From Phytophthora colocasiae (lineage: Eukaryota; Oomycota; Peronosporomycetes; Peronosporales; Peronosporaceae): a stretch of DNA of 64,000 nucleotides. Below are positions 1 to 64,000 of the stretch, one piece after another. Each line of letters starts with the position of its first letter. Positions within the stretch are counted from its first letter, which is position 1. The notes under the pieces were generated by a model. The model had not been told where the DNA came from. It was given only the letters and a program-made list of their open reading frames with translations, and did not search any database. The stretch spans positions 2,914,001 through 2,978,000 of the forward strand of contig JAGKQI010000100.1 in the NCBI GenBank assembly GCA_018806915.1, in the 5' to 3' direction. Made by a program: the position numbers and the translations under genes.

Positions 1-3
1 GCG

Positions 4-1319
4 ATGGTGGAGACGGCGTCCGAGCAATTGTCACCTGAGGAACTGCATCGCCGCGAGCGCAACCGCAGCAAAGTGCGACGCAGCTACTACAGAAAGATCG
101 TACGTTGACTAATAACATTTACTAGACGTGTGGTGGTGACTGTTATTGATATGCGCTGTCTTCCTATTTAGTTCAATTTAAACGAGTTACGGGCTCAGGT
201 GGAGACACTGGAAGAAGAGTACGAGCGACTGCTACAAACACAGGAGCGCAGAGCGATAAACCAAGCATCAGAGGAGTTAACCGACACTCTGAACGAAACT
301 GACACACAATCGCTGCTGGATATGACGCTGGAGCCTCTGGGAGACCTTGAGTCACTTGATGAGATGGAGCCAATTGAGCCACTGCCGTTGGTAGGAGAAG
401 AAGAGTTCACTAGCCGTGAGAAGCGGCTGTTGCAACTCGCACGGGTGCGGAAGGCTTTGTACGAGGAGAACGAGTCGCTGAGAGACCGGGAGATGATCTT
501 TGCCAAGGCTTACGGTAGTCTGCAGCACCTGGTGGACGTCCACGCAGAGGACGACAAGGCGGACAGCGCGATCTCGAAGCGCACACAGCTTATGGTCTGG
601 AGGAAGTTCAAAATCGAAGAGTGTCTGGATATCAATCGCGTCGCGTACGGCCAGATCATGGCGGATATTGAAAAGCACCGCCACAAACCCCACAAGGGAA
701 CGACTCTGGGCTGGACCGACCGGCGGCGACTCGAAGACGGGGTTATGCGCTATTGCTTCTCCAAGTTTTTCGCTAACCGAGCGTCCTCGGAACTGGCTGA
801 AAATACGTGGCAGCTTGCCACTGATACGAAGCGAGCGTGTCGCTTCTTCTCTGTGTTCTTGAACGTTGATGTGCATATTGTGCAGCATGTCGATATGAAC
901 AACGTCGTATGCATGCGCACGGTCAACCAGGCGGATCATGACGTGGTGATCAAGAGCCTTTATTTACTGACACGCTTCGAAACGGAGAAAGGGATCATTA
1001 TTCTCGTGCATGGGCTTGATTCGTCACGGCTCGAGGACGATTTCACTACACTCGCGATGGTCGGCAAGGCTGAAGTGTGGGAGAACGACTATCGCTGGTA
1101 AGATAGTTGAATCGGTTTGTTGTTAGCTCAATCTGACTGAGGTGTTTTCCGTTTAGGATACTTCTGGAGGACGAAGAAGGTGGATGCCGTATGTCCTATG
1201 GTGGTTTGGTGCTCGTAGAACACCCTTGGGAGCAATTTTGGCTCTGTGAAGTGCTGTTGTTGACGTTGCGCTGGGAAAGCGCCGTTGTGGCACCACTCTT
1301 TTCCCTGCGTTGCAATTAA
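4..1319 (+). CDS. bZIP transcription factor, 3 exons
   Basis: Nuclear DNA-binding regulator of the bZIP class. Exons 4-99, 172-1097 and 1157-1319; introns 100-171 and 1098-1156 have GT-AG ends and in-frame joins, giving 394 aa from the ATG at 4 (the frame is open to the window edge, so the true start may lie further left). The basic region is residues 15-32 (HRRERNRSKVRRSYYRKI); heptad leucines follow at 38, 45 and 52. By the N-x7-R-x9-L rule the canonical Arg falls on Tyr28, a change at a DNA-contact position. Acidic stretches lie near 70-110. The C-terminal half (about 150-394) may be a START-like fold common in oomycete proteins, but I recognise no exact family. Spliced structure confident; targets unknown. 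Confidence 0.85.
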
Positions 1320-1501
1320 AGTAGCTGGTTAAGCCGATTGAGCTTCGAGGTACCTAGTTTATGAGGAAAATGTACATACAAACAACCCGCCTCACAGGAT
1401 CATTCGTCAAAGCGTACAAGCTCTCGAACATGAAACTACAACGCAGTACACCGATATTGAATAATTATTCATAAATGCCTGTGTCTTCCAGATACAACAT
1501 C

Positions 1502-2491
1502 CTACATAGGTTTGATACCCATGGTGGAGCGCAACTCCTCGTAAACCATTAGCGAAATGATAGTGTGCGGGCCCAGGCGGAACCAGTTAGGCAGCCAACC
1601 CTTAAAGAAGCCACGAACACCTTCAGTACGCAACACTTGCATGAAGGCGCGACCGAGAACGTTTGAACCTCCGCTCTTGGCTTCGTTTTGGATCTGAGTC
1701 TTCATAACATCCATCGGTGACGAAGCTGTAGCCGCCATCAGACCAGCGAACATACTCGAGATCATGTGCACACTCACACCTTCCTCCAGCGACGTCTGCG
1801 TCAGTAAAATGTGCTTCATGTGGTCATAACTAGGCAGTTGAGCTGCTGTAAGGGCCATGGCACGGAAGGTTGTGGCAGCGACGCCACGGTAGAATCCCTC
1901 CACGAGCCCCTCTTGCTGGTAGATCTGACGACACGCAAAGGCGAAGTTGTTGTTGTAGCGAGCACCGGTACGATCGGCTTGCATACGGACTTTGACCAGG
2001 TCCATTGGGTTTACGAGTGCGCTACCAATTCCACCGGTCGCAGCACCGGCCAACAACTTAATGTACAATGGAGAAGTAGCACGCTCATCCGCCGAGACAT
2101 GGAAGACCCTGTCCTCAAACGTCTCTTTGACAACGTCGTACATGCCAAAACGAATACCCGAGTATATGAACTCACGCAGCAGCGACGCCTGCCATCCCTT
2201 AGCCCAACCGGAGATACCTTCCTCGTTCCAAATGGTCTTTAAACCGTGGCCAAAGCCCAAATACCGCGTTTGAGCGGCACCAGCAGCAGCAGCCGTCGCT
2301 GGTTCCAGAGCCTGCAGCTGCAGACGCACTTTGACGACATCGATAGGGTTGGTCACGGCGGTCGCGAGGGTGTTGGCGACGCCACCGAGCAGGATTTTTA
2401 CACCAATGCTCTGCTGCCAGTCGATGTTGTGCTGGGCTACAGCCACCGCCGGAAGCTGCGTGAGTTTGGTGCTTTCGCTGGACGTAGACAT
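1502..2491 (-). CDS. Mitochondrial carrier family protein, copy 1
   Basis: Inner-membrane solute exchanger of the mitochondrial carrier (SLC25) family, 329 aa, single exon. Three tandem repeats of about 100 aa each carry the family signature at the end of the odd helix: PIDVVKVRLQLQ, PMDLVKVRMQAD and PMDVMKTQIQNE. The pattern resembles the UCP/dicarboxylate/oxoglutarate branch, but the substrate cannot be read from sequence alone. The first ~35 residues are hydrophilic. It lies head-to-tail with a close paralogue at 3237-4262, a tandem duplication. The ATG at 2491 is the first in frame. Confidence 0.9.
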   Translation of the reverse strand: MSTSSESTKLTQLPAVAVAQHNIDWQQSIGVKILLGGVANTLATAVTNPIDVVKVRLQLQALEPATAAAAGAAQTRYLGFGHGLKTIWNEEGISGWAKGWQASLLREFIYSGIRFGMYDVVKETFEDRVFHVSADERATSPLYIKLLAGAATGGIGSALVNPMDLVKVRMQADRTGARYNNNFAFACRQIYQQEGLVEGFYRGVAATTFRAMALTAAQLPSYDHMKHILLTQTSLEEGVSVHMISSMFAGLMAATASSPMDVMKTQIQNEAKSGGSNVLGRAFMQVLRTEGVRGFFKGWLPNWFRLGPHTIISLMVYEELRSTMGIKPM

Positions 2492-3236
2492 AGTAGTAGG
2501 GTGACACTAACTGCCGCTGGGGTGAGACCTTGGAGAACAAACGGAGACTCACGCTGCTGGAAACGGAGTGTTGCGGCGATCGTGCGGCCACGATCAATCG
2601 CTGTCGCCTTGTTGGTGCATGGCCTTGAGGTCAAGTTGACGTCTGACTATCTTCACCCAACACGGGCTCCGCTTGTCTCTCATTGCGTTTAGCGGGGACG
2701 CGAGGCATTTGTGGCCTGCTGATAAGAGCTTTGACCCTGTTCATGCTGGTTGTTGGTGTAGGCGGAGCCGGTGAGATGAGTCCGTAAAGGGAAGTGTCCG
2801 TCAGTTCGCGCTTAGCCGGGCCGAAGGTGCTTGGTGACCAAACGTTTGCTGCTTGGTGCAAGGTCGTGTGCACACGTGACGTCGATTTGAAAGCCGCAAT
2901 GCTTCAAATTCGACGAGGAGGACTGGCCGGGGAATCGATTCCGTGCACAATGTACCAGTAGCTGTGCTTGTCAAGCGCTGCTTAAGAGAACTACAGTTTC
3001 ATTGCCTTCGACTTGTGACTTTACTAAGAAACGGTATGTACGTACACATTATCGCGTTTTGTGAGCTGTTCCTCAATACCGACAACTCGAACAGTAACAG
3101 AGGCTGCCTGGAAACGCGCATGCTGGTTTAACATCGAGATCAATTAACGTCGACGAGAACCTTCCTGTCATTCATAGCTTATGAATCACTCACAATACAG
3201 CACGCATTTGATAACCTCCTGCGAGTCCACGTCCAG
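2492..3236. other. Intergenic, 745 bp
   Basis: Spacer between the two tandem carrier genes, holding the promoter of copy 1 and the 3' end of copy 2. No ORF with recognisable content and no repeat seen. Confidence 0.6.
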
Positions 3237-4262
3237 TTATACGGGTTTGATGCCCATAGCAGCTCGCAGCTCCTCGTAGACCATGAGCGAAATGATGGTG
3301 TGAGGGCCTAGACGGAACCAGTTGGCTAGCCAACCCTTGAAGAACCCTCGGACCCCCTCCGTCCGCAGCACGCCCATAAACGCGCGGCCCATGACGTTCC
3401 TACCACCGAGTTTAGTCTCGTTCATGATCTGTGTCTTCATGACGTCCAGAGGAGACGATGCTGTTGCTGCAGTGAGACCAGCAAACATACTGCAGATCAT
3501 GTGGACGGTCACGCCTTCCTCCAGTGGAGTGTGGTGCAACAGCGTCTCCTTCATGTGATCATAACTGGGAAGTTGAGCGGCAGTCAACACCATCGCACGG
3601 AACGTGGTAGGGGCCACACCACGGTAGAAACCCTTGATCAACCCCTCCTCCTGGTAGATCTTCCGGCAGGCGAACGTGAAGTTGTTGTTGTAGCGTGTTC
3701 CCGTGCGGTCCGCCTGCATGCGCACCTTCACGAGGTCCATGGGGTTTACAAGGGCACTACCAATGCCGCCGGATGTGGCACCTGAAATCAGTTTGATGTA
3801 CAGTGGAGTGCGCCTGTGCTCTGCAGCGGACGTGTGGAAGACTTTGTCTTCGTAGAACTCCTTCACCTGGTCGTACATGCCGAAGCGGATACCCGAGTAC
3901 ATAAACTCTCGAAGCAGCGAGGCTTGCAACCCCTTGGTCAGGCCGAGCCATCCTTCCTCCTGTACGATGGTCTTAAGCCCGTGCCCGAATCCCAGATACC
4001 GAGTAGGAGCGACTGTACCAGCAGCCACTGCCGCAGAAGATGTGACGGCCGCTGGTTCCAGCGCCTGCAGTTGCAGTCGCACCTTGACGACGTCAATAGG
4101 ATTGGTCGTTGCTGCGGATATGGTGTTAGCGATGCCGCCCAAGAGGATCTTGAGCCCCACGCTCTGCTGCAGTTCGGCGTGCCTCTGAGCCGCCCCCACG
4201 GCGTGTAAGTGGGCCAGGTGGGCGTCACTGTGGTGCTGCGGCGCGACGTTGGACGTGGACAT
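3237..4262 (-). CDS. Mitochondrial carrier family protein, copy 2
   Basis: Paralogue of the 1502-2491 gene, 341 aa, single exon, from the ATG at 4262. Same three-repeat architecture with PIDVVKVRLQLQ, PMDLVKVRMQAD and PLDVMKTQIMNE. The two proteins align over nearly their whole length; differences concentrate in the hydrophilic N-terminus (His-rich here: QHHSDAHLAHLHAVGAAQRH) and the loop after the first signature (a longer Ala/Val/Ser stretch). Predicted mitochondrial inner-membrane transporter; substrate unknown. Transcribed away from the coiled-coil gene at 4568. Confidence 0.9.
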   Translation of the reverse strand: MSTSNVAPQHHSDAHLAHLHAVGAAQRHAELQQSVGLKILLGGIANTISAATTNPIDVVKVRLQLQALEPAAVTSSAAVAAGTVAPTRYLGFGHGLKTIVQEEGWLGLTKGLQASLLREFMYSGIRFGMYDQVKEFYEDKVFHTSAAEHRRTPLYIKLISGATSGGIGSALVNPMDLVKVRMQADRTGTRYNNNFTFACRKIYQEEGLIKGFYRGVAPTTFRAMVLTAAQLPSYDHMKETLLHHTPLEEGVTVHMICSMFAGLTAATASSPLDVMKTQIMNETKLGGRNVMGRAFMGVLRTEGVRGFFKGWLANWFRLGPHTIISLMVYEELRAAMGIKPV

Positions 4263-4567
4263 GCTCAGAGGCTCGAGTGGTGCGGGATTCCGAGCGAAAC
4301 GGAGACTGAGGAGACTCGAAAGAGCTCTTAATCTTGCCTGGGCTTTGCTTTCGCCAACTTAAAGGTACAGTTGAAGTTAAACGATGTGTATTCGAGTGAA
4401 GCGCAGGTTCAGGTCGTTGGTTTAACAGGTTCGCTACAAAGGCGTGGTGGTCCGGCGGATCGTTCCAGTGTAAGGTGTTGGTTGCTCACTGCGCCATGCC
4501 TACTGCCTCTATAATTAGTGAAATCGACGGAGTGGCTGCGAGCCACGAAGCGATTGAATAGCCATCA
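4263..4567. promoter_or_regulatory. Shared divergent promoter region
   Basis: 305 bp between the starts of the carrier (-) and the coiled-coil gene (+), so it probably contains both promoters. No specific element is claimed. Confidence 0.4.
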
Positions 4568-6010
4568 ATGGCGAGTGGCGCTGCATCTGCACGTGATGAG
4601 GCTGTTGCTGAAGATGACACGTCGTCATGCTGCATTGGCTGCTTTAAGCTGATGCCGTTGCCGCCGGAATCATCACCGGAGAGCAGCGAGTCGCCGAGCG
4701 ACATCATCAACGACAACAACACAGCTGAACCCGAGCTACTGTGCGCATCCTGCATCCATCGCTTGGCAGGTAAAAGCAGCAAATCGCCAGCGGTACAGTC
4801 GAATGGGGGTGGATGTGCAGTGCTGTCACCGCTGCCAAAACTGAGTCTCCTCGTGCGAGCTGAGGCAAAGTGCCAGGACCAACTGGAACAACTACGAAGT
4901 CAGCAAGAAATTCTCAATCAGCAGAGGGAGAGTCTAGAGGCGACCAAGCGAGCGAAGGAAGAGGCCGTTGCTGCCGAACGAGAATTAGCAAGGCAGCGGA
5001 GAAAACACTTTTTGATGACCCAAGAGCGCCGCAGACGCGAAGAAGAGCTCAAACTTCAGATGTTTCAAGGTGAAGAGTTAACGAGTCGTTCCGAGCAGGG
5101 CAATAGCACCGACAGACCAAAGAAACACAAGCCAAGGCCACCGAGAACAGGTATGTTGCAGAGGCGAAAGTCTGAGATAGCAACTGAGATGGAGCCTAGC
5201 GACATGAGTTTACCCTCGGTTGAAATCCCGCTTTCAAACACGACCGCCAGCAATGACAGTGTGGATACAGCTGAGGCTCAAACAATGAGCTTATCGGAGC
5301 GACGACGGCAGATGATGGTTTGCTACTCACAGGACCTTTCGCCGCTCATCGATGGCCGCAAACCAAGACGTATCCCCTTCCCGAAACCTGTAGCTGCTAT
5401 TGTACCGAGCGCCATGATAAGAAGAAGACACACGCCAGATAAAAATGGTTTGGCAACCGTGTCAAGCAACCATCGTGACAAGAGCTCTCGGAAGCAAGGC
5501 ACCAGGCATGCACCAAAGATAACAAAACTTCACCCCCTCGACGAGCAGAAACGATTCATAAAAACAGGACCCCTACAGCACTATGAGAGCAATCAGTTTG
5601 AGGATTTCCATGACCGAGGAAGCAATGGAGCACTGCAACGTCTCCGCCGTCTGTCCGACCACTCCGTCGCATTGACAGCCGAGATCAAACACGTGTCATG
5701 GGCGTACGATCTCACAAAAGACGTTCTACAAGAGAACGACTCAATGGAGGACGCTGGTAGCTTAAACTTCTCAGCACCCGTGTACCCTGCACAGACAGAT
5801 CAAGTCGATACTGGCCTGCAGTTCACAATGTTCCCACTGCAACACCAGCTGCCGAACCCTACGTTTCCTGTTTCAAAACCCGAGCCACTACCTGTGGTGA
5901 CGACGAATGCGCCGCGATGGGAGTATTCTGCCGAGCGCTTATCGAGTCTGTTAGAGAAGTACAAGGTCTCCGTGTCATCCGTTGCAACTTCAACAAGCTT
6001 TGGCCAATGA
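4568..6010 (+). CDS. Hypothetical coiled-coil protein with Cys pairs
   Basis: 480 aa, single exon; the ATG is fixed by an in-frame TAG nine bases upstream. I do not recognise a family. Residues about 20-65 contain two cysteine clusters (CCIGC and CASC) separated by an acidic Ser/Glu/Pro-rich loop, which could bind zinc. Residues about 95-170 form a long charged coiled coil (QEILNQQRESLEATKRAKEE followed by an Arg-rich ERRRREEELKL segment). The rest is disordered and basic. Convergent with glycerol kinase, 155 bp from its stop. Possibly a scaffold or cytoskeletal protein; function not assigned. Confidence 0.7.
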   Translation: MASGAASARDEAVAEDDTSSCCIGCFKLMPLPPESSPESSESPSDIINDNNTAEPELLCASCIHRLAGKSSKSPAVQSNGGGCAVLSPLPKLSLLVRAEAKCQDQLEQLRSQQEILNQQRESLEATKRAKEEAVAAERELARQRRKHFLMTQERRRREEELKLQMFQGEELTSRSEQGNSTDRPKKHKPRPPRTGMLQRRKSEIATEMEPSDMSLPSVEIPLSNTTASNDSVDTAEAQTMSLSERRRQMMVCYSQDLSPLIDGRKPRRIPFPKPVAAIVPSAMIRRRHTPDKNGLATVSSNHRDKSSRKQGTRHAPKITKLHPLDEQKRFIKTGPLQHYESNQFEDFHDRGSNGALQRLRRLSDHSVALTAEIKHVSWAYDLTKDVLQENDSMEDAGSLNFSAPVYPAQTDQVDTGLQFTMFPLQHQLPNPTFPVSKPEPLPVVTTNAPRWEYSAERLSSLLEKYKVSVSSVATSTSFGQ

Positions 6011-6165
6011 TTTGGATGTTGTCCACTTCAACTCGGTAGTCGCACATATATCTGAATACAAAATCACTTGACATTGCTCTTTACTGCGCTACAGTACCTG
6101 CTTGCAGACCTACGTTTGCACCACATACCACCGCCTTATAATCTACTGCTCTGGGGGTCAGCGAT

Positions 6166-7704
6166 TCATTCCTGCTCCTCCCAGTTAAGCGTGCGCTCGA
6201 CAGCCTTGTTCCACTGGTGGATGAAGTGGCCGCGCTTCTCCGCCTCCATATCCGGGTTCCAGGTAGCGCTCACTTGCCAGTTCTCGCGCAACTCCTCAAC
6301 TGTCTTCCAGAAGCCCACAGCCAAACCAGCGGCATACGCAGCACCCAGAGCAGTGGTTTCTGCCACCACGGGGCGAACCACCGGCACGTTTAGCACGTCC
6401 GACTGGAACTGCATCAGCGTCTGGTTCACGACCATACCGCCATCAACCTTGAGCTTGGTAAGGTGGACGCCACTGTCGCCCTCCATTGCAGCCACCACCT
6501 CCTGCGTCTGGAACGCAGTAGCCTCCAGAGCAGCACGGCAAATGTGCTCGCGGGTAGCGTAAGAAGTCAGACCGACCATGACACCACGAGCATCGTCACG
6601 CCAGCGAGGCGCAAACAGGCCGGAGAACGCCGGCACTAGGTACACACCACCGTTGTCCTTCACCTGCTTGGCGAACTCCTCGACCTCTGGCGCACTGCTG
6701 ATCATCTTCAGGTTGTCACGCAGCCATTGCACAAGCGATCCGGCGTACGAGATGGATCCCTCCAGCGCGTACACAGCCGGTTGGTCGCCAATCTTGTAGC
6801 CCATTGTGGTAAGAAGGCCCTTGGTCGAAGGCGTAGGCTTGGTGCCCGTGTTCATCATGAAGAAGCAGCCCGTACCGTACGTGTTCTTGGCCTCACCGGG
6901 TGAGAAACACGTCTGGCCAAACAACGCCGCCTGCTGGTCGCCCAGGTCGCCAGCAATGGGGATACCGGGGATGACACTATCCTTGTGGCCAGAGGCGTAG
7001 ACCTCCGAGCTGGAGCGGATCGCCGGCAGCATCGACTTAGGGATGTTGAGGCACTTGAGAATGTCGTCGTCCCACTGAAGCGTGTCCAGACGCATGAGGT
7101 TCGTACGAGAAGCATTGGTCACGTCGGTCACGTGCACACCGCCATCCACGCCACCGCTGAGCTTCCAAATCAGCCAAGTGTCCATGTTTCCGAAGATGGC
7201 ATCCCCAGACTCGGCCTTAGCGCGCAGGCCAGGCACGTTCTCGAGCATCCACATGATCTTGACAGCCGAGAAGTACGTGGCAATGGGCAGACCAGTGACA
7301 GAGCGGAAGCGGTCACCTCCAGTACCTAGGAAGCCTGCGCCCTCGCCGTTTTTGAGACGGTGCACGATCTCCGTGGTGCGTGTATCGTGCCAGACAATGG
7401 CGTTGTAGAGGGGCTTGCCAGTGACGCGGTCCCATACGAGAGCCGTCTCACGCTGGTTGGTGATGCCGATGGCCTGCAGCTGCGAGAGCTCAATGCCGCC
7501 CTTGGACAGCGCCTCACGCACGCACAACTCGACATTCCGCGTGATCTCATCGGCGTCATGCTCGCACCAGCCTGGCTGCTGGTAGATCTGCTTGTGCTCC
7601 ATCTGGTGCGTGGCCGCGATGTTGCCGCTGTGGTCGAACGCGATGAAGCGCGAGCTGGTAGTGCCCTGGTCAATGGCACCGACGTACGACGTAGGGGAAG
7701 CCAT
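6166..7704 (-). CDS. Glycerol kinase
   Basis: ATP-dependent phosphorylation of glycerol to sn-glycerol 3-phosphate, feeding glycolysis and lipid synthesis; FGGY family. 512 aa from the ATG at 7704, the usual length (about 500). N-terminal nucleotide fold begins [18 protein letters not shown] (phosphate loop); glycerol-binding region includes [19 protein letters not shown] and CEHDADEI; the C-terminal ATPase lobe has [18 protein letters not shown] and [19 protein letters not shown]. The frame is open 51 codons further up (to an ATG at 7857) with a Ser/Arg-rich leader; that longer form could be a mitochondrial isoform, but the downstream ATG fits the family better. Confidence 0.93.
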
Positions 7705-9353
7705 GGCGGAGAAGAAGAAGCAGGAAGGGGACGGGGAGAAAGGAACCGCTTGAGTCTCACGAAGACACTTGCGAAGTGAGGGCAGTCGAACTTGACGTCT
7801 AGCGGCAGAGCACGAGGTGAAGCGAGGCCACATGGCGTTTTGATGCCTGCTTGTCAAGCGCAGAAATGGTGACTAGGTATCTTTATGTTTGGGTACAAAA
7901 TGACAAATGGGCATTCGTGCACCAAGACATATATTCCCGAGAGGTGTCTTGGACAACCTTGCAGGCTGCAAGTTGCAGCAGCACATACCAGACGTTCCGT
8001 CAGTCGGTGCCGAAGTGGCAGCATTGAATCGAGCTCTGCCAACGAATCGCATGGATGAAGCCTCCCCAAAACTGCTGCCGCCAATGTGCCCAATTGAAAA
8101 ATGGGCATTGCGATCTTGATGGACCCTAAAGATGATGCGCCAGCATCGTTGTTGAACCAGCGGAGGCTGCCAAAGTTCAATGAGAACCGTCGAAAACGCA
8201 GGTGCTATGTTTTTTGCAAAACACGTTCATTGAAGTTGATTTTACTTTGGATTTGTATTGCCTTGACTCCATTCTGTATTATCCCAACGTAATTTGCAAA
8301 ATTGATCAATATATTTTCGTGAAATGATATTTGGAAATCGAAGATGCAGACGAAGTGTGCAGAGGCCGGCCGTTTTCACGCCAAGGTTCCACCACTGGTA
8401 CAACGAGCGCTTCCTGGCCTCTCGTTGCGCGTGTCAGTTGAACTCGAGGGCTCAGGTCATCACATTGTCGAAATTGATTCCGCTGCCGACTGGAGATGTG
8501 ACGAGAGCTGAGCGCATTTCAGGGAGTACTTAAGCATCTTTCGGCGAATGTACAATCTGACTGCAAGCATGTATGTTAGACGAAATGGTGCGTGTGGTGT
8601 CTTGACAAGATCCACACTCAATCCACGAAGTGAGAGAGAGAGAGAGAACCAAACGACGACGCCAGGTGCAAGGTGCTTACGCGCACCAGCCGGTAGTCAA
8701 ATTACTGGGTGAGGTGTGCGACTGAGGGGGCTCTGTTGCTGTTGCTAAGAACAAAGGCACGTACATGTACATAGCATTTTAAGGTCACCTTGGTGTCCAT
8801 TTGGACGGGGGTGTAGTTGTCGTGCGGCGATACAACTCGAGTAACGATCTGCTCAACGGTTTAGTCTATCAGCAAAATTGAACTGAGGTGCCAGCCTTGA
8901 ATTCCTCCTCAGTCTCAAACTTACTCAGTGAAAATCAAGGGAAAATGAGGTCACCGCGCAGTGGCCCTAGATCTGGACGCATTCATGACTGGAGGGGGTC
9001 TGTGGGAGAGCGGCATTCTCGTTGGTCGAGATCACCTGGACAAATTGTGCGAACGATGAGCAGATGCACAGCGGATAATGTCTAAGATCAAGGAAATTCA
9101 CAGTCAATGCAAGGGGAAATGTTCGCGAGACCCAAGCGAATTCTTGGACTGTGCTACCTCCAAGATGAAGAACTGTTCGAACGAGCTACACTTCCAGACC
9201 TGGGCATACCCTAAAATCACTACGACACAGCCCAGACTTGCGGATATTGTTCCAGGCTCCACTTAAGGATTGATCGCAGCATGAACGCTGTAGTATCCTT
9301 CAATTTGTTACAGACAGAGATTAGCTAGAAAAAGTTAGACTGTGTTAGACCAA
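7705..9353. other. Intergenic, no gene recognised
   Basis: Short ORFs only, none with family resemblance or coding texture. A (GA)n microsatellite lies at about 8632-8647. The right end leads into LTR-like debris at 9354. Confidence 0.5.
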
Positions 9354-9425
9354 CTGTAACGGGGGGGGGGTAACACGTCTACCAGTGTGTCTGCACCATT
9401 CTTGTTTTGAGTATTTTCTTGGAGA
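9354..9425. repeat. LTR-like debris with G10 tract
   Basis: Starts TGTAAC followed by ten G (9361-9370), then TAACACGTCTAC, a 12-base match to the first bases of the Gypsy-A LTR that begins at 9426. Similar G-rich tracts precede TGTAAC LTR starts elsewhere in the window, so this may be the edge of an older related LTR. Too short to be sure. Confidence 0.35.
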
Positions 9426-10136
9426 TGTAACACGTCTACTAACACCTGCGTGCCGGCGGGTAATATAGTTGTCCGTGCTTCGCTTACGTTTTCTTGCCTG
9501 GGTTCTCCTTCAACGTCCGTCCAACACTCGATGGCTCGGTTCACCGCGCCGGTACGCCACTCGTCAGTGTGCGCCCCTATTTGTATTACTCTCTACGCTT
9601 CGTCCGTCCTACAGCTACAACTAACCGGGACTGTAAGGTGCGACTACCTACAGGTCAAACGACTTCGTACTGGGATAATGAGCTCCTCGCACCGTTCAAC
9701 AACAGTGAGCTCCACGCTTCTCACGTCCAATGACTGTGAGTCAACCAAGCTTCCTGCTAACCGTTCAACAACGAGTCAGCACGTCGCCTCCACACGTAGC
9801 CTTGCCCGAGCCTAGTCCACCTCGTCAGCCTCTCCGTTTAGCCATCGCCTTCAGCCGTCCGTTTCGTCCGTCCGTCCGTCCACACTAAAGTTGTGCTCTT
9901 CCGTGGCAAAAATCGAAGTGAGACCTCGCCGTAGCCTCCGTCCAACCCACTGGAAGATCGCCACGTGCTCACTTCCGGGCCTCTAGCTGGAACCCACGGG
10001 AGGTATCTAACAGCGACCGAGGTACTTCAACCACTCCGGCCGACCGCGCATCCCCCGAGGCCACTTCATCGTTCCGCGCCTCGTCCGTCGTTTCGCCTAG
10101 CCGCGCGAACCCTTCACGCATCGAGGATCCCTTACA
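9426..10136 (-). repeat. Gypsy-A 3' LTR (left copy)
   Basis: 711 bp, same length as the right copy and identical except for one base. Contains a (GTCC)n/(CGTC)n stretch near 9860-9885. It begins 10 bp after the pol stop codon in element orientation. Confidence 0.93.
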
Positions 10137-10146
10137 CGCCTTCTCC

Positions 10147-13100
10147 TCACTCAGGGTCTTCCACGATCCTGACGCTATCGAATAATCGCTCATATTGCTC
10201 AACAGACACCCATCGGCCTTCGTCGTCGTTTTCATCGTCCGCGGGCTTGAGCTGGTACTCCAGTACATAGTGCCCTGCCTTGTTTCTTCGTCGTCTGCGT
10301 CGAACTTCCACCAAGATCGTGTCCGATTCGTTTCGTCCGTCCTGACCGCCCATTGTCGTTCGACCTCGCTTTGCGCCGCTAACTGCCTTGGTCGCGCTAA
10401 CTGCCTTCGTCGCTGAGCTAATAGGCGCTCTTGCCGTCGTGCCGTACGTCCGTGACTCGTGTTCATCCTCGTACGCTAACCGCTCGTCAATATCTGCCGC
10501 CGTCTTTGCTAATAACTCGGCAGGATAAAAATACGTCACCAAAAACGAAACATGCGCCACAACAAACTCGCCATCTCCGTCCTGGTCCTCACGCTTTAGC
10601 AGGAAATTGTCGTAACCCGCAGGTTCGATGATCTTCATCGGTCCAATCCACACGTGAACAAACTTTGACGCTTTTGCTCCTCGTGGTGGCCTGTACATCC
10701 AAACTCGATCGCCAACTCGGAATTCTCTCCGTGCTTGTACGTTGCGGTTGTAATACCTCGCCTGTCGCGCTTGTTCTCGTTCTCTCGCTTCGTGTGCACA
10801 CTTGTAACTAGATTCCATGGCTACCAACAGTCTCTTATGATAATTCGTAAGCTCGCCAGCTTCCGTAACACTCGTTCCTCTCAGTAATTCGTTCGGTGAA
10901 CGAAGCCGTCGTCCCATCATTAGCTCGTTCGGAGACAACTACACCGTTGAATGTCGTCCCGAATTGTACGCGTACACTGCAAAATCAACCCACGTATCCC
11001 AGTCGTGCTGCAAGTCGCTGTTCATGTATATCGACACGCAATCCTTCCATGTTCGATGAAAACGCTCAACTAGCCCGATCATTTGTGGTCGATATGGTAC
11101 AGGTGTAGTCTGTTCCGCCTGTAACATCACCATTAGTTGATCAATAGCCTTCCCGGTCAATTCAGGGGCTCCGTCCGTAAGAAGTTCTCGAAATGCACCA
11201 AATTTCAACACCACATTGCGCATCAGAAACTCTGCCACCTTCTCCGCTGTGTGTCTCTCCACCGTCGTCGCTACTGCGTATCTCGTAACGTACTCGAGAG
11301 CCGCGATCACGTATCGTTGTCCGCCGTCACTCGTAGGTAGTGGACCTGCCACATCCAACGCCCACCGATCACATACATCGCCTCCTTTCAAACTTCGTAA
11401 CGGAGGAATGACCTCCTTCGGCCTTGCCTTCCTACTACCGCACTCTTGACATCCGCGCACCCATTGTTTCACCTCTCGCTGCAGATATGGCCACCAATAG
11501 ATCTGTGAGATCCGTCCAAAAGTATGGGGAGCCCGTAAATACCCAGCCCACACTGAATCGTGACATTCCTTGAATACAACCGCCCATAGTTTCGGAGGTA
11601 GAATTACTCGTTCCCCTGCCGCCGTGCCGATCAATACCAATCCGTTTCGCTTCGTCACTCTCATTCCTCGATGTCTGCCCGCGTTCAACAGCTTCTGGAC
11701 CAACTGATTCTTGTCCTGTGCTGCCATGATCTCGTCGTCCGTTAGTTGTAGAGTCTGCTCCTTCGCTCGACGTGCTTCTCGTCCTCACACTGCTGCGTCT
11801 CTCACCGCCACCGTTTCTGGTGCACTGCTACCGACTCGTTCTTCGCTCGCTGTCTCGCCGTCGTCATACCGGGGCCGTAAAGGAGGAATCTGCTCCTTTG
11901 TCTGTCGTTCCCTCTCCGTACGAGTCTGCTGTCGCCTACCCGTTGTCCGTCTATTCGTCATCGGTGCCGTCGCCGTCACCGGTTCTCTTCGTGTCGTTTG
12001 CTGCTCCGCCGTATCATCAGATGCACATGTACGTGGTGTCACGTTCTCCACGTCTCGTTCAGCCGCACGTCCGTCCTCACACGTCTGCCTCGTGGCCGAA
12101 GCCCTGCTGTTCCGTGAGTTTGTCGGTTCAGGCTCCGTTCTTGCACCCACATGTTCAGTGTCCGCGCTCACCGTGTCACCAGGGGCTGGTGCTACTGCCC
12201 GTAACTCCGCTTCCAATTGCCGTAGTTCCTCCGCTCGCTGCGCTTCCATCGCGCGCCGTCTCGCCGCCCGTGTTTGCGGTCGATTCACCGTCTGCTCGTC
12301 ATCCGCACTCACCGCCGCGTTACCGCCCACATCTTCCGCATTTTTCACCGCCTTGTCACCGGACAACTGTCGCCGCTTCCTGACTTTTAGTGCAGCTGCC
12401 GTTCCCGTACCCGGCTGCTCGTCGCCCTTGGTACCGGTACCCGTAGTCGCCGCCATGGTCGCCGTTGCTGGTGCGATCTCCTCCGCACTCTCGTCCATCG
12501 TAGCTAGCCGTCGTGCCGCTCTTTGCCTTGATTTTCGTCGTCGGCCGACCGCCGCCAATACTTTTGCCGCCACTGGAGCTCTAGATAGGGCATCTGCCAC
12601 CACATTCGTACTACCAGGCCGATAAACCACGTCAAAGTCGAACTCCTGTAAGGTTAGAGCCCATCGATGTAACTTGCCCGTCAACTCGGAGCTCGTCATC
12701 AACCACTTTAACGCCGCGTGGTCCGTCACAATGGTGAACCTCCGTCCATATAAGTAGGGTCTAAATAGCTTGATCGCCCAAACCACCGCGTAACACTCCA
12801 ACTCCGTAATTCCGTACTTACTTTCCGTAGGGCTGTTAACTTTACTCGCATATGCAATGGGTTGCCACCCGCGTCCGTCATCTTGCAGCAAACACGCGCC
12901 CAAACCAACCGTACTAGCGTCCGTTTCCACTCGAAATGGCAACTGAAAATTAGGATACCGCAAGACTGGCTTCGTCGTCAGGATCTTCTTGACCGTTTCA
13001 AAGGCCTCTTCCTGCGCGTCTCCCCACTCCCATGCTACACTCTTACGCAACAACTTGGTCACTGGTGCCAACAGCGATCCAAAATTCGGCACAAACCTCC

Positions 13101-15621
13101 GGTAGTAACCCGCCAAATGCACAAAGCGCTTCGCTTCCTTCACGTCCTTCGGCCTTGGAAAATCTCGCACCGCCGTCACTAAACGCTCTAGAGGTTGTAC
13201 ACCGTCCGCACTCAACCGATGTCCCAGATATTCCATCGAAGTAGCTGCGAACACGCACTTCTTCAGCTTCAATGTCAGCCCTGCTGCCGCCAACCGCTCT
13301 AACACGCACGCCAACTCAATAACGTGACGTTCAATACCGCCTCTAGTGTACACCACGATGTCGTCCAGATACACCAAGCAATTCGTCCATGTCAATCCGC
13401 GTAACACGTGATTCATCATTCGCTGGAAAGTAGAAGGAGCGTTTGTCAGGCCAAATGGCATCCGCACAAACTGAAACAGCCCTTGTTTCGACGTAAACGC
13501 TGTCTTCTCTCGATCTGCCGCTGCTACCAAAATTTGCCAATACCCCGCTTTGAGATCCAAAGTCGTGAACAGTAACGCACCGCCCAACGCTTCTAAAGTT
13601 TCATCTATCCTGGGTAACGGATACACGTCCTTCCGCGTAACCTTGTTCAAAGCACGATAGTCCACGCAAAATCGCACTTCGCCGTCCTTCTTTCTAACTA
13701 GTACGACCGGGAAGCCCCATGCTCCGTTGCCTTCCTCAATCACACCAGCTTGTAGCATCTTCGTAACGTTCTCTTCGATAATCGCGTCTTCCGTTTGTGC
13801 CTGACGTCGTCGTTTCAACATTATTGGCCGTGTTTCTCCCGTGTCGATGTGGTGTTCCACGTCCAAAGCTGTTGCCGGTGGGCAATCACCCGTGTCTTTC
13901 GTTAACGTCCTGTATGCTCGTAGTAGCTTCAAGATCATTTGTCGACCGCCCTCGTTATCCACGCCAATGTTCACCGAGTTTTCGTCATCCAGAGGCGTTT
14001 CGGTATCGCCCAATTCGTCCATCCAGGAGAGTACACGATCTCTCTGTAGCGCTCCATCCAATTCAAGCACCGACATGTCCTTATCGATGGGCACCCACAC
14101 GCCGAGCTCTCGCTTCGAAGGTAGACAAACGTTTTCATTACTTGAATTTATTGCTGGTACCCACGCACGTCCGTTCTGCATCTTCGTTACCGTCGCTGCT
14201 AGCATCACTGCGCCTGCCGTTTTCGTAGGAAGGAACACTCCTTGCTCGCCGTCCGCTGCTGCCACCGCCACTGATATTGGCGTCACCGCGTTGCCGTCCA
14301 GCATGTGTCGTCGTGCCAACCGTACTGCCGCTACTCGTGCGTTTCCGCCGTCGTCATACGTTCGAAAGGGGATCGTCACCTTCCGACCGTCCACCGCGTA
14401 GCGAATCTCGTTCTTGTCGAAATCCATAGTCGCTCCGTGCTCTTGCATAAAGTCCACGCCCAAAAGAAACTCGTCCGTGCACCCATCCACGATACAAGCG
14501 TCTACCGTGACGATTTCGTCGAACTCTGTGTGCAGTCGGAACCGCCATACACCCACCACGTCGAGTAGAAATCCTCCGACACCTTCTACGTAATCTACTG
14601 GGGCCACTCCGTCCACTCTGTCGCCGTATTTCATCCAGTCCGTTCCGGCGATAGTGTACCGGGCTCCACTGTCCAGCTTCACTTGTCGACGCACACCACT
14701 CACCGTCACGTTCGTTGTCGGTAATCCGTCGCCCGCGCAGATGTGCTCTTCCACATTATTCTCGTTCTTGTGTTCCTCGTCTGCTTCGGTACTGTGCTTC
14801 ACCAAGTTCACGTGCGCTGTCTTCGTTGGATCTACCGTCCGCGTGTTTCTCGTTCGTTGTATGACTCGCAGTGCATCTTGTGCTGCAGCCGTTCGTTCCT
14901 GTCGACGCGCTTCGCTACAACGTGCAACTTCTTCTTGTACTTCCTGCCGCCGTCGTCGCTTCTCGGCCAACCGCTGAATCGCCTTCCGCCGTTTCGCTTT
15001 TTTCCGTGCTTGTCGCCGGAACAGCCGTGCTTGCTTCGCCGCTTCTTTCGCGTTTGTCACCGTGGGTTCGGTACTACTCGCCACTGGTTCTCCGCTCCCG
15101 TCAGCATCCGTACTCTCAGCCAACTCCGACTGTGTGCTTCCAGCGTTGCTTGTACCCGCCGTCGCCATCACCGTGACCGCTGAATCCACGTCCTTCGTCG
15201 TCAACGCTGCCGTATCATCGGTGGAGCCCGCTCGTGGTACGCCTTCTCCAGTCTTGACAACACCGTCTCTCGATGCGATGCTGGCTACCGTCGCGCCTTC
15301 TCCAGTCGGGAACTCGTTGCCACCATCTTTATCCTTCGTCACCGTCCCAGTGGCCCGCACGTATCTCGCTGCGGCCATTGCCGGTCTCACCGTAGCCAAG
15401 TACAAGTCGGAACGTGCTTCGTCGTACTCGCTTCCATCCTCATTCATCCGCTTCCTCACCTCGTCCAACTCACTCGCCACACGCGCCAGCTTTTCAGCTT
15501 CGCCTGCGTTTACCTTCGTCCGTCCGACGTCCGTCGTTTCTCCATCGTGTTGGGGATCTCGTGCACTCCCCGGACGTCGCAGTCCCGCTCCTACGCCCGG
15601 TGATCGTTTCCCGTGGTCGCG
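10147..15621 (-). pseudogene. pol: Gypsy-A pol polyprotein, two in-frame stops
   Basis: One continuous frame on the minus strand, open from 15621 and broken only by TGA at 11785-11787 and TAG at 10939-10941; it ends at TGA 10147-10149. Order: coiled-coil/basic N-terminal region; aspartic protease (VKLDSGARYTIAG, near 14680); reverse transcriptase (VYLDDIVVYT, near 13360); RNase H (TDASTVGLGACLLQ, near 12940; TDHAALKWL); a ~270-aa low-complexity charged linker; integrase with an HHCC finger and LDVAGP...TDGAPE...VERFHR catalytic acids (11370-11060); a C-terminal tail resembling a chromodomain (HYVLEYQL...GRWVSVEQYERLF). It overlaps gag in the -1 frame and has no good ATG of its own, so it is probably made by frameshifting. 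The stops should truncate the product before integrase unless read through. Confidence 0.88.
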
Positions 15622-17951
15622 TTACCCCGTTCTCCACGTCGTTTCAAGTAAGCGTCATTGCGTGCTCTCGCTTCGGCGTCCGGGCATTCTTTTGCGAAGT
15701 GTCCAAACTTCTGACATGCGTAGCACTTCACACCGTTCGGGCACTGCCGTATGTCGTGGCCTCTGTTCCTACAGTTGCTACAGATGGCTTCCGCCTCGTT
15801 CGCCCCTGCCCCGCGTCCATGTGTCCGAGCGTCTCGTTCGCCTGACCTGCCACCCGATTGTCTGTCCGTCGTCACTTGTAACACAGGCGCCGTGCTCTTC
15901 GGCTTCCGTTTGGGCTCAGCCTCGTCCTCACTGGATTCCTCGCGTCGTACCTTGGGCTTCTTCGACCTTTTCTGCGGGTCCTTCTTCGCAGGAGCAGCCG
16001 TCCGCTTACGTTCTTGCTTCCGTTTCGCCCAGTACCTCCGATTCCAGTACCGCCCAACTGGCTCTTCATACATTCCAGTGAACTTGTTCCAAACGCCGAC
16101 GGGGTTGGTGTAGAGCGTGAAACCATCCGGATCCACGTCAGCCGTCGCCGCACTTGCCAGATTCTCTTCCGTCACAGGGAGCTTAATCCCTCCGATTCCA
16201 GGCACAACCATAGTTGCTTGATTTGCACCCGTCACTTGAATTGGTACCGCCGCCGGTCCGTTCATATACGTCTGCCCAAGTTGCTGCATCCGTGGCGCCG
16301 CAGTCCCCAACGGGTCGTTCAAGTCCCTCGCCTTTCGCACCGCTTGCTCCAAGGTCTTGGGTACGGGTGGCTGCTTCACCAACTGCCGCGTCACTCGATC
16401 AATTTCTCGGTAAAACTGCGCCAAGAACACCCTCTCTTCCACGTCGTTTCTCTCGGCCGCTTCTCTAAGTCCCGCTGCGAAGTCTGCATATGACTCTCCG
16501 TGGAACATCTTCCGTGAATTCACTCGCCATTCCGCTTCGTCGAGGTTCACTGGTGGTCCGTATCGTTGCAGGAGGCCTTCCTTTAAGTTCGTCCATGTCC
16601 GGTCTTCGGGTCGCAGTCGTCTGTCGTAATTTACCCACCATCGTGCTGCGTTGTCCATGAGTTTGTTGCCCAGAATGAAGTACAAGGCATGGTCACTCCA
16701 TTCTCCCCGTCCAGACTCCTTCGCTCCTTGTAGTGCCAGGTCTACTCGGTCCACCCACGTCGATGCAGATACGCCCACTTCGGGTTTGAAGGATGGTAAG
16801 TCTAATTCCTTGACGCTTTTTCGTGAAGGTCTTCGGTCCCGCCGTTTCCGTCGAGGTTCTCTTCGTTCTCGTTGCTGGCGTCGTCCTCGTCGCCTTGCTC
16901 GTTCGTCTCGTTCCCGACTGCCTCGCCGTCCGCGTCGACGCCGTTCCGGTCTTTCTCGTCGTACTCGTCGTCGCCCGTCGTCCGACTCATCGCTGCTGTT
17001 CGTTGACTCGCTACTCGACGCACTACTGGAAGAGCTGCTCGAGTCGCCGCTGGACGAATGACGTCCGTGGTCGCTTCCACGCCAAGACTCGTCCGAACTG
17101 CTAGCATCTTCCGAGGATGGGTCGTTGTCTCCTCCAGGTGCCGCTTGCCCGCGTCGTCGAGATCGCGACCGATGATGACTTCGTGGTCGTCCCGATCTTG
17201 CGTGACTCCTTGGTCGCCGTTGTTCATGTCGGGGTTCGCTTCGGTCTCGTCGAGCTACCGCTGCCCGTCTTGGTCTCTCTGGATGGTCCCGTGGAATTGA
17301 TTCCTCGTCCTGTCGCACTTGGCGTTGGTCAATTTCTCCTCGGTCGTTTCGTAGCTGCGCTATCTCCATTTGCAATCGTTGGATCACGGCTTCCAGGTTC
17401 TCCGGAGCTGTCGTTTCCTGAGGCCCAGGGTCTCCTGTCAGGTCTTCCGCGACGGCCTGCGGTGCACGTCCCGATTCGTGGGTGCCTTCTGCTGTGGTTG
17501 ACACTCGTGACGTTCTTCTTGGAGCCACTGTCTGCGTCGAGCTGCCGTCGTCCGCACGCCGCGTTGCTTTCTTCCGTCTGGACTCAGCCTTCGACGACTT
17601 CACACTTCGTGAGGATTTCTTGGTCCCCGGGGTTTCTGCAGGCTCACCCACATCCACCGGTACGTCGTCCTTGTCTACTACTGGAGGGCTGCGTCGCGTT
17701 TGGCTTCTCGTCCGTATTGGGGACACTAACAGTTCGCTTGCAGTCGGTGCCCGTTTCTCTTCTAATACTACAGTGCCGTCTGAATCATGATCGTCTGCAC
17801 TTGGACCGTCAGCAAAGTGTTCGTTCTCTTGGGGTGCTTCAGGCTCATGCGAAGTTCGTTTCGATCGTTCAGATGTCTCCCGTGGTGATAATGTCACCGT
17901 TCTCGTTTTGGCTCGGCTCTTCGATCTTGCCATCTCCATTGTTTCGCTCAT
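15591..17951 (-). CDS. gag: Gypsy-A Gag polyprotein
   Basis: Structural capsid/nucleocapsid protein, 786 aa from the ATG at 17951 (MSETMEMARSK). An in-frame ATG at 18005 overlaps the LTR/primer-binding junction, so the inner one is preferred. N-terminal half disordered and very rich in Arg, Ser and Asp (RRRRGRRGSRERDERARRRG); a capsid-like core follows (ADFAAGLREAAERNDVEERV). The C-terminus carries two CCHC zinc knuckles, CSNCRNRGHDIRQC and CYACQKFGHFAKEC. Stop TAG at 15591-15593, inside the pol frame overlap. Confidence 0.9.
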   Translation of the reverse strand: MSETMEMARSKSRAKTRTVTLSPRETSERSKRTSHEPEAPQENEHFADGPSADDHDSDGTVVLEEKRAPTASELLVSPIRTRSQTRRSPPVVDKDDVPVDVGEPAETPGTKKSSRSVKSSKAESRRKKATRRADDGSSTQTVAPRRTSRVSTTAEGTHESGRAPQAVAEDLTGDPGPQETTAPENLEAVIQRLQMEIAQLRNDRGEIDQRQVRQDEESIPRDHPERPRRAAVARRDRSEPRHEQRRPRSHARSGRPRSHHRSRSRRRGQAAPGGDNDPSSEDASSSDESWRGSDHGRHSSSGDSSSSSSSASSSESTNSSDESDDGRRRVRRERPERRRRGRRGSRERDERARRRGRRQQRERREPRRKRRDRRPSRKSVKELDLPSFKPEVGVSASTWVDRVDLALQGAKESGRGEWSDHALYFILGNKLMDNAARWWVNYDRRLRPEDRTWTNLKEGLLQRYGPPVNLDEAEWRVNSRKMFHGESYADFAAGLREAAERNDVEERVFLAQFYREIDRVTRQLVKQPPVPKTLEQAVRKARDLNDPLGTAAPRMQQLGQTYMNGPAAVPIQVTGANQATMVVPGIGGIKLPVTEENLASAATADVDPDGFTLYTNPVGVWNKFTGMYEEPVGRYWNRRYWAKRKQERKRTAAPAKKDPQKRSKKPKVRREESSEDEAEPKRKPKSTAPVLQVTTDRQSGGRSGERDARTHGRGAGANEAEAICSNCRNRGHDIRQCPNGVKCYACQKFGHFAKECPDAEARARNDAYLKRRGERGNATTGNDHRA
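15606..15612 (-). promoter_or_regulatory. Predicted -1 frameshift slippery site GGGAAAC
   Basis: On the minus strand the gag frame reads ac-G GGA AAC-gat, a perfect X XXY YYZ heptamer 12 nt before the gag stop (15591-15593). A -1 slip continues as CGA TCA CCG into pol, whose frame is closed by TAA at 15622-15624 just upstream, so slippage must occur in this short window. A small GGAC/GTCC stem can form downstream; no pseudoknot was modelled. Confidence 0.7.
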
Positions 17952-18004
17952 TTTCGTTCTTCGGGGTTTTCGTTGTCTAGAAATCAGCCCCTGTATGACC
18001 ACCA

Positions 18005-18715
18005 TGTAACACGTCTACTAACACCTGCGTGCCGGCGGGTAATATAGTTGTCCGTGCTTCGCTTACGTTTTCTTGCCTGGGTTCTCCTTCAACGTCCGTC
18101 CAACACTCGATGGCTCGGTTCACCGCGCCGGTACGCCACTCGTCAGTGTGCGCCCCTATTTGTATTACTCTCTACGCTTCGTCCGTCCTACAGCTACAAC
18201 TAACCGGGACTGTAAGGTGCGACTACCTACAGGTCAAACGACTTCGTACTGGGATAATGAGCTCCTCGCACCGTTCAACAACAGTGAGCTCCACGCTTCT
18301 CACGTCCAATGACTGTGAGTCAACCAAGCTTCCTGCTAACCGTTCAACAACGAGTCAGCACGTCGCCTCCACACGTAGCCTTGCCCGAGCCTAGTCCACC
18401 TCGTCAGCCTCTCCGTTTAGCCGTCGCCTTCAGCCGTCCGTTTCGTCCGTCCGTCCGTCCACACTAAAGTTGTGCTCTTCCGTGGCAAAAATCGAAGTGA
18501 GACCTCGCCGTAGCCTCCGTCCAACCCACTGGAAGATCGCCACGTGCTCACTTCCGGGCCTCTAGCTGGAACCCACGGGAGGTATCTAACAGCGACCGAG
18601 GTACTTCAACCACTCCGGCCGACCGCGCATCCCCCGAGGCCACTTCATCGTTCCGCGCCTCGTCCGTCGTTTCGCCTAGCCGCGCGAACCCTTCACGCAT
18701 CGAGGATCCCTTACA
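18005..18715 (-). repeat. Gypsy-A 5' LTR (right copy)
   Basis: 711 bp, the 5' LTR in element orientation, next to the primer-binding site and gag. One base differs from the left copy. Confidence 0.93.
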
Positions 18716-20070
18716 GAGATAATGTAGCACCACTGGCAGTTGAAGACACAATCCTTCACCCAACGCCAATCTAGCGTTAAACTTACTGATGATTTGACGC
18801 TGTTAAAAGCGCATGTGCTGTTCACCGCGTGAATTGTGGTTTCTGTCATCCCAAACTACATGTAGTCACTCTCCTTTTCTACTGTGCAATTTACCGATGC
18901 ATTTGAAAATATTTCTTGCAAGAAAGCTAGATGTAGCTTCTCTTAAGGTAGTAAGTGGAAGCACTGCAGGAGCATGCATGACAATGACCCAAGGACGAGT
19001 TTTTTTCAAGAGAGGCTCTTGATAAAGCTGTGAACGTTACGCATAGAGTCGGAAAACTTCCGCCGTCATGCAATGACTAAGGTTTCGATGGTCGCAAGCG
19101 ACTTAGCATTTCTTTGTGTCCGTGCGTGTCTTTCCGACAAGGTTGTCATTTCGATGTGCGGCGAGCATGAGTTGCTCAACGCTGTAGGTTTTACATTAGC
19201 ATGCCTTAATGCGTGTGTACATGTAGAGTTCTTCATGTGAGTGCGGTTGCAGTGCATGCAATGGCTTCTTGCCAAGCATTCAGTGGCTCGAGGCTCAAAG
19301 CTACATGTTGAACTTCAAGCCGGCGCGCTTGCATACAAATCGCAAGAGTCCGATTGTTACCATTTTATGGGTCAAGGTGCATGCTTATTTTTAATAATTT
19401 AGGCATGAGTGATCGGACCAATTAATCCGCTTCGCGCTCTTCGTTGTTAGCTACTCCATGTAGTTATATCGCACTGCATAGTTCGTTCGGTTCTTCAGTA
19501 TTGTTACAGAGGAGGAATTTGAACTCCTGAAAAGCTTGTTGCCCGCTCAATGTTTGTACATTATAGCTCCGAGCGGCCCGTCATCACAGCAACACTTTTC
19601 AGTGCCTAAGGTCACTCACCACCCGCAGCTCAATGCATGCACCATGTACTCGTATGCCAAATTCTTTGCTCTGGTGGATATGTCCTATAAATTATAACAC
19701 ATTAGAAGCTATAATGTGCGCTTCCAACATCGACGGTAATGCCCGACATTCGTGACCCATTTGTCCTAAAATGGGCACCGGCTGCAAAGACGGCGGGAAA
19801 TTCTTTTTCTCATCGCTGATAAACGCTCCTTCGCATGCTACATGACAGTTAAACGCAACATAGCAGGCCTGATAATAATACAGATAGGGTTTTATAGTGT
19901 TCCGCTGTTACATGCCTTACGGAAGGTGTAGTCGTTTTGACATGGCTTAGACCTCTTGCACGTCTATCGTGCGCGGGATTTGTGTAGGGTGCTGGCCTCA
20001 CTGCGGCATGGGCATTTCCGAATTCAACCAACACTACCCAGCACCAGCAATTCGCCAAAGACCCACCAAA
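18716..20070. other. Intergenic, no gene recognised
   Basis: Flanks the young retroelement. Only short ORFs, with AT-rich stretches. Probably holds the promoter of the membrane protein at 20071. Confidence 0.5.
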
Positions 20071-20805
20071 ATGGCCGATAGCGACGATGACACCACACGC
20101 AACCTGCTGCAATACCTCATCTTCGTGCTGCTGTTCGTGGTTGGGCTCTCGCCTTTCCTGCTTAATCTCTGGAAGAACGCGGCGTACCGCGAGCGGGTGC
20201 GCGACACATTCTGCTGCAAAGACTGCAGCGACCTCTGCGCACGACGGGTGCACTATGACGAAGCGGACTTGCGCACGTTACGCGAACTGGAACAGCCCCC
20301 GCAGCGCGAAAGCGCGGGCATTAACGGTGCCTATCGCATGTACCAGGCCCGGCGGTCGAGACTGTCGCTACGCTTGGCCTCGTGGCGTGAAGACGTCAAA
20401 CATGGCGGTGGCGACGACGACCGTTTGCACCACAAGCTAGCGCAGATCCAGGCTGCACAATACCGTCGCCAGCAGACTCAGCCCGCTCAGGCAACATCAA
20501 CTACAGGTAGCAGCACTGCCTCAACCAACCGAGCCAATTCGACGCCAACCATCCCGTTCGACATTCAAGTTGTGGAGATTAATGACCGCGTGGACGAGTC
20601 CAATAGATCACAGGCAGCAGGATCGTCGAACTCATCAGATCTCTCGAATGACTCGGACATGGAGTCGGTGTACGAGCTGGTACCACCCACGCCCAAGAAC
20701 GAGCAGCGAGGAGCTGTCCGAGCTGGCCGACGGTCAGCGGTTACCGCAGAAGAAGAAGAAGAGGAGAAGGAAGATGTGAGGCCCCGCGACCATGAAATCG
20801 TCTAG
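20071..20805 (+). CDS. Hypothetical single-pass membrane protein
   Basis: 244 aa from the ATG at 20071, in the context CCACCAAAATGG; the frame extends upstream through another ATG near 20008 but the downstream start gives a sensible protein. A short acidic N-terminus (MADSDDDT) is followed by one strong hydrophobic helix at about residues 11-31 (LLQYLIFVLLFVVGLSPFLL), then a Cys cluster (CCKDCSDLC), a basic segment and a disordered Ser/Thr/Gln-rich tail ending in a Glu run. No family recognised. Likely a tail-exposed membrane adaptor; function unknown. Confidence 0.65.
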   Translation: MADSDDDTTRNLLQYLIFVLLFVVGLSPFLLNLWKNAAYRERVRDTFCCKDCSDLCARRVHYDEADLRTLRELEQPPQRESAGINGAYRMYQARRSRLSLRLASWREDVKHGGGDDDRLHHKLAQIQAAQYRRQQTQPAQATSTTGSSTASTNRANSTPTIPFDIQVVEINDRVDESNRSQAAGSSNSSDLSNDSDMESVYELVPPTPKNEQRGAVRAGRRSAVTAEEEEEEKEDVRPRDHEIV

Positions 20806-21295
20806 GCGACACGAGATTTTTTTGAACGAATGAAGTTATAATGTGAATACCACGTGACAAGGGAGTAAGCAAATACTCAAGTGCCGCGAACAATGGAACG
20901 ACCCTGATGGGAGCGCTATTTATTTGGCCGTGAGCCACTGCAGTTGATTGTCCCTGCATCTTCTGCTTGCTGGACTGCAGTTTGCTGTACCATACTTTAC
21001 ACTGCGAACTACACAGTACGAAACACGCATTTAAGCTTATCGAGAAGCGATTTTTAATGCCAAATATTTATTTGTCATTTCCAAGTGCAAGATGAAGTGG
21101 ACGTCAACTTGTTTCACCTAGTAGTGGAAATATGGCGTGCAAAGCTCACAGGACGGTTCTTTGCCATCATCCCGGGCAAGAAGGGTTCGCTAAAAAAGCT
21201 CGGATAGAACGGAACGAGAAGTATTTTTTCCTGTCTTCGCCATTGTTGGAAAGTTTGATACATTGAACTCAAGATCTAACCTTCGTAGCGCTGCG
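20806..21295. other. Intergenic, 490 bp
   Basis: Convergent 3' regions of the membrane protein and the secreted protein. Nothing else seen. Confidence 0.5.
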
Positions 21296-22087
21296 TTAAC
21301 GAACAAATTCTGCCAGCGCTGCAGCGTCCGAAGCTTTGTAGATGCTGGTATCGACGAAGACCGGAAATGCCGCCGCTGTATCCATGCCCTCCGTCTTTGA
21401 TGGCATTTTCGTCGCCATGAACGTGCGAAGTTGAGCCTCAGTGAGGGTGAAGCCTTTCTTTTTGGACAGTTGAGCTACCAGTTCGGGAAGATAGGCCAAG
21501 TAGTCTTTGTTCTGACCCTGCAGTTCCACGCTGTCGCCTTGGTCTTCACCGTTCCAGAAGACCTGGTCCTTGGTGAAGCGGACCATTAGTGAGGTAGCAT
21601 TTACAGCAGCATCGTAGCAACTAGAATCCCCGGCAAGCTTGGACGCTGTAACAGCCTTGTTGAAGACGCAGCCAAAACTCGTTTTCCAATCATCCACAGG
21701 TTTGTACCAGAAGCCGACATCCCAAAGCGACGGTAGCACATGCAGCACGCTTTTCAGCACAGCCGCGTCGCTGAGCAAGTCTGGTGCGGTCGTGATTTCA
21801 GCTTTCATAGTCTCGATGGCAGCGAGCCCGTTTGTGGGCAGTGTAGTCAAGCCACCAGTTGCCACGCGTGTAAAGATCTCGTCCATGGTGCCAAGCCAAT
21901 TGACAACGTCGCTGCTGGAAATTGGCGGCACTGCCCCAAATTGCCCGTTCACAATGTCGTTCGGATCCATGTTGACGAAGTATTGGCTAGTTGTATCGGT
22001 GCCGGTGGTCAGAGTCCCTGTAGTAGCAGTGGCAGTAGCTCCGGATACGGCCAAGTAGACTGATAGCAGCGTCGACGTGCGTGGCAT
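21296..22087 (-). CDS. Putative secreted protein
   Basis: 263 aa, single exon. The first ~22 residues (MPRTSTLLSVYLAVSGATAT) look like a cleavable signal peptide with a cut near ATA/TTG. The mature part is neutral to acidic with few cysteines (FGCVFN, SSCYDA), repeated Trp/Phe aromatic positions and a possible N-glycosylation site (NATSL). There is no RxLR or LxLFLAK motif, so I do not call it a host-translocated effector. No family recognised; probably extracellular or apoplastic. Divergently transcribed from the exchanger at 22574. Confidence 0.65.
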   Translation of the reverse strand: MPRTSTLLSVYLAVSGATATATTGTLTTGTDTTSQYFVNMDPNDIVNGQFGAVPPISSSDVVNWLGTMDEIFTRVATGGLTTLPTNGLAAIETMKAEITTAPDLLSDAAVLKSVLHVLPSLWDVGFWYKPVDDWKTSFGCVFNKAVTASKLAGDSSCYDAAVNATSLMVRFTKDQVFWNGEDQGDSVELQGQNKDYLAYLPELVAQLSKKKGFTLTEAQLRTFMATKMPSKTEGMDTAAAFPVFVDTSIYKASDAAALAEFVR

Positions 22088-22573
22088 CGTTCAAGTTGAA
22101 GAGTGGGGGAATGTTGGAGCCTCGTGGATCCCAAGGGGCGCTGCGTTCCAGATATGCGATGAGGGATTGCGATGCAGCAGCGGCTTCTTGGAGAGCCTGG
22201 ACCGAACGCTTTAGGAAATGAACGTGACGGTAACCGTCACTTTGCGGTGCTGTTGACGATGGAAACTTTCGAGGCTGTGTAGCGCGGAACCGGTAAGTCC
22301 CGCAGTTGTATAGTAAAATCGGCAATACGTAGCAGAGACGTGTAGCTTCCGAGGTCTTAGATGGCTGGAGTCACATGCGGTGAGGTGCGGTGGTCAGGTT
22401 CTTGCGGTTGGAGACATAGTAATATATAGCAGAAACATAATAGTAGTACTAGTACTACATTAAGTAATACACGGTGGTACACCAAAAATACACCGTTGTA
22501 TTTTTGCCATCCAGGTTCTGATTTAGGCTTGGTGTCTGGTGCGCAGCCATTCCTGAAGAGTACATCGGCGGCC
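22088..22573. promoter_or_regulatory. Divergent promoter region
   Basis: 486 bp between the secreted-protein gene (-) and the exchanger gene (+). On the minus strand ACATTCCCCCACTCTTC, about 30 bp before the ATG, resembles the oomycete initiator (CATTCC-type) element; a weak call. Confidence 0.35.
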
Positions 22574-24211
22574 ATGGCTCAGCGTCGACGCACCCGGAGA
22601 TTAGCGCGGCAACTAATGGGCACTGCGGTGGTCATCGCTGGCTGCGCTACCGGTTTTATGGCTATGACTTACCGCGCTCTCTCCGACCAAGCGCCTGCCA
22701 CTCGCGTCTTGGCCGAAGCGTCTTTCTCCTCCGACTCGGACACGTGCGGTGAACTAGCGACCTGGGAGACAAGCGGTGGCATCGTGCTGTACATCATGGC
22801 GCTGGGTTACATCTTCGTGTCACTCGCCATCATCTGCGACGACTACTTCGTGTCGGCACTGGAGAAAATCTCCGATGCGCTGAATCTGTCACCTGACGTT
22901 GCTGGAGCCACGTTCATGGCCGCCGGGTCGTCTGCCCCGGAACTCTTCGTTGCCCTGGCTGATAATGTCTTCAAGAAGCCTGCAGAGAGCTTGGGCGTCG
23001 GTACCATCGTAGGTTCGGCCATTTTCAATATTCTCATCATTATCTCGCTGTCGGGGCTATTATCGGGACAGGTGCTCAAGCTCGACTGGCGTCCGTTGTT
23101 GCGTGACTCGCTCTGGTATACGTGGGCGATTGTGGTGTTAGCCTTTGCTGTGTGGGATGGCAGCATTGACGTGGTAGATTCGACCATCATGGTCTCTTCC
23201 TACGCGAGCTATATCGCTTACATGGGGTTCAATGAGCGGGTGGTAAACTTTTGCTGCAAACGACCTGAGGCTATTGAAGTTCCTGAGAAGGAGAAGGACA
23301 AGCTGATGGCAATAACCAAGTCCGACGGCACTTCCTCTGCGGAGATAGTAGTTACTACCACTGGTGACGTGCAACATTCGTTAGTAGAAGAGGGGCATTC
23401 ACCCAGCCAACATGGGTTTCTCGCCGAGGAGGACAAATTGAACCCGATTCTTCGATCCAAGTACCGCATGTTCCAGGCTCATCAGTTGCTTGAGCGAACA
23501 AGTTCATCAGGCGAACTCGATCCAGAAGCTCCAGAACAAACTGTTGTGAAGCCAAGTCCGCAAAATAAATTGAGTGAGGTTGCGGACGAAGAACCACTGC
23601 CGAAATATTTTGACGATGTCATCGTCCCACCTGCAGGTATTTTGGCAAAAATGTGGTTTGTGTTTACGTGGCCTGTTGTGGCCTTGGCCCGTATCACCAT
23701 TCCCGACTGCCGATATCCAGCATTTTCTGGACCAGTGGGGTACTCAGCGACGTTTGTGATCTCCATCGCTTGGATCGGTGTGCTGTCGCACTATACTGTT
23801 GCTTTTGGAACCAAGTTTGGATGCATCACCGGTATTCCATCCGCGCTCATGGGGCTGACTATCATCGCTGCGGGCACATCAATTCCGGATGCACTGAGCT
23901 CTATTCTTGTCGCCCGCGATGGCCATGGAGATATGGCCGTTTCTAACGCACTCGGAAGCAATGTGTTCGACATTCTCTTTGGACTGGGACTTCCGTTTCT
24001 CTTGTCAAACTTTGTCTACAATGAAACGGTGCCTGTATCTGGAAACGACCTCGACGTGTCGATCGCGATCTTGTTCGCTGTACTGCTATTCGTTGTTGCG
24101 GTGCTGATTTCATCACGCTGGAGACTCTATCCATCCGCCTGTGCATTCCTATTGATGCTTTACATCGTATATGTTGTGTTCTCCTATCTTCGCGGCTTGG
24201 ACTTCATTTAA
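22574..24211 (+). CDS. K+-dependent Na+/Ca2+ exchanger (NCKX/SLC24 type)
   Basis: Cation antiporter extruding or sequestering Ca2+, 545 aa, from the ATG at 22574. A basic N-terminus and a first hydrophobic segment are followed by alpha-1 repeat helices (GATFMAAGSSAPELFVALAD and GTIVGSAIFNILIIISLSG), a hydrophilic cytosolic loop of about 150 aa (residues ~235-390), and the alpha-2 repeat (GLTIIAAGTSIPDALSSILV, then NALGSNVFDILFGLGLPFLL). The GSSAPEL and GTSIPDA pairs with conserved acidic residues are the ion-binding signature of the CaCA superfamily; the inverted-repeat arrangement and spacing fit NCKX rather than the vacuolar CAX type. About 10-11 membrane helices. Confidence 0.9.
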   Translation: MAQRRRTRRLARQLMGTAVVIAGCATGFMAMTYRALSDQAPATRVLAEASFSSDSDTCGELATWETSGGIVLYIMALGYIFVSLAIICDDYFVSALEKISDALNLSPDVAGATFMAAGSSAPELFVALADNVFKKPAESLGVGTIVGSAIFNILIIISLSGLLSGQVLKLDWRPLLRDSLWYTWAIVVLAFAVWDGSIDVVDSTIMVSSYASYIAYMGFNERVVNFCCKRPEAIEVPEKEKDKLMAITKSDGTSSAEIVVTTTGDVQHSLVEEGHSPSQHGFLAEEDKLNPILRSKYRMFQAHQLLERTSSSGELDPEAPEQTVVKPSPQNKLSEVADEEPLPKYFDDVIVPPAGILAKMWFVFTWPVVALARITIPDCRYPAFSGPVGYSATFVISIAWIGVLSHYTVAFGTKFGCITGIPSALMGLTIIAAGTSIPDALSSILVARDGHGDMAVSNALGSNVFDILFGLGLPFLLSNFVYNETVPVSGNDLDVSIAILFAVLLFVVAVLISSRWRLYPSACAFLLMLYIVYVVFSYLRGLDFI

Positions 24212-25580
24212 GACCACTGAATTAGAAAGAGAGCTATGAATCAAGTGTTGAGATCGCAACAAAAAACTATGGCACCATTTCCCATAGCTTCTTATCCATA
24301 CTGCATTTCTGTGTATTTACATATACATTGAAGTTCACGAACATCAAACAATTATGTGGCGTTCTACATGTTCTACAGTAGTTGCCGCCCACAGTATGCT
24401 ATGCTTACCATGGAAGTCATGACATGTCTACTGTTACAGTACATGTACCTACATGTGCGGTGTGCTCTACACCGTGGAAGACAGGAATACGATCGGGGAT
24501 TGCGGCAGCGGATTTTGCAACCACACGAATTGCTTCCTACAGTACATGTACAAGAAGATCTCGCACCAGTGTCATACGCTGATAATTGAGTCAACAACGA
24601 TGTTTCACTACGCTTAGCCCATCGCTTTGTACGAAGGGCGTCAGCTGCTTTACGCCCAGCAACTTGGTTGACTGATGCAACTGCATGGTGAGCATGCTGT
24701 TTGCCACAGACGAACGCTTAGGGTGTTACACGTACCTGTATTCTCTTGATGCTACAGAAGAAGAAGAACCCATAACGGTGGGTGGTGCTCAGCGGCTACT
24801 GAGTATGTACATGGTGTAGATGTACTACATCGACTTCGATGTACCTCAGTAGATACAATATAAAGGTTGCAAGTGCAAAGTGGACAGGTTCGATTAAACC
24901 GTAACTTCGAGTTTGCCACACTATCACGTGGCCTTCTACATGTCGCTATTAAACATTTTTCCTCCGATGGTGCTGTTCACCACGGCGCTGGACAAAAGTT
25001 CATGGCGATAGGAACCCATGCTGATGCTCCACTGCGCGAGTCGCATGCGTGTTGAGTTCATGAGCAACAGCTGGGCGCTTGGGCTGGGTTGCTGTCGGAG
25101 AGAGCCGCCACACAGGAAAGAAACGCGACTCTATTGGCGCCCCTTGTCCGCCGGCGTTCCGCTCTGTGTGCGTCCGCGATTTGAACAGACTCCAAAAGTG
25201 CTCAACATGCCGCTTCGTTATTTAAAATTAAAGGCTTTTGAAAAGGCTGCTGTATGAATTGTATAAATCGTGGGATCACCTGTATCTCATTATGGAGGTT
25301 TAACACATCCGATCTGCATTATTGTTTTTTCATTCTTCGGGTCGATGCTAGCGGAGAGAATCCAGCTCCAGCGCCAACACCGGTGCAGAGCGCTGTGGCT
25401 GGCAGTAAACCAACGCGCAGCTTTGCGTCGCAAGTCGCTACAGTACACTGTACGAGCACATGAGAAACAGCTAAACAGGAGCGCGTCCTTTTCTTCCTCG
25501 ACTCGGTTGCATCTGTCCATGCTGATGCTGGGGTGCCCTAGACTCGGTCATTCTACTACTTTCTCTGACGACCAACGAGC
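24212..25580. other. Intergenic, no gene recognised
   Basis: Many short AT-balanced ORFs, none convincing. The motif GTACATGTAC and near variants recurs (24430-24560, 24805-24850), short palindromes of unknown meaning. Contains the promoter of the second bZIP. Confidence 0.45.
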
Positions 25581-26101
25581 ATGGCGAGCCAGCAACCTAA
25601 GAGCGAGGCGGGGGCGTCGCCGGAGTTAGATGCTGCAGAAGTGGAGCGGCGACGCAAGCAGCGCGATCTCAAACGAAAATCCCGCGAGCGCAAGAAGGTA
25701 AGGAAGCGGTTGTACCGGTGCTCGACTACATACGTGCTGTTTGCCTGATTAACATGCATTTGGAATCACAGAGAAACCTGTTGGAGCTGCAAACAACGGC
25801 GCAGGCCCTTGAACTCGAGTATAAACAGCTATTCGCGGCGAAGCGGATGAGAGAGCAACAACAATTAGATGCGAGCATGGCAGCGAAGAGTGAGCCGGAT
25901 TCAACGGACATTGAGCAGACCCGAATGATCGAACTGCAAGAGAAATACCAAGCTGTTCGACAGGAGATGCACGAACTGCGCGAGCAGATGACGGGATTCA
26001 AGCAGAAACTCGAAGAGTATGAGCGTTTCATTGCAATGCTGGATGGACATCTCATGGGTTTCCAGGACACACAGACAAGGGAAGGGGAGCCAGCCAGTTG
26101 A
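25581..26101 (+). CDS. Small bZIP protein, 2 exons
   Basis: Exons 25581-25697 and 25772-26101 joined across a 74-bp GT-AG intron (branch-like GATTAAC) give 148 aa. The intron splits the basic region from the zipper. Basic region at residues 22-39 (ERRRKQRDLKRKSRERKK); leucines at 45, 52 and 59 in heptads. Placing R35 ten residues before L45 puts Gln27 where nearly all bZIPs have the invariant Asn. The zipper extends into a long coiled coil. No other domain, so it may act as a dimer partner or an altered-specificity factor. Nuclear location inferred. Confidence 0.82.
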
Positions 26102-27166
26102 TCATCAACTTGATGCAATGATATGCCTGCCTAGATTGTCGAAAGGAAGCTACGGGCGAAATAACAAGGCAGCCACACGAACTACGCAATGAAAGCTGGT
26201 GAAGTAAGCGCGGTATCAATCTGCACGCAAGTTTATAAGCGCAGCTCCCGAAGTAGGGGGCGCAGCCCTTTTAACTGTTGAAGTCTTCAGCACCATTAAC
26301 AGAGAATGCACTGTGTTGATTATATCTCAATGCTCGTATTGCAGTTTGGTATAGCGTACGTCGCGGGTGGACGTTCAGCGTCCTTCAGCTTCAGCAAAGC
26401 AAACTTCAACAGCGTTGATGTAGCTATTTCGCATCACGTGCACTTTCATTACGCTAAATATCTCAATATGGACGTAAACACGAGCATATGGTAAAATCTC
26501 AGTACAGCCGCGGGGCTGGTGGGAAGAGTTTTTGCGTGGAGCCGAGCCGGTTTGATCAAGTGAACTTACAAATGTAATTGTACTGAAGTAAGTTACCAAT
26601 CAGGACTACTGCAGCGCAAACACTTTGTCTTCTTCCGGTTAGTATGAACATGGGTGTTGCGAGTTGTGTCTACCACGAATGCTTAGCATGTTTAGCACTG
26701 TTCTATTTCGACATGTAATTGCATTCGCGTCGCTTGCCGACTAGAACAACAGGGACTCATCAAACGCTCGCAGATAAATTAGTGAAAGGGGGTAAAACCC
26801 CTGCTAGACACGTGATTTACACCCACCGACAGACAGATTCAGGCGTGAATGCTCCAGATTTTGACAATTCCAGTGTCAGTACCTGTGAATACGTTATGGA
26901 ATTGCTTAGAAGCAACCATGCAGATCATCTTGAGACGAAGAAATGTTGATATTGCTGCCTGTTGCAGGCAACATTGTGTGAGCCTTACTATACGTAAGAA
27001 GCTTTTAATGCGATACGTACTTTCACAGTTGCTAGTCTCTCAACGAAAACATTGATGTTGTCCTGTCCTCTTCCACGCAAGAAACAACAAGCAGCTGGTT
27101 GCGTTGATCGAGCTTGAAGGTTTCCATTACACGTGCATCCTTTTCTTCATCCACTACACCTTTGCC
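26102..27166. other. Intergenic, no gene recognised
   Basis: AT-rich. On the minus strand 26990-27166 reads in one stretch as GVVDEEKDARVMETFKLDQR, which has coding texture but which I cannot identify; it abuts the transposon derivative and may be gene debris. Confidence 0.4.
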
Positions 27167-27786
27167 CGTCCAATCTGGGAATAGTCTCAAGCAAAGTGGT
27201 ACCGTCATATTTACCTTATCGCAAATATCACACTACTACTCGCTAAACATCAATGAATCAGGGAATGCTTGCAGTCAAGCAGGGACTCGCAAGGTGTCTG
27301 GCTTGTGCATCGCCTACGCGCCGTAGACCATGTCTTTCATCACCTCCGCCGCGTTCACTGCGTCACGGGCGTGAAGCTCCATCTTGGTGACCAACGTTGG
27401 CGTGATGAACTTCATGCTGGCATGAGCAGCTCGCTCCAGGAAGCGCATCGTGCGCTCATTGATGGTCAGGGGGTTGCCATCCTCGTCCACCATGTTACTG
27501 CGGTCACAAATCTCGGCACGATCCAAAGCCAAACGCTCCTTAATGTGAGCCTTCAGTGAATACGGGGCGAGGCGTAGCAAAACGAGATCATTCAGGCGCG
27601 AAGGCGGGCTCCTTCGCGCGTGGCAAGCAGGCAGCAAGTTTTGACCGGCAGCTCATCACCTTGCGAGTCCCTGCTTGACTGCAAGCATTCCCTGATTCAT
27701 TGATGTTTAGCGAGTAGTAGTGTGATATTTGCGATAAGGTAAATATGACGGTACCACTTTGCTTGAGACTATTCCCAGATTGGACG
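27167..27786. mobile_element. Non-autonomous DNA transposon, 130-bp perfect TIRs
   Basis: Two 130-bp arms, 27167-27296 and 27657-27786, are exact reverse complements. Between them lie 360 bp holding the end of a transposase gene on the minus strand, whose stop is about 20 bp from the left arm. So this is a deletion derivative that kept both termini and the 3' end of the gene. Flanks do not show an obvious TA duplication at the ends of the perfect repeat, so the true termini may differ by a few bases. Confidence 0.8.
27314..27637 (-). pseudogene. Transposase C-terminal remnant (Tc1/mariner-like)
   Basis: Reads LLRLAPYSLKAHIKERLALD and ends LHARDAVNAAEVMKDMVYGA. It aligns with the end of the Tc1-like transposase at 28695 (LLRLGPYSPMLNPIENCF ... 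FHARAIQMKDMPVGE), but the segment MLNPIENCFSAF with the catalytic Glu is missing. N-terminal two thirds absent. Not functional. Confidence 0.7.
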
Positions 27787-28588
27787 TGTAGATCATTTTT
27801 TTTTCCAAGCACCTTCTTCAAGATACAACTGGTACTTTTCGCCGAAAAGTAAAAGTTTTCGGTGTGCAGCATTCTACAGTACATGTATACACTTACGGCG
27901 TCAGACCTGTCAACCTTAAATTTTTTCTAAAGGAGTTGCGCACCTGGATGCCCAGTGCCACGCTGTGCTTCCGTCTCAGAGCCTAGGAGATCCACCAGTC
28001 CTTCTGATCGATCATATATAAATTCAACATTTTTATCTAATTGTGATGCTGTCCAAAGCTCCGTAAATTCACCCGCTTCAATGCTGTACAAATTCAGGTC
28101 AGTTCAACAGCAGCAGAATAAATCAGACCACCGACACATGACCCAACACTTCTAAGACGCCAGAGACAACTGCAGGTATGCAATTCCACAATGTCTTCGC
28201 CCGTATAACTACCATTCAACAAGAAACAAATAAATTTAAACTTCACCGCTGCATTGCATCAATCTTCATTGCCTGTTCGGATGTGGGAACCGCAGCGTCG
28301 TCCAAATGCTCCTTCGTTGTGGGGGCGGTAAAGCTTTCTCAGTGCGGTGCTGCAAAATTTCCATCAGTTCATAGTTCAGCAGTTACAGGACTACATCATA
28401 AATGTACTTACACAAGAGGCTTTGGCAGTGGTGTTGAAGTTGAATGGCTTAGCTGCTGCAAACACGAGTCTGCCTGGTCACCAGAAATTCGGATGACTGC
28501 AACGCCAACTTTCCCAGGCGCAGACGACAACGCGTAGATAGTGTTCAGCTCGTACACGCTGATGTCATCATTGCTACCTCCTATAGTA

Positions 28589-30023
28589 CACCTTTTCAAC
28601 TTCAAAATGGCGACAGGTAAAATCAATGTTGCAAAATGTAAAATCAAAATGGCACGCGCAAGAGAAGTTACCAACGCAAAACTTGATATTAACGTTATTC
28701 TCCTACAGGCATATCTTTCATCTGAATTGCGCGTGCGTGAAATGTCGTCGTGTGCAGCGAACACTTACGGCATAAATCCGGCGTGATTGCTTCGTTTACA
28801 AGGAGATCTGCGGCAAGTTTTAGGTAGCTTTCTCGGTGCGCCTTGATAGTGAGGTGGGGAGGTACACGCAAAATAGCTTGACGATGCCTGGCGAGGAAAC
28901 GTTTTACCATAGCTTTGAATGCGGAAAAGCAATTCTCGATCGGGTTCAGCATTGGGGAGTACGGACCGAGACGCAACAGTGTCGCCGTCGAGAACGGGGC
29001 TTCGTCGAAGACGTCTCCAATGTTGGCATAACACGGTGCGTTATCGCACACCAGCACAACGTTCTCCAGCGGTGTTGAAGCGCCGATGTACCTCAGCATG
29101 CGGCGAATGTAGTCGTTGCAGGCCTCTGACGTGAAGGAGCCAAAGCGCTTTTCCGAGTAAGCGAGCCCGTCTTCCGAAATACACGCTATCACGTGAATGT
29201 TTGACCCCTTGCTGGCAGTGTTCTTGTCCACAGCACGCCTTCCTTTCTTGATTCGTCCACGGCGGCGTGCACACCACAAATTAAAGTTAGTTTCATCCAC
29301 ATAAAATATCTTCTTACCTGCAGCTTTTAGAGCAATTAACTCGATGACATAATCTCTCCGCAAAATCTTGTTCTCGACAAGGTTGCGATAGTTGTTGTCA
29401 CGATGCGTCTGTTTAACAGTGTACATCTGGGCGTCAATGTGTGCCTTAACCGTCTGCCGCGTCACCTTCAGCGCGAAGCGCTCTTCAAGAGCATCAACCA
29501 TCTCGTCAAGTGTAATGTAGCAGTTGTCATCAATGAGACCGAGTAGGTAGGCGACGCTCGTCATGAATCTTGCTGTGGCGCTTGCCTCCACGAGGTTTTC
29601 TTGGTGACATTTCCCAGTTGTCAGTGGCCTCAGCAGCATTGATCCAATGATATGCTGTACGTAGTTTGACATCGTTCTTGGCTGCGATATCGCGCCAGTC
29701 TTGGCCGTTGCGAGCAGCTCGAAGAACCCGGAGAATAGTTGCGTCGTCGTACATCATTGTTGTGAGGAATAGGTAGCTCAAAGAGAAAAGGAAAGTGAAT
29801 GAATAGCATTGTGGCAACGCTGCTGCAGCAATAGTGTCCATCAATTCCTTGGCCACCGGACAGCCAGCCAAAGTAAAAAGGCGGGAGCAATCTTCATCTC
29901 TACGATTTAATTAACTGTATAACTTAATGCTATCAAAGTTATTAGGTATCAGCGTCATGCCATTTTGATTTTACATTTTGCAACATTGATTTTACCTGTC
30001 GCCATTTTGAAGTTGAAAAGGTG
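28589..30023 (-). mobile_element. Tc1/mariner-type transposon, 1435 bp
   Basis: 66-bp terminal inverted repeats at 28589-28654 and 29958-30023 (beginning CACCTTTTCAACTTCAAAAT) match exactly as read. TA dinucleotides flank both ends (28587-28588 and 30024-30025), the expected target duplication. One transposase gene on the minus strand. Inserted into the presequence of the MnmE-like gene. Confidence 0.92.
28695..29757 (-). pseudogene. Tc1/mariner-type transposase, one frameshift
   Basis: DDE transposase. Start ATG at 29757 (MMYDDATILRVLRAARNG), an N-terminal helix-turn-helix (DWRDIAAKNDVKLRTAYHWI), then around 29570 the frame must move by one base to continue as VAYLLGLIDDNCYITLDEMV to the stop at 28695. 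Catalytic residues visible: FYVDETNFN, VLVCDNAPCY, and PIENCF with 35 residues between the second Asp and the Glu (DD35E). Apart from this single-base slip the ORF is complete, so the copy is recently inactivated or carries a sequencing error. Confidence 0.85.
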
Positions 30024-30330
30024 TAGTTGAAAAGCAGGCGAGCTGCCGACGCAGTTGCCAACGTACTAATCTGTCAACAATCCTAATGTACAGCATTATG
30101 ATAGGTAATTTTAATTTGATTCGAAGTACTCGAGTGTATACTTGTGTGTGGCTTCGTCAAGAACTTGCAGAATAATCGCAAGATGGAGCTGATTGAAATG
30201 GGTTTCGTGGGCCATGGATGAAGCTATCATGGCACTTCTACGCCTTGACTACATAACTTACCCGGACTCGCACATTTTTTCAAAGCTTACCAGTTTTCTG
30301 CTGGCAACGATGCCGGTCCTGGTCCTGGTC

Positions 30331-31386
30331 CTATGCGTGCCTCTGGTGCTGATTCAGGCGACTGGAACGATCGCGGTCAGAACTGTGAGAGAGGGCCACC
30401 TCCCCTGTCCGGTCAACACGCAGCTTCTTGCCAAAAACATAAACGCCATCTAAGTGATCCAAGGCTGGGTCATCACAATCGGCATAAGCAGTAGACATTC
30501 GTGAACATCGTCGAAAAATTGGATCAGCGCAGTAGCAAAACATCGCGAAGGACGTCTCCGAAACAGCCAAATCACGCAAAGTGGCGGTGCGTAAAATCTG
30601 GGTTAGGAATGGTACTCGAATCACCAAACGGGACCTTAGCACTTACCACCAGATCACGGTCAATATTGCTGCAAATCAAGGCAGGAGACGGTTTAGTATC
30701 ACCTCGTATCGTTTGTCCAGTGGAATATGGAGGCAGCTCGCGCCCTCCGCGAGCTTCATGAGGTCTATCCATACTCGGAGGTCGATCATCGAATCGTGGC
30801 GGCAGGTTGCGATTTTCACGCATATACTAATCACTATGACCAATACTTGAAGTGCGAGTAGCTTCACGATGATCGAGGTCATCACGACGAGCACGTTGGT
30901 GGGATTGCTGGTTCGTTGTCATTGCCAGCATCCCCTCCACGACCAGGACCCGGGGGAGATTTGGGATTGGTATGATCCCATGATCGGTTGTGAACGCGAA
31001 GCTCAGGATGGCGCGAAAAAACTATAGTCAGCTGGTTGCAGCCCGTGTAGATATCACGTCCATCTAGCGCAGATTGAGCAGCCTGGGCTTGGTCTACAGA
31101 CTCCATTTGCACAAGAACCTTAAGGTCATTGTCTTCCCAAAACGTGATGATCTTCTCCACTTCATCAAACTTTTGGAAACCTAGTACTGTACCAATGACT
31201 TCGTCAGTGAACATCGCAATGAATACAGTTTCGCTTCGTCGCACCTGCCTCCACTTTTGGCCCGCAATGATTTCTTTGTGGTTGCTTGAAAGCGACAAAT
31301 ATCTTCTTGCCGCGGACGAGTGCGTCGCGCGTTTGGTAGAAAGTTACGAGGTTGGACACCAAGAAGTTACACGAAAGTTTGCCCAT
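30331..31386 (-). pseudogene. Decayed PTB/hnRNP-L-like RNA-binding protein
   Basis: Fragments of a multi-RRM splicing regulator in shifting frames. 31386-31250 reads VTFYQTRDALVRGKKIFVAF, the end of RRM1; one extra A near 31285 shifts the frame, after which SSNHKEI continues the PTB linker. RRM2 follows (DLKVLVQMESVDQAQAAQSA, then DGRDIYTGCNQLTIVFSR, matching the PTB pattern ALLQ..SAQ..LDGQNIYNACCTLRIDFS). Past 30890 the Arg/Pro-rich linker is split over three frames, and a piece of RRM3 (DHLDGVYVFGKKLRV) appears near 30400. Introns could explain some breaks but not the single-base shift in RRM1. Confidence 0.72.
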
Positions 31387-32885
<1,499 letters not shown>

Positions 32886-34321
32886 GGTCGTCGCTCGGAG
32901 GCGTTGCTGGTGTGCTCCAACTCGTGAGGCCACTTGATTAATAGTCTGGCGCCAATAGAGAAGAAGCGAGAGTTAGGAGAGAAGGACAGGGGAGGCTCAT
33001 GCTACTGATACCGAATAATCTAAGGACTCATCGCGTTAAATATCCAATGAACTCCAGTATCCTATTCTATAAAGAAATGACATGTCGTTTAATTGTTGGA
33101 GGTTTGAAGTCTTCGCTTGAATGCGACTCCAAAATACGCAGACGAGACGATAGCAAACGGTTAAGTGGCTTGGCATACCGCTACATCGCAGCTTGTCATG
33201 AAGACGTGCAAGCCAAAATACTAATAGAAGGAGTCCAAGCGTTTCCAAGTGTGACAAATATCCAAGAGGGCCATGTAATGGTGCATCTATTTGTTTGCAA
33301 GCTATGCTTGTTGCTTTCGTTCACGTAGCGTTCGTTGCAACTCTCGCTACATTCACCTGGAACAGGGTTCGGTAGTACGGTAGGTAACTTTTACCTAGCA
33401 ACTAGCCGGGCTCCACCGCTACGCGGCGGCGGTAAGTGCGTGCTGTGTGTGTGTCGCTGAATGTTTTGTAGATGTACATAAACTCATGCATCTATATGGT
33501 TACATGGCTACATACAGTATCTACTGGTCGTACTTGCACACATGCGCGTGTCCAGGACACGGTGTCCTACATATCTACCGGTTGTACATGAACAAATACT
33601 CGTGCCTATTATCTTACACTATTGTAATGCGCTGTTCACAACAACAATAATACATAAATGGTGAACGAGAGAAACATTGTAAAAAGTATTGAAGGAAATG
33701 TATTATATTGCTCACTTGTGTTTGCTAGCTAGAAGTAGGTGTGTTTGCATCACAGAATTTGCAGTTCGTCTGCAAGAAACAAATCATCTCAAAGTTTAGG
33801 GGCAGAAGGGATGTATGCTGAGGCGTCACCACCAGCTTGCACTACCATAAGTGATTTCAGGGCATCGCGAAGCTGTTTACTTATTTAGAACCCAGGTCCA
33901 CCCTACCCCTAGCAAACGCTGCTGGTCGGCAATAACCGCAGGTCGAGGGTGGGCGACATCTATTCCCGCTCCAACAAACACAGCTGCAGGTGAATGACCG
34001 CGAGAGCCTCAAACGATCGTACGTATGTCCACTGCAAGCGAAAATTAGTTGGTGCGCGGCGCTTCACACGACATGTGGCGAGTAGCTGCTGGCAAACAGC
34101 GAGGGGCTCCGCTACTGGCGGTGCAGGAGCGACTTTGGTGCCGATCGGTGAGGCTGCAGCTCTCGAGGTCATCCCGCGCCTGGACGAAGAACCTGTCCTG
34201 CGCTGTGACACGGACCTACAGGACGCCGCTGCAAATTTCCCTACCCCCTTCTCATTTTGTCCAATCATACATCAAACAGGATCTGCAGTGGCCTGCAGGC
34301 GCTAAATAAGAACGCGCCTTA
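32886..34321. other. Intergenic, no gene recognised
   Basis: AT-rich first half, more GC in the second. No ORF with family resemblance. Ends at the TTA target site of Harbinger-1 (34319-34321). Confidence 0.5.
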
Positions 34322-34463
34322 GGGGCTGGTCGCGCTGGCTGGTGCTGGTTCTCGACGAGGGTTAGGCCTCAATAAGTCGGGATCCAGGGACCAGCCAGTT
34401 CTCGTCACTGGTAGTCGTCCCGACATCAGTTAAATCGTTCAGCCCAGCTCCGGCTGCTCCGCC

Positions 34464-34535
34464 ATGCCCAGCATCACCAGCGCCGCCATGCCCAGCGTCA
34501 CCAGCGCCGCCATATCCAGCATCACTAGCTCCGTT
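34464..34535 (+). repeat. 24-bp tandem repeat, about 3 units
   Basis: Encodes MPSITSAA / MPSVTSAA / ISSITSS in the frame just upstream of the partner gene of Harbinger-1. It may be part of an original longer N-terminus; that frame reaches TGA overlapping the ATG at 34742. Confidence 0.6.
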
Positions 34536-34741
34536 CTGAACGATGCAGCGTCGGACTGTTCCACATTTTCTGGCATGCTGGGCTTCGGCAACCTGAGTGG
34601 CTTCGAGCACAGTGGGGTTGCAAGTGGTGCCCCGGGGTCTTTGGTCCCACATTTACCGTTGACGACAGCTGTGAAGGTTGCTGGCGCTGCTAGTGCAGCC
34701 AAAAAGACAGGAAAAAAAAGACTAAACGAGAAAATTCAGGG

Positions 34742-35579
34742 ATGAAAGCTACGGTGGGACTCGAGTGGACGGATGCAATAGTGCGCGACCTAATGACGCT
34801 TCGGTACGAGACGTACGGGGAGCGGTTTGGCAGGGCAAAAAATAATGCAGGTCTCAAGGAGACGTGGTTGCTTCTTGCAACAGAGCTGAGTGAGAACCAA
34901 CAGATACCTATTTCGTCTGAGCAGTGCAAGAATAAGGTAAACGATGATTAAGGATACTATGACATCTTGTTTGTTGACGTATTAACCTTTGTGGATACGT
35001 GCTACAGTTGAAGTGGCTGAAGAAAAAGTGGGCGGAGTACAATGCCGACGTTAGAGCAACAGGAAACCCCGATCAGGACGTCCTGGAACCACCAGGGCTT
35101 GATCTCATGACGGAGTTTTGGTCCGGGTAAGGAGGAGAACATATGGCGCCTCCTTCTGAACTAAAATTCTAACTTCTCTATTTCTCTTGGTTGAATTGCA
35201 TAGTTCGTATGGCATGAACGCGAGAACACTGGCGGACAGTGAGGCAGACGGTTCGGTACTTCTGTCTGACGTGGAGGCGGACAGTGACCGTGAAACAAAC
35301 GATCAATCCGCAGTGAAGCAAGGGGGGAGGAACAAAAAGCGCAAGACTATGGGTGATAGTTTTGAGATAGGAATGCAATCAATTGCAGATGGCTTTCAGG
35401 CAATGGCAGCAGCGATGGCGCCACAGTCGACCGCTGCTATCGCCTCAGGATCCCACGCGGTTACGGAGTTGATCGACAAGCGTTTCCACGCAATGATGCA
35501 GCGCCAAGATGTTCAGCTAGCGCAGATGCGACTGCAGAATCAACAACTTGCTGCGCATTGCAGCACTTCAACGTGGTAA
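34742..35579 (+). CDS. Harbinger-1 Myb/SANT-like partner protein
   Basis: DNA-binding accessory protein of PIF/Harbinger elements. Exons 34742-34936, 35008-35126 and 35204-35579 with GT-AG introns join in frame to give 229 aa. The first exon holds a SANT-like trihelix (LEWTDAIVRDLMTLRYETYG ... WLLLATEL ... SSEQCKNKLKWLKKKW); the C-terminus is an acidic region and a Gln-rich coiled coil (KRFHAMMQRQDVQLAQMRLQ). The ATG at 34742 overlaps the stop of an upstream in-phase-minus-one ORF, so an N-terminal extension may have been lost by a one-base change. Confidence 0.72.
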
Positions 35580-35642
35580 TAGCATTTAGGCAATTAGAAA
35601 CGGACACAGATAGAAGCAATACCTTCTTGAAATTGGATACAC

Positions 35643-36490
35643 TCAAGTAGCAAATAACGCCGCAATATCATCTCGCTTTTGCATGCCTAACTTGCTACGG
35701 GTTTTTCTGTCACGCGAGGTTCTTAGCTGGACCTCCTGCTCATCGCCTTCGGCATCCATTATAGAATTCCACTGCGATGAAACGACTGGGGCGTTGTCTT
35801 GAAAATCTATCAGAAGATTATGTAAAACCAAACAGGCTACAATTATTCTCACTGAAGCAATTGGCGTGCGCTCTTCTAGTGGCTTCTTCAAAATTTGAAA
35901 CCGTTCTTTGAGTAGTCCAAATGCGCCTTCGATTGCCATCCCAGTAGACGATAAGTTGAAATTGAAGCGTGCTTGTAATTCAGAGAGGCCGGATTCTTCG
36001 TCGTTCTCAAGTGCCGAACTTGGTGAAAGCCGTCGACAATGTTTCTCCACTCTTCGAGGGTACGAGGTGTAGTAATGCACGTAGAGCGCATAGCTGCTAG
36101 CACACGAACAATAGCATTAACATTAACAATACACCATGCCTTTGACACGCCAAAATCTTGCGCAGTTTCTCTAAAACCTCCACTTGAGCCCAAGTGAAAC
36201 AATGTGCAAGCAAGAGCACGCTCAAAGCTATACTTTTTGTAAGGAATTGCTGGAAATTGTCCACGAAGCGTAGCACATAGCATACGAAATGTTGCCTGGG
36301 AGCAGCGCAGGTGACGGCAAAACCAACTATTGTAGCACTCGTCATAGATCATAGATTCAAATGCAACAGACGCTTCCAAAGTAAACACATTAAATGGATC
36401 ATTCCTATGCATAATAAACGCACATGCCAACGCAATACTTGCAGCAGCGGCCTTCACCGCTAGCGCCGTTTGTTGTGGCGTGGTGGGCAT
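35643..36490 (-). pseudogene. Harbinger-1 DDE transposase, core deleted
   Basis: Start ATG at 36490 (MPTTPQQTALAVKAAAASIA). The N-terminal part with an HTH region (FHLGSSGGFRETAQDFGVSK) runs to EEWRNIVDGF near 36040; the catalytic block with the first two Asp motifs is missing, and after a frame change the C-terminal part resumes (NLSSTGMAIEGAFGLLKERF, then QILKKPLEER) with the catalytic Glu region and the end QKRDDIAALFAT. Internal deletion plus frameshift; inactive. Confidence 0.8.
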
Positions 36491-37054
36491 TGCCAAAATC
36501 AAGACGATTGAGAATAGTAACTGGTTGCCAGCCAGCTAGCCAGCCAGCTGTCAAAGTTAAAACTCGAGAACTTGGTCAACTTCCTGGTTCCCAAGTTCCC
36601 AAATTTTACCGTAACCCTATTGTAAACGAGCCAATCACATGCGCTGTCGTCCCTAAACCTACACGTAACACCAGACCGAGAACCAGCACCAGCCAGCGCG
36701 ACCAGCCCCTTAAGGCCCTTGCCCAAGTACAAGCACATGTGCTAGCCGCCAAATGGTTAGGTTTACTTCAAGTTTTGACTTCAGATCCCAGCCGTTAGAC
36801 TTCGTGTGCTGTGGCTTGTCCAAGTAATTCCTCTGGGACTCTCCTGTCCATCCTCTATACAACCGCAAGACCATTTATCTCGTCTAGGAGAACCCCTTCC
36901 AGCACAATACATTCCTCTTCTAGCCATGCAGAGCGACCTCTCCCAACAACAATCCGTGCATCAACCGCTCACGACTGCAGAGTTCATGACTTCCACCCAG
37001 CCGCCTGGTATGTTTTCATGCACTGCTAGTCTAATGTTGCTCTCCTTGTTATAG

Positions 37055-37516
37055 GTGTACCAGAAGTATAAAAAACTGAAGAGTCAGTACCAAAAAGAAA
37101 AGCGAGAAATGAGAAAAACCGGCAATGACACGTCTGGTCAAAAGGAGTTTGACCCAAGCCTGTGGGAAATTCTAAACGATGCATTTGCATCTAAAGAAGG
37201 TCTGAGCGGTGACGTTCTAGCTGATACCAGTGAATCCATTGAAGAAACCTCCTCTCAAGATACAGAAGTAGCGGAAAATTCGACGCCAAAAGCAAAGCTC
37301 CCGCCTGTCACTCAACTTGCTAAGGCTATGGAAAACGGGATGACAGCCATTGCAACGGCAATGAGCACTCAGCCACCTGCAGACGATAATTTGCGAGCCC
37401 TTGCTGTGGCCCTAGAGCAACAAACTCGTGCCTTTGAGACTCAGCAACAGGAAACACGTCAATTTCAGGAGCTTCAACTGAAACTTTTGCAAAAGCTGCT
37501 GGAAAAGAGCAGTTAA
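37055..37516 (+). pseudogene. Harbinger-2 partner protein, C-terminal part
   Basis: Reads YQKYKKLKSQYQKEKREMRK, resembling the third helix and tail of the SANT-like partner, then an acidic region (ESIEETSSQDTEVAEN) and a Gln-rich coiled coil (EQQTRAFETQQQETRQFQEL). Preceded by an intron-like GT...TATAG (37009-37054), but I could not find an in-frame SANT domain upstream; an N-terminal exon may be decayed or unrecognised. Convergent with the transposase. Confidence 0.5.
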
Positions 37517-37590
37517 AAAGCAGATTTCTTGTATAAATACAGATACGTGTAGAATGCATATGGTCTTCCTAATGTTCAAATATATTTACT

Positions 37591-38797
37591 TCAGCCTTCA
37601 AAAAACGTGTTTGCAAGATCATCTCTCTTTCTTAGGCCTTGTAGGTGGGATAGTGGTCTCTCGGGGTTATCCCAATCTTCGTCGTGTACAGGTCGCTCCT
37701 GAGTTTGTAGAGGGTCCGGCCCATTCACATCCACTGGATCTTTTACCAGAATCAGCATGTTATGGAGAACAACGCAGCCTAGTATCACTTTGCATATTCG
37801 CCCGGACGTCTTTTGCTCAAGTTTTCCCAGAAGTAAGCGAAACCGGTTTTTTAATCTGCCAAACGCGCATTCTACTATAATTCGCGTCCTGGAGTGAATT
37901 TTGTTGTATAACCCCATCCTTTTGTCCCCCACAGCATCTATCTCTGAAAACGGTGTAAGGAGATGCCCCCAAATTTTGTAGCCGGCATCTCCTAGAATAT
38001 GCTTTCCAGGTGGAACAAGTGACGAAATTCTGCAACAGCATCATATAAAGTGAAAAATGGCAGTACCAATTACGTTAGACATTTACAGTGTTCAAAATAT
38101 GTGAAGTAGCTTACCTCTTCTTGATTGCACTGCCGTTCCACAACGATTGATCGTTGTTTGAGCCGGCTCGTATAGAGATAGATCGAAAATATCCTCTATT
38201 GTCTACAACGGCTTGAATGTTAACCGCTGGGAATCCTTTCCGACAGTACCAGCCCTCAAAGTCTCTTGGGCGTGGAATTGCGACCAACGTACCGTCGACC
38301 GCACCCACGACATCAGGGAAACCCGCAATAGCCTCAAACCCGGCCTCAACATCGGGAAGTTCTTCAGTTGTAGGCATCGCTATGTAGCGCGACGAAAGCT
38401 TCGCTAATTGGTCCAAAGTCTCGTTGATGTATACAACTGCCCGTGATCGAGAAATACCCAGTGTAGACGCGGCTTGGTCCATTGTTCCGCCTTGTGAAAG
38501 GTAAATCATAGTCAACGCAACTCTCTTCATTAGTTTTGTCTTGCTGTTTGCACCAGGCTTGCGTTCCCATGCAGTATGTAAGACCCTGTAAATCTGAAGA
38601 AAAGAAGCCTTCTCGCAGCGCAATTTCTTGCGAAACCAACCCGTTTGTCTAGCCGACATTGCTTGCTCGAACGTAGTGTTTGAGAATGTTGACTTACCAG
38701 TAGGAGGAGCTCGTATGCTGCGTTGGTCGAGTGCTGTAACTACAGCAGCGCCAATGCACGCACTCACAACTACTGCGAGAAGTGCGGTCTTGTTCAT
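37591..38797 (-). CDS. Harbinger-2 DDE transposase, apparently complete
   Basis: PIF/Harbinger endonuclease (DDE_Tnp_4 type). Exons 38797-38115 and 38029-37591 joined across an 85-bp GT-AG intron give 373 aa from the ATG MNKTALLAVVVSACIGAAVV. HTH at LSQGGTMDQAASTLGISRSR; first Asp in VVGAVDGTLVAIPRP; second in KHILGDAGYKIWG; Glu in RTRIIVECAFGRLKNRF; standard ending RKRDDLANTFFEG. No stop or frameshift, so this copy could encode active transposase. Confidence 0.85.
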
Positions 38798-39005
38798 GAT
38801 GTAATTGGAGAGTAAAAAGACGGACTGATCTCGGTTGGCTAGCACAAATGTGCTGTGTCTGGCGCAGCAAAAGTAGTCGTTCTGGAAAGTCGTGTTCTAG
38901 CACAATATCAGCACAAAACGGTACATTGTACCGATTAATAGTGTCCAATCAAAATGCAAGCTCATATTCGATAGCACATGTGCTAGTACTTGGACAAGGG
39001 CCTTA

Positions 39006-39022
39006 GGGGCTGGTCGCGCTGG
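39006..39022. repeat. 17-bp copy of the Harbinger-1 terminus
   Basis: GGGGCTGGTCGCGCTGG directly after the right TTA of Harbinger-2, identical to the first 17 bases of the Harbinger-1 TIR. Harbinger-2 is thus bounded on both sides by Harbinger-1-type ends facing away from it. Confidence 0.75.
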
Positions 39023-39836
39023 TTAAAGGCAAATGGTCTGTGGAAACACACAACATACTGCGAGATTGCGGTTGTATAATCGTGAAAATATCAATAATTT
39101 GCAGGAGCTTTGATATGCAATAATAATAAATGCGGTCGACATTACTATTAATATTGCTACATATCTGAGAGAAAACGTTACTATGTTGTACCCTACAACA
39201 TAACATGTATTTTCACTTAGTGTTTCTATAGTCTTGATCTCATACAAATACAATGGTATTTTTTGTGCGAAAAATGCACAAATGCACAGCTTTAGGTTTT
39301 AACTTTCCTCCAGCTTCCGTATACGTTCAAGCTGGTACCCATCAATTAGTGATCGACGGCCACGAAGCCCTCGTTCGAGAAAACGCTGAAGAAAGAGACA
39401 ATGGTAGGTCCTGTCGGTATGACTCCCCGCCACATGTTATTAGCAGAGGAGGAGCAACAGTGCAGAGGCTTCGAGTCGGGAGAGACGGTTGCGGCAAGCG
39501 GCTAAAAAGGAAGTCTCTGGGATCCGACAGAAGAAGAAGACAGCGAAGGCCTAAGCAGCGCAAATGCCACCCGCACACTCTTTTTGCGATCTTCTGTCTT
39601 CAATCCAGCTCTTGAAAAAAAAAAAAACTCGGATGAGATCTCTTGGATTGCAAGAGATTTTTGGCCAATGAGAGAACGTGGGGTGCCTTTCCAGCTCTTG
39701 ATAAAAGCTCTTCTATCCAACTTAGACTACCACTATTGCGGAGACGCAGCCGTTCGGTCCCGGACTGTTGTTGCTTGCTACAAATAAAAAAAGATTTAGT
39801 CGGAACTATGCTGGATAGCAACATAAGATCAAATAG
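39023..39836. other. No gene recognised
   Basis: AT-rich with an A13 run near 39614-39626. The sequence may be the decayed 3' end of the piggyBac element, but no Cys-rich C-terminal domain could be read with confidence. Confidence 0.4.
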
Positions 39837-40641
39837 TTATGTTAGATTTTCAACATACTTTACCTCGATAACTGCAAACGCTTCATTCGAGTCGATCGCC
39901 AGTAGTTGCTCCATCAGTGTCTTCATGAATGCAAAGTGCCTTGGGGAATGCTTGCCGTTCATCTTCTGAAAGTGTCGGAACACAATAAATGCATTTACCA
40001 CAGCCATGTCGAAAATACTAAGGAACAAGGTTCGGTAGTACTTGCGGGTCTTGTAGGAGAGCTGTACGCTATACCTCCGCATACACCCCCCATCCACCTG
40101 TGATAATCTCGAACGAGTTCAGGTGCTGATATTAGCTTCATTTTTTCGTGGACACGGCGCACTACAATACAAGCATAGATTTAGTACAGTACTTAGGGTG
40201 ATACCATAGAGAGAATACATACTGACTATCCCGATCTCACGCCTACCACCTGAAGAAAACATTTGCACGGGGTGGCGGCCCATCCACATGACCGGTGTGA
40301 TCTGAGGAAACATCTTGTTCTCGGTAAGCTTTGTAGTTCCCTGGGAGAAAATCACCACCTTCTTGTTGTTGGCTGCCCAGGTCTTCATCTCGGTGACGAC
40401 GTCCTTTGCATATCCAGACCGGTCCGTCTGAATAGTACCTGCGTACCTGCAGCAGGTCTAATGCAAGCTTCACAGAAGTGTAGAAGCGGTTAGTAATCAC
40501 CAGTCTCCACGGCGATGTTTCTGACGGCGGGCATTCATGTTGCGCGATACAGTCGCTTCGCCTGTGTTGTTGTCTTTTCGTAGAGGAGTTCACAGGTGAC
40601 TTCGCGCCGCAGTAAACTTCAATTCTGCAACAAACAAACCA
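39837..40641 (-). pseudogene. piggyBac transposase, C-terminal fragments
   Basis: DDE_Tnp_1_7-type transposase pieces in several frames: IEVYCGAKSPVNSSTKRQ at 40620, RLVITNRFYTSVKLALDLLQ, MKTWAANNKKVVIFSQGTTK, then SYKTRKYYRTLFLSIFDMAV and VNAFIVFRHFQKMNGKHS, the conserved DMA.VNAYI.Y block near the end. TTGTTGCAG just before IEVY looks like an intron acceptor. Continues the N-terminal piece at 42219-42640. Confidence 0.75.
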
Positions 40642-42218
40642 ACAACGAGTAAGTTAGCGTTATGTTGGATAGCCACCCGTGGTAGAATTCTTATGTTGCC
40701 TGCATCTAATATAAGGACTTGGCCCCAAAACCTCGTGACGAGTCGACACTCCCCATAGTATGTGGCGCATTCCTCACGCGTACGTGTGGTGAAGCGCGAA
40801 TAAGAAATCCGAGAAAGGCAATGCCAGGCCCAGAGAGAGTCGGATCAAGCGACAGGGGCCTCTGGCGAAGCAAGATGTCAGTTGATGACCCCAGATTGCG
40901 CGAACGACAGCTGACGAATGAATCCACGTCGATAATCGTCTTGATCTCTCCAGCGGGCAGATGGATGATGGATGACGTCTTGGTCGAGTGGGACTAAGCG
41001 ATCAGAGAGCCCCGCCGTACGGTCCTACGTAGTGGCTCAGCACCGGGGGAGAAGAGGACGCCTTGCCTGAGATAGTATGAGAAGGAGATCAAGGCAGCGG
41101 CGGATCGGGACCGGCACGATCTATTGTGGATCGACGATGACCCGACCATCGAGAGGGCCAATATCCAACCATCAGTGGGAATTTCGCAAGATCAGTGATG
41201 TTACACACCGTGTTAAGCCGAAGGAGATTCAAGGAGTACCCAAGGAGGTGGTCGTGCAGAGATCATCCCAAGAGGAGATTTCTGGTCCGAACAATGGTGG
41301 CAGCATCGGTGCACGGGGGAGCGATGTTCAAGCTCAAGAAGATCACGATCTTGAATATCGACGACACGGGGATACGAGATCAAGTGAGAAGATTGCTGAT
41401 CAAGATCAGTGTTCAAGATAGCCGATTAAGACCACTGTTCAAGATGGTTGACCAAGACTGCTGATCGAGATCGGTGGATCGAGATCGCGATCAAGGGTTA
41501 GGTGAGATCGAGATCGAAGATCGGAAGAGCAGCTGTGTAGCCGGATGTCAGGTGATCGTATGATAGCAGCTGAGGATGGGACTAGTAGACATAGGAATAA
41601 CCATAGGGAGAATCGAATTTGCTCTGGACCTCACAAGTGCCTTCATCCAAGACTGGAACCGGGAATTACTGTGGCCCACCAGCATCAAGAAGGTAAGGAG
41701 ACGAGATCTAGTATAGAGGTTATAACTGGATAATAATATATTGGCCAGTTTTACCCTATCTAGTGATCTATCCTTTAAGTGCTTATTACGGATCGGAAGG
41801 AATTAGCTGCTTGGCTGGACGATCCCGTCGACTCTTAACTCATCAAGACACCCGCTATAGGAAGCGGCAAGCATCGTAAAGGAAGGGATCAGATCCCCAA
41901 CATTGGACCCTTGGAAGACCTGAATCGAGGACCAGGCGACCGGATCAAGGCTCGAGAACTCGCCTGTGACCCGGATCAACCCCTCCGAGGTAGAGTGAAG
42001 TTTTCCCACGCTATCTCACACCCCTGCGTCACCCAATACATTCTTCTCGTCCGAAGAAGACATCTTCAGAAGTCACCTGGAAGAGCGTAACCCGCCTACC
42101 GACGGGTACACAAGGTGAACACTACACGCAGCAAGATCACGGATCATCGGGGGACCCCCTCCGTTAGTCGGTGTCTGGGCGCAAGTGGCGATCGCGATCG
42201 GCCTCAACAAGATTTTGG
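40642..42218. other. Insert separating piggyBac halves; GATC-rich
   Basis: About 1.5 kb with many GATC/GAGATCGAGATC words (41390-41560), unlike its surroundings. Only short ORFs; none recognised. It may be leader or LTR sequence of the retroelement whose gag lies at 42640, but no LTR pair was found. Confidence 0.4.
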
Positions 42219-42640
42219 TCAGATCCGCTCCACCACATACGCAGTTTTAGCGCAGACAGCTACAAACACCTTCGTTTCCCATTTGTCCGGTTTATCCTTG
42301 TTGAATTGCCGTAAGATTGTACCGCGAGCGTGATGGTAAAGTAGCTTCGTCGAAACTGATAATGAGTGGAGCTCTGTAGCCTCGGGCAAATGTGCGTTGC
42401 AGCTCCTCAACAATGGGACGGATTTCCCTTGGTCTAGCCAAGTTTTCTTGGGGGGGGGGGGGGGTTGTTGTTCGAGAAGTGGAGGTAGCCCATTATGTTA
42501 AAGAAGCAATGGTCGCTCAAGAATTGACGCAGGCAGTGCCCCCATCATGTTTAGCGACCAGTCGACAGCGATTTCGTTGCGTACCGGTGTCAACATCCTT
42601 GCAATAAGTGAAAACACCCTGAAACCTAATCTGCTCACCA
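42219..42640 (-). pseudogene. piggyBac transposase, N-terminal fragments
   Basis: Reads RLGFRVFSLIARMLTPVRNE and IAVDWSLNMMGALPA at 42630-42530, then, after a deletion and a G15 tract (42450-42464), EIRPIVEELQRTFARGYRAP and LIISFDEATLPSRSRYN, then after a one-base shift RQFNKDKPDKWETKVFVAVC and AKTAYV. This is the core containing the first catalytic Asp (SFDEATLPSRSR). Interrupted at both ends by other elements. Confidence 0.75.
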
Positions 42641-43752
42641 AGTCCACTGTTGCCTCAAGATCGACCAAGAAAAAGAAGATCAAGAGCACCCGGACGAAAT
42701 TGAAAGCTCCAGACTCAGAGCCAGAAGATGTGATCAACCCAGGATCGACGATCACCAAGGACGCGATCGAGCAGGCCTATTACAGGAAGATGCTAAGTGA
42801 GACCTTGCTTAACGATCCTGTTCTTACGATCATACAAGTTCGCCAGATCGGTAACCTCGCCGGCCCGGTGTCGAAGCCCCGGACTAGCTCTGACCGCCTG
42901 ACCGAGGTGAAGATTCTACTTGATCTACTCCAAGAAGCTGGTTTAGTGGCTGGAGAGTTCGACCCAAACTCTCTATTTGACCTGGAACTGGAAGCGATTC
43001 AATCTGCGACCCATGATCTATTCGACTCCCTCAAAATCTTGGTCGGCGAACGCCCACTGACGCCCGATCCAGGCTATCAGACTGGGTCGTCATGCTACGC
43101 GTCAGCAACCTCGGAGTCAGACTCATACCCCCCGAGAAGGCTGCAACGCATGTCGTTAGGGCCCTCCGGTGCCAAATACCTGAAATCGCGTATGAAGAAA
43201 CAAGATACACGATCGGTAGCTGCGAAACTGGAGGCCAAGACGCCTGATCAGCAAGAAAATCGCTGGATCCGGACAGACCAGACCGCGCCGACAACTAATT
43301 CCACTGGATCGAGCAACAAGTTGGACGACTACTTCCAAATGACGATGGATCGTTTCTTAAAGGAACGGAGTCTCGCGACACCCCGATCGCCGATCAAAGG
43401 GGAGTTGGATTTGGACATGGGTCCGTTGCAGCCTCAGATCCTGATGCATGGGAATACGATCCGGACGATCTGGGTATTACCGAGTTCCGGTGGGCAGATG
43501 TCGAGTCGAGCAGCGATCGCATCTGCGGCGATCGGTCAAGGAGGATCGTCGATGATCCAGCGGGTCCGAATCTCAGCGACCTCGGATCTAAAAGATTTTG
43601 CGCGGCCTGTATCGGTAAGGCCATCTCGGCGTTCCAGCACGATCAGGCTACGGAAGAAGAGAAATGCCTCACGTTTGCAGATCTGATGGTGGGACCGGCA
43701 AAGAACTGGTACAGGCAGCTCAGTCGAACGACGAAAACCAAGTGGGCGGATC
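42640..43752 (+). pseudogene. Retroelement gag, truncated ('E1')
   Basis: An open frame of ~350 aa beginning near KSTVASRSTKKKKIKSTRTK; the first ~30 codons of the surrounding ORF (42547-42640) are antisense piggyBac, so the gag proper starts inside. Disordered N-terminal region (TPDPGYQTGSSCYASATSES). After a frame change near 43675 it ends LTFADLMVGPAKNWYRQLSR then TTKTKWADL, the capsid-like core of an LTR-element gag, cut off by the LTR of element X at 43753. No protease or RT found. Confidence 0.6.
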
Positions 43753-43914
43753 TGTAACGGGGTTACACGTACAAGTGGTTGTACCACTTGTAACTCTAAC
43801 AGTTAGGATAACTGTTAGAGGTTGGAAACGGGCCTCAGACCTTGGTGTGCTGTACACACCAATGGCTACATGGGCGAACCACATTATCGGGTGGTTCGTG
43901 TGCATTTGTGCATA
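43753..43914 (+). repeat. Element X 5' LTR remnant
   Basis: Begins TGTAACGGGGTTACACGTAC and matches, in reverse orientation, the first ~160 bp of the X 3' LTR at 47522-48262 (one is TGTAAC, the other TGCAAC). The rest of the LTR is missing and sequence jumps to the 81-bp segment at 43915. Built of successive inverted repeats: ACAAGTGGT/ACCACTTGT, CTAACAGTTA/TAACTGTTAG, CGAACCAC/GTGGTTCG. Confidence 0.8.
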
Positions 43915-43995
43915 TTATTGGTAGAAAGTAACGGGTTTCTACCAATCACTGAGCAGAGTTTCTGCCAACCACACGTTGGCAGACCCTTTAGAAAT
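43915..43995 (+). repeat. 81-bp segment S, copy 1
   Basis: TTATTGGTAGAAAGTAACGG ... CCCTTTAGAAAT. Also present at 47441-47521 with one mismatch (G/A). Contains two perfect hairpins: TTGGTAGAAA/TTTCTACCAA and TCTGCCAA/TTGGCAGA. Here it leads into gag. Confidence 0.85.
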
Positions 43996-44340
43996 CATTG
44001 GAGAAGCAGCGGTAGCGACGATGCTTCGTACGCTATCGCCGACAGAGCAACACGGTGTTGCTCTGGGGTACATTGTTAAGGAGCAACGAGATGTTGCTGC
44101 CTCGGTGGCTTCCCCGAAGCCACGCGTGGAGTCGTTGAAACTCCACGTGAGTACCTACACGGGGAAGGAGGACGAGACCCTCCTTCGGTGGCTTGTCGAA
44201 CTCGACACAGCCGTTGCGGCTCGACGTATCGTCGATCCGATGTCGAAGGTCGCGTTCGCCATGTCATGTCTTGGTGGACGTGCGAGGAGTTGGGCCTATG
44301 GGCGCCGACTCTCGGATCCTACGTGCTTCAGCACGTACGA
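43976..44340 (+). pseudogene. Element X gag, N-terminal part
   Basis: Reads ADPLEIIGEAAVATMLRTLS, then LHVSTYTGKEDETLLRWLVE and CLGGRARSWAYGRRLSDPTC, a typical Gypsy capsid-like gag (compare KLEGRAREWAL in Y). Interrupted at 44340 by insertion of element Y; the gag continues at 55157 on the minus strand after an inversion. Confidence 0.82.
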
Positions 44341-44753
44341 TGTAACGGGGTTACACGGCGCTGCGCGCGTTGGCTACAGTTGGTGTGGTATACACCATCC
44401 AGGTCACAAGTCACAGATCTGTGTACGACACATAGTGTTTCTCACACGTCACATATGTAGCCAGTTGCTGGCAGTTAGCTCAGAGCCACACATTGCATTT
44501 TGATTAGGATTTAGTATGCTAGATACTAAATCCGTTACATTTAGGATTAGGGCAATAAAGTCAATAAAAATCAGTTTGCATTTTACATAATTAGTGTTAG
44601 TTCCTTAATTATAGGAACACTGATTGTGAGAGTCCCGTATTTAGTGGACTACTTGGTTCTTGTATAGAACCGGAGGCTAGAGCCTTGCAAGCAGGACTCT
44701 ACGAGTCTACTAAACTTCCTCTGTGCCGTGCACACCTACGCAGCCCCGCTGCA
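44341..44753 (+). repeat. Element Y 5' LTR
   Basis: 413 bp, TGTAACGGGGTTACACGGCG ... CCGCTGCA. Its partner is 55163-55578 on the other strand (416 bp). Preceded by target duplication TACGA (44336-44340). Confidence 0.9.
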
Positions 44754-44804
44754 TCTGGTAGCACTTGTAGTCAATCCAACTCCTGAGTTGAAGACTGTTT
44801 CTCT

Positions 44805-45812
44805 GTGAGAATAGAGCCAGAAGCATACGCTCACTTGATTCCGAGTCAGCGGGACACGCCTAACAAGCTCACGTCCTTGCTGGGCCCAGAAGGTATGGCG
44901 CACCTTGCGTCCCAAGGGCCGGAGGCCGTCAACGCGCGCCTCGAGGCATTTGCCTCGTACGAAAACGCTCTCGTCGAGCACATTCAGTGGAATGTAAAAG
45001 GGGTTACCCCTGCTCCGAGAGCTAAGCCCGTCACGCTCAGCGTGAAGACCTTTCACGGGCACGAAGGAGAGAACCTCCTGTTGTGGACCCGAGAGGTCGA
45101 AATGGCCATGGGGGCCGCTATGCTTCAGTTGGAAGGCCAACGCGTGGCGTTCGCCATCTCTAAGCTCGAAGGGCGAGCACGAGAATGGGCCTTGACGTCT
45201 GGGACGTCGGTAGAAATGGCCTTCTCCACTTGGAGTGAGTTTAAGGCCAAGCTTACGCAAGTGTTTGCTCCACCTAACCAGGCGTATCGCGTGCGATCAC
45301 GCTTCCTTGCTTGCCGACAGGGCAAGAAGGACCTGGTGGACTATGTCCAAGAGCTGCGCACGCTCATTGCAGGCATGGCTGCCGACCCTCTACCTGAGGT
45401 GGTCACCGTGACCATCTTCATGGAAGGTTTACGAGCTGGCGTGGCCAGGACGGAGGGATTCCGTCAGAATCCTTGCACCTTCGAGGACGCTGTCAGCGTG
45501 GCATTGAATGCCGAACACAACTTTAAGTTGTCGAGGGTCGGTGCTAACAGCACAGGGTCCGGGGGACCCGAGCCCATGGACCTCAGCTATGCTGAAGATG
45601 AAGTAGCCGAGCTACGAGCTGCGGTGCAGCGTCTGAGCACCCGCCGGTGCTACACGTGTGGTAGCCCCACACATCTGAGGCCCAACTGCCCCCTGCGCAA
45701 AGAGCGCGCCGGCCAGAATGGCCGCAACCCTGCCGCGAGTCCCGCCTTGGGCTCTGCCCAGGGAAACGACGGCTCCCAGTTGACGCGGGGCGGTCTACTG
45801 GGGAAGAACTGA
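44805..45812 (+). CDS. gag: Element Y Gag
   Basis: About 335 aa; the open frame starts upstream of the first ATG (44894), so the original start is uncertain. Capsid-like region: FHGHEGENLLLWTREVEMAM, LEGRAREWALTSGTSVEMAF, RQGKKDLVDYVQELRTLIAG. One CCHC zinc knuckle near the end (CYTCGSPTHLRPNC). The stop is followed within 10 bp by the protease frame. Coding sequence contains many short inverted repeats (for example CTTGCC/GGCAAG at 45310-45326). Confidence 0.82.
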   Translation: MRIEPEAYAHLIPSQRDTPNKLTSLLGPEGMAHLASQGPEAVNARLEAFASYENALVEHIQWNVKGVTPAPRAKPVTLSVKTFHGHEGENLLLWTREVEMAMGAAMLQLEGQRVAFAISKLEGRAREWALTSGTSVEMAFSTWSEFKAKLTQVFAPPNQAYRVRSRFLACRQGKKDLVDYVQELRTLIAGMAADPLPEVVTVTIFMEGLRAGVARTEGFRQNPCTFEDAVSVALNAEHNFKLSRVGANSTGSGGPEPMDLSYAEDEVAELRAAVQRLSTRRCYTCGSPTHLRPNCPLRKERAGQNGRNPAASPALGSAQGNDGSQLTRGGLLGKN

Positions 45813-45820
45813 GTTCTGCA

Positions 45821-47440
45821 GTGCGTGAGAGGCACTGGGGTTTAGCCCCGAAGAGCTCCGTGCTCTTGAACACGGAACGTGTGCTCTTGCTGGTCGTCCA
45901 TGTGGACGTGAAGGGCTTCGAGAAGCCGTGGATCGTGTTGATCGATTCGGGAGTGTCTGGCAACTATGTCAGACGCTCCACCGTTGAGGGTAGTCAGCAA
46001 TATGCTGAGGCGCTTCGAGCGCGAAGAGGTGACACCGTCACTGTCCGTCTAGCAACGGGCGTCCGTGTCACGGCAGCCAAGGTCCCCATGGACCTGCGGC
46101 TGAAGTTCTTGGACTTCGACAGCGTAGAACGCTGCTTGGTCTTGGACCTGGATTCGAGGTACGACCTCATCCTTGGTATGGCGTGGCTGGAGCGCCACGA
46201 GCCATGGATCGATTGGAGGTCGAAGACCTTAGGTGCTACGCACTTCTCTCCTAGTGGAGCTTTGGCGATTCATGAACCCACCTCTGCTAGGAAGCAGAAG
46301 CGCTACTGGCGCGAGCATCGAGCCGAGTCGGCTATGATGCTGGAAGTCGGTGTGGCCGAGTTAGTGGACAGCACCGAGTGCGAGGACCGCAGTCCTGTTG
46401 AGCGCGTAGCGCTGGTTGGCAGTGAGTCAACGTGTGGGCAAGGCCCACGTAACCCCTGTGGGGCGGCACGTACTCCGCCGAGTGATATTGGTCGTGGACC
46501 AAATCGATCACTGAGTGTCTCTGACACTGGACCTGTTACGGTCATTGATTGTGCAGCGGCACGTACTCCGCTGAGCGGCATCGGTCGTCGACCGAATGGA
46601 CCGCAGAGTGTCACTGACACTGGGCCTGAAGGGGCCGAAACCTGTGCGACGGCACGTACTCCGTCGAGTGGACGTTTCGTCGGCTAGACGACGACGTCGT
46701 AAGGCCCTTTGGGCGAGACGCTCTGCGTCTGAGTCATCTGTGACGTCGAGGGTCGACGTACAGAAGGACTGCGGGCAGCTATACACTCTGGTTGATGGAG
46801 TGGACGGCAGTGCCGAAGGCAGCGTCCTGCTGGGCGATCTGCCGAGTGTTGACAAGATCCTTGAGCTAGAGGAGATGTCGTTCGCCGACTTTGGCGATGT
46901 CTTGAAGGCTGGCGAACTCGCCGAGGTGTCATCGTCCGACCTGAAGAGGAGTTAAACTCATCGTCCCTTGTTGACGAGTCCGTCTTGGCCGAGGTCAAGA
47001 AGGCGTTGAACGCCAGGAGTGGATCGGAGATCCTCAAGAATTCCTCGGATCCCTTCTACTTCCTGCTGAAGGAATATGGAGACGTTGTCTCGAAGGAGCC
47101 ACCGAGTGGCCTGCCTCCTGACCGAGGCGTTCGTCACGAGATCGACTTAGTTCCCGGAACTAAATACTGCGTGACACGGCAGTCGCCTCTTCCTAAAGAG
47201 CAATGCGACGTCATTGACGCCTTCTTCCGTGCGAAGCACGCGGCGGGTCTTGTGCGCGAGAGCAAGTCTCCGCACTCCGCGCCAACGTTCTGTGTCAGAA
47301 AGCCGAATGGCAAGTGGCGTATCGTTCACGCTTTTAACAAGCTCAACGCTGCCACGATTCCGGCGCAGACGCCGATTCCTAGGAAGGATGTTCTTCAGAA
47401 CAACATGGTGGGTTGCACCATGTACAGTGCGCTCGACTTT
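45821..47440 (+). pseudogene. Element Y pol, 5' half (protease and RT N-terminus)
   Basis: Protease at 45821-46687: IVLIDSGVSGNYVRR active site, then LGMAWLERHEPWIDW. Its C-terminal linker holds three degenerate ~34-aa repeats (ARTPPSDIGRGPNRSLSVSD ...). Frame changes near 46640 and 46945, then RT N-terminus (VRHEIDLVPGTKYCVTRQSP, SPHSAPTFCVRKPNGKWRIV) to MYSALD at 47437, where it stops abruptly. The missing continuation, starting VDGYYQLLM, is found at 59847 on the minus strand. Confidence 0.85.
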
Positions 47441-47521
47441 TTATTGGTAGAAAGTAACGGATTTCTACCAATCACTGAGCAGAGTTTCTGCCAACCACAC
47501 GTTGGCAGACCCTTTAGAAAT
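47441..47521 (+). repeat. 81-bp segment S, copy 2 (at inversion breakpoint)
   Basis: Second copy of 43915-43995, one mismatch, sitting exactly between the broken RT of Y and the reversed 3' LTR of X. Looks like a templated insertion made when the break was joined. Confidence 0.8.
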
Positions 47522-48262
47522 AGATAACAAACAGTTTTAGGAGGTCCATAATTGGCTAATGCCAAATTCAATAACAGTTCTCATTTTATGGTATTTTGCA
47601 GTTTAATTTAGTTATATTTGATTTAATTATACTTATTTAAATAAGTATACTTAAATTAAGTCTATTCTAATTGCACGTTTCCTCATACACGTAAGCGCAC
47701 GTGTTCGCCATCTAATAGGTCTAGGTAGACCCATTACATGTTTGTACGGTACGAACATCATGCAGTTTCCACCGTTTAAAAAATAATAAGGCAGCATATT
47801 TATGGTTCGGGTAAGTGACGTGTACGACACAAATGATACGTCTTGCGACTTCTACACACGCACTGACTATACCTATATGTTGGTAACCTGTTTTTGTGCT
47901 CATAACCAGGCCATGTCGCGAGCATCTACCTGGTGTGTATCGCGGGCAAGCGTGTACCTGTATTGTTAGGTAGTGCGCCTACTACTACGCGTGTTTCCCG
48001 TTGTAATGGCTTGTATTCACGATAAAACATTGACAAACGTTGATTGGTTAGAATCGTAATGTGCCGTGAAGTAGGATAAATATTCGCCAGGTAGGCGCCT
48101 TATGTACAAATGCACACGAACCACCCTATAATGTGGTTCGCCCATGTAGCCATTGGTGTGTACAGCACACCAAGGTCTGAGGCCCATTTCCAACCTCTAA
48201 CAGTTATCCTAACTGTTACAGTTACAAGTGGTACAACCACTTGTACGTGTAACCCCGTTGCA
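47522..48262 (-). repeat. Element X 3' LTR
   Basis: About 741 bp in reverse orientation, starting (minus strand) TGCAACGGGGTTACACGTAC and preceded by a polypurine tract (AACGGGGGGATGG at 48263-48275). Inner boundary well supported; the outer end is taken as the junction with segment S. AT-rich in its outer half, with a perfect TATACTTATTTAAATAAGTATA palindrome core near 47629-47651. Confidence 0.72.
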
Positions 48263-48363
48263 CCATCCCCCCGTTAAGATTCGACGTATCGGTCTCGACA
48301 CGTCAATCAACAGAACTTGACAAGACCGTCAAGTTCCCGAGAGAAATCCGAGTTCATTTCGCA

Positions 48364-49910
48364 ATGGACTCGCAAACGCCCACGTCTCCGTCCGCTTCTG
48401 CGGACGCGCAAGCCTCACCTGCTGCTTCTGCAGCAGGAGCAACAACCTCAGCAGTGCCCACTAGCATTGCTGCTTCCAGTGGTTCGACAGAGAAGCTCTC
48501 TGTCACCGACTACCATGCTCTCCACAAGGAGAAGCAAGCGAAGAAGAAGTCTTCTTCGCTAGCAGGGTTCAAACACCCTGCTGTTCCTCTCGAAGAACTC
48601 TTTGGAGAGGACTACGAAGACATCGTCGACTACGACTACGACGATGTCGAGGAGGGAGAGCTTGATGACAAGCCTCTCGCTCCCGTGTCTTCGTCTGAAG
48701 ACACGTCCAACCCACCCGTGGGGTCTCCACGACCTCGTGTTGAGGTCTCGGACGCTTCAAGCTCGAAGCGTCCGCGCAGTGATGACGAAGCGTCCCCCAT
48801 GTCGAGGGCGCTCACTGCTCCACGCACTGATCCTCCAGTGCGTGCACCATGGATGCCTACTGAGGCACAGATCCATGAGTGGTCCGGTGCTAGCTCACCG
48901 CCGAACCCGATACTGTTGTACTCATGCAACAATATCAACGACGACGACGTCGCCGCTAAGGTTGTCTTTGAGTCCGAGACTCAAAGACGCGACTACTATA
49001 TCGGGCTCTTCCATGAGCTCCGATATTATGCAGCGAAGAAGACTTCGCGCAAGAGCAAAGTGCCCGAGTGGCAGGCACTTTGTCAGTCGTGGAACGCCTT
49101 TGTTGATAACTTCAACAAAGAACCGAAGGCATATCGCGAGCGCGTTGCTGCGGCTCGCGATCGCTACTACACTTACACTACACGTGGTAAGTGTGAACGC
49201 CTCCATGATCAGTCCATGGAAGCGGGGATCCCATGTGCCGTTCCCTTCGGCACACCCTGCCCGTGTTGCCAACCCTTGGCAACACGTCTCTCAGAAAGTG
49301 ATCTCCTGGGGTACACGGTCGTCCGTGTACCCGATCACATCAAGGAACTCCGTGGTCGTATTGTGCCACGCGAAGCTCCGAGTGCTGTGGCTGACCGCAG
49401 CACTCCTCGTGCAGGGCTTACCCCTGCAAGTTATGGTGGGCTTCGTACGCCATCACCATTTCCGGAACGTCCTCCATCAGGACCTTCCACGGCTCTCATG
49501 TATCTCGATGGGGAAGAAATTCTCTCCAACGAATACGAAAACGAACCTTCGACAGTTCGTTCTCTTATGAGCCACGATTCGCTCCACAATCCAGTGGATC
49601 GCTCCACGCGCGTCGCGCAACGGCGGCGGAGGGGGTGGGAACACTCCCTCCGCATGGTCAACGCTATGACCATGACGATCGTGCCCTGCACCATCGAGTT
49701 GCTGCGCTGGAGCAGACACAGAGCGCTGAGATAGCTGCTCTGAAACAGGAGGTTCGTGTCCTCCGTGCTGAGGTCTGCGAGGCAGCTCAGACTGCCTCGA
49801 ACCTCTCGTCCGGTCTTGGGACGAGAGTGAACCGGTTGATCGACCGTGTCGACAGTCTCGAGAAGGCCTACCAGGCCTCTCGCACTCCTCAGTCGGACTA
49901 CCAACCCTAG
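48364..49910 (+). CDS. Element X antisense accessory ORF
   Basis: ORF on the strand opposite X gag-pol, between integrase and the 3' LTR. ATG at 48364; 456 aa in the first frame, then a one-base change in a G-rich stretch (about 49628) leads to a coiled-coil tail (RVAALEQTQSAEIAALKQEV ... NRLIDRVDSLEKAYQ) ending at 49910. N-terminus Ser/Ala-rich, then acidic (EELFGEDYEDIVDYDYDDVE), an NLS-like KRPRSDDE, and a conserved-looking middle (RRDYYIGLFHELRYYAAKKT; CPCCQPLATRL). No known domain. Element Y has an equivalent. Coding sequence is saturated with hairpins, e.g. AGCGAAGAAG/CTTCTTCGCT at 48537-48560. Confidence 0.65.
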
Positions 49911-49912
49911 GT

Positions 49913-51419
49913 AGTCCGTGCTGCATGTACGGCTTCAACCGCCCGACGTAGAAGGTCGGGTGGAGTCTCGTGCTGGACGGTATGTCCAGACGGGACGCGT
50001 TGCCGTGCCGTTCAAGTACCTTGAACGGCCCAATGAATCTTGGAGCAAGCTTGCTTGCTCCAAAGTCAGACACTGCATGTCTAGGTAGGTTTTGTGTAGC
50101 TAACAAAACTAATGAACCCTTTTCGAATTCATTTGTGTTGCCTCTACCAACAGTATCAGCGTTCAGCTTCTGTCGATCGACAGAAGCTGCGATAGCATCC
50201 TGGACAAACCGTATGACGGCTTGTCTTCGCTAGACAAAGTCTAGCGCACTCGAGCTGACTCCTATCAGCTTGTCGCCTTTGTCAGCAGCAGGCCCTGCCT
50301 GCTCGCTAGCATCTCTCATGTCTGTGCCCGGCACAGACATCGCGCGCTCGTTCCTGCTAAAACGAGACGTCGTACGCGTCACCGCAGCTGATAGTGTGCT
50401 GCTATCAGTTGCATTCTGCGGTTGTTCGGACGCAACCGTAGATCCCCCCCCCCCCCCCCCACTTAAGGAGGAAGCTACTCCGCCGAGCATGCTCGGCAAT
50501 CGTGGGCCTCATGGCGTTCACGCAGAACGGTTTATGCCCTGTCGAGGCATGCACCGAGTTGTTGATGGCAAACTCTGCCATCAACAAGCACTCGCTCCAA
50601 TGCGGGAACGAGTGAGCGTAGCTCTTCAACGTGTCACCCAGTACACGGTTGACACGTTCGGTCTGTCCGTCCGTCTGCGGATGATCCGCAGTCGACATTG
50701 ATAGCTGTGAACCAACCAAGAAGTGTAAACACTTCTTGCCAGAACCGCGCTGTGAAGCGTGGATCACGGTCGGACACAATGTCGAGCGGCATGCCATGGT
50801 GTTTGAACACCATGTCAACAAACAGTCGCGCAGTCTGCGCGGCTGTAACAGTAGCCGGGACGGCAGCAAGATGAACCATCTTGCTGAATCGGTCCACAAA
50901 GACAACGATGCCCGTCCTCCGCTTGCTGTCAGGCGGAAGACCGAAGACAAAGTCCATGGACATGGACTGCCAACACTCCGACGGAGTCGGTAGTGATTGA
51001 AGAGGAGCCTGCGAGAACTGCGCAGGCTTCACGCGTTGACAAACCTCGCAAGCACGTACGTACTTGCGCACCCACTTGTACTGGTGGTGCCAGTAGAAGT
51101 CACGCGTGAGAAGAGTGTATGTCTTCTCACGACCCGGATGCCCTGCCGTGGGGGCATCGTGATACTCGAACATGATCCTCAACCGGAGGTCATGATCATT
51201 CGGAACGACAATGCGATCCGCATTGTCGTCTACTGCACTGTACAACAGTAGGCCTTCGTGTACACGATAGCGGTGTACACGAGCTCGAAGGTGAGGGGTT
51301 AGCTTCCGACGTGCCACGTCGGAAGGTGCTGCGAGGAACTCCAGCAGCCCCATCGCGTCTGCATTCCTTGCATACGCGTTCTTCACGTCGTCAATCAACG
51401 TTGATTGACGACGGCACAC
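49913..51419 (-). pseudogene. Element X integrase and C-terminal domain
   Basis: Integrase zinc finger (HDAPTAGHPGREKTY ... CEVCQRVKP), core with SMSMDFVFGL and IVSDRDPRF, frameshift near 50720, then TADHPQTDGQTERVNRVLGD with the catalytic Glu. A C17 tract (50444-50460) interrupts the frame. The C-terminal beta-domain follows (LAPRFIGPFKVLERHG ... LHPTFYVGRLKPYMQ) to about 49915, tail-to-tail with the antisense ORF. No chromodomain seen, unlike Y. Confidence 0.85.
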
Positions 51420-51865
51420 TTGTCCTCACGACGCCAACGCTGTTGGCGTCGACCGTCTCCGCATAGTCAGGTCGACGCGATAACGCGTCGGCCACTACAT
51501 TGAGTCTTCCGGGTTTGTACTCTACCCGGAAGTTGTACTCCGCGAAGAAGGACAACCATCTCGCCATACGGTGCGAGATGTGCGGCGACTTAATCGCCGT
51601 ACATAATGATGCGTGGTCTGTATAGACCACGAACGGTCTACTCCCAAGTAGATACACTCGGAACTTTGCGAGTGCATACTTCATGGGAAGGAGCTCCCTT
51701 GTCATGTACGGGATAGTTACGCTCAGCTGGCTTCAGCTGACGCGATTGATAATAGACTACACGATCACGAAGGGCGTGATCGTGTTGCATCAATGCACAT
51801 CCGATTGCAAAGTCGGATGCATCCCACACTACGTGGAATGGACGATCTTGGTCCGCTACAGCCAA
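51391..51865 (-). pseudogene. Element X RNase H
   Basis: HVVWDASDFAIGCALMQHD ... YYQSRQLKPAERNYPVHDK, a frame change near 51695, then LPMKYALAKFRVYLLGSRPF and VVYTDHASL to YKPGRLNVVADALSRRPDY. Standard Gypsy RNase H motifs, one frameshift. Confidence 0.82.
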
Positions 51866-53760
51866 GATCGGCGCTTCCAGTCAAGCCCTGCTTGACTGCA
51901 CCGGAATGCATCCTCGCACTCCGGTCGTCCAAATCCACTCAGCTTCTTTCTTAAGAAGCTGTGACAACGGGCGAATCTTGCCCGCATAGTTGTCCACGTA
52001 CTTGCACAAGTACGTGGCCCAAAATGAGCGAACTGCCTCAGTTCCTTCACATTGGATGGCGTGGGCCATTCATTGATCACTCTGACCTTCTCTGGGTCAG
52101 GGCGCACGCCGTCTTTCCCCACGAGACACCCCAGCACGGGTATCTCGCTCGCCCCGAAGATACACTTCTTCAGGTTCGCATAGAGCTTATGTTTCCTCAA
52201 AAGCTCTAGCAGCTTCCGGAGATGCAGCTTGTGCATCTCAATGTCCGTCTTCCCGTTCACAGCCCGGCTGTGGACGAACACGTCGTCGAAGTAGCTCGGT
52301 GCGAAGTCGCGCACCGAGCGCAATAGATGTGTCACGCATCTATTGAACGTCGCAGGGGCGTTCTTAAACCCCTGTGGCATTACGAGCCACTCCCAAAGCA
52401 TACCGCTTGGAGTGCTTACCGCTGTGAGAGGGATGTCCCTCTCACGCATGAGGATCTGATAGAATCCATCACGCAGATCTAGAGCACTGAAGATAGTGCC
52501 CAAGGCCATCGAATCGATGATAACATCTTTTCGCGGTATCAGCGTCTGCGCCGGTATCGTCGCATCGTTCAACTTGTTGTACGCATGAACGATGCGCCAG
52601 CCGCCCTGTGGTTTCTTAACACAGAACGTTGGAGCACTGTGCGGGGACTTTGACTCCCGCACTTGACCTGCAAGACGACGACTTTCAAAGAAGTCGTCGA
52701 TCGCTTGCACTTGTTCACGCGGCAGTGGCCACTGCCGTGTAACACAGTACTTCGTGCCCGGCACGAGATCAATCTCGTGCTGAACGCCCTTGTCCTTCGG
52801 AAGCTCCGAAGGAATCTCGTCCGGGAGTACATCCTTGTACTCCCGCAGAATCTCGTAATAGGGACTCGACCTCAACGAGTCCCAACTCTGCTCCTCGAAG
52901 CGTTGCTTCTTGGTCTTCGCACTGAGGGGGTCATCTCCCTCAGTGATGCCATCGACAACGAGCTGCTTCAGCTCCTCGGCTTCGCGATCCACTCTCTCGA
53001 TATCCGAGAGAATGCAAATTTGTTCGATGCGTCCATCGTACAAGTCCCGCGCGAAGCGCTTCCAACTCATCGTTGGAAGTGCGGTCAACGCCGACGCACT
53101 CGTCGGCGGATTCTCCAACCGCATCCTTTGGTACTGTAATCCAGTACCAGTGCGTGTCAAGACGTTCAACGTCTCGACACTCGGTGTCTGCCCTGCAGAT
53201 ACACCCTCCTCAGTCACGGACTGAGGCTCACACAGCTCACTGAGCAGGTGCCGCGCGCTCTGATACTGTACCGCAGTATCAGTTCGTGTCAGGACGTTCA
53301 ACGCCTTGACACTCGGTGTCTGTACCGCAGACACACCCTCCACAGTCACGGACTGGGACTCGCAAAGCTCTCTGAGCTTGCGCCGCGAAGGTCTGCCATG
53401 GAGCTCAGCTCCAGGCGCTCCGCGTCCAAGGCATCCCACCTTGGACGGGGCTTTATCGCAATCGTCAGCGGATTCCTTCCGCTGACTCGCACATTCAACC
53501 ACTGCTTGTGTGCCGCTCATCCCGTGCAGCACCGCTGTACGTGAGCACGCAGGTTCTTCGGGTGCTGGACGTTTGCAACCGCCAGCACCTCCTGCTGCGC
53601 AGTCGGTTCCCTGAACCGCTGCGCCTCCGTCCGCTCCCGGAGCGGATGAAGCAACTGCAGCGTCGACTCCCGGAGTCGACGTGCTCTCGCTAGCTTCCAG
53701 CGCTAGCGAGTGTTCGCTTATACACGTATCGTCAGCTCCCAGGGCTGATGCACGATCGCT
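51866..53760 (-). pseudogene. Element X reverse transcriptase and repeat linker
   Basis: RT: VQHEIDLVPGTKYCVTRQWP, SAPTFCVKKPQGGWRIVHAY, IFSALDLRDGFYQILMRERD, catalytic SYFDDVFVHS (near 52280), FKNAPATFNRCVTHLLR. Frame change near 52030, then YLCKYVDNYAGKIRPLSQLL. The linker to protease (53100-53760) contains a two-copy repeat (LCESQSVTVEGVSAVQTPSV / LCEPQSVTEEGVSAGQTPSV) and a Gly/Ala/Pro-rich part whose DNA is a chain of CTCCCGGAG-type hairpins. Confidence 0.87.
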
Positions 53761-53771
53761 AGTTCCCGGAA

Positions 53772-54698
53772 CTAGCAGCGAATGTTCGCCGCTCCCGGAG
53801 CTGATGCACGTCCCAGAACTAGCAGTGACGCGCCTGTGGCGTCAGCTCCCAGAGCTGACGCACGCCTTTCGGTTCCCCGAATTTTATTTATTTCTTCAAG
53901 TCCCGGAGTTGACGCGACGTCGTCGGCGCGACCCTTGGGGGCTTGAAGTACCTCCAAGGATACCGGTAATACCGGTATTTTACCTTCTCTCAGGTGAATC
54001 GCATTCACCTGACCATCACTCATGTGACCGCGACCCTTCGGCTCAGATTTCTGAGTCGACACACATTTTCTCACAACGACTCTCGGAGTCGTTGATGGTC
54101 GCCGGCGGCGATCGGAGGCAGCGGCGGCCGCTGCTGCCTCAACTGGGGATCCACATGCACCGGCCGGTGCATGTGCAGCACTGACAGGGCCATCGCTCTC
54201 TGTCGCGCATGTGTTGTTGAAGCGTACGAGCGTACGCTTCTCCCAGTTGATCACCGGGTCATGCCGTGCAAGCCACGGCATGCCTAATACCAAGACGATA
54301 AGGTCTTCTACAAACGTCCTTCGTTTGTAAGAGAAGCGCACACGGACCACGCGCTTCTCACTCCTTACGGTGGCACCTGTTGCTAACCGCATCTCCAACA
54401 CACCGCGAAGCGTGTCGGTCTCTTCGAAGTCAAGCCTTCGAAGACTTACCTGTCGAACAAAGTTGTTCGACGCGCCCGAGTCCACCAGGGCACGAAGAGA
54501 GTTCACTCTCTTCGACATCACGTTCAGGATGACAAGGCCTGGCTTGTCATCTTGCATCTCGCAGCGAGAAACCTTCTCGTTGGGGACAGCAGTCCTCATC
54601 GTCGCGTGTGCGAGTTCAACACGCGAGACTGCATCACCAGTAGGACGCCCCGCGTCTACTGGTCCTTGGCGTTTTTTTAACGCCCGCCCGCTGTGCAC
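53772..54698 (-). pseudogene. Element X aspartic protease region
   Basis: LRALVDSGASNNFVRQVSLR (active-site DSG), then VEDLIVLVLGMPWLARHDPV and INWEKRTL, as in other oomycete Gypsy pol N-termini. The downstream part is low complexity (AAAAAAASDRRRRPS; RASALGADATGASLL). It ends in a stop at 53772, while the continuing frame leads into the RT linker. Confidence 0.83.
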
Positions 54699-55157
54699 TT
54701 GCGTGCATAGTGACCGATGTTACCACACGGGTAACATCGAACCTTGACGTTCTTACGCTGCTGTTGGCCAGCAGTCGTAGCACTCGAGAGGTCCATAGGT
54801 TCCGGACCTCCCGTCTTCGCAACAGGACGCGCCCGCTTCGGCCCGTTCGCATGGAGTTTAGCTTGACGTCGGCTAAACTCCTCTTACATCGCAAGGCTGA
54901 TCGCCTCCTCGAGAGTATTCGGATACTCTCGGAAGAGATACGTCTTGACGGGACCATCTCTTAGTCCCTTCATGAACGTGACGACCTTGGTCGCCTCGTC
55001 GATCAGGTTGGCCACTATGTTCGATACCAAGTATCGAGCACGCTGGGCAAAGTGTGAACATCATCCTTGCCCTGTTGCAGATCGAGAAACTCCGCTCTCG
55101 ATCTGAACTCGTTCTTCAGGGAGCTCAAACACAAGCTTAAGCTCCTCTTTGAACACC
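54674..55157 (-). pseudogene. Element X gag, C-terminal part
   Basis: Continues the gag broken at 44340: after the TACGA duplication it reads EVFKEELKLVFE, frameshift, NEFRSRAEFLDLQQGKDDVH, frameshift, RARYLVSNIVANLIDEATKV, VTFMKGLRDG ... TLEEAISLAM, a TAA stop, and the zinc knuckle CYPCGNIGHYARKC. Decayed by two frameshifts and one stop. Confidence 0.83.
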
Positions 55158-55162
55158 TCGTA

Positions 55163-55578
55163 TGCAGCTGGCAGGGCTGCGTAGGTGTGCACGGCACATA
55201 GGAAGTTTAGTAGACTCGTAGAGTCCTGCTTGCAAGGCACTAGCTCCGGTTCTATACAAGAACCAAGTAGTCCACTAAATACGGGACTCTCACAATCAGT
55301 GTTCCTATAATTAAGGAACTAACACTAATTATGTAAAATGCAAAACTGATTTTTATTGACTTTATTGCCCTAATCCTAATGTAACGGATTTAGTATCTAG
55401 CATACTAAATCCTAATCAAAATGCAATGTGTAGCTCTGAGCTAACTGCCAGCAACTGGCTACATATGTGACGTGTGAGAAACACTATGTGTCGTACACAG
55501 ATCTGTGACTTGTGACCTGAATGGTGTATACCACACCAACTGTAGGCAAGGCGCGCAGCGCCGTGTAACCCCGTTACA
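55163..55578 (-). repeat. Element Y 3' LTR
   Basis: 416 bp in reverse orientation, TGTAACGGGG...GCTGCA on the minus strand, preceded by a polypurine tract (GGTGGGGGAGGG, 55579-55590). The outer flank on the minus strand is TACGA (55158-55162), the same 5-bp duplication as left of the 5' LTR (44336-44340). It differs from the 5' LTR by a 4-bp indel near the end and scattered substitutions. Confidence 0.9.
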
Positions 55579-55872
55579 CCCTCCCCCACCAAATCGTGGA
55601 TACGGAGTATCTACAACTGCAGACATAACTGCCTTGTCAAGGCCTGTCACCGGCAACTTTCCGATAAAAGAAATCTCTCAACGAGAGTGCGCGTGCGCGC
55701 TGGCTCAACGAGCACATTCTCTAATTCTCCCCAGCGAGCCTACCCTCCTCGGGTGTCCCGTGTTCAGGCGTCTACGCCTCAGCGCCTCAGCGCTTTCCGG
55801 ACTGAGCCCTCGGCTCCTATCACGCTCTCCGTTTCGGAGTATTTCGCGGGGTCTCGCCTTCGCTACGGAGCG

Positions 55873-57405
55873 ATGTTCAAGGCCAGCCCGACTTCAAGTG
55901 GTAGCGGTGGCTCACCCTTCGAGTACACGACAGCGTCGCCGACGCGCGACCCACGTCGCTCTCCTACGGAGGAAGGCGAGGTCGAAGTGGACTACGAGGA
56001 GTCCGAACAGGGCGATACCCTGCGTCTCCTGCTCCTGCGAGCTCTCGGACGACTCGATCTGAGCTGCGCTCTCCACGTGATCCGCGTCGGTACTCAATTC
56101 CTCGGCAGCTGCGTCAGCCCAATCCATTCCCGGAGGGACCTTCGAGCCTCGTGCTCAACGCGCGTTGCTGCAGCGCACCACCACTTCCTGCTCGCGATGA
56201 GCCAGAGTCGGTCAGGGGCGTCGAAGACGCGATCACCAACCCACTGGATGAGGCGCAGGAGGCCTCTATGAGCGGTGCTCCAGAGTCCCGTCGACCGGTC
56301 CAACGGGGCATCGGGGGGACTTCGTCGCGGCGCGACTACGGCTTCGAGCCTCGTGATCCTGCCGAGCAGGTGAAGCAGTTGATGACACAGACCAACTTTC
56401 ACGGTTACGCCATAGGCGCTCCACCTCGCACGGTGGCTGAGACTCAGCAACGGCAAGGGCTCCATGAGCGCTTCCTGACCCCGCAGGTGTGCACACTCGC
56501 CGAGTATCGGCAACGCTTAGATAAGCAACGGCGACGGGAGTCTGTACCTCAGATGAGGACTTATCCACTCCTTCTCCAAACAGGAAAGACTACCCGGGAC
56601 TACATGGTCCATGTGGCCACCTGGGCCGAGGCTTCACGGAAGCTCGCGTCGTTTGATCGGCTCATGGAGAGCACTTCCGAGGTGGACGTCCGCCTCGCTC
56701 GAGGTCTACTCTTCCAGTACGCGAAGCTACGCGAGCGGCCCGGTCGCTTTCCTCGTCATACGACGGCGGTGGCTCCCGCTTCGCAGGACGCTCCTCTAAT
56801 CTCCGAAGGAGACTCACTGGCTATGCCAGCCACGGACCAGAGCCTGAGCTCGGCTGCTAGTCCGTCAGCTTCTCACACTAGTGGTGAGAAGCGGGTGTCG
56901 ACCGAGTGGTCGACCTCGAGCCCTTCGGGCGCCTCCGATCTTCGCGATCAAAAGCGTCCACGACGTCAGGGCAGTCCTGCCTCAGGGGCCCTTCAAACTC
57001 CCACGAGTTTTGGGAATGAGGATATCCACGCCACTTCACCAGATACTGGTTTTGACTACGGTGGCGACGCCGCGCCATCAGGCGCTCCACGGTAATGGGG
57101 TCCCCTGCACGTCGAGCAACGGTGGAGGATGCCGATTAGCTGCTGAACGAAAAACTCGATGAGTGTGACGAGCGTTATCTGTCGCAGCGTGCCTGGTATC
57201 AAATCGATCGCTCGATCGATACTCTCCAGAGTCAGACTCAGTCCCTTCAAGGGAACGTGGAGAGTGTTTGGCATTCGCATGCCCGTCTCGCCCACGACAT
57301 GGAGGAGATCGAGAGCCGAATGGCTCGGCTCGAAGGGCCTCAGTCTCTGACCGCTCGCCTGCATCAGCAGGAGCTTCCAGCTCGCTGGAGCTGCGGGGTC
57401 AGGTG
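55873..57405 (+). pseudogene. Element Y antisense accessory ORF
   Basis: Counterpart of the X antisense ORF, on the strand opposite gag-pol. ATG at 55873 (MFKASPTSSGSGGSPFEYTT), acidic EEGEVEVDYEESEQGD, frame change near 56050, then a long stretch to 57095 (DYGFEPRDPAEQVKQLMTQT, TLAEYRQRLDKQRRRES, SRKLASFDRLMESTSEVDVR, QKRPRRQ). A TAA at 57093-57095 is followed in another frame by a coiled coil (DRSIDTLQSQTQSLQGNVES, HDMEEIESRMARLEG) to 57405. Same order as X: disordered acidic start, middle domain, coiled-coil end. Broken by at least two frame changes. Confidence 0.55.
56878..57130 (-). pseudogene. Element Y chromodomain
   Basis: C-terminus of pol: ITVERLMARRRHRSQNQYLV, KWRGYPHSQNSWEFEGPLRQ, DCPDVVDAFDRED, a clear chromodomain of the chromovirus type that targets integration to modified histones. 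Frame differs from the integrase tail, so a frameshift lies between. It lies antisense to the accessory ORF. Confidence 0.82.
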
Positions 57406-58719
57406 ACGTTGCTGCTGCAGATGACGCAGCCTGGGCGTGTGTCGTCGGCGCCAGCGCCTCCGCACTCACCCCCGCGGGGTTCCGATATGGCTTAAGCAAG
57501 CCGACGTAGAACACGGGGTGTGTTCGCATCCGCTTTGGCAAGTCAAGCGTGTATGCCAGGCCCTTCTTGGCCACGACCGTAAACGGTCCGATGAAGCGCG
57601 GACGCAATTTCGTCTTAAAGACGCTCGACACTGCATGTGTAGGTAGGTTCTTAGCGTTTAATAAAACTTGGTCACCGACCTTAAATTCCCACACATTGCC
57701 TCTACCTTTTGCATCAGCTTGTTCCTTCTGAACGTCTTGGCTTTCAGCCATCGCGTCACGCACACGGCGTAATACGCTCAATCTCACCGAGAGGAAGTCA
57801 TCGACTTGTTTACGCACAGCAGAAGGGCTGATATCAGCAAGCTCGGAGTCGAGCGACGGCACAGCCTCTCCCCAAGCCCAAGGCCACCGCGTGGCGGCGT
57901 GAGCGGGACGCGCGGATGCGCAAGGCCGTTCACGTAGAACGGAGTGAAGCCTGTCGAGGCGTGCACCGCATTGTTCATTGAGAACTCAACGAGAGGGAGC
58001 ATAGCGCTCCAACGCTTTGGCGTTTCAGCGCATATGCTGCGGAGGATGTCCTCCAAAACGCGATTGACACGTTCAGTCTGACCGTCAGTCTCCGGATGAT
58101 CCGTCGTGGACATATCCAGTCGAGTGCCAAGCACTTTAAAGACGGACGTCCAGAAGTGACCCGTGAAACGGGGATCTCGATCCGAGACAATGGTCTCTGG
58201 CAGCCCATGCTGGCGGAAGACCCGATCGATAAAGATCGTCGCTGTACCAGCGCCATCGACGGTGTCCGGCACAGCCGCTAGGTGAGCCATCTTGCTCAGA
58301 CGGTCAACAAAGACCACAACGCCCGTGTTGCCTGCCGAATCCTTCGGCAGGCCAAACACAAAGTCCATACTCATGGACTGCCAACACCCAGAGGGTACAG
58401 GCAAGCTCGCCAAAGGCGCTGCCGCATGCGGTGAGGGTTTAACCCGCTGACACGTCTCACACGTGTGCACATATGTGCTGACCCACTTGTACATCTTTGG
58501 CCACCAGTACATGGAGCTCACCGAGCTGTAGGTCTTCTCACGACCGAGGTGGCCGCTTGTGGGCGTGTCGTGGGCCTCATAGAGGATACGATACTTCAGG
58601 TCCTCATCGTGAGGAACCACCACACGTGGTGGGTCATCCTGACCCGTGCTGTAGTACAGCAGACCACCTTCCAGGCTATAGCGCTGGAGTCTCGCCTTTA
58701 GGCGTCGTGACAGAGTCAC
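57131..58719 (-). pseudogene. Element Y integrase and C-terminal domain
   Basis: Integrase with an HHCC finger (HDTPTSGHLGREKTY ... CETCQRVKP), catalytic acids in SMSMDFVFGL, IVSDRDPRF and ETDGQTERVNRVLED, intact to about 57900. A frame change then gives SLDSELADISPSAVRKQVDD and the beta-domain (LRPRFIGPFTVVAKKGLAYT, THPVFYVGLLKPYRN). The linker to the chromodomain is low complexity. Confidence 0.87.
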
Positions 58720-59847
58720 CTTTGGTCCTTAAACTCATCGCTCCCTAGCGCTTGAAGCAGCGCGACACAAGAGTCGTCCTGAGCGTACGCTGCTCGAACC
58801 ATGTCCGTCACGGACGACGTCACTGAGGTGACATGAGATAACTCATAGTCCGGGCGACGTGATAGCGCGTAAGCGAGGACGTTCTGCCTGCCAGGCTTGT
58901 ACTTCACCTCGAAGTTATACTCCACAAAGAAGGAGAGCCATCAGGCCATCCTCTGCGAGAGGTGAGGCGACTGCGTCGCTGTGCGTAGTGACGCATGATC
59001 CGTATAGATCACAAACGGCTTGGAGCCGAGCAGGTGAACCCTGAATTTGACGAAAGCGTACTTCATCGCAAGTAGCTCCTTGTCATGAACTGGATAGTTC
59101 TTCTCAGCAGCCTTGAGCTGTCGAGACTCAAACGCAATGACGCGTTCGCACCCTTCGGCGTCCGCTTGTAGCAAAGCACTGCCTATGGCAAAGTCCGAGG
59201 CGTCACAGACGACGATGAACGGACAATCGGGGTCTGGCAACGCCAGTATCGGTGCCTGAAGCAGGCTATCCTTGATACGAGTGAACGCACTCTCGTGCTC
59301 AGCACGCCATACCCATTCGGCATCCTTCTTAAGGAGATCCATCAGTGGCCGAGCCAACTCAGCGTAGTTCTCGCTATACTTGTGCAAGTAGTTGGCCAAG
59401 CCCAGCCACTTACGCAAGTCCTTCTGGTTCAAGGGAACCGGCCAGTCCACAATGGCCTTGACCTTTGCTGGATCAGCACGAAGGCCATGCTTCCCAATGA
59501 AGCACCCTAGGAAGGATTTCTTCCGCGCCAAAGACGCACTTGTCTGCGTTGGCGTACAATTTGTTCGTGCGCATGCACTCGAGCACAGCTCTCACGTGTT
59601 CCACGTGTACCTCGACGTCAGTCTTGCCGTGTTCGGCCTGACTGTGGACGAACACGTCGTCAAAGTACGTCTGTGCGAATGCCCGCAGGGGCCTGAACAA
59701 CTGCGTCACTAGACGATTGAACGTTGCAGGCGCATTCGACAGCCCTTGGGGCATGACGAGCCATTCCCAGAGCATACCGCTCGGGGTGCTTACCGCTGTA
59801 AGCGGAATATCACTGGCTCGCATGAGCAACTGATAGTAGCCATCGAC
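58716..59847 (-). pseudogene. Element Y pol, middle part (RT C-terminus, RNase H)
   Basis: Begins VDGYYQLLMRASDIPLTAVS at the inversion breakpoint, exactly where the + strand half (ending MYSALD) stops. Catalytic TYFDDVFVHS near 59655; frame change near 59510; connection and RNase H domains (LGLANYLHKYSENYAELARP, VVCDASDFAIGSALLQADA, YTDHASLRTA). An in-frame TGA at 58938-58940 replaces the Arg codon found in X (RMA*WLSFF versus RMARWLSFF). Confidence 0.87.
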
Positions 59848-60053
59848 CCAATTTATACGAATTGTGGTTTTTGGAGGCTGCTATTAGAGGCTTTTAGCAT
59901 AACCTAGTAGGTTTCGCCCACAACCACAGCAGATGGCTTACTTCACCGGGTTTCAATGTATCTTTAGCACAACCGACAGATGAACACTTCTCGGTCATAT
60001 GGCAAGGTCTCATTTTAGGATTAGCGCTGCAACGATTTAGTGAACGAGAAACG
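59848..60053. other. Right inversion junction and flank
   Basis: Unique sequence after the breakpoint. The motif TTTTAGCATAACC (59898-59910) is weakly echoed in reverse near 62315-62330 (GGTTAGGCTAAAA), possibly degenerate ends of Harbinger-3. Confidence 0.35.
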
Positions 60054-60914
60054 ATGGTGATTCGCTTCTCGGAAGAAATGGATAAGTGAGCTCATGCGCG
60101 AGGTAATCAAGCAGAAGCCATACGCTGCCAAGTACGGGAGGCTGGTGCGGTGTGGGTTCAAGTTGCAAAGTGTGTTAGTGCAGCTATATAAGCTGCTGTA
60201 ATCGACAAGCAGGTGCAGGATCGTGTGCGTTTATTGAAGAAGAATTGGCGAGCAGGAGAGCTTCGGGAGCTACCGTAGGAAGTGGTATCGAAGAGGCCAA
60301 GGATGCAGCAAACGAGCAGAGTTACTATGATAGCTTACCCGGTCTTGTAGGGCAGTACGTATCCCTAGAAAAGACTTCAAGGCTGAAAAACGTCACAAAA
60401 AGCAAAGAAGCAAGCTGAAGAGACCCAAACTAACCTGTGCGCTTCTCAAATTGTGTCTGAGGCTATAACACGTCGCGCTCTCCGAGGTGATGGTATTCTA
60501 TCAAGCGGCTCGTCTTCGGAGAGCGACGGTAATACTGCTTCGGTGGCGTCAACTACGTCAGTCAGCACATCGGCAACACCAACTAAAGCGTTGAGAACAG
60601 GACGCCGTAAGAGCGTCTTCCAACTGGAACTTGACAGGCAAGATAAACGAATTCGACTCGACACAGAGCTGCGTCGAGAGCAGTTTGATCGACAGATGCA
60701 GCTACAGCAGCAACAACATGCAGAACGACTGGCTTTTGAAAGAGAGCAACACGCGAATCGGCTAGCATTTGAGCGTGACCTGGAACAAGCTCGCGAGCTT
60801 GCTGAAGAACGGCTTCATCGGGCACGAGAAGAAGCCGAGGAACGAAACAGGCAGCTGATACTGCAGTGCGTAAAGATTTTCAGCAGGTCGCTCAACAGCA
60901 ACAGCAATAACTAA
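60054..60914 (+). pseudogene. Harbinger-3 SANT-like partner, decayed
   Basis: MVIRFSEEMD then, in shifted frames, ELMREVIKQKPYAAKYGR, WVQVAKCVSAAI and QVQDRVRLLKKNWRAGELRE, a SANT-like domain. From 60453 an open 153-aa frame gives a Ser-rich linker and a long Gln/Arg/Glu coiled coil (RQMQLQQQQHAERLAFEREQ). Several stops and frame changes. Convergent with the transposase. Confidence 0.65.
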
Positions 60915-60931
60915 GAAGAATTAATGCCTTA

Positions 60932-62060
60932 TTAAGTACTCCTAGTAGGTGGTGAAAGTCTAAAGTAGTCGCTGATAGTATTGCCTCCATTAGCACAGGT
61001 AAGACAATTTAGAGCAACACAGCCACGCGGTACATCGACCCAACAGGTTGAGTACCAGAGCGAGCCTGTCGTTTGAAATCGAGTGCAGACCAGTAGTTGA
61101 CAACCTGTCCGTAACCCCATTCGACAGATATGCGCACTTTACTCATACTCTTATTGACCAGCTTTTGCTCACGAGAAAGGTTCCCAATCGCTCCAGTGAA
61201 TGGGCTGGACAACACGCTGTCGTTTCCATACGCTTGATCACCGTAGATTCGGTAAGGCTTGAACCGAGCGTCACGACGAACGACGTTCGCAATACACGAG
61301 CCCTTGAACATCTTAATGCCATGGTTCCGTCCTGGAAACGGCCCGTACAAGTGGCAAATTAATCCGTCAGGAGTTGAAAGTGTCTGGTATTTGAGAGCAT
61401 GTTTGCGTTTGTGGCCGTTGTAAACGGATTTCTCGGCTTAGATACTTTCCATCACGGTGTAGGTTGCGAGCAGTTGGTCTACAAATGCCTCTAACCGTTC
61501 CGTCCACAAACGCCCAAAAAGTTTTGCATCAATCCACCAGCTTCCAAAACAGCGTCGACGTATATTTGAAACATGTTGAGCCGCATATTCGTGGTTGAAG
61601 TACATAAGTTCTGAGAACCTCGTGTCGAGATGGTCTAGAACATGGAGGAAAAGGTTGAGAAACCGCTTTCTTTTCGCCCAAAAACGGGTTCAAGATCTTT
61701 CCAACGCAACGGAATCGCCAGCTTGCACAGCACGATGCACAGCCCTTCCACTCCAGGTGCTACCGTGCGCTCACGAGTCCTTATAGCTGCGTCCAGTTCG
61801 AAGTGCTTAACGAGACACTCGATCTGGGCTTTACCAAAGCGAAACTTAGCTAGACAATCCGCGCTTGATAACGCATTGAAATTGAACGGCACTCGAATAA
61901 ACAGCTCCGGGCGTTGCTCTTCGTAGAAGTACTGAGCGATAGCGGCAGCTAATACCACTTCATTTGACGACGAGGCTTCATGCCAAACACGCAGCAAGTA
62001 CGCTTTTTTCTCATACGGACGAAGTCCTGCTGTCAGCTCACGGAGTAAACGGCCTTGGAC
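60932..62060 (-). pseudogene. Harbinger-3 DDE transposase, decayed
   Basis: N-terminal part 61997-61635 (CLAKFRFGKAQIECLVKHFE, GVEGLCIVLCKLAIPLRWKD, LEPVFGRKESGFS), VDGTVRGICRP near 61500 (first Asp), YNGHKRKHALKYQTLSTPDG, LICHLYGPFPGRNHGIKMFK, IYGDQAYG, MSKVRISVEWGYGQVVNYWS, and after a last frame change CLTCANGGNTISDYFRL. At least three frameshifts. The YNGHK and VEWGYG blocks mark a Harbinger branch distinct from Harbinger-1 and -2. Confidence 0.78.
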
Positions 62061-62760
62061 GTTGACATGCTCACTCGATTGAGCAGATAGTGCAGAAGCT
62101 GGTCCGGTGGATGCATGGCGACCTGCACTGGTTGAGACGGAATCGACAATAAAAAGCCTGCGTGTAAACTTCCATACCTCCGTTTTATCAACGGTATAGC
62201 GGCGTTTTGGCAGCAGAGGAGAACCTAATTTTACTGGGTCCCGAACAGAATATTTGGTTTGCTTTGGCGGGTTTCAGTCCACCTACTCGGTTGAAATCGT
62301 AGGTTGGCGACGGTGGTTAGGCTAAAACTACATATGTAGATCCCACTTATTGGCATTTGTGTGTTTTGCTAAAGACCTCTATTGTCATTTTTCGTAGATA
62401 TCTCGAAGCTGTACCTTAAACGAAAGAAGAGAACGTAGCGGACTTCTTTGTATTTTACTTTCATTTAACAGCAGTTTGTTGCCGAATAACGGGCATCTTC
62501 TTGCATCATCTCGTTGCCAGTGGATCCTTTTTCGTAACTCGGCTAGAAGTTAGCGATATCAAAAAAAAATGCTGCAGCTTTGCGTCGACGCTTTGCGAAT
62601 CACACTGGCACTAGCTCATCCAATGAAAACAATCTAGGAGCGTAAATTGAGCTGACTAAAACGAAGTTTTACTATTCGTTTTCGTCCGTTTTACCTAAAC
62701 CTGATTCTTTTACCCAATCTAGACACACTAGAACAATAACCAATTTTCAGACTAAATTTA
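62061..62760. other. No gene recognised
   Basis: AT-rich spacer between the Harbinger-3 and Tc1-like relics. Nothing else seen. Confidence 0.45.
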
Positions 62761-62897
62761 TTTTTGGTTTAGGATTTGCTGTGTCAACACGCTGACGCCT
62801 GCATGATGCGTCTCCGCAGGAATGGATAGCGACGATATCGTAACTACATTGTGGTGGACGGATTTACCGACACGTGGGAGCTTGAAATCGTTCCTCC

Positions 62898-64000
62898 TCA
62901 CGCAAAAATAATGCATTCCATGACCTTCTGTAGCGTCAGGAAGCACATATCTAGTGTAGCAGGCTTAATATATCTAAAAGCATCTTCTACCGCTCCTATC
63001 AGCTTGTCTACGTTGTTGGTCGGGTTCTTGTACTGCAAACGACTGAATAGCATTAAAAAACCTAAGTCGAGCACATTGCAATCGGGAGAGCGAGGTGGCT
63101 GACATTCCATGCGAATATGCCAGCCGCCTTCTCTTCCCTCTGCAACGACCTCTCCATGGTCTTCAAACATGTGGGCCAGCGTTGTCTTGCTGGACTCGAA
63201 TGATTTTAGTTTTTCTCCCTATATTTTAGTCGCATTCAGCGAGCCATCAAATATTAATAAATTAATAAAGGAAACTTCAACTTACCAGACCATCGGCTTC
63301 GGATTGCCGGAAATACCTTGGTCTTGAGCATGTCAACGTACACGTTTCTCGTCATTGTAATGCTTTTCGTGATTGTAGGCGTGCCCGCAGGCCGATTCAT
63401 GGAGCCTCGAAGCGCCACAACAGTGTGCTGAACGATGGGCCAGATACCAATTTTTCCATCGAAAAAGTACTTACGACCAAAGTCATAACGCGGGCGAGCA
63501 ACGGCCGCTAAAACCATTACTTTATCTCTTATTTGGTGACGAACGGCAGGGTAGGCTTTCTTCAGAAGCGAGGTAGTACGTGCCGGATGCCTTATACATA
63601 TTAAACCACTTTTCGTCGACGTGAACAACATCGTACATCGGGTCACACCGGTACAGTCTTCCTCCTGTAAAATCATATCCACATTTTTATTAGGTTAGAA
63701 AACAATTATAAATAGTGCTAGTAATGCAGGTACCAATAGGGCGCTGAACATGGTTAAGCGCAAATGACAGCCTTCGGTTCTGTGGGATCACTTGACAGCG
63801 TTGGTTTTACCCGCGATGTAGCCCGCCGAAATGCCTTTTATCTTAAGGTAGTCGTGCAGCGTAGACCGGTTACACCGGTGGCCTCAGCTAGAGACCAGAT
63901 AGTTCTGCCGATTGCAGAGAGGACAGCAGCATTGAGCTGCCCGAGCTCGACGGGCGAGAATCGGCGTGAGCGCTTAGGATAGGAATGCCGTGCGGTTGTT
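62898..64000 (-). pseudogene. Tc1-like (DDxD) transposase relic, runs off the edge
   Basis: N-terminal HTH fragments near 63980-63790 (RRFSPVELGQLNAAVLSAIG, SLAEATGV, TLHDYLKIKG, NRRLSFALNHV), core at 63680-63254 (MYDVVHVDEKWFNMYKASGT with the first Asp; one-base shift; AYPAVRHQIRDKVMVLAAVA, RPRYDFGRKYFFDGKIGIWP), and the C-terminal part (EGREGGWHIRMECQPPRSPD, CNVLDLGFLMLFSRLQYKN). The usual QQDNA block with the second Asp is not readable. Multiple frameshifts. Confidence 0.75.

What the first reader, a model, noticed from the sequence alone, without database searches (positions are those of the whole stretch)
48263..55157. Gypsy elements X and Y are saturated with short inverted repeats, through coding sequence
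Seen: nearly every 20-30 nt is a perfect or near-perfect hairpin. Examples: a 28-bp perfect palindrome at 51386-51413; 12-bp arms 50559-50570/50576-50587; 10-bp arms 51303-51312/51316-51325, 50717-50726/50729-50738, 51105-51114/51122-51131 and 48537-48546/48551-48560; three hairpins back to back in Y at 58617-58660. They occur in both LTRs, gag, linkers, conserved pol and the antisense ORF, where arms must be accommodated by synonymous codons (e.g. GAGAGGGA/TCCCTCTC near 52435, coding RERDIPL in X while Y has RASDIPL and no hairpin). Gypsy-A, the DNA transposons and host genes show no such density. X is denser than Y. I know of no described retroelement with this property. Possible causes: selection for a structured genomic RNA, a defence against or substrate for small-RNA processing, or a template-switching RT that copies arms.
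Basis: partly seen in the sequence, partly recalled or inferred. Interest (0 to 1): 0.92.

Follow-up and report, generated by a model that had tools for sequence, protein, structure and literature searches.

The report
Jumping genes written as hairpins
Two young families of retrotransposon in a Phytophthora-like genome carry tiny perfect hairpins along most of their length, even inside conserved enzyme genes, and in one of them the hairpins look protected by natural selection; such a layout is not known to me from any jumping gene.

Summary
X (48101-55162) has 14.3 perfect hairpins per kb (arm >=8, loop <=15) against 0.22 in dinucleotide shuffles. Its five ORFs exceed every codon- and protein-preserving shuffle made. 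Gypsy-A, three host genes and 20 other RT loci show nothing comparable. Y differs in kind: 5-bp stems with 3-nt loops, 9- to 14-fold enriched.

New facts. Each family has its own ruler: pairing ends at span ~14 nt in Y and ~25-27 nt in X, and starts only outside a 3-nt loop. No protein cost was seen. X fills 31 of at most 67 synonymously possible arm-8 slots in RT and IN; two controls fill 0 of 129. Among 30 X copies, private variants hit stems nearly as often as elsewhere, but inherited ones avoid them: at RT third codon positions 1 per 107 stem sites against 28 per 227 others. GU and AC mismatches are tolerated alike. Some loops exist in both orientations.

Best reading: hairpins maintained by selection on both strands' transcripts, probably as a shield against small-RNA silencing (the shield is inferred). 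Rivals: palindrome-making reverse transcription, sense-RNA compaction. Y shows no such selection signal.

The parts
48101..55162 (-). Gypsy X: part of the 3' LTR, antisense-ORF region, IN, RNase H region, RT, protease; 14.3 hairpins (arm>=8) per kb
43753..44343 (+). X 5' LTR and leader, separated from the rest of X by Y (LTR measured as 461 bp in the copy on C3, L082/L085)
47441..47738 (+). second part of the X LTR, displaced
51856..53532 (-). X ORF with RT (PF00078, E 1.5e-25); its end reads out of frame with the homologues in this copy
50634..51419 (-). X integrase ORF (PF17921, PF00665)
49477..50106 (-). X integrase C-terminal SH3-like ORF (PF24626)
53772..54698 (-). X protease ORF (PF08284, just under cut-off)
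48364..49734 (+). X antisense ORF, 456 aa, no Pfam match; hairpin-rich (12 arms >=8 against 0.4)
44341..47440 (+). Y 5' half: terminal repeat 44341-44749, gag 44805-45812, ORF 45821-46687 (protease by position, not by a family match), start of RT; 5-bp/3-nt hairpins
55171..60200 (-). Y 3' half: end of RT, IN 57784-58719, antisense ORF 56151-57095 (+), terminal repeat 55171-55578; 5-bp/3-nt hairpins; the limit near 60.2 kb is approximate
51386..51413 (.). 28-bp perfect palindrome
51759..51785 (-). hairpin whose loop core occurs as GAAGGGC (26 copies) and inverted GCCCTTC (2 copies, the window among them)
   Evidence: columns 2945-2971 converted to window coordinates
51429..51451 (-). hairpin with loop alleles GCT/AGC and GCA/TGC (two inversion pairs)
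52219..52239 (-). hairpin with loop AAGG inverted to CCTT in one copy
53990..54012 (-). hairpin with loop alleles GCG/CGC
46457..46628 (+). tandem duplicate in Y; of 26 stem pairs 20 same, 4 compensated, 2 one-sided between the units
53119..53382 (-). 132-nt tandem duplicate in X; of 37 stem pairs 28 same, 2 compensated, 6 one-sided, 1 changed on both sides and unpaired in one unit

Best explanation
X and Y are two young, multicopy Ty3/gypsy families of a Phytophthora-like oomycete whose nucleotide sequence has been moulded, in coding regions largely through codon choice, into a chain of short Watson-Crick hairpins with a family-specific maximum span (about 14 nt in Y, about 25-27 nt in X). 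Shown: the hairpins, their rulers, the 3-nt minimum loop, no visible protein cost in X RT, and for X an inherited-variant deficit in stems that private variants hardly show. Inferred: the hairpins are kept by purifying selection on copies that replicate; they must form on both strands' RNAs, because inherited G-U and A-C changes are tolerated equally, at about half the outside rate, while mismatches that break both strands are tolerated at a quarter. The proposed job is a shield against the host's small-RNA silencing: the target RNA is folded, and a small RNA cut from either strand tends to fold on itself.
For: Density against dinucleotide and codon shuffles; filled synonymous slots, arm 8: RT 20 of 47 and IN 11 of 20, against Na/Ca 0 of 41 and Gypsy-A 0 of 88. 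Pairing begins outside a 3-nt loop and stops at a family-specific span. X stems: private variants 0.85 of outside, shared by 2-3 copies 0.49, by >=4 copies 0.52, in the RT core 0.13; RT third positions shared 1 per 107 against 28 per 227, per-site Fisher p 5e-4, private 12 and 35, shared/private Fisher p 0.013. Gain:loss of pairs in X is 14:112 for private (n 403) and 14:23 for shared variants (n 159), p 8e-4. X shared/private relative to outside: GU 0.54 (p 0.08), AC 0.50 (p 0.04), other 0.24 (p 8e-5). Compensated pairs in X stems of arm >=7: 6 against 0-2 with the partner slid; arm >=8: 3 against 0-1; duplicates inside each element. 25-nt windows fold at -4.9 (X) and -4.5 kcal/mol (Y 3' half) against -3.3 in one shuffle each, Gypsy-A -2.8 against -3.1, similar on both strands. 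Phytophthora has 21- and 25/26-nt small RNAs from transposable elements (passages of PMC3804510, PMC3522703). Packed folding is held to protect viroids from silencing (passages of PMC3185485).
Against: No small-RNA or structure-probing data. Y shows no inherited-variant deficit (ratios 0.84, 1.29, 1.38, each p >0.5) and no gain:loss difference (30:56 private, 23:28 shared, p 0.28); its compensation is weak (4 pairs against 0-1 slid). Almost half of X is outside hairpins, so a shield would be leaky. In P. infestans LTR elements carry about twice as many 21- as 25/26-nt RNAs, and small RNAs map along whole Gypsy elements (passages of PMC3522703). Gypsy-A and the 20 other RT loci do without hairpins, so a shield is not needed by every element. 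The X span limit is gradual. The GU and AC numbers are small (13 and 14 shared).
Confidence: 0.4

Rival explanations
1. Mutation, not selection: the element's reverse transcriptase folds its growing strand back and copies a neighbouring arm, so quasi-palindromes turn perfect over time; the family-specific span is a property of each RT.
For: Watson-Crick pairing with no GU preference; strand symmetry; reverse-complement loop alleles in 6 of 111 X hairpins, 4 of them multi-nucleotide, plus one more seen by eye, suggest that strand switching at these hairpins happens; compensated pairs exist.
Against: Among 20 clusters of changes carried by at most 3 X copies, 1 lengthens a hairpin, 5 shorten one, 12 leave it, 2 were flagged as inversions, one of these only a 2-base change. 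Private single changes gain pairs about as expected at their sites, 14 against 12.0. If stems were corrected by copying, about half of the missing inherited variants should reappear as compensated pairs (my reasoning); 11 variant sites are compensated against 35 uncompensated. Conserved RT is about as dense as the rest. No clear 5'/3' arm asymmetry in protein agreement, 0.735 against 0.764. Loop flips at short hairpins are known from chloroplast DNA (recalled; only lists papers holding the words), so they need no special RT.
Confidence: 0.27
2. [quoted passage not shown]
For: Whole-element structure through coding sequence, low-C loops on the sense strand (pooled p 2e-5), minimum loop of 3 nt.
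Against: GU is not preferred over AC: among internal mismatches shared by >=4 copies X has AC 23, GU 14; Y has AC 7, GU 10. The sense strand's folding advantage over antisense (-1.6, -2.2, -3.0 kcal/mol) is no larger than in Gypsy-A (-5.8) or the Na/Ca gene (-3.4). Next to no excess in X at loops above 15 nt.
Confidence: 0.18
3. DNA-level hairpins or cruciforms, formed in single-stranded cDNA or in the integrated copy and used in replication or recombination.
For: Strand symmetry, inverted loops.
Against: Private stem mutations accumulate almost as outside, 0.85, so nothing seems to maintain the hairpins after insertion; no arm motif was noticed, but none was searched for beyond base composition.
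Confidence: 0.12
4. Chance, composition or assembly artefact.
For: None found.
Against: Shuffles; at least 40 scored copies of each family on many contigs, of which L002 and L033 were counted against shuffles with the same excess; arms >=8 fall to 0-1 per 250 nt in the flanks beyond X in the fetched copies, except where a second X piece follows (L086).
Confidence: 0.01

Closest known systems
Ty3/gypsy (Metaviridae) LTR retrotransposons of Phytophthora; best protein hits in P. citrophthora ('Pol polyprotein from transposon 297'), P. cinnamomi, P. cactorum, P. ramorum
   Same: RT, integrase with H2C2 finger, protease-like ORF, gag with capsid domain in Y, LTR
   Different: no member with hairpins along the whole element is known to me or turned up in the listings; whether the Phytophthora relatives share the hairpins could not be tested (protein only)
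[quoted passage not shown]
   Same: structure along the genome through coding sequence, suspected role in escaping host recognition
   Different: retroelement in DNA; perfect Watson-Crick arms; maximum span; no GU preference; loops that invert
Viroids and structured HIV-1 targets that resist RNA silencing (passages of PMC3185485)
   Same: folding as a shield from RISC (proposed here)
   Different: viroids are non-coding and compactly folded as a whole; here only hairpins under ~27 nt, also inside genes
Small hairpin-associated inversions in chloroplast DNA (recalled; papers listed, none read)
   Same: loop of a short stem occurs in both orientations
   Different: there single hairpins; here a retroelement carrying over a hundred
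Quasipalindrome correction by template switching (recalled; no retrotransposon case seen in the 8 papers listed of 49)
   Same: would yield perfect arms
   Different: predicted arm-copy events not seen in 30 copies

Membership tests
Ty3/gypsy LTR retrotransposon | reverse transcriptase | tested here: met
   PF00078 E 1.5e-25 in X; X and Y DNA align at 67% over 1012 bases from RT on
Ty3/gypsy LTR retrotransposon | integrase | tested here: met
   PF17921 and PF00665 in X; in Y PF17921 is met and PF00665 misses its cut-off by 0.3 bits
Ty3/gypsy LTR retrotransposon | protease and gag | tested here: inconclusive
   Y gag PF03732/PF19259 met; X protease PF08284 0.8 bits under cut-off; X gag not examined; Y protease ORF not scanned
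Ty3/gypsy LTR retrotransposon | long terminal repeats | tested here: met
   X 461 bp, 99.8% identical in the C3 copy; Y a terminal repeat of about 410 bp, 97.6%
Ty3/gypsy LTR retrotransposon | pol order with integrase after RT/RNase H | tested here: met
   ORF positions on the minus strand
GORS-like structured genome | folding excess over sequence-order controls along the genome | tested here: met
GORS-like structured genome | structure in the sense RNA, GU pairs accepted | tested here: not met
   GU no better tolerated than AC
GORS-like structured genome | plus-strand RNA virus genome, structure shown by probing | not testable with these tools
   element is a retrotransposon; no probing data
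Silencing-resistant structured RNA | reduced cleavage or small-RNA loading | not testable with these tools
   no small-RNA data
Template-switch palindromes | new arm-copy events among copies | tested here: not met
   1 lengthening against 5 shortening among 20 clusters in X; Y 2 against 1 among 18
Template-switch palindromes | loop inversion alleles | tested here: met
   6 of 111 X hairpins, 4 of them multi-nucleotide; 0 of 107 Y hairpins

The most novel reading that the evidence does not exclude
X and Y are 'silencing-proof by coding': selection has rewritten the synonymous sites of a retrotransposon so that a small RNA cut from either strand folds on itself and its target is folded too. The family rulers (spans up to ~14 and ~25-27 nt) would then reflect the guide lengths of the host's silencing machinery.
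Probability: 0.2. Interest if true: 0.96.

Novelty: new variant of a known kind. Interest (0 to 1): 0.88.

Why it matters
If selection wrote these hairpins, synonymous sites of a selfish element carry a second, physical code that is as constrained as its amino acids, and the element answers host defence with the shape of its own sequence, with no need of a suppressor protein. If instead reverse transcription makes them, a mutational process that builds palindromes has been overlooked in LTR elements. Either way the rulers, the strand symmetry and the loop flips make the question testable with sequence data that probably already exist for Phytophthora species.

Tried and rejected
Sense-RNA GU signature: looked for and not found; sense folding energy is lower than antisense in X and Y, but as much or more so in Gypsy-A and the Na/Ca gene, so I do not use it. 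Conservation of hairpin positions between X and Y: of 29 X centres 7 lie within 2 nt of a Y centre (3.2 expected), 3 exactly (0.33 expected); most hairpins are therefore not shared, and stems are not better conserved than the rest between families (X stems 320 of 514 identical, other sites 850 of 1361). Arm overwriting at protein level: none seen (homologues are the 120 listed of 1470, 121 alignments; the last part of the ORF is out of frame in this copy and was not removed). First stem-constraint tests used a stem definition biased towards constraint (paired in >=60% of copies) and an inclusive one biased against it (0.030 against 0.040 for >=4 copies); both were replaced. Relatives from other species as DNA: viral contigs gave none, phages no match; genome contigs gave one locus of 27% identity in a bacterial MAG, unrelated. 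The rate of reverse-complement loop alleles expected by chance was not computed; two of the six differ only in one central base and could be point mutations. The 20 survey loci were picked by me from the 150 matches, with 6 shuffles each; the highest short-hairpin count was L072, 12 against 6.0. Only the 40 best copies of 882 and 874 candidates were scored and 30 fetched per family, the window among them, so copies nearest the query are over-represented; mapped rows cover 3090-4000 of 4000 columns in X and 1747-4000 in Y. Two further X copies (L088, L089) were compared with the window only: 0 of 321 and 1 of 415 stem positions differ, against about 4% outside; this comparison leaves out the window's own private stem changes and so overstates the contrast.
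Full report
What is there. The window (C9:2914001-2978000 of a 92.5-Mb genome of 105 contigs) carries two Ty3/gypsy elements with conserved pol domains. X reads on the minus strand from 55162 to 48101; its LTR is 461 bp, 99.8% identical between the two ends of the C3 copy, so that copy is young. The 44341-47440 and 55171-60200 elements are best read as the two halves of one Y: the first ends inside RT near where the second resumes, both carry the same terminal repeat in opposite orientation, and in 6 places that I found by eye in the two lists of 40 the gag and IN pieces lie about 3 kb apart on one strand. Y sits in X, and an inversion has turned the right-hand part. Each piece searched has 40 scored full copies, 95-100% alike, among 476-882 candidates.

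The observation. The examples quoted are exact. In 2-kb bins the count of arms >=8 is 26, 28, 27 and 19 across X against 0.2-0.8 in shuffles, and 0-6 elsewhere in the window, the 6 being in the bins at 42001 and 44001, which hold the X 5' LTR and Y. Per kb: X 14.3 against 0.22; Y has few long arms (1.0) but 8.0-11.6 stems of >=5 bp with a 3-nt loop against 0.8-0.9. Codon shuffles that keep the protein and its codon usage do not reproduce this in any of the five X ORFs tested; the Y integrase, gag and PR-position ORFs exceed all shuffles for 5-bp stems; Gypsy-A, Na/Ca exchanger, glycerol kinase and a carrier do not. Twenty other RT-bearing loci of this genome have 0 arms >=8 in 19 cases and 1 in one. 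The excess falls away beyond the element.

Anatomy. X has next to no excess at loops above 15 nt (the largest is arm 8 at loops 31-100, 12 against 5.0); the Y 5' half has a modest one at loops 16-30 (arm 5: 52 against 28.5), as nested stems would give. Aligned on their centres, hairpins begin to pair at a span of 5-6 nt (a loop of 3-4) and stop at a family-specific limit: in the Y 3' half pairing falls to chance at span 15, in the Y 5' half by about 18, in X gradually at 25-28. The 3-nt minimum means that folded hairpins, not dyads bound by a protein, are the likely unit. Counting all placements that synonymous codons would allow, X uses 20 of at most 47 non-overlapping arm-8 slots in RT and 11 of 20 in IN; the Y integrase uses 1 of 28, Y gag 0 of 29, Na/Ca 0 of 41, Gypsy-A 0 of 88. 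For the 5-bp/3-nt class Y integrase uses 12 of 31 and Y gag 17 of 37, X RT 15 of 57 and X IN 7 of 22, against 3 of 48 (Na/Ca) and 2 of 87 (Gypsy-A). So each family fills about two fifths to a half of the slots of its own kind; Y leaves the long kind nearly empty, while X also has part of the short kind, some of it inside longer stems. Amino acids in X RT arms agree with the homologues as well as the rest (0.735 for the 5' arm, 0.764 for the 3' arm, 0.748 outside).

Maintenance. Thirty copies of a 4-kb piece of X, the window included, were mapped on the window. Private changes strike stems nearly as often as other sites (ratio 0.85); changes shared by four or more copies are halved in stems, and are 0.13 of outside in the RT core. 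At third codon positions of the RT core, variants shared by two or more copies are 1 per 107 stem sites and 28 per 227 other sites, private ones 12 and 35: third positions in stems are as fixed as first and second positions (2 per 211). Private changes shorten hairpins 112 times and lengthen them 14 times (n 403); shared ones 23 and 14 (n 159) (p 8e-4). Six X pairs are compensated, against 0-2 with slid partners; duplicates inside each element show 4 (Y) and 2 (X) more. For Y the same tests show nothing significant, either because 5-bp stems are individually weak or because they are no longer kept.

Strand. Inherited G-U and A-C changes in X stems are both about half as frequent as outside (13/36 and 14/42 shared/private; p 0.08 and 0.04), other mismatches a quarter (8/69; p 8e-5). 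Internal mismatches shared by four or more copies are AC 23, GU 14, other 15 in X and AC 7, GU 10, other 34 in Y. A-C on one strand is G-U on the other, so each transition spares one strand and harms one, while a transversion harms both: the graded, symmetric cost is what a need on both strands predicts. Low C in sense loops is the only hint of one strand.

Loop flips. In 6 of 111 X hairpins both a loop and its reverse complement occur among copies; four are multi-nucleotide (GAAGGGC/GCCCTTC, AAGG/CCTT, GCG/CGC, GCT/AGC with GCA/TGC), and one more (CTGGG/CCCAG) is seen by eye in L030. None of 107 Y hairpins does. Strand switching at long hairpins thus seems real in X, but it does not by itself make arms.

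Mechanism. I take selection on hairpins of both strands' transcripts as most likely, and protection from small-RNA silencing as its likeliest reason: Phytophthora has 21- and 25/26-nt small RNAs over transposons (passages of PMC3804510 and PMC3522703), folding of target RNA is a known shield (passages of PMC3185485, on viroids and HIV-1), and a need for folded target and folded guide would explain the symmetry. The X span limit near 25-27 nt may or may not be linked to the 25/26-nt class; in P. infestans LTR elements have more 21-nt RNAs, which speaks against a simple link. Shown: density, rulers, synonymous placement, deficit of inherited stem variants in X, symmetry, flips. Inferred: selection as the cause of the deficit, the two-strand need, the silencing shield. 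The strongest rival is fold-back copying during reverse transcription; the near absence of new arm-making changes and the low number of compensated against one-sided sites count against it, but 30 copies are few.

Novelty. Searches of the held library (titles, counts and starts of abstracts seen, passages read in PMC3804510, PMC3522703 and PMC3185485, abstract and outline of PMC3950689) showed no report of such an element in the lists returned; the lists are capped and most subscription journals are not held, so this is weak evidence of absence.

Noticed in passing
43753-60200: Y is inserted in X (junction 44343/55162) and an inversion has split Y inside RT (about 47440 and about 60.2 kb); a further piece of X LTR at 47441-47738 is displaced.
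   Followed up: partly
48364-49734 (+) and 56151-57095 (+): Both X and Y have a long ORF antisense to the element downstream of integrase, 456 and 314 aa, without Pfam match; it could make the antisense transcript that the strand symmetry asks for.
   Followed up: no
10000-18000: Gypsy-A has fewer hairpins than its own shuffles (arm >=6: 1.2 against 2.6 per kb), as if it avoided them.
   Followed up: partly
50444-50461: Run of about 18 C within X between the integrase ORF and the integrase C-terminal ORF.
   Followed up: no
L032 (C3:228146-229148 region): 4-kb stretch 99.7% identical to the window over the Y part, far closer than the other 28 fetched copies: perhaps a duplicated or allelic segment.
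   Followed up: no
about 53300-54000, X linker: Several hairpins of this stretch share a TCCGGGA/TCTGGGA-like core with different arms (by eye).
   Followed up: no
44341-47440 and 55171-60200: Y stems prefer a C-G pair next to the loop and G at the outer 5' end (no significance test made).
   Followed up: no
1502-4262: Two neighbouring mitochondrial-carrier-like ORFs of similar sequence, probably a tandem duplication (by eye).
   Followed up: no
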